Source: Amycolatopsis sp. 2-15 (lineage in GTDB: Bacteria > Actinomycetota > Actinomycetes > Mycobacteriales > Pseudonocardiaceae). From it: a DNA stretch of 64,000 bases. Location of the stretch: the NCBI RefSeq assembly GCF_030285625.1, contig NZ_CP127294.1:816001-880000 (forward strand), read 5' to 3'. The translations under genes and the position numbers were made by a program. Below are positions 1 through 64,000 of this stretch, one piece after another. Each line of letters starts with the position of its first letter. Position 1 is the first letter of the stretch. The notes below the pieces were generated by a model. That model did no database searches, was not told the origin of the DNA, and saw nothing but the letters and a program-made list of their open reading frames with translations.

Positions 1-214
1 GGAGGTCCTGGGCGCGGGTGAGGTAGCGGCCGTGGGTGGCGGCGTCGCGGTGGAGGGACTCGGTGGCGTCGGCCGTGGCCGAGTTGACGTGGCGGTCGCG
101 GAGGGCGCGTTGTTCCTGGTGCTCGCGGGTGGCGGCGTCCTGGGCCGCGCGGGCGGCGGCGAGGCGGTCGGCGGCGGTCAAACTGCGTGCGGCGGGCGGG
201 TCAGCGGCCGTCAA
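1..214 (-). CDS. Partial charged helical protein, third gene of T7SS substrate cassette 2 (runs off left edge)
   Basis: An open minus-strand frame with strongly G/C-biased third codon positions runs off the window edge. The likely start is a TTG at 214 that overlaps the stop of the upstream 448-residue gene by 14 nt; no ATG or GTG was seen and the ribosome binding site is weak, so the start is uncertain. The visible 71 residues are Ala/Arg/Glu-rich and predicted helical (for example RLAAARAAQDAATREHQEQR), like the charged protein encoded at 1959-2417, which holds the same position in the neighbouring cassette. The family is not recognised. It may be a coiled-coil partner or chaperone of the upstream WXG protein; that is inference. 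Confidence 0.5.
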   Translation of the reverse strand, partial: MTAADPPAARSLTAADRLAAARAAQDAATREHQEQRALRDRHVNSATADATESLHRDAATHGRYLTRAQDL

Positions 215-1547
215 CGCCGGGCCCGTCGTCGAGGGAGCCGCTGATGCGGCCGGCCGAGCCGCGGGTGTCGAAGACGTCCGTGCCGAGTCGGGCGGCGGTG
301 CGGGCCTGGTCGCCGGGGGCGGTGCCGAGGCCGCCGAGGCCGGGGAGGGACAGGGCGCCGAAGCCGTCCATGCCGTCGGGGAGGGTTTCGGGGCCTGGGC
401 CGAGGGGGTCGAAGGTGACGTCGCCGCCAGGGGCCGTGCCGAGTTCCGCGGAGGGATGCTGGTCTTGGGGCGGGTCGACGATGTGGGCGCCCAGGTCGGC
501 CAGGGACGCCGAGGCAGTGGTGCTGTCGTCCGGGACGTTCAGGTCGCCCGAGGTCGAGCCTGATGACGGGTCGACGTCGGCCGGAACGACGGGGAGGCCC
601 AGCGCAGGAGTCGGTGAGTCCACGGGCAGGCCAAGGCCGGGACCGGGTGAGTCAGCGGGGACACCGGGAGTCGGCGAGCCGACGGGGACACCCAGCGCGG
701 GAGTCGGCAAGTCCGCAGGCGCGCCGAGAGCAGGACCGGCAGAGTCCACTGTAGACGCTCCCGTCGGAACGGACAGAAACCCCGCCAGGGCACGGAGATG
801 GCCGTCGATGGTGGAGGCGGCCGTGGCGCAGAGGCCCTGGAACGCTGCGTAGCGACTGCTGAACTCGGTCGCGAAAGGACCGTTCAGCCACTGCCGGGCG
901 GCGCGGACCGCGTAGGAGTTGTCGCCGGGTTCGCAGTCGCGTAGGCGGTTGTGGAGGTCGTTGCCGGGGCTGGCGGAGTCGAGCCAGCCGGCGAGGTCGA
1001 GCAGCTCGTCCTTCGAGACGGCGCGACCTTGGGCCACCGCGGCAATCCGTTGCGCCACCGGCAAAGGCGCGCCCGCGATGGAGTCGGTGCGAAGTTTCAG
1101 CGCTTCGTCCACTTTGGTCTTCAAGGTGGTGAAGACGTGGGTCATCGTCTCGGGGATGAGCTGGGCGGCGCCGGCGAGGTGGTCGAGCAAGTCATCCGGG
1201 CGGAGGCGGCGGTACGCACTCTGCGCAGCCGTTGCGGCGGGGCTTTGCCAGTCGCGGAAGAGGGCGGTGGTGGCGGTGGTCGCGTCGGTGTGGGTGGAGT
1301 CGAGGGTGTCGCGCGTGTGGGCCAGCGTGTCGGCGTCGGCGAGGAACTTGTGGAAATCGAGGCCGGCGCTGCCCTGGAACTTCAGCCGGATGTCCTGCTC
1401 GACGTCGATTTTCGTGGCCGCGAAAGTGTTCCAGACCGAGGCCCACTGCGCGAAGAAGTCCAGCGCGGGCGCCGCGAGCGCGAGCACCTCGTCGGACGTC
1501 GCCACCCCGACGCCGCCGGGCCCGGGGCCGCGCAGCGCGTCGGTCAT
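201..1547 (-). CDS. Large WXG-type T7SS substrate with Pro-rich tail (cassette 2)
   Basis: This 448-residue protein begins with an all-helical region of about 260 residues containing a W-Q-S turn (near DWQSPAATAAQSAYRR) in the place where WXG100-type proteins have W-x-G. A Pro/Gly/Ala repeat region with units like PTPALGLPV follows (about residues 270-325), then an acidic disordered region and a C-terminal RISGSLDD tail. It is a paralogue of the 873-residue protein at 2441-5062: both have a D-E-(I/V)-L start, a K-F-(L/M)-x-x-A-D segment before the W turn, and the same tail. Its ATG overlaps the stop of the small EspC-like gene (ATGA), so translation is probably coupled. No toxin or enzyme domain is visible. 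T7SS export is inferred from the architecture. Confidence 0.72.
   Translation of the reverse strand: MTDALRGPGPGGVGVATSDEVLALAAPALDFFAQWASVWNTFAATKIDVEQDIRLKFQGSAGLDFHKFLADADTLAHTRDTLDSTHTDATTATTALFRDWQSPAATAAQSAYRRLRPDDLLDHLAGAAQLIPETMTHVFTTLKTKVDEALKLRTDSIAGAPLPVAQRIAAVAQGRAVSKDELLDLAGWLDSASPGNDLHNRLRDCEPGDNSYAVRAARQWLNGPFATEFSSRYAAFQGLCATAASTIDGHLRALAGFLSVPTGASTVDSAGPALGAPADLPTPALGVPVGSPTPGVPADSPGPGLGLPVDSPTPALGLPVVPADVDPSSGSTSGDLNVPDDSTTASASLADLGAHIVDPPQDQHPSAELGTAPGGDVTFDPLGPGPETLPDGMDGFGALSLPGLGGLGTAPGDQARTAARLGTDVFDTRGSAGRISGSLDDGPGVDGR
585..738 (-). repeat. Degenerate Pro-rich coding repeats
   Basis: Imperfect units of roughly 12-14 residues (PTPALGVPVGS, PGPGLGLPVDS, PTPALGLPV) are encoded back to back inside the 448-residue WXG-type protein. 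They form a flexible linker between the helical head and the conserved C-terminal tail. Confidence 0.55.
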
Positions 1548-1843
1548 CGGTTCGCCGTGTTCCGTGCGGTGTCGACGTGCTCGCCCTCGACGGACGCGTA
1601 CCGCCCAGCCGCCACGTCGAGACTGCTGCCGAACGACGCGAGCTCGCCGGCGTAAGCCTGGACGGCGTCACTCAGCGCGGCGAACCCGTTGCGATACGCG
1701 GCAAACGCCCCGCCATGTCCCCGCCCGAAATCCGCCTCGGCGACTTGCGACGCCACCCCGGACACCCGCCCGGCCGCAGCCTCGAGCACGCCCTTCGCGG
1801 CGCGCATCGCCTCCGCATCCGCCCGGTGGCTGCCCTCCGGCAT
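1544..1843 (-). CDS. EspC-like small T7SS substrate (cassette 2)
   Basis: This 99-residue helical-hairpin protein resembles the EspC family of ESX secretion-associated proteins. The start ATG at 1843 is chosen because a G-rich binding site (GAGGGGG) lies just upstream; an in-frame start 11 codons earlier lacks one. Visible features are ADFGRGHGGAFAAY, giving the FG-x-x-H-G turn typical of this group, and a C-terminal Y-A-S-V-E that fits the general T7SS signal Y-x-x-x-D/E. It is clearly homologous to the protein at 5059-5370. Its stop overlaps the start of the 448-residue WXG-type gene, which suggests a secreted heterodimer in the manner of PE/PPE or EspC/EspA pairs (inference). Confidence 0.75.
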   Translation of the reverse strand: MPEGSHRADAEAMRAAKGVLEAAAGRVSGVASQVAEADFGRGHGGAFAAYRNGFAALSDAVQAYAGELASFGSSLDVAAGRYASVEGEHVDTARNTANR

Positions 1844-1958
1844 GGCCACCCCCTCACTCCGCCGACCCGCACCCACTCCGACGCACGCCGACGGCGCCCG
1901 GTGCCGGTTCCGTGCCCCGGAAATCTAGCGAGTCAGAACGCTTGAGTCGACAAAGAGC

Positions 1959-2417
1959 TCAGTTCGCAAGCCAGTTGGTGTCGGCGAAGTCGGCGTCGTC
2001 GTCGACGGCGTGTGCCGCCCGCCGGTGCCGCCCGGACGGTTCGGCCGGCTGTTCCACGGGCGTTGGAGCGGCGGGCCGCCCGCCGTAGCGGACCTCGGGG
2101 TCGTCGACGGTGCGGAACCCGGCGCGGCGCTCGTTCTCGGCCTCGTCTTCCTCGAACCCGTAGTCGTTGTCTTCGTCGCCCCGGTTCCCGACGGTCTTCT
2201 CCGTCGCCCAGCCGCCGGCCGCCTTCGCGCGACGGTTGCGCTCCTGCAGCCGGACGAACACCTCGCCCTGAATCTTGCCCTGCTTCTCGAGCTTCTCCTT
2301 GCTCTCCGCCACCGCCTCGGCCCGGTTGCGGTCGAGCAAGGCCGACCGGGCGCTGTTCTCGGCCTCCAGCGTCGCGAGCTTGGCGCGCATCGCGGCCAAC
2401 GCGTCCTGCGAACTCAT
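1959..2417 (-). CDS. Charged coiled-coil protein, third gene of T7SS substrate cassette 1
   Basis: This 152-residue protein of unrecognised family has an N-terminal helical, coiled-coil-like part (about residues 1-70: LAAMRAKLATLEAENSAR and following) and an acidic, Pro-containing C-terminal half ending in DDDADFADTNWLAN. There is no signal peptide or membrane segment. It starts 23 nt after the stop of the 873-residue WXG protein and is followed by the second cassette. The heptad-like N-terminus could bind the helical head of the WXG protein, a possible cytosolic partner; this is inferred from position only. Confidence 0.6.
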   Translation of the reverse strand: MSSQDALAAMRAKLATLEAENSARSALLDRNRAEAVAESKEKLEKQGKIQGEVFVRLQERNRRAKAAGGWATEKTVGNRGDEDNDYGFEEDEAENERRAGFRTVDDPEVRYGGRPAAPTPVEQPAEPSGRHRRAAHAVDDDADFADTNWLAN

Positions 2418-2440
2418 CGGACTCCCCTTCCCGATTCCGG

Positions 2441-5062
2441 CTAGCGGCCCATCACCGGGTCATCGTCGAGCGAACCGCTGATGCGGTTGCCCGACTTCGT
2501 CGATTCGAACAGTCCGCGGTCGACGCGGTACCCGCTCGAGGACCGCTCCTGGTCCTGGCCGCCTCCGCCCGCGCCGCCCATCATGCCGCCACCCATCATC
2601 CCCATCGAGGAGGACTGCTGGCCCTGGTGGTCGCCCATCGTCGGCGCGGCGCCGAGCGGAGACGTCGACGGGTCGGTCGCACCACCGCCCAGGGGCGCGC
2701 TCGCGTCCGGGCTCGTCCCGAGCGAGTCGTCCGCGTGCGCCTCGAAACCACTGTGGCTGTCGAGCGGGTTGGTGAGCGACTGGGCGGTGGTCGAGTCGTC
2801 GACTGCCACCGGTCCGTCCTGCCCGACGTGGCTCGCCGCGTCGGCGGAGAAGCCGGCCGGCTGCGGCACGTCCGCGGCGTGCTGGGGACCGGCATCCGCC
2901 GCGTGGAGCGGGACGGATTCCTGCCCGCTCGAATGCGCCGGCAAGTCTTGGCCGCCGGGCCCGCCGCCGGTTCCGGCCGTGTGACCGGGCCCGTCCTGCG
3001 GGCCGCCCGGGTCGCCCGAGTGGGAGGCGCCCGGCACGTCCGGAAGCCCGTGCTGCGCCGTGGTGCCCGTCGGAGCGGTGCCCGTCGGGTCGGTGCCCGT
3101 CGGAGCGGTGCCCGTGAGCGCGTCCGGCTTGTCATCGTCGCCGAGGGTGTACTTGACGGGCTCGCCGCTACCGTCGTCGACGGTCACCACGGTCGGCCCG
3201 TCCGGCCCCGACGGCTGTTCCGCGGTGATCTTGAGGCCGCCGTCCTCGATGTGGATCTTGCCGTCCGGGCCGGGCTCGTAGGTCTTGCCGGACGGATCGG
3301 CGGACTGGGTCCCGTCGTGACCCTGGGGGCCGAAGCCGGGGGTGGTTTGCCCAGGCGGAGTGGGCTGGCCAGGAAGACCCGGCTGCCCGGGCTGTCCTGA
3401 GTGGACAGGCTGACCCGGCTGGCCGGGCTGGCCAAGCTGCCCCGGAACGGCAGCAGCACCGTCCTTCGGATCATCGAAGTCGAGGTTGTACTGCTTGGGG
3501 TGCCCAGTGCCGTCGTCGACGGTGATGCCCATGCGGCCGTCGGAGTCCGGCTCGGTCATCGCGATCTTGTGATCGCCCTGCTCGACGGTCATCGTCTCGG
3601 GCTCGGCGGTCTTGATCGCCTCGCCGGTACGCGGGTCGATCGGATACGGCTTGCCCGTGGCGGGGTCGGTCTCGAGCGGCTGGTGCGTGACCGGGTTGAG
3701 GGTCGGATCGGTCGCGTCCGGGGTCTTCGGCAGGTCGACCTTCGGCATCGCCGGCGTCCCACCGCCGCCACCGGCCGAGGGCAGCCCGCCACCGCCGTTG
3801 CCTCCGCCACCACCGCCGCCACTGCTACTGCTACTGCTGGACGGCTTGGTGGTGCCCGGGTCCGGCGGCGCGGCCTGGTCGACGTTCGAGAACGGGTCCT
3901 GCGGAAGCTGGCCGAAGAAGTCGGTGAGCGCACGCCAGAAGCCGTCGACTACGGTGTGGGTGTTGGTGCACATCGTCTTGAAATCGCGGATGTACCCGTC
4001 GAAGAACTTCCCGAAGTTGTCCTTCAGGTAGATGTTGCACTGGTCGACGATGTGGTTGATCGTGTCGTCGTTGAGGTTGCACGAGTCGTCGTCGATCATC
4101 TGCTGCGATTCCTGGTCCAGGAACTTCGCGCAGTGTTTGAAGTCGTCCTGGCTGGCGTTGCTGCGCAGCTCGGCGATCCGGATGATGCGGTCCAGGTCCG
4201 GGGCGGTCACTTGGCCGAGCGAATCGACCCGGTACTTGATCACCCAGTTCGCCTTGTCCCGGCAGGCCTTGCCGACGGAACCGCACGCGGACTTCATCGC
4301 TGCGGCCGCGTTTGTAGCGGCATCGGACACGACCTTGGCGTCGGCTGTGTAGTTCTTCCGGAAGTTGTTCGCCGAGTCGGCCGCGCTGCCTTGCCAGTCG
4401 GCGAGGTTGGTCGAGAGCTGGCCTTCGACATCGGTCGACGCGTTGACCACGGCCCCGCTCAACGCTGCGAACTCATCGGCGCCCGTCATGAACTTGGTGA
4501 ACGGGATCTTCCGCTGTTCGTCGTAGAGCTTGTAGAGATCGTTCCTGTTGGCGGGTTGATAGGTCCCGACCAAGGCGACGGCGCGGTTGAACAGAGGCAC
4601 CCAGATGTCGAATGTCTTCATCCCCGGCAAGCCCAGGTCGAGGATCTCATCGGACGTGTTCGCCCCGGCGTTCGTCGCCGAGGCTTTGCCTGCCTGCGCG
4701 TCGAGCTTGCCCTTGGCGTCGTCCGCGGCCTTCTTGTCGGCCGCGCGGGCGTCCGCCTGGTTCTTCTGGTGGATGCCGTTCGCCTGCGAATAGGCGTCGT
4801 AGACGTCGTTGTTGTCGTGGTTGTCGTCAGCGTCCTCGGGCGGATCGGCACTGAGCGCCATGTCGTTCTTGACCCGGTCGCGCCACTGCTCGAACTCGTG
4901 CTCGTCCTTGAACCCGTACTTCGTCGGGTCGTTGTCTTCGAGGTACTTGATGTACTTCCACGCCAGGTCGGTCCCCGCCTGGGTCTTACCGAGGCCGTTG
5001 TCGTAGAGGATCTCCTCGACTTCTTGGCGGGACGGGACGTCGTCCCCCTCGCCGGCGCTCAC
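2441..5062 (-). CDS. Giant WXG-type T7SS substrate with low-complexity tail (cassette 1)
   Basis: This 873-residue protein has four parts: an N-terminal charged region (about 1-130); a helical WXG-type domain with ADWQGSAADSANNFRKNY (W-Q-G at about residue 223); a helical extension to about 400 with several Cys; then a long Ser/Gly/Pro/Gln-rich tail with poly-Ser, poly-Gly, G-Q-P repeats and T-G-T-(A/D)-P repeats. Two blocks in the tail repeat each other (E-P-D-S-D-G-R-M-G-I-T-V-D-D-G-T-G and the P-D-G-P-T-V-V-T-V-D-D-G-S-G segment). It ends in NRISGSLDDDPVMGR, shared with the 448-residue paralogue. The start is a GTG overlapping the preceding stop (GTGA). Secretion by the nearby ESX-4-like machine is likely but unproven. 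Confidence 0.72.
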   Translation of the reverse strand: MSAGEGDDVPSRQEVEEILYDNGLGKTQAGTDLAWKYIKYLEDNDPTKYGFKDEHEFEQWRDRVKNDMALSADPPEDADDNHDNNDVYDAYSQANGIHQKNQADARAADKKAADDAKGKLDAQAGKASATNAGANTSDEILDLGLPGMKTFDIWVPLFNRAVALVGTYQPANRNDLYKLYDEQRKIPFTKFMTGADEFAALSGAVVNASTDVEGQLSTNLADWQGSAADSANNFRKNYTADAKVVSDAATNAAAAMKSACGSVGKACRDKANWVIKYRVDSLGQVTAPDLDRIIRIAELRSNASQDDFKHCAKFLDQESQQMIDDDSCNLNDDTINHIVDQCNIYLKDNFGKFFDGYIRDFKTMCTNTHTVVDGFWRALTDFFGQLPQDPFSNVDQAAPPDPGTTKPSSSSSSSGGGGGGGNGGGGLPSAGGGGGTPAMPKVDLPKTPDATDPTLNPVTHQPLETDPATGKPYPIDPRTGEAIKTAEPETMTVEQGDHKIAMTEPDSDGRMGITVDDGTGHPKQYNLDFDDPKDGAAAVPGQLGQPGQPGQPVHSGQPGQPGLPGQPTPPGQTTPGFGPQGHDGTQSADPSGKTYEPGPDGKIHIEDGGLKITAEQPSGPDGPTVVTVDDGSGEPVKYTLGDDDKPDALTGTAPTGTDPTGTAPTGTTAQHGLPDVPGASHSGDPGGPQDGPGHTAGTGGGPGGQDLPAHSSGQESVPLHAADAGPQHAADVPQPAGFSADAASHVGQDGPVAVDDSTTAQSLTNPLDSHSGFEAHADDSLGTSPDASAPLGGGATDPSTSPLGAAPTMGDHQGQQSSSMGMMGGGMMGGAGGGGQDQERSSSGYRVDRGLFESTKSGNRISGSLDDDPVMGR
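3062..3115 (-). repeat. Tandem 15-nt coding repeat
   Basis: Three full copies and one partial copy of a 15-nt unit (plus-strand form GGTGCCCGTCGGAGC, with small changes) encode T-G-T-A-P, T-G-T-D-P and T-G-T-A-P in the tail of the 873-residue protein. Near-identity of the copies suggests recent slippage expansion. Confidence 0.75.
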
Positions 5063-5370
5063 TTGCCCGCCGCCTTCACCGCGGAGCCGGAAGCGTCTTC
5101 GTTCGCCTGGTAGTGACCCCCTGCGGAGTTGAGCTTTTGCGCGAAGGCGTCGGAGGCCTTCAGGTACGCATCGGCCATTCCAGCCAGACGGAGGACACCC
5201 GAGTGGTACGGGTCGAAGTTCATGCCGTGCGCTTCGCCGAAGTCGGCGGCCACGATCTGCACGTCTTTGACCGCCGCGAGGGGTTGCTGCAGCGTGTTCC
5301 GCGGCATTTCGCTCACGGCTTTCGCGGCCCTCGTCAGCGCCTCAGTATCGACCTTGTGGCCGCCCGCCAT
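5059..5370 (-). CDS. EspC-like small T7SS substrate (cassette 1)
   Basis: This 103-residue protein is homologous to the product of 1544-1843. It contains ADFGEAHGMNFDPYHSG (an FG-x-x-H-G turn) between two helical segments and a C-terminal Y-Q-A-N-E that fits Y-x-x-x-D/E. The ATG at 5370 has a GGGAGGG site six bases upstream; the GTG one codon earlier is too close to it. The stop overlaps the GTG start of the 873-residue partner. A putative promoter with an inverted repeat lies directly upstream, so this gene probably heads the transcript of both cassettes. Confidence 0.75.
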   Translation of the reverse strand: MAGGHKVDTEALTRAAKAVSEMPRNTLQQPLAAVKDVQIVAADFGEAHGMNFDPYHSGVLRLAGMADAYLKASDAFAQKLNSAGGHYQANEDASGSAVKAAGK

Positions 5371-5381
5371 CACTCGCCCTC

Positions 5382-5411
5382 CCTAGAGCACCTGTGTTCC
5401 AGCACTCTAGG
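5382..5411 (-). promoter_or_regulatory. Candidate promoter -10 within an inverted repeat (operator?) ahead of the T7SS cassettes
   Basis: Seven-base arms CCTAGAG (5382-5388) and CTCTAGG (5405-5411) form a perfect inverted repeat with a 16-nt spacer. Read on the minus strand, the far arm contains TAGAGT (5409-5404), a fair TANNNT -10 element about 34 nt from the ATG at 5370. No good -35 hexamer was found. The layout would suit a dimeric repressor blocking the promoter. Confidence 0.35.
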
Positions 5412-5504
5412 ACGCACGGAACCCGTCCCCGGTGCCATCGCACTCGCACACGGAATGTACCCGGGCTGTGACGACGGGCGCAGCGATTCGGCGATCCGGG
5501 ACGA

Positions 5505-6842
5505 TCAGGAGACCGCGGACACCACACCGGCCAGTCGGTCCGCCGCCGCTTGGGCCGTGGAGTGGGCCGGGGCCTCGACCATGACGCGGACGAGCTGTTC
5601 GGTACCCGAGGGGCGCAGGAGGACGCGGCCCTCTTCGCCGAGTTCGGCTTCGACCTCGCCGACGGCGTCGCGGACTTCGGAGGAGCCCGCGACGGCCGCT
5701 TTGTCCGCGACGGGGACGTTGACGAGGACCTGGGGCAGGCGGTTCATCACGGACGCCAGCTCGGCGAGCTTCTTGCCGGTGGCGGTCATGCGGGACATGA
5801 GGCGCAGGGCGGTCAGCAGGCCGTCGCCGGTGGTGGCGTGGGCGGGGAGGACCACGTGGCCCGACTGTTCGCCGCCGAGGGCGAGGCCGGAGGCGCGCAG
5901 CTCTTCGAGCACGTAGCGGTCGCCGACGGACGTGGTGACGACCGTGATGCCGTGGGCCTTCATCGCGAGGTGCAGGCCCAGGTTGCTCATCACGGTCGCG
6001 ACGAGCGTGTCCTTCACCAGCTCGCCGTCCTCGGCCAGCGCGAGGGCCAGCACGGCCATGATCTGGTCGCCGTCCACGAGCTCGCCGGACGCGTCCACGG
6101 CGACGCAGCGGTCGGCGTCGCCGTCGTGGGCGATGCCCAGGTCGGCGCCGTGTTCGACGACGGCGGCGCGGAGCAGGTCGGGGTGGTTCGAACCGCAGTG
6201 CTCGTTGATGTTGATGCCGTCGGGCTCCGCGTGGAGGGCGACGACCTCGGCGCCGGCGCGGCGGTAGGCCTCGGGAGCGGCGACGGCGGACGCGCCGTTG
6301 GCGCAGTCCACCACGACCTTCAGGCCGTCGAGGCGGTGCGGCGTGGCCGAGAGCAGGTGGGCGATGTAAAGGTCGAGCGCGTCGGAAACGTCGGACACCC
6401 GGCCGACGCCCGAGCCCGTCGGGCGGACGACGTCGGCGCCGCCCAGGCCGGCTTCGATCTCGTCCTCGATGCTGTCGGGGAGCTTGTGCCCGCCCGCGGC
6501 GAAGAGCTTGATGCCGTTGTCCGGCATGGGGTTGTGCGAGGCCGAGATCATCACGCCCAGATCGGCCTCCAGCGCACCCACGAGGTACGCGACGGCGGGC
6601 GTCGGCAGCACGCCCAGGCGCAGCACGTCGGCGCCGGCGGACGCGAGGCCCGCCACCACGGCGGCCTCCAGCATCTCGCCGCTGGCGCGCGGGTCGCGGC
6701 CGACCACGGCCACCGGGCGGTGCGAACGGTCGTGCGCGGCGAGCACACGCGCGGCGCTGGCCGCGAGCGAAAGCGCCAGCTCGGGGGTCAGCTCGGCGTT
6801 GGCCAGCCCTCGTACCCCGTCGGTGCCGAACAGTCGGGCCAT
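5505..6842 (-). CDS. glmM: Phosphoglucosamine mutase
   Basis: This 445-residue enzyme interconverts glucosamine-6-phosphate and glucosamine-1-phosphate, on the way to UDP-GlcNAc and peptidoglycan. It has the N-terminal [10 protein letters not shown] motif, the catalytic serine in [12 protein letters not shown] (Ser102), the metal-binding D-G-D-A-D-R near residue 240 and the phosphate-binding R-P-S-G-T-E loop near the C-terminus. The ATG at 6842 is preferred because AGGAGG (6851-6856) lies 8 nt upstream; a GTG two codons earlier would be only 2 nt from it. The gene follows rpsI on the same strand, the order also found next to ESX-4 loci in mycobacteria. The intervening 259 nt contains a terminator. 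Confidence 0.97.
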
Positions 6843-7020
6843 CTCCACGACCTCCTAGGTCCAAATCGACCACGACAACCTAGCGGCGGCTGCGACCCGG
6901 CCGGGCCCCTGCCCCCACCCCAGGAATGTCGCGGACCGCGCGCGAAATGCATCACTGTGGGGCAGATGGGACACATGAGGTCCCAGAGAACACGTTCAGT
7001 ACAGCACTCGGAAAACACGA

Positions 7021-7051
7021 GAGCGCCCATCCGATGGACGGATGGGCGCTC
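7021..7051 (-). terminator. Intrinsic terminator after rpsI
   Basis: A perfect 13-bp stem (GAGCGCCCATCCG and its complement) with a 5-nt loop lies 50 nt downstream of the rpsI stop. A T-containing stretch (TCTCGTGTTTTCC) follows on the minus strand. It separates rplM-rpsI from glmM. Confidence 0.85.
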
Positions 7052-7101
7052 CCGAGGTTGCCCCTTGGCAGGGACACGGGGGTACGAAACCCCCACACGA
7101 C

Positions 7102-7641
7102 TCAGCGCTTGGAGTACTGCGGAGCCTTACGGGCCTTCTTGAGGCCGTACTTCTTCCGCTCCGTGGCGCGCGCGTCACGGGTCAGGAAGCCGGCCTTCTT
7201 CAGGGCCGGGCGGTCGTCGGCGTCGACCTCGACCAGGGCGCGGGCGATGGCGAGGCGCAGAGCGCCGGCCTGGCCCGAGATGCCGCCGCCGTGGAGGTTG
7301 GCGAAGATGTCGAACGAGTCGGGCTTGTCGACCGTGACGAGCGGCTCACGGATGAGCTGCTGGTGCACCTTGTTCGGGAAGTACTCCGCGAGGCTGCGGC
7401 CGTTGAGCTTGAACTCACCGGTGCCGGGAACGACGCGAACGCGGACCACGGCCTCCTTGCGGCGGCCGACGGTCTGGGCGTTGCCGCCCGCGGCCCGCGA
7501 CGGACGCGGGGCAGCCGGGGTCTCGCTGGTCGCGACAGCGTCGCCGACCGCGGGGGTCTCCGACGTGGCCACGACGGCGTCAGCGGCCACGGTCTCGGCG
7601 GCCTCGGTCTCGGTGCTGGTCACAGACTGTTCCTCACTCAC
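7102..7641 (-). CDS. rpsI: 30S ribosomal protein S9
   Basis: The 179-residue product carries the S9 core from about residue 55 ([19 protein letters not shown]) to the invariant basic end [12 protein letters not shown], which reaches the P-site tRNA. The first ~50 residues are an Ala/Thr/Glu/Val-rich acidic extension that most bacterial S9 proteins lack; similar but shorter extensions occur in actinobacteria. The GTG start overlaps the rplM stop (GTGA), so the two are translated together. Confidence 0.97.
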
Positions 7642-8090
7642 TGCGCGACCTGCGCGATCTTGGTGATCTCGCGCGCCTGCGGCTGCTGCGCGGCGTGCGG
7701 GTGCTGCGGGCCGGCGTAAACCTTCAGCTTCTTGGCCATGGCGCGGCCGAGCTTGTTCTTCGGCAGCATGCCCTTCACGACCTTTTCGACAAGGTGCTCG
7801 GGCTTGGTGTCGAGCAGCTCACCGAAGGAACGCTTGCGCAGACCACCGGGGTAGCCACTGTGGCGGTACGCGAACTTCTGGTCGCGCTTGTTACCGGTGA
7901 GCGCGACCTTCTCGGCGTTGACGATGACGACGAAGTCGCCGGTGTCCACGTGTGGGGCATAAGTCGGCTTGTGCTTGCCGCGCAGCAGCGTGGCGACCTC
8001 GGTCGCGAGCCGGCCGAGCACGACATCCTCGGCGTCGATCACGTGCCAGGCACGAGTGACGTCGCCGGGCTTGGGGCTGTACGTGGGCAA
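7638..8090 (-). CDS. rplM: 50S ribosomal protein L13
   Basis: This 150-residue 23S rRNA-binding protein, an early assembly factor of the large subunit, is recognised from [17 protein letters not shown] and [17 protein letters not shown]. The conserved N-terminus places the start at a TTG (8090), with GAGG seven bases upstream. A TTG on a highly expressed ribosomal gene is unusual and may lower initiation. It is the first gene of the L13-S9 operon, divergent from the lipoprotein gene across a 277-nt spacer. Confidence 0.96.
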
Positions 8091-8367
8091 GGGTCTACCT
8101 CGTCGTCAACATTGCGTGTGGGTTCTGTGCGGGCCTAGCGCTGACGCGCCGCAACGCACAACGACATATGAAGATACGCCCCTGCTCACGCGACCGTGCA
8201 GCGGGGGTGCAACAGGAGTGCCTGGCTACCGATACTTCCGGTGACCGAGCTCTTCGGACCGCTCACCCACCCTACCCGCCGACCTCGCCGAACCACCCAC
8301 GCGGGCAGGCGGGACAAGCCAAGATGAGACGATCCGCGCGGACAGCCGAACACCTCGGGGGAAAGCG

Positions 8368-9258
8368 ATGACGAAACGGGCAAGCCGGGCGGCACTCGCC
8401 CTGGGCGCCGTGCTGGTGCTCGCGACCGCGTGCGGGCAGGCCCGCGCCGGCACCGCGCTGCCCAACGGCGACCAGGCCTCGGCCTACGTCGGCGCCAAGT
8501 TCGAGAAGGCGATGTCGAAGCTCGAGAACTCCATCCTCGACGCGCGCGACGTCACCAACTCCGCCGACGCGTACTTCAAGTTCGACGACAAGTGGATCCA
8601 CAGCGTGATCACCTCGGCCCGCACCGGCAGCCCCGAGAGCCGCGTGGTCCACAACCGGTCGCAGAAGAACCCCGACGAGATCATCGACACGTTCACCCCC
8701 GCCGACGGGACGCTCGACTACGTCTACCTCGGCCCCACGTACAAGTCGCTCGAGCCGACGGCGTGGGTGTCGATGCCGAAGCCGGAGGCCGGTCTCATCC
8801 AGCCGTGCGCGTGGGGCGGGGTCCTCACCGCCTGCAAGATGGCCAACGCCGTGGACGACTCGTACAACGCTGACAAGAAGGCCGTGCGCGGCGCGAAGAG
8901 CTCGGCCGACGGCTCGGCGGAGCTGACCGTGAACGTCCCCTTCTCGCAGTTCCTCGACAAGCGCGTGGAATTGCTGCCCGACTCGCTGCTCAAAGAGGTG
9001 GGGCCGCAGCTGAACAAGTCCGTGATCCCCACCACGATCAAGCTCAAGCCGGACGGTTCGCTCAGCGAGTTCGTGATGGCCGCCAAGTTCTCCGGCGACG
9101 GGCACAACATCGAGCTCAACTACGACTTCCGCTTCATCGGGAAGGCGACCGCGCAGGACCTGCCGAAGCTGCCGGACGCGAGCCAGATCACCGCATTGCC
9201 GGACGACGCCGCGAAGCAGGACTTCTACAACCGGCTCGCCCAGCTGCAGGGCAACTGA
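8368..9258 (+). CDS. Putative secreted lipoprotein
   Basis: This 296-residue protein has a basic N-terminus, a hydrophobic stretch and a lipobox ending L-A-T-A-C (Cys about residue 22), so it should be lipidated and anchored outside the membrane. The mature part is mixed alpha/beta-like and contains W-G-G and two further Cys (P-C-A-W and A-C-K-M). It resembles LppX/LprG-type actinobacterial lipoproteins in size only; no family is claimed. The start ATG has GGGGGAAAG upstream. It is co-directional with the DUF4333 gene 22 nt downstream, and the pair is inserted between rplM-rpsI and the esx genes. Confidence 0.7.
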   Translation: MTKRASRAALALGAVLVLATACGQARAGTALPNGDQASAYVGAKFEKAMSKLENSILDARDVTNSADAYFKFDDKWIHSVITSARTGSPESRVVHNRSQKNPDEIIDTFTPADGTLDYVYLGPTYKSLEPTAWVSMPKPEAGLIQPCAWGGVLTACKMANAVDDSYNADKKAVRGAKSSADGSAELTVNVPFSQFLDKRVELLPDSLLKEVGPQLNKSVIPTTIKLKPDGSLSEFVMAAKFSGDGHNIELNYDFRFIGKATAQDLPKLPDASQITALPDDAAKQDFYNRLAQLQGN

Positions 9259-9280
9259 TGAGCACCCGAGGTGACCTCCG

Positions 9281-10081
9281 ATGACCCAGCCGCCCGAGCA
9301 GCCGCAGCAGTGGTGGCAGCCACCCGCGACGCCCGCGTCCGGCGGTCCCGGCGCGCAGGAAACCCAGTACCCGGGCCAGTGGCAGCAGGGCGGGCCGCAG
9401 CAGGGTGCGTGGCAGCAACCGCAAAACCCGCAGCAAAACCCGTGGTCACAGGGAACGCCGGCGCAGTACCCGAACACCGGCGGGCAGCAGTACGCCAACC
9501 CGCAGCAGTACGCGAACCCCGGATCCGGGCCGCAGCCGTACCCCGGCGCCGCGCCGCAGCAGTATCCGGCGAGCGGTCCGCAGCCGTACGCGAACCCGGC
9601 CGCCGGCTCGCACCAGCAGCCCTACGCCACCGGACAGCAGGCGCAGCAGGCCCAGCAGGTGCCGGGAGTGCCGCCGCAGCAGCAGGGCGCGGCGTTCGGC
9701 GGCGGGTTCCAGCCGACGACGTACGGCGGGCTCGGCGCGTTCTCCGCCGAAGCCGTGAAGAAGGCCCCGCGCTCGAAGCGGCCGTGGGTGATCGTCGGCG
9801 CCGCCGTGGCCGTGGTGCTCATCGGCGGCGGTGCGGCGTGGCTGCTCGGCGCGTTCCAAGGGGACACGCTCGACCAGAAGTCGTTGCAGGACGGCGTTTC
9901 CCGCGTGCTCGCGGAGAACTACGGCGAGCCCGACGTGAAGAACGTGGCGTGCCCCTCGGGTGAGTCCACTCAGAACGGCACCACGTTCGACTGCACGCTG
10001 CAGCTCGGCGGGCAGCCGCGCAAGGTCACGGTGCGGGTGCTCAACAACAAGCCCGAGTACGAGGTCGGCGCGCCGCACTGA
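9281..10081 (+). CDS. Membrane-anchored DUF4333 protein with Gln/Pro-rich N-terminus
   Basis: The 266-residue product has about 160 residues of Gln/Pro/Gly/Tyr-rich low complexity (presumably cytosolic), a single membrane segment (PWVIVGAAVAVVLIGGGAAW, about 167-190), and an external C-terminal domain of about 70 residues. The pattern V-A-C-P-S-G-E-S plus F-D-C-T-L-Q-L-G-G matches DUF4333: two Cys able to form a disulfide, then a V-T-V-R-V strand. Function is unknown. It is probably cotranscribed with the upstream lipoprotein gene and may act with it at the cell surface. Confidence 0.75.
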   Translation: MTQPPEQPQQWWQPPATPASGGPGAQETQYPGQWQQGGPQQGAWQQPQNPQQNPWSQGTPAQYPNTGGQQYANPQQYANPGSGPQPYPGAAPQQYPASGPQPYANPAAGSHQQPYATGQQAQQAQQVPGVPPQQQGAAFGGGFQPTTYGGLGAFSAEAVKKAPRSKRPWVIVGAAVAVVLIGGGAAWLLGAFQGDTLDQKSLQDGVSRVLAENYGEPDVKNVACPSGESTQNGTTFDCTLQLGGQPRKVTVRVLNNKPEYEVGAPH

Positions 10082-10156
10082 CCGCCGGGAACGCGCCAGT
10101 CCACAACGGACACGGCGAATCCCCTTTGCCCCCGCACCCGACTGCGCCACAACAAA

Positions 10157-10191
10157 ACGGCGGGCCCGCACCGAAGTGCGGAGCCCGCCGT
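10157..10191. terminator. Bidirectional terminator between the DUF4333 gene and esxA
   Basis: A 15-bp stem (ACGGCGGGC then CCGCAC on the left) with one bulged A and a CGAA tetraloop lies between convergent genes, 22 nt from the esxA stop. On the minus strand it is followed by TTTTGTTG, so it works best for the esx transcript. Confidence 0.8.
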
Positions 10192-10212
10192 GGTTTCGTC
10201 AGAACCCGAGAA

Positions 10213-10497
10213 TCAGAAGAGGTTCTCGACGTCCTTGTCGGTCTTGGTGTAACCGTCGGCGATCTCCGGCAGCGCGATGGCGATCTGCGCCAGCAGCTGG
10301 GTGAGGTCGTTGAAGCTGTTGTCCCAGTCGGCCTGGGCCTTCAGGTAGTTGTCCTTGGCCGCACCGGTCCAGGTGTTCGTGAGCTTGCTCAGGTCTTCCT
10401 TGAGCCGGTCGAACGAGGACTTCAGGTCCTTGGTGGTCGCGTTGCAGTCGTCAGCCGCCCGGTGAATCGTGGCCGGGTCAACGAGGATGCGTGCCAT
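10213..10497 (-). CDS. WXG100 protein, EsxA-type partner
   Basis: This 94-residue helix-turn-helix protein has the central W-T-G (LTNTWTGAAKDNY, about residues 39-52), the hallmark of ESAT-6-like T7SS substrates. Its C-terminus GYTKTDKDVENLF contains Y-T-K-T-D, fitting the Y-x-x-x-D/E export signal. It lies 58 nt after the second WXG100 gene, and the pair would form the secreted heterodimer of the ESX-4-like system. In mycobacterial ESX-4 loci, esxT/esxU hold this place next to rplM. Confidence 0.88.
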   Translation of the reverse strand: MARILVDPATIHRAADDCNATTKDLKSSFDRLKEDLSKLTNTWTGAAKDNYLKAQADWDNSFNDLTQLLAQIAIALPEIADGYTKTDKDVENLF

Positions 10498-10555
10498 GTC
10501 GTACTCCTGTCAAAGTCGGGGTGTGGAATGGATGAACTGAACGTTGACGCTCTAC

Positions 10556-10879
10556 TCAGCCGAGGACGCCGAAGCCCTTGTTGAAGCTGCTCACGATTTC
10601 GTTCTGCTCGGCTTCAGTGCGCTGGTACTTGGAGCCAGCTTCCTGCAGCAGGTCCGCAATGCGCTGGAGCGACTGGTTCAGCTTCTTGCCCGACTCGTCG
10701 AAGCGCTGCATGACGTTGTTGAACGCCTGAGCCGCCTCGCCGTCCCAGCCCGCGCGGGTGGCTTCGATCTCGCCCTGCAGCGTGGAGAGCCGCTGGTCCA
10801 TCGCGACGCGAACGTCGGTGACCTGGTTCTCAGCGTTGGTGAACTCTTCCGGAGTTCCTTCAAAGCCGCCAGCCGCCAT
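10556..10879 (-). CDS. WXG100 protein, EsxB/CFP-10-type partner
   Basis: This 107-residue WXG100 protein has W-D-G in TRAGWDGEAAQAFNNVMQRF and a C-terminal Y-Q-R-T-E signal (GSKYQRTEAEQNEIV), as in CFP-10. The ATG at 10879 is supported by a GAAGGGGG site seven bases upstream; two earlier in-frame starts have no site. It precedes the EsxA-type gene, the usual B-then-A order. The 244-nt upstream gap probably holds the promoter, but no convincing hexamers were found. Confidence 0.88.
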   Translation of the reverse strand: MAAGGFEGTPEEFTNAENQVTDVRVAMDQRLSTLQGEIEATRAGWDGEAAQAFNNVMQRFDESGKKLNQSLQRIADLLQEAGSKYQRTEAEQNEIVSSFNKGFGVLG

Positions 10880-11123
10880 GGGAACTACCCCCTTCATCTC
10901 ATTGGTCGTGCGTACCGGCGTCCTGTTTCCGCCGTACACCCCTACGACGAAGACAGTGCCAGGTTCGGTTCACCCTTGGTGCGAGATTTCCCAAGTAGTT
11001 GCTTGCGTGAACGCCGCCCGAGGGAACCGACGCCGCCGAACCGAGCGTGACGCCGGCGGGAAAAGTCGCAAAACCCTTGGCCTACTGGGCAATTAGCACA
11101 CGCACAGCCGGAATGAACGAGAT

Positions 11124-11489
11124 TCACGGTTCCCGGCTCATGATTCGCAACTGCGAAAAGTCCTCTTCGTCATCACTCGTTCGTGCGGCCGGCGACGGAA
11201 CTTCGGGCTCGGACCGGACCAATTCCGCCTCCGTCGGCAGGTGCGGCATCGGCAGTCCGCACGCCGCGCGGAACCGGGCGGCGGCACCGCGCAGCACTCG
11301 CGGCGTGGGTTCGACGGCCCCGCCGCCCGAGAGCCGGTGGCGGGCGTAGGCCTTCAAGAGTTCCCGGTTGTCCTCGCGGTGCCGGACGTTGCGGGCGAGC
11401 GCGGTGCCGGCGACCCGGCGCGCGTGCGTGACCGCGTCCTGCCCCGCTCGCGTGAAAGCCGCCGCGGCGGACTCGGGTTCCGACGGCAC
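11124..11489 (-). CDS. Hypothetical ESX-4-associated protein
   Basis: The 121-residue protein has a basic helical first half (AGTALARNVRHREDNRELLK) and an acidic end (TSDDEEDFSQLRIMSREP); there is no signal peptide or membrane segment. The GTG at 11489 is chosen because AAGGAG lies five bases upstream; a GTG two codons earlier overlaps that site. It begins 10 nt after the Hsp70-like T7SS-associated gene and so probably shares its transcript with eccC. The family is not recognised. It may be a cytosolic accessory or chaperone of the secretion system. Confidence 0.6.
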   Translation of the reverse strand: MPSEPESAAAAFTRAGQDAVTHARRVAGTALARNVRHREDNRELLKAYARHRLSGGGAVEPTPRVLRGAAARFRAACGLPMPHLPTEAELVRSEPEVPSPAARTSDDEEDFSQLRIMSREP

Positions 11490-11499
11490 GGGCACTCCT

Positions 11500-13563
11500 T
11501 CAGCTGGTGATCTTCAGCGTCCGCACGACCTGCTCGCAGGCCGTGTCGACGCGTTGCCGCAACGCGGGGGCTTCGTACTGGCACCCCACGTGCACCCGGA
11601 TCTTCCCCTGCACCACCACGTACCAGTTCACCGTGAGCTGGTCGCTCTTGCGCTGGTGGTAGCCGATCACGGTGCGGCCACCGTACGTCAGGTTCGGATC
11701 GAAGGCGCTGTAGTTCGGATCTCTGGCCGCCTGCGCTTGCAAAGACTTCACGAGCTGCGCGCGGTCGGCGGTCGCGTCGTAGTCCATCACGAACTCCTGG
11801 GCGACCACGAGGTCGTTGCCGGCCGACGCGTCCTGCGGGTGCAGGATCACCTGGCGCTCGGCGACCTGGTCGGAGGTCTGGACCCAGTCCTGGGGCGCGC
11901 TGACGCTGAAGTCGTACTGGACGAACGTCTTGCCCGGCAGCCCCGCCGGGTCGTCGCTGCCCCGGTTGACCACGAACAGCACCGCCGCGGTGACGACCAC
12001 GACCACCGCCACGACCGCGCCGATCCCCCACAACCGCTTCCGGCTCTTGCCGGTGGCGCTGGTCTCCGGCGGCCACGGCGGGCGGCCTGGACCACCTGGC
12101 TGAGCGGGACGCGGCCCGCCGGCCGCAGGTCCCGCGAAGCCTCGGCCCGGCGCCGGGCGCACCGCCGGGATCGGCCCGGACGGCGGCTGGGGCACCGACT
12201 GCGGCACTGGCTGGGGCATTGACTGGGGCATTGACTGGGGCCTCGGCTGAACCCGTGGCGCGGCGGGCCGCGACAACAGCTCGGTGCGGCCGTCACTCTC
12301 GGCCTGCGCGTCGCCCGGCCGCGGCGGCTCGCCGGGGCGCACGACGGCGGTGCGCTGCTCGGCCGCCGGAACACCACCGGGAGCAGCGGCCAAGCGCGCC
12401 GCCGAGGCGCCGGGCAGCGCGCCCGTGCGGTCCGGGTCCACAAGCACCGCCCGCAGCGCGCCGCGCGCCACCACCGTCTCCGGCTGGTCGAGGCTCGTGG
12501 GCACCACGCCCGTGCGCTCGTGGACCAGACGGGAGATCATCGGGATCCGGCTCGAGCCGCCGACGAGGAAGATCGCGGTGAGCTGCTTGGGCCGCAGCCC
12601 GGCGTCGGCGATCGCCGCACTGGTCAGCTCCACCGTGCGCCCGAGCGGCGCCGCGATGAGCTTCTCGAGGTCCTCACGCGTCACGTGCGCGTCGGCGAAC
12701 GGCGGCGGCATCGGCACGTCGGTGTAAGCGTGCCGCGACAACGTCTCCTTGGCGCCGCGCACGTCCTGGCGCAGCACGCGGCGACGGCGCCGGGCGGCGA
12801 GCTCACGGCCGGCGACCAGCTGCCGCCACGCGTCCGGATCGGCGCCCGACACCAGCGAGCCGATGTGCTCCAGCAGGGCCTGGTCGATGTCCGCGCCGCC
12901 GAAGCTGGGGTCGCCGCGGGTGGCGAGCACCTGGAACCCGCCACGCGCGCCCGGCCCGCGCCCGGCCTCGGGCAGCCGCCGCACGACGCTGACGTCGACC
13001 GTGCCGCCCCCGAGATCGAGCACCGCGAGCGCGTCGCCGGGCCGGCCGCTGAACTCCACGGTCCGCCCGTCCGGCTGGGCGACGGGCACGAAGGTGGCCG
13101 CGTGGTACACGGCCGCGGCCACCGGTTCGGGCACCAGCGCGACCTCGCGCGCCAGCCGGCCTGCGGCCTGGCGCAGCAGACGGGTGCGGATCGCACCCCA
13201 GTCGGCGGGATGCGTGAGCACGAGGAGGTCGACCTCGGCGTCGCCCGCGATGCGGCGCGCCTCGGCCACCGCCCGGCCCAGCACGGCGTGGACGACGTCG
13301 GTGACCCGCAGCACGGAGTCACCGAGCAGCAGGTCACCCTCGTCGATGCGCCGCTTCGGGTTCGGCTCGTAGCGCGACGGGTCGACAGCCGCCTGGCGCT
13401 CGGCCTCCTGGCCGACGAACAGGGTGCCGTCTGCGGCCGCGAAGACCGCCGACGACATCAACGGCTGACCGTCGATCACCACGACCTGCGGCTCGCGGCC
13501 GTTGACGGAGGCGACGACGCAGGTGCTGGTGGTCCCGAAGTCCACCGCGACCCGCACCGTCAC
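11500..13563 (-). CDS. Type VII secretion-associated protein: Hsp70-like ATPase fused to a membrane anchor and extracytoplasmic domain
   Basis: This 687-residue protein has an N-terminal Hsp70/actin-like ATPase domain (about 1-370): phosphate loop DFGTTSTCVV, second phosphate motif LAVLDLGGGTVDVS and adenosine motif LVGGSSRIP. A Pro/Gln-rich linker with P-Q-S-M repeats follows, then one membrane helix (about 514-534) and an external domain of about 150 residues (FSVSAPQDWVQ to VRTLKITS). The C-terminal part matches the T7SS-associated family of Rv3446c, which lies in the same place in mycobacterial ESX-4. No peptide-binding domain of true DnaK is seen. AGGAG lies upstream of the GTG start. 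It could couple ATP binding inside to events outside the membrane (inference). Confidence 0.85.
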   Translation of the reverse strand: MTVRVAVDFGTTSTCVVASVNGREPQVVVIDGQPLMSSAVFAAADGTLFVGQEAERQAAVDPSRYEPNPKRRIDEGDLLLGDSVLRVTDVVHAVLGRAVAEARRIAGDAEVDLLVLTHPADWGAIRTRLLRQAAGRLAREVALVPEPVAAAVYHAATFVPVAQPDGRTVEFSGRPGDALAVLDLGGGTVDVSVVRRLPEAGRGPGARGGFQVLATRGDPSFGGADIDQALLEHIGSLVSGADPDAWRQLVAGRELAARRRRRVLRQDVRGAKETLSRHAYTDVPMPPPFADAHVTREDLEKLIAAPLGRTVELTSAAIADAGLRPKQLTAIFLVGGSSRIPMISRLVHERTGVVPTSLDQPETVVARGALRAVLVDPDRTGALPGASAARLAAAPGGVPAAEQRTAVVRPGEPPRPGDAQAESDGRTELLSRPAAPRVQPRPQSMPQSMPQPVPQSVPQPPSGPIPAVRPAPGRGFAGPAAGGPRPAQPGGPGRPPWPPETSATGKSRKRLWGIGAVVAVVVVVTAAVLFVVNRGSDDPAGLPGKTFVQYDFSVSAPQDWVQTSDQVAERQVILHPQDASAGNDLVVAQEFVMDYDATADRAQLVKSLQAQAARDPNYSAFDPNLTYGGRTVIGYHQRKSDQLTVNWYVVVQGKIRVHVGCQYEAPALRQRVDTACEQVVRTLKITS
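12195..12245 (-). repeat. Short Pro-Gln coding repeats
   Basis: Tandem 12-nt units (plus-strand GACTGGGGCATT and variants) encode P-Q-S-M-P-Q-S-M-P-Q-P-V-P-Q-S in the linker of the Hsp70-like T7SS protein, just before its membrane helix. Confidence 0.6.
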
Positions 13564-13621
13564 CCGTCACTCCTGCCGTCGCCCGGGCACCGGCCGCGCA
13601 CGCCGCGGCCGGCCACCGAAA

Positions 13622-16600
13622 TCAGTCGGGCTGGATCCACGACACCTGCACGAGCTGCCTGCCGTTCTTGCGGCTGAGCATCACACCCCGGCCCGGCGGC
13701 ATCGCGGCGGGCCGGATGTTGCCGATCAGCACGCCCTCGTCCTTCGAGCCGTTCATGACCATGCCCGGCGCCGCGATCTCCTTGAGCTTGCCGATGACCG
13801 GGTCGTACGAGGCCCTCGACGCACCACCGGTGCGGCGCACGATGATCAGGTGCAGGCCGACGTCCTTCGCCTGGGCGAGGAAGTCCGCCAACGGCTTGAG
13901 CGGGTTGGACGTCTGCGTGGCCACCAGGTCGTAGTCGTCGACCAGAATGAACAGCTCCGGCCCGGTCCACCACGACCGGTTCCTCAGCTGGTCCTGCGTG
14001 ACGTCCGGGCCCGGCAGGCGCCGGGTCATCGACCCGTGCACGTCCTTGACCATGCTGTCCAGCTGGTTCGACGACACGGCGTACCCGAGCAGCGAGTCGC
14101 CCTCGAGGAAGCCGAGCATCGTGCGCCGGTAGTCGACCAGGAGGATCACGCCCTCCTGCGGCGAATACCGCTCGGCGATCCCCCGGCCGATCTGGCGCAG
14201 CAGGTTCGTCTTGCCCGACTCGCCGTCGGCGAACGCGAAGAAGTGCGGCTCGGCGTCGAAGTCGAGGTAGACCGGCGAAAGGTCGTCCTCGTTAACGCCG
14301 AAGGGCACCAGCTTCGTGTTGCGCTTGGAGTCGATCTTGAGGACTTCGTCGTAGGTGATCATCTCCGGCAGCAGGCGGACCTGCGGCGCGGAACGGCCAC
14401 GCCAGGCGCCGCGGATCTTCGCGACGGCGTCGGCCACACCCGCGGCCAGCGACTCGGCGTCGCTGGAGCCGTCGATGCGCGGCAGGCCCGTGAGCATGTG
14501 CAGCTTGTCGCGGGTCAGACCACGGCCGGGGCGCCCGGCCGGGATGTTGACCGCGATGCGGCGGTCGATGTCCGACTCGGTCGGGTCACCGAGGCGCAGC
14601 TCGAACCGGGTGCCCAGCATGTCCTTGATCGCCGGGCGCAGGTCGGCCCACCGGTTGGCGGAGATGACCACGTGGATGCCGTACGACAGACCCTGCGTGG
14701 CCAGCCGCGTGATCGACGCCTCGAGCTCGTCGAAGTCGTCGCGGATGGCGCGCCAGTTGTCCACGATCAGGAACGCGTCGCCGAACGGGTCCTGCTCGGC
14801 GGGGATCTCGCCGCGGCGCTTGCGGTTGCGGAACTCGGTCATCGAGTCGATGCCCAGCGCCCCGAACCGGCCTTCGCGCTCGGTCATGAGCGTGGTCAGC
14901 TCGGCCACGATCCGGCGGGCCTTGTCGGGCTCGCGCCGGGCCACGGCCACACCACCGACGTGCGGCAGGTCGGCGAGGCCCGCGAGCGTGCCACCACCGA
15001 GGTCGAGGGCGTAGAACTGCACTTCCTCGGGCGTGTGCGTGAGCGCCATCGACATGATCAGCGTGCGGAGCATGGTCGACTTGCCGGCCTGCGGGCCACC
15101 GGCGATCACCGCGTGGCCGGCGGCGCCGGAGAAGTCGGCCCACAGCAGGTCGCGCCGCTGCTCGAACGGCCGGTCGACGATGCCCAGCGGCACCTGCAGC
15201 CGGCCGTTGCCGAAGAACCCGACCGGGGACAGGCCGCGGTCGTCGGTGGGGTTGAGGTTCGGCAGCATCGTGTCGAGCGAGTTGGACTCGTCCAACGGCG
15301 GCAGCCACACCTCGTGCGCGGGCGGGCCCTGGCCGATGAACCGGTCGACCATCACCTCGAGCTCGCTCGGTTCGGTGGTCTCCTCCGGCTCCTTCGGCTT
15401 CGCCACCTCTTCGACCGGCTCGAACTGCGGCTCCGGCTCGGGCGGCAGCTCGACGAAGTCGGGCACGAACAGCTGCGGGCGCTTGTCCGCGCGCACGACC
15501 GTGGCCACCGGCCCGGCCGCCTTGATGCCGGCGGGGCGGTACGGGCCCGAGACGTACGACGCCTTGAACCGCACCATCGTGGAGGTGTCGTACTTGAGGT
15601 AGCCCGAACCCGGGATCGACGGCAGCTCGAACGCGTCCGGCACGCCGATCGCGGCGCGCGACTCCGCGGCCGAGAAGGTCTTCAGGCCGATCCGGTAGGA
15701 CAGGTACGTGTCCAGACCACGCAGCTTGCCCTCCTCCAGCCGCTGCGACGCGAGCAGCATGTGCATCTGCAGCGACCGGCCGACGCGGCCGATCTGGAGG
15801 AAGATGTCGATGAAGTCCGGCTTCGCCGTCAGCATCTCGGAGAACTCGTCGATGCAGATGAACAGCGCGGGCAGCGGGTCGAGGTCGGCGCCGTTCTCGC
15901 GCGCCTTCTCGTAGTCCCACACGTTCTTGTAGTTGCCCTTCGCCAGCACTTCCTGGCGCCGGGACACCTCGCCCGCGATGGCGTCCTTCATGCGGTCGAC
16001 CAGCGTGAGGTCGCCCGCGAGGTTGGTGATCGTGGCGGCGACGTGCGGGGCCTTGTCCAGGCCGAGGAACGTCGCACCACCCTTGAAGTCGACGAGGATC
16101 ATGTTGAGCGACGTGCTCGAGTGCGTGGCGAGCAGGCCCAGCACCAGCGTGCGGAGGAACTCCGACTTACCGGAACCGGTCGCCCCGATGCACAGGCCGT
16201 GGGGGCCCATGCCCTCCATCGCCGCTTCCTTGATGTCCAGCTCGACGGCCTGGCCGTATTCGCCGACACCGAACGGCACGCGGTAGCGGTCGCGCACCGG
16301 CCGCGGGCGCCAGGCGCCCTGCACGTCGAACGTCATCGGGTCGCCCGGGATGCCGAGCAGCTCCAGCAGCGTGGGGTTGGAGAGCAACGGCTCGTCGTCC
16401 GACGCCTCCGTGCCGCCACCGCCTCCGACGCGGTACGGCGCGATCAGGCGGGCGAGCGCCTCGGCCTCGACCACCGACAGGGTGTCCGGCCGGCCGAACC
16501 ACTCGACGCCGCCGGCGCTGCGCGCGCCGAGGCGGTCGGGCTCGGCCACGAGCCGCAGGCCGCGGCGCGCCGAGAGGTTCCCGAGGGTGTCGGACAGGTC

Positions 16601-17632
16601 GACCAGCGTGACGCCGACCAGGCCCTCCTCGAGGATGATCTGCTCTTCGCGCGTGACCTCGGCGTCGTCGATGATGATCACGACGTGCGGCTGGTCAGGC
16701 GCCGGCGTGGCGTTGCGTGAGAACCGCTGCCGGTCGCGCAGTTCCTCGTCGAGCCACTGCTCGATCTGGGCCAGCGAGCCGGCCATCATGCGGAGCTGGC
16801 CGATGCCGTCGGACATCGTGGGGTGCTGGACGTGCGGGAGCCACTTCGCCCACTCCCACTCCTCCTTCGCCCGGCCCGCGGTGGCGATCGCGATCATCAC
16901 GTCGTCGGGGCTGTGGAAGGCGACCAGCTGCGCGAGCATCGCGCGGGTGAGGCCACGCGTGAGCGAGCGCTCGCCCTGCATGCTCACGGCGGCGAACCCG
17001 CGCAGGGTGATCTGCGTGGGCAGGTCGGGCACGATCGAGTGCGCGCGCACGAACCGGCGCAGCGCGAGGGTGGCGATCGGCTCCAGCTCGTCGACCGGGC
17101 CGGTCTGCGGCGGCACGAGCCGCGTGGCGAGGCGGTGGGAGCTGCGGCCGACGCGCAGGTGCAGGAAGTCCTGGTCGTTCTGCCGGCGTTCCCACATGCG
17201 GCGGCTGGCGGCGAGCGACCACAGCGACTGCGGGTCGGGGTGCACCCACTCGAGCGCGGCGCGCTGGTCGACCATCGCCTCGCGGGCACGGTCGCGCATC
17301 TGGCCCAGGTACCGCAGGTAGTCCTTGCGGTCCTCGTCCATTTCGGCCTTCTTCTGGCCACCGCCCCGGCCGCCACCGCCGGCGAGCATGCCGACGGTGC
17401 CCATCAGCATCATGCCGCTCATCATGATCGTGGTCGGGTTCTTCCCACCCGCCGTGAACATGAAGACCATCATCCCGAGCGACGCGAAGATCATGACGCC
17501 CGGAATCGCCTTCGCGACGATGTTGCCCGGGATCGTGCGGGGTACTTCGGGTGGGGGCTCGAGATGCACCTCGCCGCCCGGCGGGCGCGGCGCCGCCAGC
17601 CGCGGCGACTTCTTGAACTGAAGCGTGCTCAT
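13622..17632 (-). CDS. eccC: EccC, FtsK/SpoIIIE-type secretion ATPase
   Basis: This 1336-residue motor is the single-chain form of EccCa plus EccCb. It has two N-terminal membrane segments (about 38-90, Met/Gly-rich), then three P-loop ATPase domains. Walker A lysines are visible at Lys489 (GATGSGKSEF), Lys851 (GGPQAGKSTM) and Lys1141 (DGESGKTNLL). Domain 1 has the Walker B ILVDFKGG and the FICIDEFSEM segment; domain 2 has FLIVDNW. EccC binds the C-terminal signal of Esx proteins and drives export through the membrane complex. The ATG has GAGGGG seven bases upstream. The gene is divergent from eccD across 374 nt and is followed by the Hsp70-like gene after 58 nt. Confidence 0.96.
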   Translation of the reverse strand: MSTLQFKKSPRLAAPRPPGGEVHLEPPPEVPRTIPGNIVAKAIPGVMIFASLGMMVFMFTAGGKNPTTIMMSGMMLMGTVGMLAGGGGRGGGQKKAEMDEDRKDYLRYLGQMRDRAREAMVDQRAALEWVHPDPQSLWSLAASRRMWERRQNDQDFLHLRVGRSSHRLATRLVPPQTGPVDELEPIATLALRRFVRAHSIVPDLPTQITLRGFAAVSMQGERSLTRGLTRAMLAQLVAFHSPDDVMIAIATAGRAKEEWEWAKWLPHVQHPTMSDGIGQLRMMAGSLAQIEQWLDEELRDRQRFSRNATPAPDQPHVVIIIDDAEVTREEQIILEEGLVGVTLVDLSDTLGNLSARRGLRLVAEPDRLGARSAGGVEWFGRPDTLSVVEAEALARLIAPYRVGGGGGTEASDDEPLLSNPTLLELLGIPGDPMTFDVQGAWRPRPVRDRYRVPFGVGEYGQAVELDIKEAAMEGMGPHGLCIGATGSGKSEFLRTLVLGLLATHSSTSLNMILVDFKGGATFLGLDKAPHVAATITNLAGDLTLVDRMKDAIAGEVSRRQEVLAKGNYKNVWDYEKARENGADLDPLPALFICIDEFSEMLTAKPDFIDIFLQIGRVGRSLQMHMLLASQRLEEGKLRGLDTYLSYRIGLKTFSAAESRAAIGVPDAFELPSIPGSGYLKYDTSTMVRFKASYVSGPYRPAGIKAAGPVATVVRADKRPQLFVPDFVELPPEPEPQFEPVEEVAKPKEPEETTEPSELEVMVDRFIGQGPPAHEVWLPPLDESNSLDTMLPNLNPTDDRGLSPVGFFGNGRLQVPLGIVDRPFEQRRDLLWADFSGAAGHAVIAGGPQAGKSTMLRTLIMSMALTHTPEEVQFYALDLGGGTLAGLADLPHVGGVAVARREPDKARRIVAELTTLMTEREGRFGALGIDSMTEFRNRKRRGEIPAEQDPFGDAFLIVDNWRAIRDDFDELEASITRLATQGLSYGIHVVISANRWADLRPAIKDMLGTRFELRLGDPTESDIDRRIAVNIPAGRPGRGLTRDKLHMLTGLPRIDGSSDAESLAAGVADAVAKIRGAWRGRSAPQVRLLPEMITYDEVLKIDSKRNTKLVPFGVNEDDLSPVYLDFDAEPHFFAFADGESGKTNLLRQIGRGIAERYSPQEGVILLVDYRRTMLGFLEGDSLLGYAVSSNQLDSMVKDVHGSMTRRLPGPDVTQDQLRNRSWWTGPELFILVDDYDLVATQTSNPLKPLADFLAQAKDVGLHLIIVRRTGGASRASYDPVIGKLKEIAAPGMVMNGSKDEGVLIGNIRPAAMPPGRGVMLSRKNGRQLVQVSWIQPD

Positions 17633-18006
17633 CGAAGGACCCCTCTATTCCAACTCGACGATTGCCGGCCGGCTCCTGCGCTCGGGCGCGCGTGACAACC
17701 TATCGAACGTCGCCGGAGAAATCCGGCCAACGCCCGGAAGTGCACCGCGCTTGCCCCCTCATCGGATACCGGCGGACACCGGCACGTCCGGCATCTCGCC
17801 CGCGAACCCGTTTCCTCTGATCCCCGGAGTGTACGACCCACCACCGACAGCGAGGACCCGAATCGGCCGATCCCACCTGGTCGCGCCGCCCGTCCGTCGT
17901 CCGGCCGGTGTACTTTCGCCAAGGATTTTCGGACAGTCGATGATCCCGGCGCCGGGGTTCGGTATAAGTTCCCCCGGGAGCTGACTCTTCAGAGCGGGGG
18001 CATCTA
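17633..18006. other. eccC/eccD divergent intergenic region
   Basis: This 374-nt spacer must carry promoters for both eccC (-) and eccD (+). A good TATAAG -10 for eccD is listed separately. On the minus strand TAGGTT (17703-17698) could be an eccC -10. No -35 match, repeat or small ORF with coding character was seen. Confidence 0.5.
17963..17968 (+). promoter_or_regulatory. Candidate -10 element of eccD
   Basis: TATAAG sits 38 nt ahead of the eccD GTG in an otherwise GC-rich stretch. No clear -35 hexamer lies 16-19 nt upstream, so an activator or another sigma factor may be needed. Confidence 0.4.
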
Positions 18007-19404
18007 GTGGCAACGGGCACGACGGTATTCAGCAGGGTGACGGTGGTCGCACCGAACACCCGGATCGACGTCGCGCTTCCGGCCGACGTCGCGGTGGCCG
18101 ACCTGCTGCCGATGCTGCTGGAGATGGCCAAGGAGACCTCGCCCGACGGCGGCGCGCGCCACGGCGGCTGGGCACTGGCCAAACTTGGCGACGCCCCGCT
18201 CGACCCGAGCCGCACGCTGGCCTCGCTCGGCGTCGTGGACGGCGAGCTGCTGCAGCTGCGCAAGCGCAACGAGAACCCGCCGCCGCCGCTGTACGACGAC
18301 GTCGTCGACGCCATCGCCGAGTCGACGCCCGACAGCTTCCGCCCGTGGACCAAGGAGACGGCGCGCCGCTTCGGCCACGTCGCCGGCGGCCTCGCACTCT
18401 TCATCTCCGCGCTGGCGCTGTTCATGAGCGGCTCGCTCTACGGTGGCAGCGCGCTCGGCGCGGCCATCGCCGGCGGCCTCGGCGCGATCGCCTGTGTGGC
18501 GGTCGGCGCGACGCTCGCGAAGGGCTACCAGGCCGAAGCTACGGGCGTGCTGATCGCGGCCGCGGGCGGTCTGCCGCTGGCGTTCGTGAGCGGCTTCTAC
18601 ATCGTGCCCGGCCTTTCGGTGCGCGCGAACCTGCTGCTGGGCGCGGTGCTCGTGCTGATCGTCTCGGCGGTCTGCATCCTCATCATCGGCGCCGGCATCC
18701 GCGTCTTCATCGCCGCGGCCACGGCCGGCGCGTTCGGCGCGATCGCGTTCCTCGTCGCCACGCTCGTGCCCAGCGCCACCACGGCCGGGGTGGGCGCCGG
18801 CGCGGTCGCCGTGGCGCTCGCCTGCATCTCGATCCTGCCGCGCGCCACGATCTGGCTCGCCAAGCTCCCGCTGCCGCACGTGCCCAGCACCGCGGAGGAG
18901 CTGAAGGAAGACTCCGGTTTCCCGGACTACCAGGCCATCGAGCAGCGCACCGCGATCGCCCACGACTACATGACCGGCCTGATGATCGGCTGTGGCGCCA
19001 CCACGGCTGTCTCCGCCGTGCTCGCCGCGACCGCGCCGGGCTACTTCGGGGTCATCCTCGGTGTGATCGCCACGCTCGTGCTGCTGCTGCGCGCCCGCGC
19101 GTACGCCAACGGCGCGCAGGCCATCGCGCTGCTCACCACCGGCATGGTGTCCGCGGCCGGCATCCTCGTCGGCTGGCTCTTCGCCACCACGGCGGAGTTC
19201 CGCCTGCTGTACGTGTTCGGCGCCCTGATCGTGGTCGCCGCGGGCTCGCTCGTGGTCGGCGTGATCTTCCCGAACCAGCGCTTCTCGCCGCCGCTGCGGC
19301 GCACCGTGGAGATCCTCGAGGCGATCTGCATCGCGGTCGTGCTGCCGCTGGCGCTCGGCGTGATGGACCTCTACACGACGCTGCGCCACCTGAACCTCAA
19401 GTGA
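18007..19404 (+). CDS. eccD: EccD, T7SS membrane channel component
   Basis: This 465-residue protein has an N-terminal ubiquitin-like (YukD) domain (about 6-80: FSRVTVVAPNTRIDVALP to GVVDGELLQLRKR), a cytosolic linker with Pro-rich NENPPPPLYDD, and about eleven membrane helices from residue 125 onward. In mycobacterial ESX complexes EccD dimers line the central cavity of the membrane complex. The GTG start at 18007 follows AGCGGGGG. The gene is followed 8 nt later by mycP, the usual eccD-mycP pair of ESX-4. Confidence 0.94.
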   Translation: MATGTTVFSRVTVVAPNTRIDVALPADVAVADLLPMLLEMAKETSPDGGARHGGWALAKLGDAPLDPSRTLASLGVVDGELLQLRKRNENPPPPLYDDVVDAIAESTPDSFRPWTKETARRFGHVAGGLALFISALALFMSGSLYGGSALGAAIAGGLGAIACVAVGATLAKGYQAEATGVLIAAAGGLPLAFVSGFYIVPGLSVRANLLLGAVLVLIVSAVCILIIGAGIRVFIAAATAGAFGAIAFLVATLVPSATTAGVGAGAVAVALACISILPRATIWLAKLPLPHVPSTAEELKEDSGFPDYQAIEQRTAIAHDYMTGLMIGCGATTAVSAVLAATAPGYFGVILGVIATLVLLLRARAYANGAQAIALLTTGMVSAAGILVGWLFATTAEFRLLYVFGALIVVAAGSLVVGVIFPNQRFSPPLRRTVEILEAICIAVVLPLALGVMDLYTTLRHLNLK

Positions 19405-19412
19405 GGCAGCAG

Positions 19413-21047
19413 ATGCGCGCACGACGTCCGTTCGTCCGGCGGCTCGGGATCGGTGGCCGCACGGGCGTGGTCCTGCTCGCGGCCGGGCTCGGGGTGCTGT
19501 CACCGTTCGCGCTCGTCTCGCCGGCGTCGGCCCAGCAGGGCTCCGACGTCGCGGGCACGTGGGCGACGCCGCCGCAGGTGGACGACACCGTGTTGCCTCC
19601 GGACGAGCGCAAACCGGACAAGAACTACCAGAAGAAGACCGAGTGCGTGCAGCGCAGCCTCGGACAGAACGTCGAGATCAAAACGATCCCGTGGGGCCAG
19701 AGCTACCTGCAGCTGGACAAAGCGCAGCAGATCGTGCGCTCCGCCAAGCGCACGGTCGGCGGGGGCATCACCGTCGCAGTGGTCGACACCGGCGTCACCC
19801 CACACCCGTGGTTCCAGGGCCGCGTCGAAAGCGGCGGTGACTACGTCGCCAAGCCGGACAACGGCCAGCCGGACGGCCTGCAGGACTGCGACGGCCACGG
19901 CACCGAGGTCGCCGGCATCATCGCGGGCAATCCGCAGGACCCGAAGGTCGGTTTCATCGGCGTCGCGCCCGACGCGACGATCCGTTCCTACCGGCAGCTG
20001 AGCTCCAACTACGCCGAGGACCAGAACAGCACCGGCGACACCGGCGGCAACACCAGCAGCCCGCCCGGGAGCAACACCGGCACACCGCCCAGCGGCCAGA
20101 ACGGCAGCCAGCTCCCAGGCAACGGCGGTGGCGAGGTCGGCGGCGGTACCGCTCCTCAGCAGGACGACAAGGGCGACACCCGGCAGCTGCAGAAGGAAGG
20201 CACCGCCGGCACGCTGCACACGCTGGCCGAGATCATCCACGGCATCGCGGAACGCCAGGAAGCCAGCGTCATCAACATGTCCGTGGACCACTGCCGCGCG
20301 GCCGACGGCACCGGCAGCATCCAGGAGGGCGAGCAGGAAGTGCAGGCCGCGGTGAAGTTCGCGGCCGATCAGAACGTGGTGGTCGTCGCCGCCGCGGGCA
20401 ACGTCTCCGACGACTGCCCGCAGAACGACCAGGCCGACCCGAACAAACCGCGCTCGATCGTCACGCCGCCGTGGTTCGCCGACGACGTGCTGTCGGTCGG
20501 CGCGATCGACGAAACCGGCGGCGTCGCTTCGTTCAGCGTGCACGGGCCGTGGGTCGGCGTCGCCGCGCCGGGCACCGACATCGTGTCGCTCGACCCGGCC
20601 CAGGGCTCCACGGGCCTGGCGAACCTCACGATCGACGGCACCCAGCAGTCGGCGATCCAGGGCACGAGCTTCGCCTCGCCGTACGTGGCCGGCGTGGCCG
20701 CGCTCGTGCGCCAGATGTACCCGCAGCTCAGCGCGCGCCAGGTGATCCAGCGCATCGAGGCCACCGCGCAGCACCCGGCCGCACCGGGCGGGCGCGACGA
20801 CTTCGTGGGCTACGGCGTGATCGACCCCGTGGCCGCGCTCACCGCGAACCTGCCGAACGACGTCGGCGAGCTCGCGAAGCCGAAACCCGTGGTGCAGACG
20901 GCGGTGCTGCCGCCCGCCGACTCCACGAGCTCGACGCCGATGATCGTCGCGCTCGCCGGCACCGGCGGTGGCGTCGTGGCGCTGCTGATCACGCTCTTCG
21001 TGATGCACACGATCCGGCGCAACCGTCCGACCGGACCGCCGAGCTGA
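19413..21047 (+). CDS. mycP: Mycosin, membrane-anchored subtilisin-like protease of T7SS
   Basis: This 544-residue protease has a signal peptide ending near SPASAQQ, an S8 domain with the catalytic triad Asp125 (VAVVDTGVTPHP), His162 (DCDGHGTEVAGI) and Ser419 (GTSFASPYVAGVAAL), and a C-terminal membrane helix (about 510-533) with a short basic tail. A Gly/Ser/Asn/Pro-rich insert of about 60 residues after the His motif corresponds to the mycosin-specific loop. Mycosins stabilise the ESX membrane complex and process substrates. The ATG at 19413 (GAGG nine bases upstream) gives a proper signal peptide; a longer open frame extending into eccD is not used. Confidence 0.94.
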   Translation: MRARRPFVRRLGIGGRTGVVLLAAGLGVLSPFALVSPASAQQGSDVAGTWATPPQVDDTVLPPDERKPDKNYQKKTECVQRSLGQNVEIKTIPWGQSYLQLDKAQQIVRSAKRTVGGGITVAVVDTGVTPHPWFQGRVESGGDYVAKPDNGQPDGLQDCDGHGTEVAGIIAGNPQDPKVGFIGVAPDATIRSYRQLSSNYAEDQNSTGDTGGNTSSPPGSNTGTPPSGQNGSQLPGNGGGEVGGGTAPQQDDKGDTRQLQKEGTAGTLHTLAEIIHGIAERQEASVINMSVDHCRAADGTGSIQEGEQEVQAAVKFAADQNVVVVAAAGNVSDDCPQNDQADPNKPRSIVTPPWFADDVLSVGAIDETGGVASFSVHGPWVGVAAPGTDIVSLDPAQGSTGLANLTIDGTQQSAIQGTSFASPYVAGVAALVRQMYPQLSARQVIQRIEATAQHPAAPGGRDDFVGYGVIDPVAALTANLPNDVGELAKPKPVVQTAVLPPADSTSSTPMIVALAGTGGGVVALLITLFVMHTIRRNRPTGPPS

Positions 21048-21072
21048 TCAGTACCCACCCGAAGGCGTTGAA

Positions 21073-21108
21073 GGGGCCGTACACCGCGGAAAAGCGGTGT
21101 ACGGCCCC
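21073..21108. terminator. Bidirectional terminator between mycP and the WXG-type gene
   Basis: A perfect 15-bp stem (GGGGCCGTACACCGC and complement) with a GGAAAA loop lies between two convergent genes, 25 nt past mycP. The A/T flanks (AA and TT) extend the stem slightly. Confidence 0.88.
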
Positions 21109-21114
21109 CTTCGG

Positions 21115-22242
21115 TCAGTTCTGGGGTTTCTTGGCCTTGGCGGGCTTCTGAGGGTCCTCCCCGATCACGGGTGGGGTGACCGGCGCGGGTTCGCCGAGGA
21201 GCTCGGAAGGCTTGGCGGGCGTGCGGTTCTTGGCCTGACGCGAGCCGCCGCCACCGCCGCCCATGCCCATACCGCCCATCGGCATCATGGGCATCATCGA
21301 CATGCCGCCGGACTGGTTCTGTGCGGCCGGCGCGGGCGCCGGGGCGAGCTCTTGCAGCCCGATCGGCGGCACGCCCGCCTGCCCCTGTTCGAGGCGCGGG
21401 TCGGAGCCGGTTTGCTTGCCCTGGTGGGGTTCCTCGGCCGCGGATGCCGAAACGGAGTCGTCGGCCGACGGCGTCGTGGCGTCGGCGTCAGCGTGGGCCG
21501 GCGCGGTCGCGGCTTCGGTGTGAGCCGCGCCGGTCTGAACCGCACCGGTGTGGACCGCGGCCTGCTGAGCCGCGCCCTCGTGCGCGGGCTGCTCCGATGT
21601 GGACGGCCCCGCGGTGACCGCTGAGTGCTGCTGGACCGACGCGGAATCGCTTTCGTGCAGCCGGAACTGCTCCTGCGGGTAGTGCTGCCGCACGGCGATG
21701 CTCGACTGCTCCCCCGCCGGCGCCTCCACGCCGTCGCAGAGCTGGGCGAAATGCTGCAGCACGTCTTCCGCCGCGTCGTACAACGACTTCACCGACTGCT
21801 CGGTCTCGCGCAGCTGCGTACGTGAGCGGCTGACGCCACCGACGGGCAGCATCGCTGACTCCGACAGCAGGTCGGCCGAGTCCACCAGCACGTCGGTGGC
21901 ATCGCCGACGATCTTGCGCAGCGATCCGGCCAGTTCCTCCAGCGCGCCCGCCAGCTCGTCGAGCGCGTCTTCGACGCCTTCGCTCGCCGACCGGATTTCA
22001 CCCAGGTAGGTGACGAACGCGTCGGCGTCCTCACCGGACCACGACGCGTCGAGCCGGCCCAGCTCGTCGGCCAGGTCGGCGGAAACGCCGCCGGCCGTCT
22101 TCGCCGCGGTGCGCAGGCGTTGGGCTTCCTCGTCGAGCTCGGTCCAGCGGCCGACGAGCGGCCGGTAGTACGTCTCGACGGGGTCGGTCACGCCGAGCTC
22201 ACCCGCAAGCTCGGACACGAACGTCAGCGACGGCTCCGTCAC
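21115..22242 (-). CDS. Large WXG-type T7SS protein of the ESX-4-like locus
   Basis: This 375-residue protein has an N-terminal helical domain of about 190 residues with W-S-G in RLDASWSGEDADAFVTYL, then a disordered His/Ala/Gln/Thr-rich region and a Met/Gly-rich stretch, and ends in a Lys/Pro-rich tail. A Y-D-A-A-E (Y-x-x-x-E) lies in the last helix of the domain. It has the two-part design of the other large WXG proteins in this window but no RISGSLDD tail. Its start overlaps the stop of the EspC-like gene by 4 nt. Given its place between mycP and eccB it may be a core-associated substrate. Confidence 0.75.
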   Translation of the reverse strand: MTEPSLTFVSELAGELGVTDPVETYYRPLVGRWTELDEEAQRLRTAAKTAGGVSADLADELGRLDASWSGEDADAFVTYLGEIRSASEGVEDALDELAGALEELAGSLRKIVGDATDVLVDSADLLSESAMLPVGGVSRSRTQLRETEQSVKSLYDAAEDVLQHFAQLCDGVEAPAGEQSSIAVRQHYPQEQFRLHESDSASVQQHSAVTAGPSTSEQPAHEGAAQQAAVHTGAVQTGAAHTEAATAPAHADADATTPSADDSVSASAAEEPHQGKQTGSDPRLEQGQAGVPPIGLQELAPAPAPAAQNQSGGMSMMPMMPMGGMGMGGGGGGSRQAKNRTPAKPSELLGEPAPVTPPVIGEDPQKPAKAKKPQN

Positions 22243-22568
22243 GACAGCCCCCCGGCTCGCTTGATCTGCTCCGCCGCGTCGGCGTCACGCTGCGCGTGGC
22301 CGGCGGTGAGCTGGTCCAGCGCCTCCGCGGCCGAACGCAGCGCGGCCGCGCCCACCTGCAGCTGCTGGCGCAACGCACCGGACGCCCGCGCGTACGACCG
22401 GTCCAGACCGAGCCGGCCACCGAGCTCGCCGTACGCCTGGCCCGTGGTCGCTCCCGCACCGACGCCGCCCGCGGCTGTGTCCAGCTCGTCGGCGGCCAGC
22501 GCCACCTTGGCCGCGTAGCCGCCGACGACTTCGCCGTCGATGTTCAGCGCGTTGTTCCCCGCTGCCAC
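22239..22568 (-). CDS. EspC-like small T7SS protein of the ESX-4-like locus
   Basis: This 109-residue helical protein (NNALNIDGEVVGGYAAKVAL near the start) is paired with the downstream WXG-type gene through a 4-nt overlap. The GTG at 22568 is chosen for the GGAGGG site five bases upstream. Two long helices flank a Gly-rich turn (GELGGRLGLDRSY). Where homologous small proteins have G-H-Y-x-x-x-E, this one reads G-H-A-Q-R-D, so the export tyrosine is missing. It may be a non-exported partner or rely on the Y-x-x-x-E of its neighbour. Confidence 0.7.
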   Translation of the reverse strand: MAAGNNALNIDGEVVGGYAAKVALAADELDTAAGGVGAGATTGQAYGELGGRLGLDRSYARASGALRQQLQVGAAALRSAAEALDQLTAGHAQRDADAAEQIKRAGGLS

Positions 22569-22621
22569 GACATCCCTCCGCTCACCCGACTGTCTTCGAG
22601 TGTGACGGACGCGAGCCCGCT

Positions 22622-24265
22622 TCAGTTCCCCGCGGGCTGCCCGGCCTGCTGGTTGGGCGGCGACTGGAACGAACCCGCGTTCGGGTCGATCGGCACGGAG
22701 TCGAACTGCTTCATCACGTTCTGCGTGTTCAGCGACGAACCCGTGGGCAGCAGGCCGATGATCGACTCCGGCGCGGGCAGCGCGTCGGTCAGGCCGAGCG
22801 CGCCTGCCGTCGCCTGGTCCGGCACGCCGTAGCGGAGGCCGCGGTCGCTGATCAGCTGGATCGGGCCCTTGAAGAACGTCGCGCTCGACTCGGTGGCCGA
22901 CTGCACCACGGCGCCGAAGCCCGGCGGCATGTAGAACCCGGTGATCGGCAGGCCGTTCGGGCCGGTGTTGCTGATGCTCTGGACCTTGCTCGAGCCGTCG
23001 GCGTTCGTCGTCTCGGCCGGCAGGCCCTTGCTCACGTACACCGACGTGTGGGCCGTCTTCTTGTTGACGTCGAACGACCAGCCCAGGCACGCCACCGGCG
23101 AGCCCTGCGTGGCGTCGAGCACCGTCGGGGCCTTCTCGGGGTAGTTGGCCACGTTCACGAAGCCCGGGTCGTTCGGCTGCAGCAGCTTGACGTTGTTGAT
23201 CTTCGCCAGGCCGAGGTCGGTGATCCTGCTGCCGCTGCCGTTCTTCGCCGTGCGCACGATGTCCGCGACCGCGGAGGACACCTTTTCGATGCCGGTCTGG
23301 GTGATCAGCCAGAAATCGGGCTGGGCACCGGACGGGGTCGTGGAGAACACGTCGCCGACGGTGAGGCCGTCGAAGTCCTGCGGCGGCGTCTCACCGGCGC
23401 CCGGGACGACCGGCGGCACCAGCTTGCCGACGTCGGGGATCGCGTTGAGGAACGCCTGGGAAGCCTTGCGCGCCTTGGCCGGCAACTGCAGTGCCGCCCG
23501 CACGGGGTCGTTGTCGCCGAGGTCGACCTCGGCGCGCACGGTGTTGGCGTCGGGCCGCGCCTGCGTGGCCTGCAGGCGGTAGATCAGGTAGGTCTTGCCG
23601 TCGTCCGCGCGGCCGAGCAGCGCCTGGCCCGTGTCGAGTTCGGTGCCGACGTTCGCAACGCCACCGACCACGGTCGCGTCGGTGCGGTTCACGCTGTCGG
23701 GATCCGGCAGCCGCGTGTCGAGCGCCACCTGGTCGCAGACCGCCCAGTTGGGGGTTATGCGCTGGGTCCTATTGGGCAGAAGTTGCGGCCCATCGGGAAT
23801 GCCGGTCAGCTTCTCGCGCGGAATATTCTTGAGCTGTTCATCGGAGACGACGGTCGGATTCACCGCCGCGGCCGGCGCCGCATTCCCCGCGGGCTGCGCG
23901 CCACCTTGTGCGCCTTGCGCCGCCTGCTGCGTTTGCGCGAGCAGGATCAGGCGCGCGGAAGCGAGGTTGAACGTCGGAATCAGTTTCTGCGGATTGCCCG
24001 TGACCACGTAAACGGTGCCGGACTGCTCACCGATCACGATGCCGCCCGACGCGGGCACCGCCGGAGCGGGGCTGAGCAGGGCGATCAACACAAAAACGAC
24101 CGCACCCAGCACGCCGAGGATCACTCCGACGACGGTCGCCCGCGAGTGCGTGCGCATCGGGTCGTGAAGCATCACCGCGTCGCGGCGGACGAGCGCCGAC
24201 TGCATCCGGCGCATGACGAACTTGTAGGCCTGAACCTGTGACTTAGTCGTGGGTGTTGATGGCAT
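22622..24265 (-). CDS. eccB: EccB, T7SS membrane complex component
   Basis: The 547-residue product has the family's cytosolic N-terminus (TTKSQVQAYKFVMRRMQSALV), one membrane helix (about 44-66) and a large external domain starting GGIVIGEQSGTVYVVTGN. The rest fits the repeated EccB periplasmic fold and ends in a disordered NQQAGQPAGN. An Ala/Gln-rich insert (TQQAAQGAQGGAQPAGNAAP) is not typical of mycobacterial EccB. EccB forms the periplasmic dome of the ESX complex. It is divergent from eccE across 156 nt; a possible -10 TATCCT lies 40 nt upstream of its ATG. Confidence 0.94.
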   Translation of the reverse strand: MPSTPTTKSQVQAYKFVMRRMQSALVRRDAVMLHDPMRTHSRATVVGVILGVLGAVVFVLIALLSPAPAVPASGGIVIGEQSGTVYVVTGNPQKLIPTFNLASARLILLAQTQQAAQGAQGGAQPAGNAAPAAAVNPTVVSDEQLKNIPREKLTGIPDGPQLLPNRTQRITPNWAVCDQVALDTRLPDPDSVNRTDATVVGGVANVGTELDTGQALLGRADDGKTYLIYRLQATQARPDANTVRAEVDLGDNDPVRAALQLPAKARKASQAFLNAIPDVGKLVPPVVPGAGETPPQDFDGLTVGDVFSTTPSGAQPDFWLITQTGIEKVSSAVADIVRTAKNGSGSRITDLGLAKINNVKLLQPNDPGFVNVANYPEKAPTVLDATQGSPVACLGWSFDVNKKTAHTSVYVSKGLPAETTNADGSSKVQSISNTGPNGLPITGFYMPPGFGAVVQSATESSATFFKGPIQLISDRGLRYGVPDQATAGALGLTDALPAPESIIGLLPTGSSLNTQNVMKQFDSVPIDPNAGSFQSPPNQQAGQPAGN

Positions 24266-24421
24266 TCTCGACCTACAGTCCTCCCCGTCGCGGTACGGTT
24301 CCGCAGGATAGCCGTACGGGGACCGTCTGGTGTGGGGTTTCTACCAACTCAAGCTAGGGTCGGACACCTCGGGACCGGCTTTCCGGGAACGTAGCACTCA
24401 CGAGGGGAAGAGAACGCGCGG

Positions 24422-26038
24422 ATGTCCGTCACCACGCCTCCACGTCCGCCAGGGCCCCCCGGGCCACCGCCGCCCGGAGGACGTCCTCCGGGCCCGCCGC
24501 AGCGGCCGGGCAGAGCAGGCGGACCGGGTGGACCTGGTGGCGTTCCGGGCGGTCCTGGCGGCCCCGGCGGAGTCCCGCGTGGACCCGGTGGTCCGAGCGG
24601 CCCCGGTGGTCCCGGTCCCCGTGGCGGCGGCCCGGGCGGACCCGGTGGTCCTGGCGGACCCGGTGGTCCTGGCGGTCCTGGCGGTCCGGGGGGACCCGGC
24701 GGGCCTGGTGGACCTGGCGGCGGTTCCGGCGGTCCCGGTCCTGACGGCCCCGGTTCCGGTGGCTCGCCGCAGGGCGGTGGCACCGCGACCGCGACGCGCA
24801 TGGCCCCGCCTTCACGTCAGCGGTCCGGCGGCATCAACCTCGGCCCGCTGCCCGTGGCGAACCTCGTGCTCCTCGAGGTGGGTGTCGCGATCGGGCTCGT
24901 GCTGCTCGCCATCAACATGGAGCAGCTGAAGTACATCGCCATCGGCGTCGCGGCCGTTTTCCTCATCTTCGCGTTCCTGCGCTGGGGCGGGCGCTGGTTC
25001 ACCCAGTGGCTCGGCCTCACGCTGCGCTACCGCTTCCGTTCGCACGACCGCGTCGCGACCCCGCCGCCGCCCAGCAGCCTCGAAGAGCTGGCCGCGGAGA
25101 ACACCACGGTGACGGGTCCGGACGACGCGCGCGTGAACCTGCTGCGCCTGGCCGTGCCGGACCTCGTGGTGGCGCACGGCGTCGACCACGAGCGCCAGCA
25201 GGTCGGCCTCGCCTGGAACGACGGCACGTGGACGGCGGTGCTCCTCGTTGAGCCGACGCCCGCGCTGATCACCCAGGCCGGCGGCGCGCCGAGCCTGCCG
25301 CTGTCGGCGCTCGCGTCGTGCCTCGAGGACCGCGGTGTGGTGCTCGACTCGATCCAGATGATCTGGCACAGCTACCCGGGTTCCGCGGCGCTGCCGTCGG
25401 ACTCGCCGGCGCTCAGCTCGTACATGGAGGTGCTCGGCCCACTGCCCGCGGCGGCCCGGCGCACCACGTGGATCGCGATCCGTCTCGACCCGCGCCGCTG
25501 CCCGGAGGCGATCCGGGAACGCGGTGGCGGCGTCGTCGGCGCCCACCGCGCGCTGATCGGTGCGCTCTCGCGCGTGCGCAACGCGCTGGAGTCACAGGGC
25601 GTGCCGACGCGGCCGCTGGACCCGGACGAGCTGCTGCGCGCCAGCATCTCCGCCGCGGAGCTCACCGCCGTTGCGGGCTCGTCGACGAAGGTCGCGCTGC
25701 AGGAGAGCTGGACGGGCGTCACGGCGGCCGGCATCGGGCACTCCAGCTACGCGATCACGAGCTGGCCCAAGGGCAAGATCACCGGCAGCCTCGACGCGCT
25801 CACGAGCGTGCGCGCGCTGTCGGCCACGGTCGCCATGTCGATTTCGCCCGCCACGGACGAGGGCCGCATCGGCCTGCGCGGCGTGGTGCGCGTGAGCGCC
25901 CGCAACCCGCGTGAGCTCGAAGCCGCCGACCAGCGGCTCAAGTCCATTTCGGAGCGGCTCGACGTCGACCTGACGCCGTTGCGGGGCCTGCAGATCTCCG
26001 CGTTCGCCGCCACCCTGCCGATCGGAGGTACGGCATGA
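24422..26038 (+). CDS. eccE: EccE-like T7SS membrane protein with collagen-like N-terminus
   Basis: In this 538-residue protein residues ~7-120 are almost entirely Gly and Pro with runs of G-G-P-G and G-P-G-G. Two adjacent membrane helices follow (about 145-186, NLVLLEVGVAIGLVLLAIN and YIAIGVAAVFLIFAFL), then a cytosolic EccE-type domain of about 340 residues (W-L-G-L-T-L-R-Y-R-F-R onward). EccE sits at the outside of ESX membrane protomers; it is absent from M. tuberculosis ESX-4 but present in several other ESX-4 loci. The ATG start follows GAGGGGAAG and overlaps no other gene. Its stop overlaps the next start (ATGA). Confidence 0.85.
   Translation: MSVTTPPRPPGPPGPPPPGGRPPGPPQRPGRAGGPGGPGGVPGGPGGPGGVPRGPGGPSGPGGPGPRGGGPGGPGGPGGPGGPGGPGGPGGPGGPGGPGGGSGGPGPDGPGSGGSPQGGGTATATRMAPPSRQRSGGINLGPLPVANLVLLEVGVAIGLVLLAINMEQLKYIAIGVAAVFLIFAFLRWGGRWFTQWLGLTLRYRFRSHDRVATPPPPSSLEELAAENTTVTGPDDARVNLLRLAVPDLVVAHGVDHERQQVGLAWNDGTWTAVLLVEPTPALITQAGGAPSLPLSALASCLEDRGVVLDSIQMIWHSYPGSAALPSDSPALSSYMEVLGPLPAAARRTTWIAIRLDPRRCPEAIRERGGGVVGAHRALIGALSRVRNALESQGVPTRPLDPDELLRASISAAELTAVAGSSTKVALQESWTGVTAAGIGHSSYAITSWPKGKITGSLDALTSVRALSATVAMSISPATDEGRIGLRGVVRVSARNPRELEAADQRLKSISERLDVDLTPLRGLQISAFAATLPIGGTA
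24440..24783 (+). repeat. Gly-Pro (collagen-like) coding repeat
   Basis: A long run of GGTCCTGGCGGACCC-like units encodes Gly-Gly-Pro and Gly-Pro triplets at the eccE N-terminus. The units are imperfect but closely related, and the region is likely to vary in length between strains. Confidence 0.8.
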
Positions 26039-26754
26039 GCACCCGCCTTCGCGACGCCGGGCAGAACCCCGGCGTGGCCCCGGAGTTCACCGTCGACCCT
26101 GCGATGCTCGACGCGATCAGCCCCTCCGGCGACCGCGGCGGCATCGTCCTCGGCTCGGGCCTGAAGGGCGAACCGCTCACCATCTCCGCCCTGCGCTCCA
26201 CGCCGACGCGCATCGTGCTCGTGGGCGGGCTGTACCTGGCCCGTCAGGTGGCGCTGCGCGCGATGGCGGTGGGTGCGTGGGTGGTGGTGGCCACCGGGCG
26301 TCCCGCGGCCTGGCAGGTGCTCTCCCAGGCCGCCGGCAACCGCGACGGGCGACCCTCGCCCCTGGTGCAGATCCGGCGCCTGTCGCCGGTCGAGCTGCCG
26401 CGCCCGTCGGAGGACGCGCCCCTGCTCGTGGTCACCGACGGCGGCCCGACCCCGCAGGACCTCTTCCCGCCGCGTTCCCCGTGGCAGACGACCGTCTACG
26501 TCCTGCCCTACCTGCACCCGCAGGCCGGCGCGACGGCCAACGCCGCGGACCTCGTGCTGATGCAGCGCCTGCCCGCCGGCCAGGCCGAGCTGGCGGCCCG
26601 CATCTGGCGCCTGCCGCCGCAGATGATGCGCCAGCTGACCACCCTGAAGGACGACCAGGTCGTGGCCCTGGGCCGCAACCTGTGGCGCCCGCTGCGCCTG
26701 GTGACGACGCAGAAGGAACAGCAGCTGCTCGGCCCGGTGCGCCGGGGCGACTGA
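26035..26754 (+). CDS. Hypothetical protein co-translated with eccE
   Basis: The 239-residue protein has a central mixed alpha/beta region with TRIVLVGGLYLARQVALRAM and WVVVATGRPAAWQVL, resembling a degenerate nucleotide-binding or ATPase-like fold but without a Walker lysine. There is no signal peptide or membrane segment. Its ATG overlaps the eccE stop by 4 nt and it is the last gene before a terminator, so it should work with EccE, probably on the cytosolic face. The family is not recognised with confidence. Confidence 0.7.
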   Translation: MSTRLRDAGQNPGVAPEFTVDPAMLDAISPSGDRGGIVLGSGLKGEPLTISALRSTPTRIVLVGGLYLARQVALRAMAVGAWVVVATGRPAAWQVLSQAAGNRDGRPSPLVQIRRLSPVELPRPSEDAPLLVVTDGGPTPQDLFPPRSPWQTTVYVLPYLHPQAGATANAADLVLMQRLPAGQAELAARIWRLPPQMMRQLTTLKDDQVVALGRNLWRPLRLVTTQKEQQLLGPVRRGD

Positions 26755-26770
26755 GCCGGTTTCGCTTGGG

Positions 26771-26807
26771 GTGAAGGCCTTCTCGACGGTTTCGAGGAGG
26801 CCTTCAC
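26771..26807. terminator. Terminator after the eccE operon
   Basis: A 16-bp stem (GTGAAGGCCTTCTCGA with one G-T wobble) has a 5-nt loop and is followed on the plus strand by TGTTTTC. It also lies just past the stop of the convergent hydrolase gene and may serve both. Confidence 0.85.
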
Positions 26808-26812
26808 TGTTT

Positions 26813-27487
26813 TCAGATCAGGAGCTCGGCGACGGCGCCCGGGGCCTCCCGCATCGCATTGTGGGCGGTGGGGAGGTCATGGACGCGCCAGCCCGGATCG
26901 GCTTGGAGCCGCGCGCGGAGTCCGGCGAAGGGAGTGCGGTCTTCCCAGCCTGAGCAGTACACGAAATCGCGCCGGGGCACCCGATCGACGACGCCGGTGA
27001 GCCGGATCGTTTGCACCAGGGAGGCGAGGGGGTGCGGACGGCGGCGGGGATCGCCGCCGTGCGGGCCGCGGGACGGCGGCCGGACGGCGCGGCCCGTGTC
27101 AGCCGCACCGGCCACGAACGACTGCCGGTACGCCTCGGTGGTCAACGACCAGCACGACTCGCCGTCGCGCGGAACGTACGCGTCGAGGTGAACCAGACGG
27201 GAGACACGGCCGCCCGCGCGGTCTGCGGCGGCCGAGATCACCATCCCGCCGTAGCTGTGGCCGACCAGCGTCGCGTCGGTGATCCGCGCGCGATCCAGGA
27301 GGCTCACGACGTCGTCGGCGTGGGTGTCGAGGTTGGCGCTCGCAACCGTCGCATCGTCATCGTTGGGCCGCAGTCCCGTGAGGGTCAGGGCGTGGACGGT
27401 GTGACCGGCCCGCTCCAGCAGCGGGATGACCGACTCGAACGCCCAGGAACCGTGCCACGCACCGGGCACGAGGACGAACGTCGCCAT
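26813..27487 (-). CDS. Alpha/beta-hydrolase family protein
   Basis: The 224-residue enzyme begins FVLVPGAWHGSWAFESVIPLL, the usual oxyanion-hole region of this family. It has the nucleophile elbow GHSYGG (Ser about residue 81) and a C-terminal P-T-A-H-N-A-M with the likely catalytic His. The ATG at 27487 is set by AAGGAG seven bases upstream; the longer in-frame start has no such site. The substrate cannot be told; close relatives are annotated as esterases. It stands alone, convergent with the eccE operon, and is probably unrelated to secretion. Confidence 0.8.
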   Translation of the reverse strand: MATFVLVPGAWHGSWAFESVIPLLERAGHTVHALTLTGLRPNDDDATVASANLDTHADDVVSLLDRARITDATLVGHSYGGMVISAAADRAGGRVSRLVHLDAYVPRDGESCWSLTTEAYRQSFVAGAADTGRAVRPPSRGPHGGDPRRRPHPLASLVQTIRLTGVVDRVPRRDFVYCSGWEDRTPFAGLRARLQADPGWRVHDLPTAHNAMREAPGAVAELLI

Positions 27488-27608
27488 GGCAAATCTCCTT
27501 CTCGGCTCGCGATGGAGGACCACACCAGGTCATCACGCCCACGGCGTGGCTCACCACCGATACGCCGCCCCTTGATGCCGGTTCGCCGCCATCGGCCGTG
27601 CGCTACAG

Positions 27609-28247
27609 CTAGCGGCGGGCCAGCAGGTGCGCGTCGAGGAAACCCCGCTCGGATCGCGGGTCGTGGACGAGGCGGGCGGACTCGGCGAGGCCGGCGGTGG
27701 TGAGCAGGTCGGCGAAGTGGTCCACCGGCCAGCTGTAGGCGGGCGCGACCTTGTGGTCGAAGCGGACCGGCTCCGGGGCGTCGGTCGCGAAGAATGAGAC
27801 CAGCGCCAGGCCGCCGGGGGCCAGGACGCGCGTCAGCTCGGCGAGCAGCGCGGGCAGTTCCGGCGGCGGGGTGTGGATCAGCGAGTAGTGGGCCACCACA
27901 CCGCCGAGGGAGCCGTCCTCGAGCGGCAGGGCTTCCGTGCGCGCCTCGTCGAAGCGCAGGGCCGGGAAGGACTTCCGGGCGTGCTCGACCATGCCCGGCG
28001 AAAGGTCGAGGCCGCGGGCGGCCAGGCCCCGGTCGGCCAGAAACGCGGTGATGTGCCCGGGGCCGCAGCCGATGTCGGCCACCTGCGAATTCTCCGTCGC
28101 GGCTACCAGGTCGGCGAACGTGCGGACCATGGTCCGAGTGAACGGCATCGTCTCCAGCTGCCGGTCGGCGAAGAGCGACGCGTACAGCTCGACGACGCCG
28201 TCGTAGGCCGCCCTGGTCTGGTCCTGGTGCTCTGCCGTGTCTCCCAC
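27609..28247 (-). CDS. SAM-dependent class I methyltransferase
   Basis: This 212-residue protein has the SAM-binding motif I VADIGCGPGHITAFLADRG, then an acidic residue at the next strand (GLDLSPGM), motif II near EALPLEDGSLGGVVAHYSL and motif III near LTRVLAPGGLALVSFF. This is the common small-molecule methyltransferase fold (methyltransf_11/25 type); the substrate is unknown. The likely start is the GTG at 28247, 11 nt after the truA stop, with a weak binding site, so translation may depend on coupling to truA. Open sequence upstream in this frame lies inside truA and is not used. Confidence 0.8.
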   Translation of the reverse strand: MGDTAEHQDQTRAAYDGVVELYASLFADRQLETMPFTRTMVRTFADLVAATENSQVADIGCGPGHITAFLADRGLAARGLDLSPGMVEHARKSFPALRFDEARTEALPLEDGSLGGVVAHYSLIHTPPPELPALLAELTRVLAPGGLALVSFFATDAPEPVRFDHKVAPAYSWPVDHFADLLTTAGLAESARLVHDPRSERGFLDAHLLARR

Positions 28248-28258
28248 GCGGAGAGAAG

Positions 28259-29164
28259 CTACAGGTCCTCGGCGGAGCGGACGTTGCGCGTCTGCTCGGC
28301 GCGCGCGGCGAGTTCCGCGTCCGGCGGGTAGTCCACGGCGGTGAGCGTGAGGCCGTGGGCCGGGGCGACGGCGCTGTCCCGCGTGCCGCTGGAAAGGACC
28401 TCGGCGGGCCAGGAGCGGGAGCGGCGGCCGTCGCCGACCATCAGCAGCACGCCGACGAGGCTGCGGACCATGGAGTGGCAGAAGGCGTCGGCGGACACCC
28501 GGACTTCCAGCAGGTGCTCGTCGAGCCGGGTCCACTCCAGCTGCTGCAGCTCGCGGATCGTGGTGCCGCCCTCGCGCTGCTTGCAGTAAGCGGCGAAGTC
28601 CTGCAGGCCCAGCAGGTCCGCGGCGGCCTCGTTCATGGCGTCCGTCGACAGTGGCCGACCCCAGGCGAGGGTTTCGTTGCGGCGCAGCGGATCGACGCCC
28701 CACGGCGCATCCGAGACGCGGTAGCGGTAGTGGCGGCGGATGGCCGAGAAGCGGGCATCGAAGCCCGCCGGGGCGATACGGGCACCCAGCACGCGCACGT
28801 CGGCGGGCATCAGCTTGTTCCAGCGGCCCGTCATGCGCGTCAGGTCCGGGATGCCGTGCGCGTCAACCGGCACACGGCCGGGAGCGCTCGGCTCCAGTGG
28901 GACGACGTCGACGTGCACGACCTGACCCGTCGCGTGCACTCCGGCGTCCGTGCGGCCGGCGACGACCACGGACTTCGGCACGGACGCGCCCGGTGGCTGA
29001 CGCTGCAGGGCCGCTTCCAGCTCGGCCTGCACCGTGCGCCGGCCCGGCTGACGAGCCCAGCCCGAGAAGTCCGTGCCGTCGTAGGAGACGTCCAGACGCA
29101 GACGAACGAGCCCGCCCTCCCCGGAGGGAGTGGCGGGCTCGTCCGGTGTCGACTGTGCCGTCAG
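28259..29164 (-). CDS. truA: tRNA pseudouridine(38-40) synthase
   Basis: This enzyme makes pseudouridine at positions 38-40 of tRNA anticodon arms. The catalytic Asp is in VVAGRTDAGVHATGQV; FDARFSAIRRHYRYR and FCHSMVRSLVGVLLMVGDG are further family blocks. The conserved N-terminus (VRLRLDVSYDGTDFSGWARQ) is encoded at about 29030-29108, upstream of the first ATG/GTG/TTG in frame (a GTG at 29032), so that GTG cannot be the true start. The best candidate is a CTG at 29164, 4 nt after the rplQ stop, with AAGGA eight bases upstream; it gives 301 residues. The gene is last in the alpha operon and lies upstream of the methyltransferase. Confidence 0.93.
   Translation of the reverse strand: MTAQSTPDEPATPSGEGGLVRLRLDVSYDGTDFSGWARQPGRRTVQAELEAALQRQPPGASVPKSVVVAGRTDAGVHATGQVVHVDVVPLEPSAPGRVPVDAHGIPDLTRMTGRWNKLMPADVRVLGARIAPAGFDARFSAIRRHYRYRVSDAPWGVDPLRRNETLAWGRPLSTDAMNEAAADLLGLQDFAAYCKQREGGTTIRELQQLEWTRLDEHLLEVRVSADAFCHSMVRSLVGVLLMVGDGRRSRSWPAEVLSSGTRDSAVAPAHGLTLTAVDYPPDAELAARAEQTRNVRSAEDL
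29107..29141 (-). promoter_or_regulatory. Stem-loop between rplQ and the conserved truA core (attenuator-like)
   Basis: Outer arms CGAGCCCGCC / GGCGGGCTCG (10 bp) and inner arms CTCCC / GGGAG (5 bp), separated by a single bulged T, form a strong hairpin with a 4-nt loop. It lies 28 nt after the rplQ stop and inside the proposed CTG-initiated truA leader. There is no T-run after it, so read-through or mRNA processing is more likely than full termination. Confidence 0.6.
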
Positions 29165-29168
29165 GACT

Positions 29169-29735
29169 TCAGTCCTTCTTGGCGTCCGCGTCGTCGGCGG
29201 CAGCCTCGTCCGCAGCGACCTCAGCGGTCTCGGCGGTCTCCTCGGCCGGAGCCTCGGTGGCGGCCTCTTCGGCGACGGCTTCGTCAGCAGTGGTCTCTTC
29301 GACCACGGCGGTCTCAGCCGGCTTCTCGTCCTTCGCGAACTTCGTGTTGCGAGCCCGCTCGGCTTCCGACGTCACGGTCTTCTCCGCGACCAGTTCGATG
29401 ACGGCCATGGCGGCGTTGTCGCCCTTGCGCGGCATCGTCTTGGTGATGCGGGTGTAACCGCCGGCGCGCTCCGCGAAGTGCGGACCGATCTCGGCGAAGA
29501 GCTTGTGCACGACGTCCTTGTCACGCACGACCTTCTGCACCTGGCGACGGTTGTGCAGGTCGCCCCGCTTCGCCTTGGTGATCAGCTTCTCGGCCAGCGG
29601 GCGCACCCGGCGGGCCTTCGCCTCGGTCGTGGTGATCTTGCCGTGCTCGAACAGCTGCGTGGCCAGGTTGGCCAGGATCAGCCGCTCGTGCGCGGACGAC
29701 CCGCCGAGCCGGGCTCCCTTGGTAGGGGTGGGCAT
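29169..29735 (-). CDS. rplQ: 50S ribosomal protein L17
   Basis: This 188-residue protein has the L17 core in residues 1-120 ([20 protein letters not shown], then [17 protein letters not shown]). A tail of roughly 65 residues follows that is almost only Ala, Glu, Thr, Val and Asp, ending DDADAKKD. Typical L17 is about 120-130 residues, so the acidic tail is an addition. It follows rpoA by 43 nt. Confidence 0.96.
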
Positions 29736-29778
29736 TGGTTCTCCTAGTTCAGCTGCACAGCTCCAGGCCTACGCGGCC

Positions 29779-30852
29779 TTACAGCTGCTCCGTCTCTGCG
29801 TAGTCCTGGCCATCGTCGTGGCCCTCGTCCGAAATCCCGCCACCGATGCCGGCGACGCTTCCCGACCAGCCCTCACCGTCGTAGCTGGAGGCAGCCGCGG
29901 TCGGGTCGAACCCGGGCGGGCTGTCCTTGAGCGCCAGGCCGAGACCGACCAGCTTCAGCTTGACCTCGTCGATCGACTTCGCACCGAAGTTGCGGATGTC
30001 GAGCAGGTCCGCCTCGCTGCGCGAGACGAGCTCGCCCACCGTGTGGATGCCTTCGCGCTTCAGGCAGTTGTACGACCGGACGGTGAGGTCCAGGTCCTCG
30101 ATCGGCATCGCGTAGGCGGCGATGGTGTCCGCTTCCTGCGGCGACGGGCCGATCTCGATGCCCTCGGCGTCGACGTTCAGCTCGCGAGCGAGACCGAACA
30201 GCTCCACCAGCGTCTTGCCCGCCGAGGCGACCGCGTCGCGCGGCGTGATCGACGGCTTGGTCTCGACGTCCAGGATCAGCTTGTCGAAGTCGGTGCGCTG
30301 CTCGACGCGAGTGGCCTCGACCTTGTACGTCACCTTCAGCACCGGCGAGTAGATCGAGTCGACCGGGATGCGGCCGATCTCGGCGCCGGCCTGCTTGTTC
30401 TGCAGGGCCGGAACGTAACCGCGGCCGCGCTCGACGACGAGCTCGATCTCGAGCTTGCCCTTGCCGTTCAGGGCCGCGATGTGAAGGTCCGGGTTGTGCA
30501 CGGTGACGCCGGCCGGGGGCACGATGTCGGCAGCCGTGACCTCACCGGGGCCCTGCTTGCGCAGGTACATGGTGACCGGCTCGTCCTCTTCCGAGGACAC
30601 CACGAGCTCCTTGAGGTTCAGGATGATGTCGGTGACGTCTTCCTTCACCCCCGGAACGGTGGTGAACTCGTGCAGCACGCCGTCGATGCGGATGCTCGTC
30701 ACGGCCGCGCCCGGAATGGACGACAGCAGCGTGCGCCGCAGCGAGTTGCCGAGCGTGTAGCCGAAGCCGGGCTCCAGCGGTTCGATGGTGAACCGGGAGC
30801 GGGTCTCGTTGACCGTCTCTTCGCCGAGAGCCGGCCGCTGGGAAATCAGCAT
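29779..30852 (-). CDS. rpoA: DNA-directed RNA polymerase alpha subunit
   Basis: This 357-residue subunit has an N-terminal dimerisation and assembly domain (about 1-230, with [20 protein letters not shown]) and a C-terminal DNA- and activator-binding domain (about 250-320, with LGARELN-type and [20 protein letters not shown]). A disordered acidic tail follows. The ATG at 30852 begins the conserved [14 protein letters not shown] lies upstream. Longer in-frame starts are rejected. It lies 118 nt after rpsD. Confidence 0.97.
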
Positions 30853-30970
30853 TTTTCCTAATTCCTTTCCAGACGACGCCCGCCATATGACGTCGAAGGG
30901 ATGGCGCGGCGGCGGCGCACCTGTTGCGCCGCCGCCCATATCCGGACCAGGCACGAGGCCTGGGCACGGA

Positions 30971-31576
30971 TTACTTCGAGTAGAGCTCGACGATCAGCTG
31001 TTCCTGGACCGGAACGTCGATCTGCGCGCGCTCCGGCAGCTGGTGGACCAGCACGCGGAGGTTGGACTGGACGACCTGCAGCCACGCCGGGATGGGGCGC
31101 TCGCCGAAGGACTCCTTCGCCACCACGAAGGGCAGCATCGCGAACGACTTCGGCCGCACGTCGATGATGTCCCACTTGGAGACCTGGAAGGACGGGACGT
31201 TGACCTTGACGCCGTTGACCAGGAAGTGGCCGTGGCTCACCAGCTGACGCGCCTGACGGCGGGTGCGGGCGATGCCGGCGCGGTAGATCACGTTGTCCAG
31301 CCGGGACTCGAGGATCTGCAGCAGGTTCTCACCGGTCTTACCCGGACGCCGCACGGCTTCCTTGTAGTACCGGACGAACTGGCGCTCGAGAACGCCGTAG
31401 GTGTAGCGAGCCTTCTGCTTCTCCTGCGACTGCAGGAGGTACTCGGACTCCTTGATGCGCCCGCGGCCGTGCTGGCCCGGCGGGTAGGGGCGACGCTCGA
31501 AAGCCTGGTCGCCGCCGATGAGGTCAACCTTGAGGCGACGCGAAATACGCGTCGCGGGGCCGGTGTAACGAGCCAT
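30971..31576 (-). CDS. rpsD: 30S ribosomal protein S4
   Basis: This 201-residue primary 16S rRNA-binding protein has the N-terminal [19 protein letters not shown] (no zinc cysteines, so the C-minus form) and the S4 RNA-binding domain ([31 protein letters not shown] region, about 91-150). In E. coli S4 represses its own alpha operon; whether it does here cannot be seen. Confidence 0.97.
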
Positions 31577-31599
31577 TTCTTCTTACTCCTCCCCGTTCC

Positions 31600-32007
31600 T
31601 CAGACCCGGCGCCGCTTGGGCGGGCGGCAGCCGTTGTGAGGCTGCGGGGTCACGTCCTGGATGGTGCCGACCTCGAGACCGGCGGCCTGCAGCGAGCGGA
31701 TCGCCGTCTCGCGGCCCGAACCCGGGCCCTTCACGAAGACGTCGACCTTCTTCATGCCGTGCTCGGCAGCCTTGCGGGCAGCGTTCTCGGCGGCCATCTG
31801 CGCGGCGAACGGGGTGGACTTACGCGAGCCCTTGAAGCCCACGTGACCACTCGACGCCCACGCGATCACGGCGCCCGTGGGGTCCGTGATCGAGACGATG
31901 GTGTTGTTGAACGTGCTCTTGATGTGCGCGTGACCGTGCGCGACGTTCTTCTTTTCCTTGCGGCGGACCTTCTTGGCCCCCGCCGCAGTACGAGACTTCG
32001 GTGGCAT
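31600..32007 (-). CDS. rpsK: 30S ribosomal protein S11
   Basis: The 135-residue product has a basic start ([20 protein letters not shown]), the core [19 protein letters not shown], and the C-terminal [18 protein letters not shown] that is almost universal in S11. It helps form the platform next to the mRNA exit. A GGAG site precedes the ATG. The gene starts 18 nt after the small unknown ORF. Confidence 0.97.
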
Positions 32008-32025
32008 GTTCTGAGGGTTCTCCTG

Positions 32026-32211
32026 TTAGCGCGCGTTCTCTTGGTGAGCGGCAACCGCTTCGGCCTGACCGCGTCGGATGATCGATCCGGCGTCGGTGTA
32101 CAGGTTCCGCAGCGCCATCGGGCGGGCGTAGAGCGCCTTGGGCGAGACACAAGCCGTGCCGCGACGGTTCCCGCCGCCCATCTGCACGACCTTCTTGCCC
32201 TTGACGCTCAC
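32026..32211 (-). CDS. Candidate small unknown protein between rpsM and rpsK
   Basis: This 61-codon frame starts with a GTG that overlaps the rpsM stop (GTGA) and ends 18 nt before rpsK. Counting its codons by position gives about 69%, 52% and 84% G+C, the high-low-high pattern of a translated actinobacterial gene. The peptide is basic with one Cys ([20 protein letters not shown], then [20 protein letters not shown]). rpsM and rpsK are normally separated by only a short spacer, so this fills an unusual 200-nt gap. No known ribosomal or other family is recognised. Translational coupling would make it abundant if real. Confidence 0.55.
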
Positions 32212-32588
32212 TTCTTGCCAGCCTTCTTCTTGCCGGCGACCGTCTTCTTCGGACCCTTGCGGGTGCGGGCGTTGGTCTTGGTCCGCTGACCGCGGACGGG
32301 CAGACCACGACGCCAGCGCAGGCCCTGGTAGGTGCCGATCTCGATCTTGCGACGGATGTCGGCGTTCACCTCGCGACGCAGGTCACCCTCGACCTTGAAG
32401 TGCTCGTCGATGTAGTCACGAAGCTTGATGAGGTCCTCATCGCTGAGGTCCTTCACGCGGGTGTCCGCGTTGAGCTCGGCAGCAACGATCATCTGCTTCG
32501 AGCGCGTACGGCCGATGCCGTAGATGTAGGTCAGCGCGATCTCCAACCGCTTTTCGCGGGGGAGGTCTACGCCAGCGAGTCGTGCCAT
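32208..32588 (-). CDS. rpsM: 30S ribosomal protein S13
   Basis: This 126-residue head protein of the small subunit contacts the large subunit and P-site tRNA. Its sequence [34 protein letters not shown] and the [20 protein letters not shown] tail are diagnostic. The stop overlaps the GTG of the following small ORF. Some 204 nt separate it from rpmJ upstream. Confidence 0.97.
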
Positions 32589-32792
32589 GGGCGCTGTAGC
32601 TCCTTCTTCGATTTCGTCTTCAGGTCTTCTCCCCGTCCGGTTCCGGAACCGACTCGCCTGTCGTGCCCGCGGCTTGCGCTGCGGGTGTCCCGGCCCCGGC
32701 CTGAAGTCCGGGGGTGAACCGGACCGCTCACGCGGCCCGGCAGGTGCGGGGAGGGTGTGTAGCCGTCAATCCACTCTGCTGGAGTGCGGTGC

Positions 32793-32906
32793 TCAGCCCT
32801 GACGCTGCTTGTGACGCAGGTTCTCGCAGATCACCATGATCCGGCCGTGGCGGCGGATCACCTTGCACTTGTCGCAGATCTTCTTGACGCTCGGCTGGAC
32901 CTTCAC
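32793..32906 (-). CDS. rpmJ: 50S ribosomal protein L36 (zinc form)
   Basis: Only 37 residues: [20 protein letters not shown] continuing to H-K-Q-R-Q-G. It has the C-x-x-C, C and H zinc ligands, so this is the C-plus form. The GTG at 32906 follows a GGAGA site. It lies 37 nt after infA, as in other actinobacterial alpha operons. Confidence 0.96.
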
Positions 32907-32943
32907 GTCTCCGACTCTCCTGCTTCTTCTCAGCTCTTCGTGA

Positions 32944-33165
32944 TCACTTGTAGCGGTAGACGATGCGACCACGAGACAAGTCGTAGGGCGAAAGCTCCAC
33001 GACGACCCTGTCCTCGGGCAGGATGCGGATGTAGTGCTGCCGCATCTTGCCGCTGATGTGGGCAAGAACTTTGTGGCCGTTCTCCAACTCGACGCGGAAC
33101 ATCGCGTTGGGGAGCGGCTCGACCACGCGGCCTTCGACCTCGATGGCCCCGTCTTTCTTAGCCAT
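32944..33165 (-). CDS. infA: Translation initiation factor IF-1
   Basis: This 73-residue OB-fold protein binds the ribosomal A site during initiation. [20 protein letters not shown] and the end [15 protein letters not shown] are characteristic. The ATG at 33165 has GGAGG immediately upstream with short spacing; longer in-frame starts lack conservation. It is the first gene of the infA-rpmJ-rpsM-rpsK-rpsD-rpoA-rplQ-truA run. Confidence 0.97.
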
Positions 33166-33484
33166 GTCCTCCGCAATCCCTGAATGCACGCTTGATGCAC
33201 ACAGCGTGATCGGTTTGAGCTCGAGTCCCTTGCTTACTGGGGTGCTGCTCCGGCACACTCCACCCCGACTCCGAGTGTTCGCGAGAGTTCACGAGCGCGC
33301 AGGAACCGGCGCGATGAGTACGCCGACTTGACAGTGTACGCAACTCGTGTCGCGACCCCCAAACGGGGGGTAACTGTGCTACAAGCCGACGGTGGGGCGC
33401 CAGGGTTCCAGTATGCCTGAAAACGAGCCGACCTGCGAGAATCGCCTGGTCAGGTGAACATTGCCGGCGGGGTGAGCGGCGGTG
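33166..33484. other. map-infA intergenic region
   Basis: This 319-nt gap holds the candidate infA promoter and the C-run/G-run hairpin at 33355-33371. No other gene or repeat was found in it. Confidence 0.5.
33333..33362 (-). promoter_or_regulatory. Candidate promoter of the infA/alpha operon
   Basis: On the minus strand TTGGGG (33362-33357) and TACACT (33338-33333) are separated by 18 nt. This would give a leader of about 160 nt before infA. A small hairpin (ACCCCC/GGGGGT, 33355-33371) overlaps the -35 and may end transcripts coming from map. Confidence 0.4.
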
Positions 33485-34261
33485 TCAGTCCTGCTCGGGC
33501 GCGGTGAGCACCCAGGGACCGTCCTCGGTGATGGCGACGGTGTGCTCCCAGTGCGAGGCGCGGGAGCCGTCGGCCGTGACCACGGTCCAGCCGTCCTCGA
33601 GCTCCACGGTCTCGCCGCCGCCGCCGGTGAGCATGGGCTCGATCGCGAGCGCCATGCCGACCTTGAGCCGCGGGCCCTTGCCGGGCTTGCCGACGTTCGG
33701 CAGGAACGGGTCCATGTGCATCTGGCGGCCGATGCCGTGGCCGCCGTACTCGAGGATCATCCCGTACTCGACGCCGTTGTCGCGGCCCGCGTTCTCGGCC
33801 GCCGTCTGCACCGCGAACGAGATGTCGGTCAGCCGGCCGCCCGCGCGCACGGCCTCGATGCCGGCCCACATGGACTTCTCCGTGGCCGCGGACAGCGCGA
33901 GGTCCTTCTCGCTGACGGCGCCGATCGCGAGTGTCACGGCGGAGTCGCCGTGCCAGCCGTCGAGGATGGCGCCGCAGTCGACCGAGATCAGGTCACCGTC
34001 GGCCAGCACCTGCCGGCTCGACGGGATGCCGTGGACGATCTGTTCGTTCACCGACGCGCAGATCGACGCGGGGAAACCGTGGTAGCCCTTGAAGGACGGC
34101 ACGGCCCCCGCGTCGCGGATCGTCTGCTCGGCCAGCTCGTCGAGCTCGGCGGTGCTGACACCCACCTGCGCACGCTCGCGCACGGCGGCCAGCGTCCTCG
34201 CGACGACCAGCCCGGCCGCCCGCATCGCCTGCAGCTCGCCTGACGTCTTGACCTCGATCAT
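33485..34261 (-). CDS. map: Methionine aminopeptidase, type I
   Basis: This 258-residue enzyme removes the initiator methionine from new proteins. All metal ligands are visible: Asp in ISVDCGAILDGWHGDSA (two), His in YGGHGIGRQMH, Glu in MALAIEPML and Glu in EHTVAITEDGPW. GYHGFPASICASVNEQIVHG is a family signature. The ATG at 34261 starts the conserved M-I-E-V-K-T-S-G-E-L. An alternative GTG at 34309 overlaps the adk stop (GTGA) and would add 16 residues. The gene follows adk, as in other secY-adk-map operons. Confidence 0.96.
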   Translation of the reverse strand: MIEVKTSGELQAMRAAGLVVARTLAAVRERAQVGVSTAELDELAEQTIRDAGAVPSFKGYHGFPASICASVNEQIVHGIPSSRQVLADGDLISVDCGAILDGWHGDSAVTLAIGAVSEKDLALSAATEKSMWAGIEAVRAGGRLTDISFAVQTAAENAGRDNGVEYGMILEYGGHGIGRQMHMDPFLPNVGKPGKGPRLKVGMALAIEPMLTGGGGETVELEDGWTVVTADGSRASHWEHTVAITEDGPWVLTAPEQD

Positions 34262-34305
34262 GCGCCCACGGCGGAGCACTTGCAGAACACGCAACCCTCC
34301 GAGAT

Positions 34306-34860
34306 TCACGTGCGGTCGCGCAGCGCTTCCAGCACGCGGTCCGAGATCTCCTGCACATCGCCCACGCCGTCGACAGCCACCAGGATATCGGCGTAGTACT
34401 CCAGCAGCGGAGCCGTCTCGGACCAGTAGATCTGCTGGCGGCGGCGGATGACCTCTTCGGTGTCGTCGGCGCGACCACGGGCCATCAGCCGGGACACGAC
34501 CACGTCCTCGGGCACCTGCAGCTGGATCACCGACTCGAGCGCGCAGTCGGCTTCCTTCAGCATCTCGCCGAGGACCTCGGCCTGCTTCGTGTTGCGGGGG
34601 AAGCCGTCGAGCAGGAAGCCGGCCTTCGCGTCGGGCTCGGCGAGCCGCTCGCGGACCATCTCGTTGGTCACCGAGTCGGGGACGAGCTCACCCGAGTCGA
34701 GGTAGCGCTTGGCCTCCTGGCCGAGCGGCGTCTCCTGACCGACGTGCGCGCGGAACAGGTCGCCCGTCGAGATGTGCGGAACCCGCAGCTGCTCCGACAG
34801 GGCCACCGCCTGCGTACCTTTACCCGCGCCGGGCGGGCCGACGAGAACCACTCGCGTCAC
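34306..34860 (-). CDS. adk: Adenylate kinase
   Basis: This 184-residue enzyme equilibrates ATP + AMP with 2 ADP. The P-loop is MTRVVLVGPPGAGKGTQ, the AMP-site motif HISTGDLFR and the GFLLDGFPR segment follow, and R-G-R-A-D-D-T-E-E-V-I-x-R-R closes the core. The short length shows that the long zinc-type LID insert is absent, as in mycobacterial Adk. Its GTG start overlaps the secY stop (GTGA). Confidence 0.96.
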   Translation of the reverse strand: MTRVVLVGPPGAGKGTQAVALSEQLRVPHISTGDLFRAHVGQETPLGQEAKRYLDSGELVPDSVTNEMVRERLAEPDAKAGFLLDGFPRNTKQAEVLGEMLKEADCALESVIQLQVPEDVVVSRLMARGRADDTEEVIRRRQQIYWSETAPLLEYYADILVAVDGVGDVQEISDRVLEALRDRT

Positions 34861-36164
34861 TTCAAGAACCCTTCGTAGTTGCGCTGCATCAGCTGGCTTT
34901 CGATCTGCTTCACGGTGTCGAGCCCGACACCCACCATGATCAGCACAGCCGTGCCACCGAACGGGAAGTTCTGATTGTTCCCGCTGCCGGTGAGGGACAG
35001 GAAGAAGTTCGGGAGGATCGCGATGATGCCCAGGTACAGCGAGCCCGGCAGGGTGATCCGGCCGAGGACGTAGCTCAGGTATTCGGCGGTGGGACGGCCC
35101 GGGCGGATACCCGGGATGAAGCCACCGAACTTCTTCATCTCGTCCGCACGCTCGTCGACGTTGAACGTGATCGTGATGTAGAAGTACGTGAAGAAGATGA
35201 TCAACGCGAAGTACAGCAGGATGTGCACCCAGCTGCTCTGGTTGACCAGGTAGTTCTGGATGAAGGACTGCCAGCCGGAGTTGCTGTTCGGATCGCCGAT
35301 GAGCTGGCTGAGCAGCTGCGGCAGGTACAGCAGCGACGACGCGAAGATGACCGGGATGACACCGGCCTGGTTCACCTTGATCGGCAGGTACGTCGACGTG
35401 CCGCCGTACATCCGGCGGCCGATCATGCGCTTGGCGTACTGCACCGGGATCCGGCGCTGCCCCTGCTCCACGAAGATGACGCTCGCGATGATCACCAAAC
35501 CGAAGATGACGATCATGACCAGGGCGATGCCGCCGCCGTTGCTCAGGATGTTGGCGCCCTCGGTGGGGATGCGGGCCGCGATGTTCAGGAAGATCAGGAC
35601 GGACATGCCGTTGCCGACGCCGCGCTCGGTGATGAGCTCACCCAGCCACATCATGACCGCGGTGCCCGCGGTCATCGTGCAGACGATCAGGGCCAGCGAG
35701 TAGACGCTGTTGTCCGGGATGATCTGCTGCTGGCAGCCCTGGAACAGGGTGCCGCGGTCGGCCAGCGCGACAACGCCGGTGGCCTGCAGGATCGCCAGGG
35801 CGATCGTGAGGTACCGGGTGTACTGCGTGAGCTTGTTCTGGCCGGCCTGGCCTTCCTTCTTCAGCTCTTCGAACCGCGGGATCACCACGGTCAGCAGCTG
35901 GATGATGATGCTCGCCGTGATGTACGGCATGATGCCGGTCGAGAACAGCGACAGCTGGAGCAGCGCACCACCGCTGAACAGGTTCAGCAGCTGGTAGACG
36001 CCCTGCTGGTCGGCCTGAGAGCTACAGGCCTGCACGGCGGAGAACGAGATCCCCGGGGCCGGGATGGCGGCACCGATCCGGTAGACCGCGACGATGGCTA
36101 GCGTGAACAGGATCTTCTTGCGTAGATCCGGCGTCGCGAGAGCCGAGCGGAAGGCGCTGAGCAC
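34857..36164 (-). CDS. secY: SecY, protein translocase channel subunit
   Basis: This 435-residue protein has ten membrane helices and forms the Sec channel. It starts LSAFRSALATPDLRKKILFT and has the plug/TM2 region (IMPYITASIIIQLLTV) and the cytosolic loop RRMYGGTSTYLPIKVNQAGV. The GTG at 36164 is set by GGAGG eight bases upstream; longer open sequence before it is not conserved in character. It is separated from rplO by 649 nt with a terminator, so secY-adk-map is probably its own transcript. Confidence 0.97.
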   Translation of the reverse strand: MLSAFRSALATPDLRKKILFTLAIVAVYRIGAAIPAPGISFSAVQACSSQADQQGVYQLLNLFSGGALLQLSLFSTGIMPYITASIIIQLLTVVIPRFEELKKEGQAGQNKLTQYTRYLTIALAILQATGVVALADRGTLFQGCQQQIIPDNSVYSLALIVCTMTAGTAVMMWLGELITERGVGNGMSVLIFLNIAARIPTEGANILSNGGGIALVMIVIFGLVIIASVIFVEQGQRRIPVQYAKRMIGRRMYGGTSTYLPIKVNQAGVIPVIFASSLLYLPQLLSQLIGDPNSNSGWQSFIQNYLVNQSSWVHILLYFALIIFFTYFYITITFNVDERADEMKKFGGFIPGIRPGRPTAEYLSYVLGRITLPGSLYLGIIAILPNFFLSLTGSGNNQNFPFGGTAVLIMVGVGLDTVKQIESQLMQRNYEGFLK

Positions 36165-36561
36165 GCGGGGGACCTCCTCGGCGTCGTCGGCTGTCCTACC
36201 GACGATCGGCTTGGCCGGCACGAGGCCGGCGGGAACACAGCTCACTGGCAGGCAAGCCAGGAACGCCTCAGGGCACACTGGTCCCGAAGCGTGTGGCCGA
36301 CTCTAACAGCTTCACAGGGGGCGTCCGCAGCGCGTGTGCGTTTTCCGTCTCAGTCGGTCCCGAGAGGTCTGGGGCGATGCCGCAGGTTGGACCGTTCGCA
36401 GGCGAAATGATCACCTGTTCGGCCCCGGTCTTCAGTCGTGTCCCGATGGCCGCTACACGGTGGACGCACGGGCAAGGTGGGGGTTGCTCCGTTGCGGGGC
36501 AACGGATCCCCGGCTTGGGTACCGCGCCGGATGTTGATCGACTTTGGGTCGCGCAGGACGG

Positions 36562-36591
36562 TTGTCCACAACTCGGCTCGCCTGTGGACAG
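36562..36591. promoter_or_regulatory. Pair of inverted DnaA-box-like sequences
   Basis: TTGTCCACA (36562-36570, plus strand) equals the actinobacterial DnaA-box form. TGTGGACAG (36583-36591) reads CTGTCCACA on the minus strand, one mismatch. They are inverted and 12 nt apart, about 400 nt upstream of secY. Confidence 0.45.
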
Positions 36592-36747
36592 TTGCAGCGG
36601 CCGGCCGACTTTGTCGGTGCTCTCCGATGGAATGGGACCGGGGACGCCCCCTGGGAGGGCGGGGGTTTGTCTCCGCCGTGGGGGTGTGGAGCAAGAGCCC
36701 GTCCGTGGGCGCGCAGCGGATGCAAGCCCTCGGGGCCACCCGGCAGA

Positions 36748-36794
36748 AACGACTCGGGCCCACCCAGCTGTGCGCTGGATGGGCCCGAGTCGTT
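36748..36794 (-). terminator. Terminator after rplO
   Basis: A 21-bp stem (AACGACTCGGGCCCACCCAGC on the left, one C-A mismatch) with a 5-nt loop lies 19 nt after the rplO stop. It ends the spc operon before secY. Confidence 0.85.
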
Positions 36795-36813
36795 GTCAGG
36801 TACTGCGATTGCC

Positions 36814-37260
36814 TCAGTTGGCGGTGGCGGAACCACCGGCAGCTTCGAGCTTCTCCTTGGCAGAGCCGGAGAAACCGTCCGCGGTGACGTCCAGCTTCAC
36901 GCCGTTGACGTCGCCGTTGCCGAGGACCTTCACGAGGCTGCCCTTGCGGACGAGACCGCCCGCGACGAGCTCCTCGACGCCGATCTTGCCGCCGTCCGGG
37001 AACACGCGGGCGATGTCGCCCACGTTCACCGGCTGGTACTCGGTGCGGAAGCGGTTCTTGAAGCCACGCAGCTTCGGCAGCCGCATGTGGATGGGCATCT
37101 GCCCACCCTCGAAGCCGGCGGGCACGTTCTTGCGGGCCTTGGTGCCCTTCGTACCGCGACCGGCGGTCTTGCCCTTGGAACCTTCACCACGACCGACGCG
37201 CATCTTCTCGCGCTTCGAGCCCGGAGCCGGGCGCAGGTGGTGGATCTTGATGGCCGTCAT
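36814..37260 (-). CDS. rplO: 50S ribosomal protein L15
   Basis: The 148-residue product has the Gly/Lys-rich N-terminal arm ([33 protein letters not shown]) that threads into 23S rRNA and the globular C-terminal part. It ends [16 protein letters not shown]. The ATG overlaps the rpmD stop by 4 nt. Last gene before the strong terminator. Confidence 0.97.
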
Positions 37261-37442
37261 GCCTGGACCTCCTCGACCTCCACCAGGTGGCGGACGGTGT
37301 GGATCAGGCCGCGCACCTGGGGGGTGTCTTCACGCACGACGCTCTGGCGGATCTTGCGCAGCCCGAGGGTGCGCAGCGACTCGCGGTGAGCGTGCTTCGT
37401 GCCGATCTTGCTCTTGACCTGGGTGACCTTGAGCTGAGTCAT
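37257..37442 (-). CDS. rpmD: 50S ribosomal protein L30
   Basis: The 61-residue protein shows the L30 pattern [20 protein letters not shown] and [20 protein letters not shown]. It sits directly after rpsE with one base between the stop and this ATG and overlaps rplO by 4 nt. Confidence 0.96.
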
Positions 37443-37443
37443 G

Positions 37444-38091
37444 TCAGACCCCCTGGCCCGCGCGCTGGCGCAGCATCCGGGCCGGAGCGACGTCCTCGAG
37501 CGGGAGACCGCGGCGGGCCGCGACCTCTTCGGGACGCTGCAGACCCTTCAGAGCCGCAACGGTCGCGTGCACGATGTTGATCGCGTTGTCGGAGCCGAGC
37601 GACTTCGACAGCACGTCGTGGACACCGGCGCACTCCAGCACCGCGCGCACCGGGCCACCGGCGATGACACCGGTACCGGCCGAAGCCGGACGCAGCAGCA
37701 CGACACCGGCGGCTTCCTCACCCTGGATCGGGTGGGGAATCGTGCCGCCGACGCGAGGCACGCGGAAGAAGTTCTTCTTCGCTTCCTCGACGCCCTTGGC
37801 GATGGCCGCGGGAACTTCCTTGGCCTTGCCGTAGCCGACGCCGACCTGGCCGTCACCGTCGCCGACGACGACGAGGGCGGTGAAGCTGAAGCGACGACCA
37901 CCCTTCACGACCTTCGCGACGCGGTTGATCGTCACGACCTTCTCGAGGTGCGGGGTCTTGTCCTGGCCGGCCCCGCCACGGCCGCTGTCGCGCCGGTCCC
38001 GGCCGCCACCGCGACGGTCATTGCGGTCGTTGCCGCCCTGACCGCCGGGTCCGCCCTGGCCGCCGCCGAATTGCCGCGTACGTCCCGGCAT
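37444..38091 (-). CDS. rpsE: 30S ribosomal protein S5
   Basis: The 215-residue protein has an S5 N-terminal RNA-binding domain ([20 protein letters not shown]) and a C-terminal domain ([20 protein letters not shown]). S5 contributes to decoding accuracy and helicase activity at mRNA entry. The first ~43 residues are a Gly/Arg/Asp/Gln-rich disordered arm ([20 protein letters not shown]) longer than in most bacteria. Confidence 0.97.
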
Positions 38092-38122
38092 CAGGCATTC
38101 CTTCCATTAACGAGCATCTGCA

Positions 38123-38524
38123 TCAGAACTCCAACCCCGCCTCACGGGCGGCGTCGGCGAGCGCGGCGATGCGGCCGTGGTAGGCGTTGCCGCCACGGTC
38201 GAACACCACAGCCGAGATCCCGGCCGCCTTGGCGCGCGAGGCGACGAGTTCGCCGACCTTCGCGGCCTTGGCCTTCTTGTCGCCGTCGGCCGCGCGGACG
38301 TCCGCCTCGAGGGTGGACGCCGACACCAGGGTGTGGCCGGCGAGGTCGTCGATCACCTGCACGGCGATGTGCCGCGAGGAACGCTTGACGACCAGCCGCG
38401 GACGAACCGGCGTGCCACTGACCTTCTTGCGCAGGCGGAAGTGCCGACGGGCCTTCGCGACGCGGCGGCGGGTCGAGATGTCCTTGCCGACCGGCTTGCG
38501 CTTCGTCGTAGTCGTGTCGCTCAT
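38123..38524 (-). CDS. rplR: 50S ribosomal protein L18
   Basis: This 5S rRNA-binding protein, about 133 residues, begins [14 protein letters not shown] and has [20 protein letters not shown] and the final [20 protein letters not shown]. The start is ambiguous between a GTG overlapping the rplF stop (38530) and the ATG at 38524; the ATG gives the usual N-terminus. Confidence 0.95.
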
Positions 38525-38526
38525 GA

Positions 38527-39066
38527 TCACTTACCCGTCTTTCCGACCTTGCGGCGGATCTTCTCACCCTCGTAGCGCAGGCCCTTGCCCTTGTACGGGT
38601 CGGGACGGCGCAGCTTGCGGATGACCGCGGCGATCTGGCCGACCTTCTGCTTGTCGATGCCCGACACCGAGAACCGCGTGGGGGTCTCCACCTTGAAGGT
38701 GATGCCCTCCGGGGCTTCGATCTTCACCGGGTGGCTGTAGCCGAGGGCGAACTCGAGGTCCGAGCCCTTGGCCTGCACGCGGTAACCGACGCCGTGGATT
38801 TCCATCTTCTTCTCGTAGCCCTGGGTCACACCCACCACGAGGTTGTTCACCAGTGTACGGGTGAGACCGTGCAGGGCACGGCTCGTGCGCTCGTCGTCCG
38901 GACGCTTCACCAGCAGAGCGCCTTCGTCACCGCGCTCGACGACGATGGGCTCCGCGATGGTGTGCTCCAGGGTGCCCTTGGGCCCCTTGACCTGAATGTG
39001 CTGACCGTTGATGGTCACCTCGACCCCGGAAGGGACGGCGACCGGCAGCTTTCCGATGCGTGACAT
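38527..39066 (-). CDS. rplF: 50S ribosomal protein L6
   Basis: A 179-residue, two-domain protein near the factor-binding site. [20 protein letters not shown] and the C-terminal [20 protein letters not shown] are typical. The ATG at 39066 follows GGAAGGGGG; a longer open frame into rpsH is not used. Confidence 0.97.
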
Positions 39067-39082
39067 GTCTGTGCCCCCTTCC

Positions 39083-39481
39083 TTACCAGACGTAGGCGAG
39101 GACTTCGCCGCCCACGTTGTTGCGCTTGGCCTGACGGTCGGTCTGCAGGCCACCGGACGTCGAGATGATCGCGACGCCGAGGCCACCCAGCACGGACGGC
39201 AGTTCGGTCGATTTTGCGTACACCCGCAGACCCGGCTTGGACACGCGCCGGAGGCCGGCGATGCTGCGCTCACGGTTGGGGCCGTACTTCAGCTCCACGA
39301 TGAGGTTCTTGTGCTTCTCGCCCGGCTCGTCGCGGTAGCCCGCGATGTAGCCCTCGCGCTTGAGGATCTCGGCGATGTTCGCCTTGATCTTCGAGTGGGG
39401 AAGCACGACCTCGTCGTGGTACGCCGAGTTCGCGTTACGCAGACGCGTCAAGAAGTCTGCGATGGGGTCGGTCATCGTCAT
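39083..39481 (-). CDS. rpsH: 30S ribosomal protein S8
   Basis: The 132-residue product begins [20 protein letters not shown], as in mycobacteria, and ends in the RNA-binding S-T-S-x-G-x-x-T-D segment with [10 protein letters not shown]8 represses the spc operon in E. coli. The structured 110-nt spacer directly upstream could be its target here. Confidence 0.97.
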
Positions 39482-39510
39482 GGTGACCTGTCAACCTTTC
39501 TCGCCTGGTT

Positions 39511-39558
39511 CCCCGCCCTGTCTGGGTCCGGGTATCCCGGAGAACTCAGTGGGCGGGG
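39511..39558 (-). promoter_or_regulatory. Structured leader between rpsN and rpsH
   Basis: Outer arms CCCCGCCC / GGGCGGGG (8 bp) enclose a second hairpin CCGGG-TAT-CCCGG (39528-39540). This spacer of 110 nt is the longest within the S10-spc run. It may be a control or processing site. Confidence 0.4.
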
Positions 39559-39591
39559 CCTGTGGCGAACTGGGAAATAGTTTCGAGCCTC

Positions 39592-39777
39592 TTACCAGCT
39601 GGACTTGCGGACACCGGGCAGCTCGCCCGCGTGTGCCATCTCCCGGAGACAGATCCGGCAGAGCCCGAACTTGCGGTACACCGAGTGCGGCCGACCACAA
39701 CGGTTGCAGCGGGTGTAACCCCGCACGGCGAACTTCGGCTTCTTGGCGGCCTTGTGGACCAGCGCTTTCTTGGCCAT
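39592..39777 (-). CDS. rpsN: 30S ribosomal protein S14, type Z (zinc form)
   Basis: A short 61-residue S14 with the zinc knuckle C-N-R-C-G-R-P and C-R-I-C ([20 protein letters not shown]). This C-plus paralogue is the spc-operon copy; actinobacteria often keep a second zinc-free copy elsewhere. The ATG lies 4 nt after the rplE stop. Confidence 0.97.
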
Positions 39778-39781
39778 CGGC

Positions 39782-40345
39782 TCAGTTCTCCTTGAACGGG
39801 AAACCGAGCTTGCGCAGCAGCGCCCGGCCCTCGTCGTCGGTGGTGGCGGTGGTGACGACCGTGACGTCCATGCCGCGCGGACGGTCGATGGCGTCGGGGT
39901 CGATCTCGTGGAACATCGACTGCTCGTTGAGACCGAACGTGTAGTTGCCGTTGCCGTCGAACTGCTTGCCGGACAGACCGCGGAAGTCGCGGATACGGGG
40001 CAGCGCGATGGTGAGCAGCCGGTCCAGGAACTCCCACATCCGGTCGCCGCGCAGCGTCACGCGCGCACCGATCGGCTGGCCCTCACGCAGCTTGAACTGC
40101 GCGATGGACTTGCGGGCCTTGCGGACCTCCGGCTTCTGGCCGGTGATCAGCGACAGGTCGCGGACAGCACCCTCGATGAGCTTGCTGTCGCGGGCCGCGT
40201 CGCCCACACCCATGTTCACGACGACCTTCACGACGCCGGGAATCTGGTGCACGTTGGGGATGGAGAACTCCTTCTGGAGCTCGCCCTTGATCTCTTCGCG
40301 GTACCGGGTCTTCAGACGCGGCGCGATCTTCTCTGCGGTGGTCAT
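39782..40345 (-). CDS. rplE: 50S ribosomal protein L5
   Basis: This 187-residue 5S rRNA and P-site tRNA contact protein is identified by [40 protein letters not shown] and [20 protein letters not shown]. It starts one base after the rplX stop codon. Confidence 0.97.
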
Positions 40346-40346
40346 G

Positions 40347-40661
40347 TCAGATGTCCTTGCCGTTCCGGCGCGAGACCCGGACCTTCTTGCCGTCCTCGCC
40401 GATGCGGTAGCCCACGCGGGTCGGCTTGCCGTCCGAATCCACGACCATCACGTTCGACACGTGGATGGGCGCTTCCTGGGTCACGATGCCCCCGGACTGC
40501 GCGCCACGCTGGGTCTGGGTGATCCGGGTGTGCTTCTTGATCCGGTTCACGCCTTCGACCAGCACGCGGTCCCGCTCCGGGTAGGCCTGGATGACCTTGC
40601 CCTTGGCGCCCTTGTCCTTGCCGGCGATGACGACGACCGTGTCGCCCTTCTTCACCTTCAT
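40347..40661 (-). CDS. rplX: 50S ribosomal protein L24
   Basis: The 104-residue assembly initiator has the KOW motif in [20 protein letters not shown] and the core [20 protein letters not shown]. It starts 3 nt after the rplN stop. Confidence 0.97.
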
Positions 40662-40664
40662 GGC

Positions 40665-41033
40665 TTACAACACCTCCGGCGCGAGCGAAATGATCTTCAT
40701 GAACTTTCGGTCGCGCAGCTCGCGGCCCACCGGGCCGAAGATGCGGGTGCCACGGGGCTCGTTGTCGTTCTTGATGAGCACAGCGGCGTTCTCGTCGAAG
40801 CGGATGTAGGAACCGTCCGGACGCCGGCGTTCCTTCACCGTGCGGACGATGACCGCCTTGACGACGTCGCCCTTCTTCACCCCGGCAGCCGGGATGGCGT
40901 CCTTAACGGTGGCGACGATGATGTCGCCGATACCCGCGTAGCGCCGCCCGGAGCCACCGAGAACACGGATGCAAAGGATCTCCTTCGCACCGGTGTTGTC
41001 GGCAACCCGAAGCCGCGACTCCTGCTGGATCAC
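40665..41033 (-). CDS. rplN: 50S ribosomal protein L14
   Basis: A 122-residue protein starting [20 protein letters not shown], the near-universal L14 N-terminus; [13 protein letters not shown] is also seen. The start is the GTG at 41033 with AGGAG five bases upstream. A 73-nt spacer separates it from rpsQ and marks the S10/spc boundary. Confidence 0.97.
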
Positions 41034-41106
41034 GTCAACTCCTGTATGTCGCGCTGGTTCTCGCTCGCGCGAGCCTTGCGGAACCAAGGACTCCGAAGAG
41101 CCCTGC

Positions 41107-41385
41107 TTACTTGGCCTTCTCCACGACCTGCACGAGGCGCCAGCGCTTCGTCGCCGACAGCGGCCGGGTCTCCATCAGGGTGACCCGGTCGCCCACGCCC
41201 GCCTCGTTGTTCTCGTCGTGCACCTTGACCTTGGTGGTGCTGCGCAGAACCTTCGAGTAGCGCGGGTGCTTCTTGCGGTCCTCGAGCTCGACCACGATCG
41301 TCTTGTCCATCTTGTCCGAGACGACGTAGCCCTCGCGCACCTTGCGATAGTTGCGCGCGAGCTTCTCGGTGGTGGGCTCGCTCAT
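41107..41385 (-). CDS. rpsQ: 30S ribosomal protein S17
   Basis: 92 residues with the OB-fold signature [20 protein letters not shown] and [20 protein letters not shown]. The ATG overlaps the rpmC stop by 4 nt. Last gene of the S10 operon. Confidence 0.97.
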
Positions 41386-41627
41386 GCGGCACCTTCACTC
41401 TCGCTGTCGGGGGCCACGGACAGGCCGAGCTCGCGCTCACGCATGACCGTGTAGATCCGCGCGATGTCCGTGCGGACGGTGCGCAGCCGACGGTTGTTGT
41501 CCAGCTGCCCGGTCGCCATCTGGAAGCGGAGGTTGAAGAGCTCCTCCTTGTATTCCTTCAGACGCAGCACGAGCTCTTCCGCGGTGAGCTCACGAAGCTC
41601 CGAAGCCTGGGCGGCGCCGTTGGCCAT
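41382..41627 (-). CDS. rpmC: 50S ribosomal protein L29
   Basis: 81 residues, two long helices ([39 protein letters not shown]) near the exit tunnel. The ATG overlaps the rplP stop by one base. The C-terminal acidic tail [12 protein letters not shown] is a small addition. Confidence 0.96.
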
Positions 41628-42046
41628 CAGAACTCACCACCTTCACGGGTCACGATGCGGCACTTCATGGGCAGCTTGTGGATCGCGCGACGGAGGGCCT
41701 CACGGGCCGTCTCCTCGTTCGGGAAGCTGATCTCGAACATCACGCGACCCGGCTTCACGTTGGCGATCCACCACTCGGGCGAACCCTTACCGGAACCCAT
41801 GCGGGTTTCGGCCGGCTTCTTCGTCAGCGGGCGGTCCGGGTAGATCGTCGTCCACACCTTGCCGCCACGCTTGATGTGACGGGTCATGGCGATACGAGCG
41901 GACTCGATCTGCCGGTTAGTCACGTAGCTGTGCTCAAGCGCCTGGATGCCGAACTCGCCGAAGCTGACCTTCGTACCGCCCTTGGCGGCGCCGTGGCGCT
42001 TCGGGGAGTGCTGCTTCCGGTGCTTGACCCTGCGCGGGATGAGCAC
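41627..42046 (-). CDS. rplP: 50S ribosomal protein L16
   Basis: 139 residues; [19 protein letters not shown] and the [19 protein letters not shown] motif identify L16, which helps position A-site tRNA. GTG start, 3 nt after the rpsC stop. The residues equivalent to known avilamycin/evernimicin resistance sites were not assessed. Confidence 0.97.
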
Positions 42047-42049
42047 GTC

Positions 42050-42903
<854 letters not shown>

Positions 42904-42904
<1 letters not shown>

Positions 42905-43323
42905 TACCGGCCACCTGCCTTCTTCTTGCTCTGAGCCTTCTTCACGTCGGCCTTCGGACGCGACTCCACCTCGACGGTGATGTGGCTCGTCCGCTTGCGG
43001 ATCCGGTACGCGCGGCCCTGGGCCCGCGGGCGGATGCGCTTGAGGGTCGGGCCCTCGTCGGCGTACGCGTTCTTGACCCAGAGCGTCTCCGGGTCCAGCT
43101 GAAGGTTGTTCTCGGCGTTGGCCACAGCGCTGGCAAGCACCTTCGCGACCGGCTCGCTGGCCGCCTGCGGGGCGAACCGGAGCACGGCCAAGGCGTCGGC
43201 GGCGCTACGTCCCTTGATGAGCTCGATCACCCGGCGCACCTTGGTCGGCGAGTCCCGGACGAAGCGAGCCCGCGCGTAAGCCGTAGGCAGAGCCTCGACC
43301 GTCGCGTCGTTCTGGGCGTTCAT
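42904..43323 (-). CDS. rplV: 50S ribosomal protein L22
   Basis: 139 residues with [20 protein letters not shown] and the beta-hairpin region that lines the exit tunnel near [20 protein letters not shown]. The C-terminus is Lys-rich ([12 protein letters not shown]). It follows rpsS by 31 nt. Confidence 0.97.
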
Positions 43324-43354
43324 CGCTACTTCCCTTGTCTTGTTTCGTGCCCGC

Positions 43355-43636
<282 letters not shown>

Positions 43637-43654
43637 GTTCTTCTACCTCCCTGC

Positions 43655-44491
<837 letters not shown>

Positions 44492-44506
44492 TGTCAGCTC
44501 AGTCCT

Positions 44507-44818
44507 TTACGCGGTGGGTCCGCCGAAGATCTCGATCGCCTTGCTCTCAGGCGAAAGAGTCACGATGGCGCGCTTGGTGTCCTTGCGCTTGCCGAAGCCT
44601 GCGCGAGTCCGCTTCCGCTTGCCCTGACGGTTGGCCGTGTTGACGCTGACCACCTTGACACCGAACACCTTCTCGACCGCGATCTTGATCTGGGTCTTGT
44701 TGGCGTCCGGGCGGACGATGAACGTGTACTTGTGGTCCTCGAGCAGCCCGTAGGACTTCTCGGAGATGACCGGCGCGAGCAGGATGTCGCGGTGGTCCGG
44801 AATGGCGACCGAGCTCAC
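44507..44818 (-). CDS. rplW: 50S ribosomal protein L23
   Basis: 103 residues, docking site for trigger factor and SRP at the tunnel exit. [20 protein letters not shown] and KKVFGVKV-type [20 protein letters not shown] are typical. The GTG start overlaps the rplD stop. Confidence 0.97.
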
Positions 44819-45504
44819 TTCTCGTCACTCCCTTCCGTAACCTCGCCCGACCGCGCGGAGGCCTTCACGGCCTTGCCACGGACGGGGCCTGCGACGAACG
44901 CGTCGTACGCGGCCTTGGTGAACACGACGTCGTCGTTGACCAGCACGTCGTAGGTGTTGAGCTGGTCCGCCCAGAGGATGTGCACCTCGGGCAGGTTCCG
45001 CAGCGAAACCCAGGACAGCTCGTCGTCCCGGTGCAGCACCACGAGAACGCGCTTCGCCTGCGTCACAGCGGCGATCGCGGTCTTGGCGGCCTTGGTCGAC
45101 GGCTTCTCACCGGAGACCAGTTCGGTCACGACGTGCAGCTGGCCGGCGCGGGCCCGGTCCGAGAGGGCGCCACGCAGAGCGGCGGCCTTCATCTTCTTCG
45201 GGGTGCGCTGCGTGTAGTCGCGCGGCGTGGGGCCGTGGACGACGCCACCGCCGGCGAACTGCGGCGCGCGGGTCGAACCCTGGCGGGCACGACCGGTGCC
45301 CTTCTGCCGGTACGGCTTCTTGCCGCCACCGGAGACCTCACCACGGGTCTTCGTGTCGTGCGTGCCCTGGCGCGCGGCGGCCAGCTGGCCCACCACCACC
45401 TGGTGCATCAGCGCGACATTGGCCTGCACGTCGAAGATCTCCTCGGGGAGATCCACGGTGCCGTCGGCTTTACCGGCCGGGGTCTTCAGCTCGACGCTTG
45501 TCAT
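44815..45504 (-). CDS. rplD: 50S ribosomal protein L4
   Basis: 229 residues with the tunnel-lining loop [20 protein letters not shown]. In E. coli L4 also represses the S10 operon; the sequence alone does not show that here. The ATG overlaps the rplC stop. Confidence 0.97.
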
Positions 45505-46157
45505 TCGGAGTTACCACCCTTCGCGGCGCTGCGCACGAACAGCAGGCCGCCCTTGGGACCGGGCACGGCGCCCTTGATCAGCAGCAGGCCGTCCTCGGCA
45601 CGCACGGCGTGCACGGTGAGGCCCTGCGTGGTGACCCGGTCCGAGCCCATACGACCCGCCATGCGCAGGCCCTTGAAGACGCGACCGGGGGTGGCGCAGC
45701 CACCGATGGAACCCGGCTTGCGGTGCACGGCCTGGGCACCGTGGCTCGCGCCCTGGCCCTTGAAGCCGTGGCGCTTCATGACACCGGCGTAGCCCTTGCC
45801 CTTGCTGGTACCCGTGACGTCGACCTCGGCGCCGGCGGCGAACACCTCGGCGGTGATCTCCTGACCGACCTCGTAGGTGTCCGCGTCGGTGGTACGCAGC
45901 TCGGCGAGGAAGCGCCGCGGCGTCACGCCCGCCTTGTCGAAGTGACCGGTGCGCGGCTTGTTCACCCGGCGCGGGTCGACCGCGCCGAACGCCAGCTGCA
46001 CGGCCACGTAGCCGTCCTTGTCCTGGGTCCGAACCTGGGTGACCACGTTCGGACCGGCCTTCACGACGGTGACCGGGACAACCCGGTTCTGCTCGTCGAA
46101 GACCTGGGTCATGCCGAGCTTGGTGCCCAGGATGCCCTTCATCTGCCTGTCAGACAT
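45501..46157 (-). CDS. rplC: 50S ribosomal protein L3
   Basis: 218 residues: [20 protein letters not shown] and the loop [20 protein letters not shown] that reaches the peptidyl-transferase centre. Starts 31 nt after rpsJ. Confidence 0.97.
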
Positions 46158-46188
46158 GAGTCTCTTACTCTCCGCCGCTCGCCAGCCG

Positions 46189-46494
46189 CTACTGGATGTT
46201 GACGTCGACGCTCGCCGGCAGGTCGATGCGCATGAGCGCGTCGACCGTCTTCGGCGTCGGGTCGAGGATGTCGATCAGACGCTTGTGCGTGCGCATCTCG
46301 AAGTGCTCGCGCGAGTCCTTGTACTTGTGCGGCGAGCGGATGACGCAGTAAACGTTCTTCTCGGTGGGCAGCGGCACCGGCCCGACAACACGGGCGCCGG
46401 TACGCGTGACCGTCTCCACGATCTTGCGCGCCGAGGTGTCGATCGCCTCGTGGTCGTAGGCCTTGAGCCGGATGCGGATCTTCTGTCCCGCCAT
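46189..46494 (-). CDS. rpsJ: 30S ribosomal protein S10
   Basis: 101 residues: [20 protein letters not shown] and the extended loop [20 protein letters not shown]. First gene of the S10 operon; S10 also joins NusB in antitermination. The ATG follows a GGAACGAGC stretch with no strong Shine-Dalgarno site. Confidence 0.97.
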
Positions 46495-46904
46495 GGTGGC
46501 TGCTCGTTCCTTCGTCGTCTCGTGCCGCTTGTCTCGTCAACCCGGGCCTGAGCCCCGGTTTCAGCAGTTCAACGGCCCTGTCCCCGGTCCACGCGGTCGG
46601 GCGTGTCGCGCCCGACGCACAGACGGATCCCGTGGGATCGTCCTGCCTGGTCTTCCTCAACGTGAGGAGGCCGCGAGCCGGCAAGCACAACCGCCGGCCA
46701 CTTGGCCTTTGCCCGCTAGCCTCACCCCGAAGGAAGAGCTGGACGGACCGTGGCTGCTCGTACAGAGGCGGCCGGAACCCGCTGAGTCAATCGAGCAACT
46801 CTGGGATTCGGCCGCCCCGGAACGAGCAACCTGAATAGTGTCGCACACGTGAGTTGACGCCCCCGACCCGGGGGTGTAGTGCCCTCAGGTCGGAGGCGTC
46901 GACA
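46495..46904. other. tuf-rpsJ intergenic region (S10 leader)
   Basis: This 410-nt gap carries the tuf terminator at its distal end and the S10 promoter/leader. On the minus strand TTGACT (46790-46785) is a good -35; the hexamer 18 nt later is TCTGTA, a poor -10, so the promoter call is weak. No coding-type small ORF was seen. Confidence 0.45.
46856..46900 (-). terminator. Probable terminator after tuf
   Basis: A 13-bp stem (GACGCCCCCGACC / GGTCGGAGGCGTC, one mismatch) with a 19-nt loop begins 4 nt after the tuf stop. There is no T-run. Confidence 0.55.
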
Positions 46905-48098
<1,194 letters not shown>

Positions 48099-48224
48099 TG
48101 GAATGTCCTCCTGGACTGATTTCGCTTTGTGCTCACTGGCCGGCGTGGCTGCCAACCGGTGATGGTTTCTCGTCTGTGCTGCGGACGTTCAGGAGTGTTC
48201 CTTATGCCCGCGAGCGAAGGGGAA

Positions 48225-50324
<2,100 letters not shown>

Positions 50325-50387
50325 GAGAGTGTTCCCCTGTCTCGAACGTGGGGCCCGGCATGGCTTGGATCGGCAGCCGGGCGGTCA

Positions 50388-50858
50388 TCACCAGCGGTAG
50401 TGCGCGAAGGCCTTGTTGGACTCGGCCATCTTGTGCGTGTCTTCACGGCGCTTGACGCTGGCGCCAAGACCGTTGCTCGCGTCGAGCAGCTCGTTCTGCA
50501 GCCGCTCGATCATGGTCTTCTCGCGGCGAGCCTGCGAGAAGGAGACCAGCCAGCGCAGCGCCAGCGTGGTGGAGCGCCCGGGCTTGACCTCGATCGGCAC
50601 CTGGTAGGTGGCGCCACCGACACGGCGGCTCTTCACCTCGATGGTGGGCTTCACGTTGTCGAGCGCGCGCTTCAGCGTGACGACCGGGTCGGTGCCGGTC
50701 TTCTCGCGAGCACCTTCCAGCGCGCCGTACACGATGCGCTCGGCCAGCGACCGCTTCCCGTCCTTCAGCACCTTGTTCACCAGCTGGGTGACCAGCGGGG
50801 AGGCGTAGACCGGGTCGGAGATCAGCGGCCGTTTCGGGGCCGGACCCTTGCGGGGCAT
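50388..50858 (-). CDS. rpsG: 30S ribosomal protein S7
   Basis: 156 residues, primary organiser of the 30S head: [20 protein letters not shown] and the end [14 protein letters not shown] [13 protein letters not shown]. Its ATG overlaps the rpsL stop (TAATG). 63 nt separate it from fusA. Confidence 0.97.
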
Positions 50859-51232
50859 TAGCTCTTCTCCTTCTTCGCGCCGTAGCGGCTGCGCGCCTGC
50901 TTGCGGTTCTTCACACCCTGGGTGTCGAGTGAACCGCGGATGATCTTGTAGCGAACGCCCGGCAGGTCCTTCACCCGGCCACCGCGCACGAGCACCATCG
51001 AGTGCTCCTGCAGGTTGTGGCCCTCACCGGGGATGTACGCCGTGACCTCGATGCCGCTCGTCAGCTTCACACGCGCAACCTTGCGCAGCGCCGAGTTCGG
51101 CTTCTTCGGGGTCGTGGTGTACACGCGGGTGCACACGCCACGACGCTGCGGGCTCCCCTTGAGGGCCGCGGTCTTCTGCTTGGCAGCCTTGTCCTGGCGG
51201 CCCTTGCGGACCAGCTGCTGGATCGTGGGCAA
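50858..51232 (-). CDS. rpsL: 30S ribosomal protein S12
   Basis: The 124-residue decoding-centre protein shows [40 protein letters not shown] and [20 protein letters not shown]. The lysines known to be changed in streptomycin-resistant strains are wild type in both loops. The start is a TTG (51232) with only a weak binding site. Confidence 0.97.
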
Positions 51233-51615
51233 TGGACCAGCTTTCTGTCGCGATCTTGCTGCTTCTTCGTGTCTTCACCGGCCCCCGCGGTCGGGCGTGT
51301 CGGCCCGCGTCACGGTCTCTCGACCGGTACTTTCCCGAAGGGGTTTTCCGTCGGAACCCCACGTGGACGAGGCCGGTGAACCGGGTGCGCGAGCACCCCG
51401 CTCATGCCGTACGGCACGCGGAGCGGCCCGACGCCTGCCGGGCACGGTCTCCAAAGATACCCGGCCACTTGACGGCCGGTCCGGGCGGGGGGTCCGAAGT
51501 GACGGTGACCGCCCATCGTAACCCCAGATGAGGGCTCTGCGGCCAAAGCCGCGCTGAGTCCCACCAAGCGGGTCCCGGCATTTACAACGTGACGGACGTC
51601 CCCGCTATTCCTCGC
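51233..51615. other. Region upstream of rpsL
   Basis: These 383 nt contain the candidate rpsL -10 and otherwise no repeat or coding-type frame. Several plus- and minus-strand open frames cross it but lack codon bias and binding sites. Confidence 0.45.
51454..51459 (-). promoter_or_regulatory. Candidate -10 of the rpsL-rpsG-fusA-tuf operon
   Basis: TATCTT on the minus strand, about 220 nt ahead of rpsL. The hexamer 17 nt upstream is GGACCG, a poor -35. The same TATCTT also occurs (8176-8171) in front of rplM-rpsI. Confidence 0.3.
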
Positions 51616-51774
51616 TTATTCCTCGTCCGGCTTCGCGTGGTCGGGCCGCCCCGGGTGGGGGTCGCGCGACAGGTCGATCAGCGGGTGGACGCCGGCCCCC
51701 TCAGGCGCGGCGTGGCTCCCCTTGGTGTCCTTCTGCCCCTCTTCAGGCCGGTCGGCGGTGCCGTTGCCGTCCAT
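51616..51774 (-). CDS. Small acidic hypothetical protein (52 residues)
   Basis: The ATG at 51774 has a clear AGGAG six bases upstream and the frame ends in TAA after 52 codons. About 48 of 52 codons end in G or C. The peptide is acidic and hydrophilic (MDGNGTADRPEEGQKDTKGS, then SRDPHPGRPDHAKPDEE), probably disordered, with no Cys or membrane segment. The family is not recognised. It is co-directional with rpsL 383 nt downstream but is likely on its own transcript. Confidence 0.6.
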   Translation of the reverse strand: MDGNGTADRPEEGQKDTKGSHAAPEGAGVHPLIDLSRDPHPGRPDHAKPDEE

Positions 51775-51886
51775 GACGCACTCCTCAAGTCGGTTTCCCT
51801 GCGGCTCGCACGCTACCCATTTCCACGAACGGGTGACACACGGGGATCGAACGTCGCTTTCCTCAGGTGATCGACTTATCCGTTAA

Positions 51887-51930
51887 CCAGTGGACGAACC
51901 GGTCACGATGATTTCGTGACCGGTCACTGG
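51887..51930 (+). promoter_or_regulatory. Long hairpin enclosing the GNAT start codon
   Basis: ACCGGTCACGA (51898-51908) pairs with TCGTGACCGGT (51914-51924) around a TGATT loop. An outer CCAGTG / CACTGG (51887-51892, 51925-51930) adds 6 bp beyond a one-sided 5-nt bulge. The GTG start at 51916 lies inside the stem. Confidence 0.65.
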
Positions 51931-52404
51931 AGCATCACGCCAATCCCCGTCGATCACCCTGACGCGCGCGCGATCCTGCGCGAATACCTCACCGACGTCG
52001 CGAGCCGCTACTGGCGCCGCCCGGCCACGGAGACGGAGGTCGACCAGGCCCTGGCCGACGCGCCGGGCGACGACCTCGTCGTCCCGACCGGCACGTTCCT
52101 CGTCGCCCGCCTGCCCGACGGCACCGTGACCGGCTGCGCCGGCACCCGGGTGGTGCGGCCCGGGGTGAACGAGCTCACGAAGGTGTACGTGCGCCCCGCC
52201 CACCGCGGCCAGGGCGGCGGCGCGCGCCTCGTCGCGGCGGCCGAGGAGGCGGCGCGGTCGCTGGGCGCCGAGACGCTGCGGCTCGACACCCGCCACGACC
52301 TCGTTGAGGCCCGGGCGCTGTACGCGCGGACCGGGTACACGGAGGTCGAGCCGTTCAACGACGACAAGTACGCGGAGCACTGGTTCTCGAAAGCGCTCGG
52401 GTGA
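51916..52404 (+). CDS. GNAT-family N-acetyltransferase
   Basis: This 162-residue protein has the GNAT core: TFLVARLPDGTVTGCAGTRV (beta2-3), NELTKVYVRPAHRGQGGGAR (the acetyl-CoA-binding R-x-x-G-x-G/A motif is R-G-Q-G-G-G) and a C-terminal ARALYARTGYTEVEPFNDDK. The acceptor substrate is unknown. The start GTG has no good binding site and lies in a hairpin. It is the only plus-strand gene before the T7SS-substrate operon, 183 nt away, with a small possible terminator (52436-52453) between them. Confidence 0.82.
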   Translation: MTGHWSITPIPVDHPDARAILREYLTDVASRYWRRPATETEVDQALADAPGDDLVVPTGTFLVARLPDGTVTGCAGTRVVRPGVNELTKVYVRPAHRGQGGGARLVAAAEEAARSLGAETLRLDTRHDLVEARALYARTGYTEVEPFNDDKYAEHWFSKALG

Positions 52405-52435
52405 GGCGGTTCCACACTGTCCACACCGGATTTGT

Positions 52436-52453
52436 GAAGTCCACTAAGGACTT
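52436..52453 (+). terminator. Weak candidate terminator after the GNAT gene
   Basis: AAGTCC-ACTAA-GGACTT hairpin (6 bp plus a G-T pair) 31 nt after the stop; only TTC follows. Confidence 0.3.
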
Positions 52454-52587
52454 TCGAGCACGACCGGCCACCACGGCCGCGTCGCCGCCCCTTCCGGGAA
52501 AAGATTCACGACTTCGCAGCGCGAACGCGACAGAAGCGGCATAATCCGCACGTCCGTACACCCGCATGCGCACGTGAGGGGGCCGCC

Positions 52588-53155
52588 GTGTCGGCTGAGA
52601 TGGATCGGCTCGTCGCCGAGTTCGAGAAGTTCCAGAGCAAGATCAAACAGGCCGAGGCGAACTTCGCGAAGGTCGGCGACCTGCAGGACGAGGTGGTCGC
52701 GCTCGAGGCGACGGCGGTGTCGCCCGACCGCGCCGTGACCGTCGTCGCAGGCCCCGGCGGCTCCGTGAAGGACATCCGGCTCACCGCCGACGCCCTGAAG
52801 CAACAGCCCCAGCAGCTGGCCTCGACCATCCTGTCGACGCTGCACCGCGCGGTCGCCGACGCGGCCGTCCAGCAGGCCGGCATCGTCGACGCGCACGTGG
52901 GCGCCGCCTTCGGCCTCGACGTCTCCGGCCAGGTCCTCGAGGCCCAGGCCGAAGCCATGGGAACCACGGCGGAAGAGCTGAAGTCCAAAGCGGCAGAGGC
53001 GCAGCCGGCCCCGCCGGCTCACGGACGAGGACCTCGAACACGGCGACATCCTGCGCCGCGACGAGCCCCCGGCCGCGGCCCCGCCGCCGCCTCCCCCAGC
53101 CCGTCCCGTCGACGACGGCGTCCGGCGCCTGTGGGACCACGAGGAGGACCGATGA
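52588..53155 (+). CDS. YbaB/EbfC-like protein of a T7SS substrate operon, with an apparent frameshift
   Basis: The frame beginning at the GTG 52588 (GAGGGGG five bases upstream) encodes a YbaB-like nucleoid-associated fold (helix LVAEFEKFQSKIKQAEANFA, then VTVVAGPGGSVKDIRLTADA). After about residue 140 this frame becomes Arg/Pro-rich and non-coding in style. The next frame (one base later) instead reads LTDEDLEHGDILRRDEPPAA and ends DDGVRRLWDHEEDR with a TGA overlapping the next ATG. The intact gene most likely switches frame near 53005-53018, in a CCGGCCCCGCCGG run. This could be a sequencing error, a recent one-base insertion or real frameshifting. The N-terminal domain itself is intact. 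Confidence 0.65.
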
Positions 53156-53475
53156 GCCACGACGTAGACCCCCAGATCCTGAAGACCTACGCCTCCGGCA
53201 CGTTGCCGCATTACAAGGACGAGGCCACGAAGTTCGGCAACCTCGTCAGCCAGGCCGACGTCACGGACAAGTCGTGGGGCCTGATCGGGCTGGCGGTGAA
53301 GCAGACGTACACGAGCAAGCTCGAAGACCTCCGCCAGATGCTCGACCTGATGAAAACCGGCGTCGACACGCTGGGCGGGAAGATGAACCGGGCCGCGGAG
53401 ATCTACGACGGTCACGAGAAGGACACCGTCATGACCTTCGGCAAGTTCAAGGCGAACATCGACGGACCGCTCTGA
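53152..53475 (+). CDS. EspC-like small T7SS substrate (right-hand operon)
   Basis: This 107-residue helical protein has a central K-S-W-G-L-I-G turn and a C-terminal Y-D-G-H-E (Y-x-x-x-E) in AAEIYDGHEKDTVMTFGKFK. The ATG at 53152 has GGAGG four bases upstream and overlaps the YbaB-gene stop (ATGA). The large WXG-type gene begins 16 nt later, so this is the small partner of that pair. No cleavable signal peptide is present, as expected for T7SS substrates. Confidence 0.75.
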   Translation: MSHDVDPQILKTYASGTLPHYKDEATKFGNLVSQADVTDKSWGLIGLAVKQTYTSKLEDLRQMLDLMKTGVDTLGGKMNRAAEIYDGHEKDTVMTFGKFKANIDGPL

Positions 53476-53491
53476 GCAGGGGGAGATCGAA

Positions 53492-54649
53492 ATGGCCGAC
53501 AGCATCGCCGACGGCGTCAAGCTCGAACACGAGGGCGAGGGTTTCCTCCACGACGCCAACGAAGCCGCCAAGAAGGCGCCGATCATCGGCAAGGGCGTCG
53601 AGGGCGTCGAACGAGGCATCAAGGGCTTCGGCGAAGCCGATGACGCCGGCGAGTTCGCGGCGGCCACCGGGCAGATGCTCCAGGACGGCGCCGGCTTCGT
53701 CGCCGGCGCCGCGGTGGACGTGGCGAGCTTCGCGCTCGACCCCGTCGGCTGGCTGGTCAGCAACGGCCTGAACATGCTCCTGGAGCTGATCTCACCGTTG
53801 CAGGACGCGCTGCACTTCGTGACGGGCGACGGCCCCGCGCTCAAGGAGGCGGCCGGCAACTTCAGCGAGATCGGCGTCGGCTTCGTCAAGCTCGGCGACG
53901 ACTTCGCCAAGAAGGGCAAGGAGGAGCTGCGGACCTGGCAGGGCGACGGCGGCAACGCGGCCCGCAGTTCGCTGGACCAGTTCTCCGAGGGCATCAAGGG
54001 CATCGGCTCGACCACCGGCGGGGTCGGCGAGACGCTCCAGATGTGGTCGATGGTCATGACCGTCATCGAAGAGGTCGTGAAGGCGATCATCAGCGAGCTG
54101 GTCAGCTGGCTGATCTACATCTGGTTGCCGGCGCTCGCCGCGTCGATCGTGAGCCTCGGCTCGTCGGTCGCCGCCGCGATGACCGCCTCGATCGCCAAGG
54201 CGGCCAGTGCGTTCACCAGGATCACCTCGAAACTGGGGAAACTGGGCGAGCTGCTCCAGAAGTTCATGACCTTCCTCTCGAAGTGGACCGACGACCTGAT
54301 CAAGCAGGGCCGCAAGCTCACCCCGTCGGGCGCCCCGGGCATGACCCCCGGGATGGAGAAAGCCGCCACCGGCGCGCTCGCCTCGGCGACGAACTCTCGC
54401 GGCATGGCGACGGTCGAGGCGCTGAAGGAGTCGGTCAAAGCCGGCGGCGAAGAGGCCCTCAAGGGCGTGACCGGGGTCAAGATCGGCGACCTCGACAAGG
54501 GCTCGGCCTACAGCGGCAAGGCCGGCTTCGACTTCGCCAACAAGGCGGTCGACAACACCCGCGACATCCTGAAGTCCCGCGGCGGCAGCGACGCGGCCGG
54601 CTACCACTCCGAAGAGGACACCCGCGAGAACCTGGACATGGACCAGTAG
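53492..54649 (+). CDS. Large WXG-type T7SS protein (right-hand operon)
   Basis: The 385-residue protein has an N-terminal helical region with hydrophobic stretches, a W-Q-G in EELRTWQGDGGNAARSSLDQ (about residue 149), an amphipathic and hydrophobic helical core with VVKAIISELVSWLIYIWLPA and Ala-rich helices, and a C-terminal hydrophilic region ending TRENLDMDQ. This layout resembles the N-terminal export part of actinobacterial WXG-type polymorphic toxins, but no recognised toxin domain follows. The ATG has AGGGGGAGA upstream. The hydrophobic core could insert in a membrane. Confidence 0.72.
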   Translation: MADSIADGVKLEHEGEGFLHDANEAAKKAPIIGKGVEGVERGIKGFGEADDAGEFAAATGQMLQDGAGFVAGAAVDVASFALDPVGWLVSNGLNMLLELISPLQDALHFVTGDGPALKEAAGNFSEIGVGFVKLGDDFAKKGKEELRTWQGDGGNAARSSLDQFSEGIKGIGSTTGGVGETLQMWSMVMTVIEEVVKAIISELVSWLIYIWLPALAASIVSLGSSVAAAMTASIAKAASAFTRITSKLGKLGELLQKFMTFLSKWTDDLIKQGRKLTPSGAPGMTPGMEKAATGALASATNSRGMATVEALKESVKAGGEEALKGVTGVKIGDLDKGSAYSGKAGFDFANKAVDNTRDILKSRGGSDAAGYHSEEDTRENLDMDQ

Positions 54650-56146
54650 ATGGATCTGTTCGAGCCGTGGTTCATCGTCGGCGGTTTCGCGTTGGGGTTC
54701 GTCCTGCTGTGGCTGGGAAACTGGTTCGAGCGGCGGAGCGCTGTCGCAGCGACGGTCTGTTTCGTGTTGTGCGGTGCGGCGTTTTCGGAGACGTCGCTGT
54801 ACTGGCTCTCCGCCGGCACCGGAAGCAACGTGCCGCAGCTGCTGTGGATCGTGTTCCCGGTGGCCTTCGCCGCGCTCGTGGCGTGGCGGGGCTGGCGGCA
54901 GCGCACGTGGATCGCGCGCACGGCCTCGACCGGGCACCAGACGTTCGGCGTGCTCCCCCACCTCGGCCGAGGTGTGCCGCTGGACCACCCGGAGCCCGAC
55001 CCGGTGCGCACCACGGTCGAGTTCGACCAGCAGGGTCACCGCGTGCTGGGCATCGAGTACTCGACCACGCCGCGCCGCGAAGACGAGCGGTTCGCCGAGG
55101 TCACCAAGGTCGCCGAGCAGATCGACTCGATCTACTCCGGGGTCGAGCTGCGGATCCCCGCCGTGCCGGCGCTGACGATCTCGCCGAAGACCGGGGCGTT
55201 CGAACCCGAGCACTTCACCCCGCTGGAAGACGCCCGGATCACCCGCAACGCGTTCGGCTGGCTGCGGCCCGACACGGCGCTGGACTCCTTCGAGGTCGAC
55301 GCCGAGTTCGACCGCCGGTTCTCGGTGACCACCTCGGACCCCGAGTTCGCCGCGGCCGTGCTCACCGACGAGGTCCGCGCGCTACTCCTCGGCGACCTGT
55401 GGTTCCGCGTGCACGCGGTGGCCTTCCACGGCGACGCGGTATGGACGAGCGAGTCGGGTGGGCTGACCGAGGACCGCATGTTCGGCAACTCACGCCGGCT
55501 CGCGATCCTGGCCGCCACGGTTCCGGTCTCGGTGTGGGAGGTCTGGGGCGGTGACCACGGGTTCGCTTCGGTGACCACCGGCTCGGACGCGAGCTACCTC
55601 GCCTGGAACGGCGGCCGCGGCGGTGCCGTGCGCACGCCGGTGAACCGCTTCCGCGAGGCGGCGGACCGGCAGCCGGTCACCTCGGTGTCGCTGACCACGC
55701 GCACGACGATCGCACTGGCGCTGGCGGTGATCGGGCTGCTGCCGATCGTCAACTCGCTGTCCGCGCTCGCCAACGTGGCGCCCCAGACACAGCTGACCGT
55801 CCGCGAAGCCCACGAAGGCTTTGCGGGCAGCTGCTCTCCAGGGCGCGGCAGCTGCACCGGCAGCAACGACTGGGTCCGCGGCACCTACGTCCTCGACGGC
55901 GAGACCCACGACGTCTCGACCGAATGGATCGACACCCTGCCGGCCAAGGGCGCCGTGGTCGACGTGGAGATCGGTCCGCTGTGGTGGCATCCGGTCTTGG
56001 AGAGCAGCCTCGCCGCCGTGGTCACCCTGCTCATCGGCCTGTTGCCGCTTCTGGCGGGCGCGCTGCTCGCGAAGGCCACTTACCGGCCGAGGCCGCCCCG
56101 GCGCGTCAGGAAGCTACGCAGGGCGCAGGAAACCACCGTCTCGTAG
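54650..56146 (+). CDS. Polytopic membrane protein of the T7SS substrate operon
   Basis: The 498-residue protein starts immediately after the preceding stop. Three hydrophobic helices lie at the N-terminus (about 8-85) and two or more at the C-terminus (about 350-375 and 445-475). Between them is a hydrophilic domain of about 260 residues (LGIEYSTTPRREDERFAEVT and following), plus a short loop with two Cys (GSCSPGRGSCTGS). The family is not recognised. Being fused by position to the WXG gene it may be a membrane receptor, processing partner or immunity-type protein; nothing in the sequence decides this. Confidence 0.7.
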   Translation: MDLFEPWFIVGGFALGFVLLWLGNWFERRSAVAATVCFVLCGAAFSETSLYWLSAGTGSNVPQLLWIVFPVAFAALVAWRGWRQRTWIARTASTGHQTFGVLPHLGRGVPLDHPEPDPVRTTVEFDQQGHRVLGIEYSTTPRREDERFAEVTKVAEQIDSIYSGVELRIPAVPALTISPKTGAFEPEHFTPLEDARITRNAFGWLRPDTALDSFEVDAEFDRRFSVTTSDPEFAAAVLTDEVRALLLGDLWFRVHAVAFHGDAVWTSESGGLTEDRMFGNSRRLAILAATVPVSVWEVWGGDHGFASVTTGSDASYLAWNGGRGGAVRTPVNRFREAADRQPVTSVSLTTRTTIALALAVIGLLPIVNSLSALANVAPQTQLTVREAHEGFAGSCSPGRGSCTGSNDWVRGTYVLDGETHDVSTEWIDTLPAKGAVVDVEIGPLWWHPVLESSLAAVVTLLIGLLPLLAGALLAKATYRPRPPRRVRKLRRAQETTVS

Positions 56147-56155
56147 CTACAGCAG

Positions 56156-56794
56156 CTACAGGCGGGTGCCGCAGTCGCCGCAGAAGATCGCGCCGGCGGT
56201 GGAGGGCTTGCCGCATTCGGTGCAGTGGACGGCGGGGGCCAGGGACGAGCCGCAGGAGGCGCAGAACTTGCCGCCCTCGGCTTTCACGCCGCAGCTCGGG
56301 CAAGTCAGGTGGGCGCGGGTGTCGAGGTCGAGGTCGCGGGTCCAGTCGCGGTCGCGGGCGCGGTCCCAGATCTGGTCGCGTTGCGCGGAGGCCTGGGCGC
56401 GCGAGATCTCCTCCGCGACGCTCGGCGAGCATCGCAGGCACTGCCCGATCTCGGTGTTCCAGCACTGGTCCGCGCACATCCAGTCGCTGCAGCCCCGGCA
56501 CTGGCGGAAGCTCGGCGAGATCTCCTTCACGGCGGCCGCGAGCGCGCGGTCCTTCGCGGAGGAGTTCGTGGCGCGGTCGTAGCGCCACTGGTCGGCCGAA
56601 TAGCTCAGGTCCTGCAGCTTGCCGCCGAAGAACGAGCCCACCGCGCGCAGGACACCGCGGCCCGTTTCGACCGCGTCGCGCTGGAAGGCCGACCGGTAGC
56701 CGTTCCCGCAGCGTTCACAGCGGAACTCGAACTGGTAGCCCTGGGTGTTGGAGATATCCGAGAAGTTGTCCGTGAACGGCACGACGTCAGCCAC
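56156..56794 (-). CDS. Zinc-ribbon protein
   Basis: The ~212-residue protein has an N-terminal C-E-R-C knuckle (FEFRCERCGNGYRSAFQRDA), a central Cys cluster (QCRGCSDWMCADQCWNTEIG, Q-C-L-R-C) and two C-terminal ribbons (C-P-S-C-G / F-C-A-S-C-G and C-T-E-C-G / F-C-G-D-C-G), the double zinc-ribbon pattern. The likely start is the GTG at 56794 (V-A-D-V-V-P-F-T-D); a longer start exists but has no better site. Function is unknown. It is convergent with the T7SS operon and lies downstream of, but not clearly with, rpoC. Confidence 0.7.
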   Translation of the reverse strand: MADVVPFTDNFSDISNTQGYQFEFRCERCGNGYRSAFQRDAVETGRGVLRAVGSFFGGKLQDLSYSADQWRYDRATNSSAKDRALAAAVKEISPSFRQCRGCSDWMCADQCWNTEIGQCLRCSPSVAEEISRAQASAQRDQIWDRARDRDWTRDLDLDTRAHLTCPSCGVKAEGGKFCASCGSSLAPAVHCTECGKPSTAGAIFCGDCGTRL

Positions 56795-56914
56795 GGCTGC
56801 CAAGGTAGGCGCGCTTCCCCGGCGCGGGGACCGTAGAAGTGCCGACAACAATGCGACTACCCAACGCATCCATCTCAGCTAACGTCGACCGCGCAGGCAC
56901 CTGGCACCAATAGA

Positions 56915-56950
56915 AAGGCCCCCGCCCCGGAAACCCGGGACGGGGGCCTT
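56915..56950 (-). terminator. Terminator after rpoC
   Basis: A 16-bp stem (AAGGCCCCCGCCCCGG, one mismatch) with an AAAC loop lies 17 nt after the rpoC stop; on the minus strand TTTCTATT follows. Confidence 0.88.
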
Positions 56951-56967
56951 CTCAGCTACTCAGACGA

Positions 56968-60879
<3,912 letters not shown>

Positions 60880-60924
60880 GTCTAAGTCCCCTTGGGGTTG
60901 TTTCGGCTAGAGGGGTCGGCGGTG

Positions 60925-60957
60925 GAGCGGGGACCCACGGGAGGCAGGTCCCCGCTC
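60925..60957 (-). promoter_or_regulatory. Stem-loop between rpoB and rpoC
   Basis: An 11-bp perfect stem (GAGCGGGGACC / GGTCCCCGCTC) with an 11-nt loop fills much of the 86-nt spacer. There is no T-run, so it is more likely a processing or stability element than a terminator. Confidence 0.6.
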
Positions 60958-60965
60958 GACACCGG

Positions 60966-63900
60966 TCAGTGCACGACGTCGTCCACGCTGGGCGACTCGT
61001 TGCGGGACAGGTTGATGCCGAGGTTGGCCGCGGCGCGCTCGAGGTCCTCGTCGTCGGAGTCGCGCATCTCGATGGCCGCACCGTCGCTGGAGAGCACCTC
61101 GACGTTCAGGCACAGCGACTGGAGCTCCTTCAGGAGCACCTTGAACGACTCCGGGATACCCGGCTCGGGGATGTTCTCCCCCTTGACGATGGCCTCGTAC
61201 ACCTTCACGCGGCCGACCACGTCGTCCGACTTGATCGTGAGCAGCTCCTGCAGCGTGTAGGCAGCGCCGTACGCCTGCATCGCCCAGCACTCCATCTCAC
61301 CGAAGCGCTGGCCACCGAACTGCGCCTTACCACCCAGCGGCTGCTGCGTGATCATCGAGTACGGGCCGGTGGAGCGGGCGTGGATCTTGTCGTCGACCAG
61401 GTGGTGCAGCTTCAGGATGTACATGTAGCCGACCGCGACCGGGTACGGGTACGGCTCGCCGGAGCGGCCGTCCAGCAGGGTCGCCTTGCCGTTCTCCTTG
61501 ACCATGCGCTCGCCGTCGCGGTTCGGCTTGGTCGCCCCGAGCAGCCCGGTGAGCTCCTCTTCCTTCGCGCCGTCGAACACCGGAGTGGCGGTGTTCGTGT
61601 TCGGCGCGACGTCGTAGAGCTCCTCGGACAGGTTCTTCGCCCAATCCGGGTTGCCCTCGATCGTCCAGCCCTGCGAGGCCAGCCAGCCCAGGTGGAGCTC
61701 GAGGATCTGGCCGATGTTCATCCGTCGCGGAACACCGTGGGTGTTCAGGATGATGTCGACCGGCGTGCCGTCCTCCATGAAGGGCATGTCCTCGGCGGGC
61801 AGGATCTTGCCGATGACGCCCTTGTTGCCGTGGCGGCCGGCGAGCTTGTCGCCCGGCTGGATCTTGCGCTTCTGGGCCACGTAGACGCGGACCAGCTCGT
61901 TGACGCCCGGGGGCAGCTCGTCGTCGTCCTCGCGAGAGAACACGCGGATGCCGATGACCTTGCCGGTCTCGCCGTGCGGCACCTTCAGCGAGGTGTCGCG
62001 GACTTCGCGGGCCTTCTCACCGAAGATCGCGCGGAGCAGGCGCTCTTCCGGCGTCAGCTCGGTCTCGCCCTTCGGCGTGACCTTGCCGACCAGGATGTCG
62101 CCGTCGCGGACCTCGGCGCCGATGCGGATGATGCCGCGCTCGTCGAGGTCGGCGAGCACCTCCTCGGAGACGTTCGGGATGTCCCGGGTGATCTCCTCGG
62201 CGCCCAGCTTGGTGTCGCGGGCGTCGATCTCGTGCTCCTCGATGTGGATCGACGTGAGCACGTCGTCCTGCACCAGGCGCTCGGAGAGGATGATCGCGTC
62301 CTCGTAGTTGTGGCCCTCCCACGGCATGACCGCCACGAGCAGGTTCTTGCCCAGCGCCATCTCACCGTTCTCGGTGGACGGGCCGTCGGCGATGACCTGG
62401 CCCTTCTCGACGCGGTCACCCTCGTCGACGATCGGGCGGTGGTTGAAGCACGTGCCGTGGTTGGAGCGGCGGAACTTGTACAGTCCGTAGCTCTTCCGCG
62501 TGCCGTCGTCGTGCATGATCGTGATGATGTCCGCGGACAGCTCCTCGACCACGCCGGCCTGCTCGGCCACGAGGACGTCACCGGCGTCGACCGCGGCGCG
62601 CAGCTCCACACCCGTGCCCACGTACGGGGCCTGGTTGCGCAGCAGCGGCACGGCCTGGCGCTGCATGTTCGCGCCCATCAGCGCGCGGTTCGCGTCGTCG
62701 TGCTCCAGGAACGGGATCATCGCCGTCGCGACGGAGACCATCTGCCGCGGCGACACGTCCATGTAGTCGATCTCGAGCGGGTCGATCAGCTCGACCTCGC
62801 CGCCCTTGCGGCGACCCAGGACCTTGTTCTCGACGAAGTGGCCGTCGTCGGTGATCGGCGCGTTGGCCTGCGCCTTGACGAAGCGGTCTTCCTCGTCGGC
62901 CGTGAGGTAGTCGACCTGGTCGGTGACCTGGCCCTCGACGACCTTGCGGTACGGCGTCTCGATGAAACCGAACGGGTTGACCCGCGCGTAGGAGCAGAGC
63001 GAACCGATCAGGCCGATGTTCGGGCCTTCCGGCGTCTCGATCGGGCACATGCGGCCGTAGTGCGACGGGTGGACGTCGCGGACCTCCATGCCGGCGCGCT
63101 CACGGGACAGACCACCGGGGCCCAGCGCCGAGAGGCGGCGCTTGTGGGTCAGGCCCGACAGCGGGTTGTTCTGGTCCATGAACTGCGACAGCTGCGAGGT
63201 GCCGAAGAACTCCTTGATCGCCGCGCCGATGGGGCGGATGTTGATCAGGGTCTGCGGCGTGATCGCCTCGACGTCCTGCGTGGTCATGCGCTCACGCACG
63301 ACACGCTCGGTGCGGGAGAGGCCGACCCGGATCTGGTTCTGGATCAGCTCGCCCACCGTGCGCAGGCGGCGGTTGCCGAAGTGGTCGATGTCGTCGGTCT
63401 CGACCGGCACCTCGACGTTCGACACGCTCGTCATCTTGTCCTCGCCGGCGTGGAGCCGGACCAGGTACTCGATGGCCGAGACGATGTCCTCTTCGGTCAG
63501 CGTGCCGGTGTCGTACGGGGTGTCGAGACCGAGCTTCTTGTTGACCTTGTAGCGGCCGACCTTGGCCAGGTCGTAGCGCTTCGGCTTGAAGAACAGGTTC
63601 TCCAGCAGCGTCTGCGCGCTCTCCTTCGTGGGCGGCTCGCCCGGACGGAGCTTGCGGTAGATGTCGAGCAGCGCCTCGTCGGTGCCGGCGGTGTGGTCCT
63701 TCTCGAGGGTGGCCAGCAGCGTCTCCGAGAAGGAGAAGCGCTCGCGGATCGCCTCGGTGGTCCAGCCCAGCGCCTTCAGCAGCACGGTGACCGGCTGGCG
63801 GCGCTTGCGGTCGATGCGCACACCGACGGTGTCGCGCTTGTCGACGTCGAACTCGAGCCACGCGCCGCGGCTCGGGATCACGCGCACGCTGAAGACGTCC

Positions 63901-64000
63901 TTGTCGGTCGTCTTGTCGACACTGCTGTCGAAGTACACGCCCGGAGAACGCACGAGCTGGGACACGACGACCCGCTCCGTGCCGTTGATGATGAAGGTGC
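60966..64000 (-). CDS. rpoB: DNA-directed RNA polymerase beta subunit (5' end beyond the right edge)
   Basis: About 1011 codons are visible, reading in from the window edge with [21 protein letters not shown]. The rifampicin region [32 protein letters not shown] keeps the residues found in sensitive strains (D-Q-N, T-H-K, L-S-A-L). The later RGMEVRD-type ([23 protein letters not shown]) and the C-terminal [20 protein letters not shown] are conserved. It ends SVDDVVH. The true start is upstream of the window (to the right); the internal ATG at 63965 is not the start. Confidence 0.97.

What the first reader, a model, noticed from the sequence alone, without database searches (positions are those of the whole stretch)
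201..5370. Tandem three-gene T7SS-substrate cassette with a shared C-terminal tail
Seen in sequence: two copies of the order EspC-like small gene, large WXG-type gene, charged helical gene lie head to tail on the minus strand. Small and large genes overlap by 4 nt in both copies (GTGA and ATGA). The small proteins are clear paralogues, and so are the WXG heads. Both large proteins, otherwise very different in length (873 and 448) and tail, end in RISGSLDD followed by a short G-R end. A tail this conserved behind unconserved low-complexity sequence suggests a functional signal, for example for recognition, processing or surface anchoring.
Basis: partly seen in the sequence, partly recalled or inferred. 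Interest (0 to 1): 0.7.

Follow-up and report, generated by a model that had tools for sequence, protein, structure and literature searches.

The report
Secretion cassette with portable tail peptide
Next to a protein-export machine in a soil bacterium lie two copies of a three-gene set, probably an exported protein pair plus a helper, whose large protein ends in a short conserved tag also found on a second, otherwise different, export protein; this points to an unrecognised address label and to candidate cargo for a poorly understood export system.

Summary
In an Amycolatopsis genome, two small-large-third cassettes lie head to tail between glmM and glmS, beside an ESX locus (EccB/C/D/E, mycosin, WXG100 pair). 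The small proteins carry the T7SS export motif YxxxD/E. The large protein is modelled as a helical head with a WxG turn, two beta units, disordered linkers and a disordered tail. RISGSLDD is the core of a longer tail: of 61 homologues found by words from the first 500 residues, 49 have it exactly, 11 as variants, and one record is partial. In the samples searched it was confirmed only in Pseudonocardiaceae. The same nonapeptide ends a second T7SS substrate in Amycolatopsis whose relatives elsewhere lack it, so the tail looks portable. The third protein has an acidic-aromatic tail shared with YbaB-type proteins of other T7SS cassettes, although the bodies are unrelated. Mycobacteria have a two-gene version at the same place with a different conserved tail and no third gene seen. 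I read the cassette as an EspC-EspA-EspD-like substrate pair with a dedicated chaperone, and RISGSLDD as a docking motif for a shared partner. No partner or secretion was shown. New variant of a known kind.

The parts
5059..5373 (-). small gene A (104 aa), EspC/WXG100-like; overlaps large A by 4 nt
   Evidence: Pfam EspC 12.9 bits, below its 23.5-bit cut-off
5098..5112 (-). YQANE, T7SS export motif YxxxD/E of small A
   Evidence: Y88 invariant and YxxxD/E in 18 of 18 aligned small proteins
2441..5062 (-). large gene A (873 aa)
3863..5047 (-). helical head of large A (residues 6-400)
   Evidence: AlphaFold2 pLDDT mostly 83-97 per 10-residue block; weak profile match to EsxB/EsxA-type PDB chains at profile positions 184-262
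4388..4396 (-). W223-x-G225 turn between helices 188-219 and 226-276
3473..3610 (-). beta unit 1 of large A (about residues 485-530)
3137..3271 (-). beta unit 2 of large A (about residues 598-642)
2489..2557 (-). tail block 1 of large A (QDQERSSSGYRVDRGLFESTKSG)
2462..2485 (-). tail block 2 RISGSLDD of large A; predicted disordered
1959..2417 (-). third gene A (152 aa), charged; no Pfam or NCBIfam match
1962..2003 (-). acidic-aromatic tail of third A (DDDADFADTNWLAN)
1544..1876 (-). small gene B (110 aa)
1586..1600 (-). YASVE, YxxxD/E motif of small B
201..1547 (-). large gene B (448 aa), lacking the beta units
225..248 (-). RISGSLDD of large B
1..214 (-). start of third gene B; runs out of the window to L003:11810 (134 aa, ends FDDHDFSNNTWMVD)
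5505..6848 (-). glmM, synteny anchor
13622..17632 (-). eccC of the adjacent ESX locus; EccD 18007-19404, mycosin within 18345-21047, EccB 22622-24265, EccE 24422-26038, WXG100 pair 10213-10497 and 10556-10939

Best explanation
The cassette encodes a type VII secretion substrate pair with its own cytosolic helper. The small EspC-like protein and the helical WxG head of the large protein form a folded heterodimer, which the neighbouring machine (in the ESX-4 position) exports through the YxxxD/E motif of the small protein. The third protein works like the EspD/EspH chaperones and docks through its acidic-aromatic tail, a motif it shares with YbaB-type proteins of other T7SS cassettes. RISGSLDD and the block before it form a short linear motif on a flexible arm. 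It docks to a partner shared by several substrates, most likely a component of the secretion machine or envelope. Shown: gene order, motifs, conservation, predicted disorder, recurrence of both tails on bodies without detectable homology beyond a weak WxG stretch, and position beside the ESX locus. Inferred: heterodimer formation, secretion, chaperone role, docking, and the identity of the partner.
For: ESX genes next door. YxxxD/E in 18 of 18 aligned small proteins; in an automatic pick 43 of 55 distinct small C-termini had it, against 16% of shuffles, the misses including wrongly picked ORFs. Head matches EsxB/EsxA-type chains weakly and is modelled as helices around a WxG turn. Tail predicted disordered. 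R[IV]SG.[LI] kept in 60 of 61 homologues, the 61st being a partial record. Class-2 large shares only RISGSLDDD (9 of 9) and a weak WxG stretch with large A; the tail marks one clade, support 97/99, among 59 homologues. An HMM of 23 class-1 third-gene tails, searched against the last 40 residues of 614 ORFs from loci chosen by other criteria, hits 12 of 34 YbaB proteins (some near-copies of each other) and 6 of 580 others at E<=0.1; those 6 are 5 held-out third genes and 1 class-1 large. Third and YbaB bodies unrelated: hhalign probability 0.2%. In ESX-1, YbaB-like EspH binds EspE and EspD stabilises EspA/EspC (PMC6107294, PMC6319747; passages read).
Against: No secretion, binding or expression data. 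Window small proteins score below the Pfam EspC cut-off, and the larges have no EspA or PPE match. The third is not YbaB-like by profile. The head's PDB matches include unrelated helical and linker-rich chains at similar E-values. The mycobacterial pair has a conserved tail but no third gene was seen, so tail and third gene are separable. In class-2-like loci of other genera the YbaB tails stay while the RISG tail is absent, which argues against the third reading RISGSLDD. Of 40 EspC-centred regions the automatic rule found a RISG-type neighbour in 1 (L222); a second (L220, class 2) is known from the same place. So the tail is not general. A few small proteins lack YxxxD/E (L049, L069, L070, L114, L117). 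The genome has two further EccC loci, so the machine used is not proven.
Confidence: 0.5

Rival explanations
1. The tail acts after export: a surface-retention, assembly or mycosin-processing element at the end of a flexible Gly/Met-rich arm, and not a cytosolic address.
For: It sits after long disordered linkers, far from the folded head. EspB of ESX-1 has a processed C-terminal region (recalled). In some genomes a protein in another T7SS-like cassette, starting like a lipoprotein by eye (L166, L186), carries a similar acidic-aromatic tail, which would lie outside the cell.
Against: No LPXTG-like, transmembrane or lipid signal is evident by eye in the tail (no tool was run for this). No conserved cleavage site between families was noticed.
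Confidence: 0.25
2. RISGSLDD is read by the third protein itself (chaperone-substrate tag).
For: Of 52 class-1 larges with the tail, the automatic rule found a downstream gene with the acidic-aromatic tail in 38; 4 more show a recognisable variant, and 10 were not resolved by the ORF picking. Degenerate forms of both tails also go together in other genera. Both recur in the class-2 locus.
Against: Third bodies of class 1 and YbaB proteins are unrelated, yet the octapeptide is identical. Class-2-like loci in other genera keep YbaB tails without the RISG tail. Mycobacteria have a tail but no third gene was seen.
Confidence: 0.15
3. The tail is an inherited leftover or composition effect without its own function, held by common descent.
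For: All confirmed carriers are in one family.
Against: Conservation well above the flanking linkers, survival in copy B after absence of the beta units, presence on the class-2 protein, and much synonymous variation: 27 distinct 24-base words encoding RISGSLDD (words chosen from the pattern hits because they encode it).
Confidence: 0.07

Closest known systems
EspC-EspA-EspD and EspF-EspE-EspH of mycobacterial ESX-1
   Same: Small EspC-type protein, large WxG/EspA-type partner and a dedicated third protein; YxxxD/E on the small partner (PMC6107294 and PMC6319747, passages read)
   Different: Class-1 large and third proteins match neither EspA/EspE nor YbaB models; different ESX locus; the C-terminal tails are not described in the passages read
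Mycobacterial glmM-downstream pair (annotated 'alanine and proline rich protein'; Rv3440c-Rv3439c by recall)
   Same: Same place after glmM, EspC-family small (PF10824, 35 bits), large with a WDG motif and Pro-rich linker, 4-nt overlap, conserved C-terminal peptide
   Different: Tail is TPCEIAADELPQVG-like (PC[EQ]IA near the end in 113 of 120 listed homologues), RISG-type in 0 of 120; no third gene seen in 6 of 6 genus-g53 regions
YbaB/EbfC-type T7SS proteins of Amycolatopsis EspC cassettes
   Same: Acidic-aromatic C-terminal tail; gene next to an EspC-like small gene
   Different: Third proteins have no YbaB domain
ESX-4 substrates EsxU/EsxT (WXG100 pair)
   Same: A WXG100 pair lies in the window's ESX locus on the far side of glmM; correspondence to EsxU/EsxT is by position and recall
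   Different: Shorter, without linker or tail; a separate pair from this cassette

Membership tests
EspACD-type ESX-1 substrate-chaperone set | Small partner of the EspC family (PF10824) | tested here: inconclusive
   Window small B 14.8 and small A 12.9 bits, cut-off 23.5; class-2 small 38.9 and mycobacterial small 35 bits pass
EspACD-type ESX-1 substrate-chaperone set | Large partner of the EspA/EspE family (PF18879) | tested here: not met
   No match for window larges at E<=1
EspACD-type ESX-1 substrate-chaperone set | YbaB-like third protein | tested here: not met
   No Pfam match; hhalign probability 0.2% to the YbaB alignment
T7SS-exported heterodimer | YxxxD/E after the second helix of one partner | tested here: met
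   18 of 18 in alignment A8; the helix position was not modelled for the small protein
T7SS-exported heterodimer | WxG turn in the other partner | tested here: met
   Copy A W223-x-G225 in a helix-turn-helix; copy B has WQS
T7SS-exported heterodimer | Export dependent on EccC | not testable with these tools
   needs secretion assays
PPE family (PF00823) | Pfam match of the large protein | tested here: not met
   Class 1 none; class 2 yes, 30.3 bits
WXG100 family (PF06013/TIGR03930) | Score above curated cut-off | tested here: not met
   Small B 19.9 (cut-off 27.3) and 20.4 (44.85) bits; large B 13.7 bits
ESX-4 locus gene | Position with rplM-rpsI-glmM beside ecc genes | tested here: met
   glmM, rpsI and ecc genes by NCBIfam; rplM read by eye; the mycobacterial ESX-4 map used for comparison is recalled
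YbaB/EbfC (PF02575) | Domain match of the third protein | tested here: not met

The most novel reading that the evidence does not exclude
T7SS substrates of Mycobacteriales carry interchangeable C-terminal address peptides on disordered arms, read by the export machine and distinct from YxxxD/E: RISGSLDD in Pseudonocardiaceae pairs beside the ESX locus, CEIAADELPQVG in mycobacteria, LAEAGPL in two other genera (one genome each), and PPVIGD/E on other PPE/WXG-type larges. A parallel acidic-aromatic tail addresses the chaperones. The glmM-side pair would then be an overlooked core ESX-4 substrate of the order.
Probability: 0.3. Interest if true: 0.85.

Novelty: new variant of a known kind. Interest (0 to 1): 0.6.

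Why it matters
ESX-4 is commonly regarded as the ancestral mycobacterial T7SS (recalled), and a recent M. [quoted passage not shown] A substrate pair kept beside this locus from Amycolatopsis to Mycobacterium, but separated from it by glmM and two ribosomal genes, is a concrete candidate. If the tail docks to the machine, it would show how large disordered T7SS substrates are sorted beyond YxxxD/E, and it is short enough to test by truncation in a harmless soil actinomycete.

Tried and rejected
Considered and dropped: (1) tail as the general T7SS export signal: rejected, because YxxxD/E is on the small partner and class-2 relatives outside one clade lack the tail. (2) Tail strictly tied to the third gene: rejected by the mycobacterial pair and by class-2-like loci in other genera. 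(3) Third gene as a YbaB homologue: rejected at profile level. (4) Tail on all EspC partners: rejected; in 40 EspC-centred regions (of 54 hits) the automatic rule found only L222, L220 being known besides. (5) A strict DNA pattern for the third-gene tail gave 6 matches against 8 for its reversed control and is uninformative. (6) Tail profile in 148 genomes of the class: own plus 9 genomes with weak matches at E 0.003-0.08, not inspected and possibly chance. (7) The DNA pattern also hits unrelated proteins: of 31 short loci, 28 are T7SS larges and 3 (L004-L006) are not. (8) The third-tail profile also gives hits that look like chance at E 7e-4 to 0.5, in other families as well. (9) Literature: 6 papers hold Rv3439c or Rv3440c, one occurrence each, not opened (listing); no held paper contains RISGSLDD or ISGSLDD; no paper held four of the five ESX-4/alanine-proline terms. 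My ORF caller is a simple GC3 heuristic and misses genes, so 'not seen' in loci is weak.
Full report
WHAT IS THERE. The window lies in a 10.05 Mb genome of Amycolatopsis, family Pseudonocardiaceae (genus from the names of close homologues; lineage). On the minus strand, downstream of glmM, are two copies of a small-large-third gene set, and glmS follows beyond the window edge. On the other side of glmM lie rpsI, rplM (the latter read by eye), a WXG100 pair, EccC, EccD, mycosin, EccB and EccE. Both small-large overlaps in the window are 4 nt. In the 64 cassettes where the script picked a small gene, the commonest junctions are overlaps of 1 nt (22) and 4 nt (16), several of the rest being wrongly picked ORFs. 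The small proteins are paralogues (E 4e-11), as are the heads of the large ones (E 2e-18) and their last 38 residues (E 4e-4). The third gene of copy B is almost wholly outside the window.

IS THE TAIL REAL. The degenerate DNA pattern (MGNATHWSNGGNWSNYTNGAYGAY, roughly [RS]-I-[ST]-G-[ST]-[LF]-D-D) occurs only at these two places in the genome. It is in 26 of 26 genomes of the window's genus group and 27 of 271 other genomes of the family; the reversed pattern occurs in none of 297. That second figure includes chance hits: of 31 short loci with the pattern, 28 are C-terminal tails of T7SS large proteins and 3 are unrelated proteins. Some genomes of another genus group of the tool also bear the name Amycolatopsis (compare). 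Loci picked by the tail are biased, so I used two searches that do not choose candidates by it. First, 61 homologues whose search words come from the first 500 residues: 49 have the exact motif, 11 are variants (RISGSIDDD, RISGSLLDDED, RISGSL[AS]EEDE, RVSGVLGE), and 1 is a partial record. Second, the neighbours of glmM: 5 of 5 family members chosen because they had no exact pattern still have small-large-third. Their large tails match the class-1 tail HMM at E 5e-8 to 0.002 in four genomes and only 0.11 in the fifth (L113). In the 49-row alignment, mean majority identity is 0.87 for the tail core, 0.65 for the block before it, 0.66 for the Gly/Met-rich stretch before that, 0.43 for the long linker and 0.49 for the head; the second beta repeat reaches 0.77. 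As a profile the tail is found in 21 of 219 genomes of the order, all in this family. In a scan of the species-genome collection the pattern RI[ST]GSLDD[DE] matched 73 stretches; 51 encode relatives of the large protein (46 loci, named Amycolatopsis, Qaidamihabitans, Actinophytocola or Thermocrispum, all Pseudonocardiaceae), and the other 22 were not inspected.

SHAPE. AlphaFold2 with 49 sequences gives a helical head (blocks of pLDDT mostly 83-97) with helices 188-219 and 226-276 meeting at W223-x-G225, two small four-stranded beta units (490-528 and 602-640), and pLDDT under 50 in the linkers and the whole tail (mean pLDDT 67). By sequence the head region matches ESAT-6-type chains (4lws E 5e-5, EsxB 0.0027), among unrelated helical or linker-rich chains at similar E-values. 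The small proteins have an invariant Tyr with Asp or Glu four residues on, in 18 of 18 aligned; a few outside that alignment lack it (L049, L069, L070, L114, L117). So the ordinary T7SS export motif is on the small partner.

THE THIRD GENE HAS A TAIL TOO. Third proteins end in acidic residues, an aromatic, and usually W with L or M: DDDADFADTNWLAN and FDDHDFSNNTWMVD here, DDDDFSNNSWMK and the like elsewhere. Among 52 class-1 larges with the tail, the automatic rule found such a gene downstream in 38; 4 more show a variant, and 10 were not resolved. Searching the third tail in 24 genomes, 15 of them Amycolatopsis, turned up YbaB-domain proteins beside EspC-like genes, for example GEDFSDQSFLRRD and DDDYFSGNDFL, and also some hits that look like chance. 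As a stricter test I built an HMM from 23 class-1 third tails only and searched the last 40 residues of 614 distinct complete ORFs from loci chosen by EspC, glmM or class-2 large. At E<=0.1 it hit 12 of 34 YbaB proteins and 6 of 580 others; those 6 are five held-out third genes and one class-1 large. Several of the 12 are near-copies from related genomes. Many of the remaining 22 YbaB tails look similar by eye (DDDDFGGSILS, DDDDFGNNTLMR), while others end in NNPW or NSPW. The bodies are unrelated (hhalign probability 0.2%).

THE LARGE TAIL IS PORTABLE. In several Amycolatopsis a different cassette, near genes that look by eye like the dcw cluster (EspG and YbaB by Pfam, EspC-family small, PPE-type large of 343-379 aa), ends in SGRISGSLDD; its YbaB ends DDGEDFQHVDWTGRS. 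Its large protein shares with large A only RISGSLDDD and a weak WxG stretch. Of 61 homologues of it, 26 have the tail (22 RISG, 4 TISGSLDD) and 35 do not; relatives named Actinokineospora and Kibdelosporangium end differently, and so does one distant homologue named Amycolatopsis taiwanensis. On a tree of 59 of them (2 short ones dropped, last 35 residues removed) the tail marks one clade with support 97/99 and one change; the tree is unrooted, so a gain is the simplest reading and not proven, and some outer branches are long. A third cassette type, distantly related to the second (E 2e-5), ends SGRISGRIDD or SGRIHGRID, with a third protein without Pfam match ending DDDDYFG.S.L. Several larges of about 1320-1490 aa in other EspC cassettes do not carry the tail. 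So the tail is neither universal nor needed for a YbaB partner.

MYCOBACTERIA. Downstream of glmM in Mycobacterium crocinum (L129; name) lie an EspC-family small gene (35 bits) and a 443-aa Pro-rich large gene with a WDG motif, overlapping by 4 nt, with no third gene seen. None of its 120 listed homologues (of 816) has a RISG-type tail; 113 of 120 have PC[EQ]IA in the last 40 residues, as in TPCEIAADELPQVGQ. Six of six genus-g53 regions look the same. One region of genus g65 (L325) has three genes, with the large ending LAEAGPL and the third ending DDEAEYYRRKSWLV. One of genus g80 (L323) has a large ending LAEAGPL, and no third gene was seen. In three other regions of that family and 14 regions of other families I saw no cassette, with a weak gene caller; in all I read 30 of the 101 glmM genomes this way. 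The layout (WxG head, flexible linker, conserved terminal peptide) is thus shared while the peptide changes between lineages.

HOW IT MOST LIKELY WORKS. Published work gives the model: EspH binds EspE, and EspD stabilises EspA/EspC; these are proposed as YbaB-like chaperones for paired ESX-1 substrates (PMC6107294 and PMC6319747, passages read). By analogy, small and large proteins pair, the third keeps them competent and docks through its tail, and export uses YxxxD/E. RISGSLDD, identical on otherwise different substrates, is best read as a docking motif for one shared partner. In 58 cases it is followed by 2 to 13 residues, so a fixed distance to the C-terminus is not required. Whether it acts before or after export is open, and I give post-export anchoring or processing a quarter of the probability.

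WHAT IS NEW. The gene set is of a known kind. The portable tail, the shared chaperone tail and the conserved glmM-side pair did not turn up in my searches of the held literature (listings, with passages of three papers read). Most subscription papers are not held.

Noticed in passing
window 21115-22242 (-) and L208, L209, L211-L213, L216, L236, L237, L192:2306-3646: Other PPE/WXG-type large proteins end in a different shared motif, (P)PPVIG[DE] or PDVIGD (8 cases found, besides the window pair and L192 seen), some next to genes that look EspG-like by eye.
   Followed up: partly
L129, L319-L321, L326, L327 downstream of glmM: Mycobacterial pair with its own conserved terminal peptide TPCEIAADELPQVG.
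   Followed up: partly
L323 and L325 downstream of glmM: Two other genera of the same family have larges ending LAEAGPL; L325 also has a third gene with an acidic-aromatic tail.
   Followed up: partly
L035:7914-10871, L082:8102-11063: In other Amycolatopsis an AMP-binding enzyme, a carrier-protein gene and a gene on the opposite strand (310 aa, no Pfam match) sit between the two cassettes; they are absent in the window.
   Followed up: no
window large A residues about 453-645: Two conserved four-strand beta units (NPVTG..., TVEQGD..., PGPDGKIHI...) with no Pfam match, absent from copy B.
   Followed up: no
L166, L185, L186, L189, L190, L197, L201: A gene following a small/large pair ends VDDEDF..T.WTDGGT or similar (in L189 seen only as the profile hit); in L166/L186 it begins like a lipoprotein by eye, so an acidic-aromatic tail may lie outside the cell.
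   Followed up: no
G000:C1:9284478-9288376: A further EccC-like match in the window's genome is split over two frames in the six-frame search.
   Followed up: no
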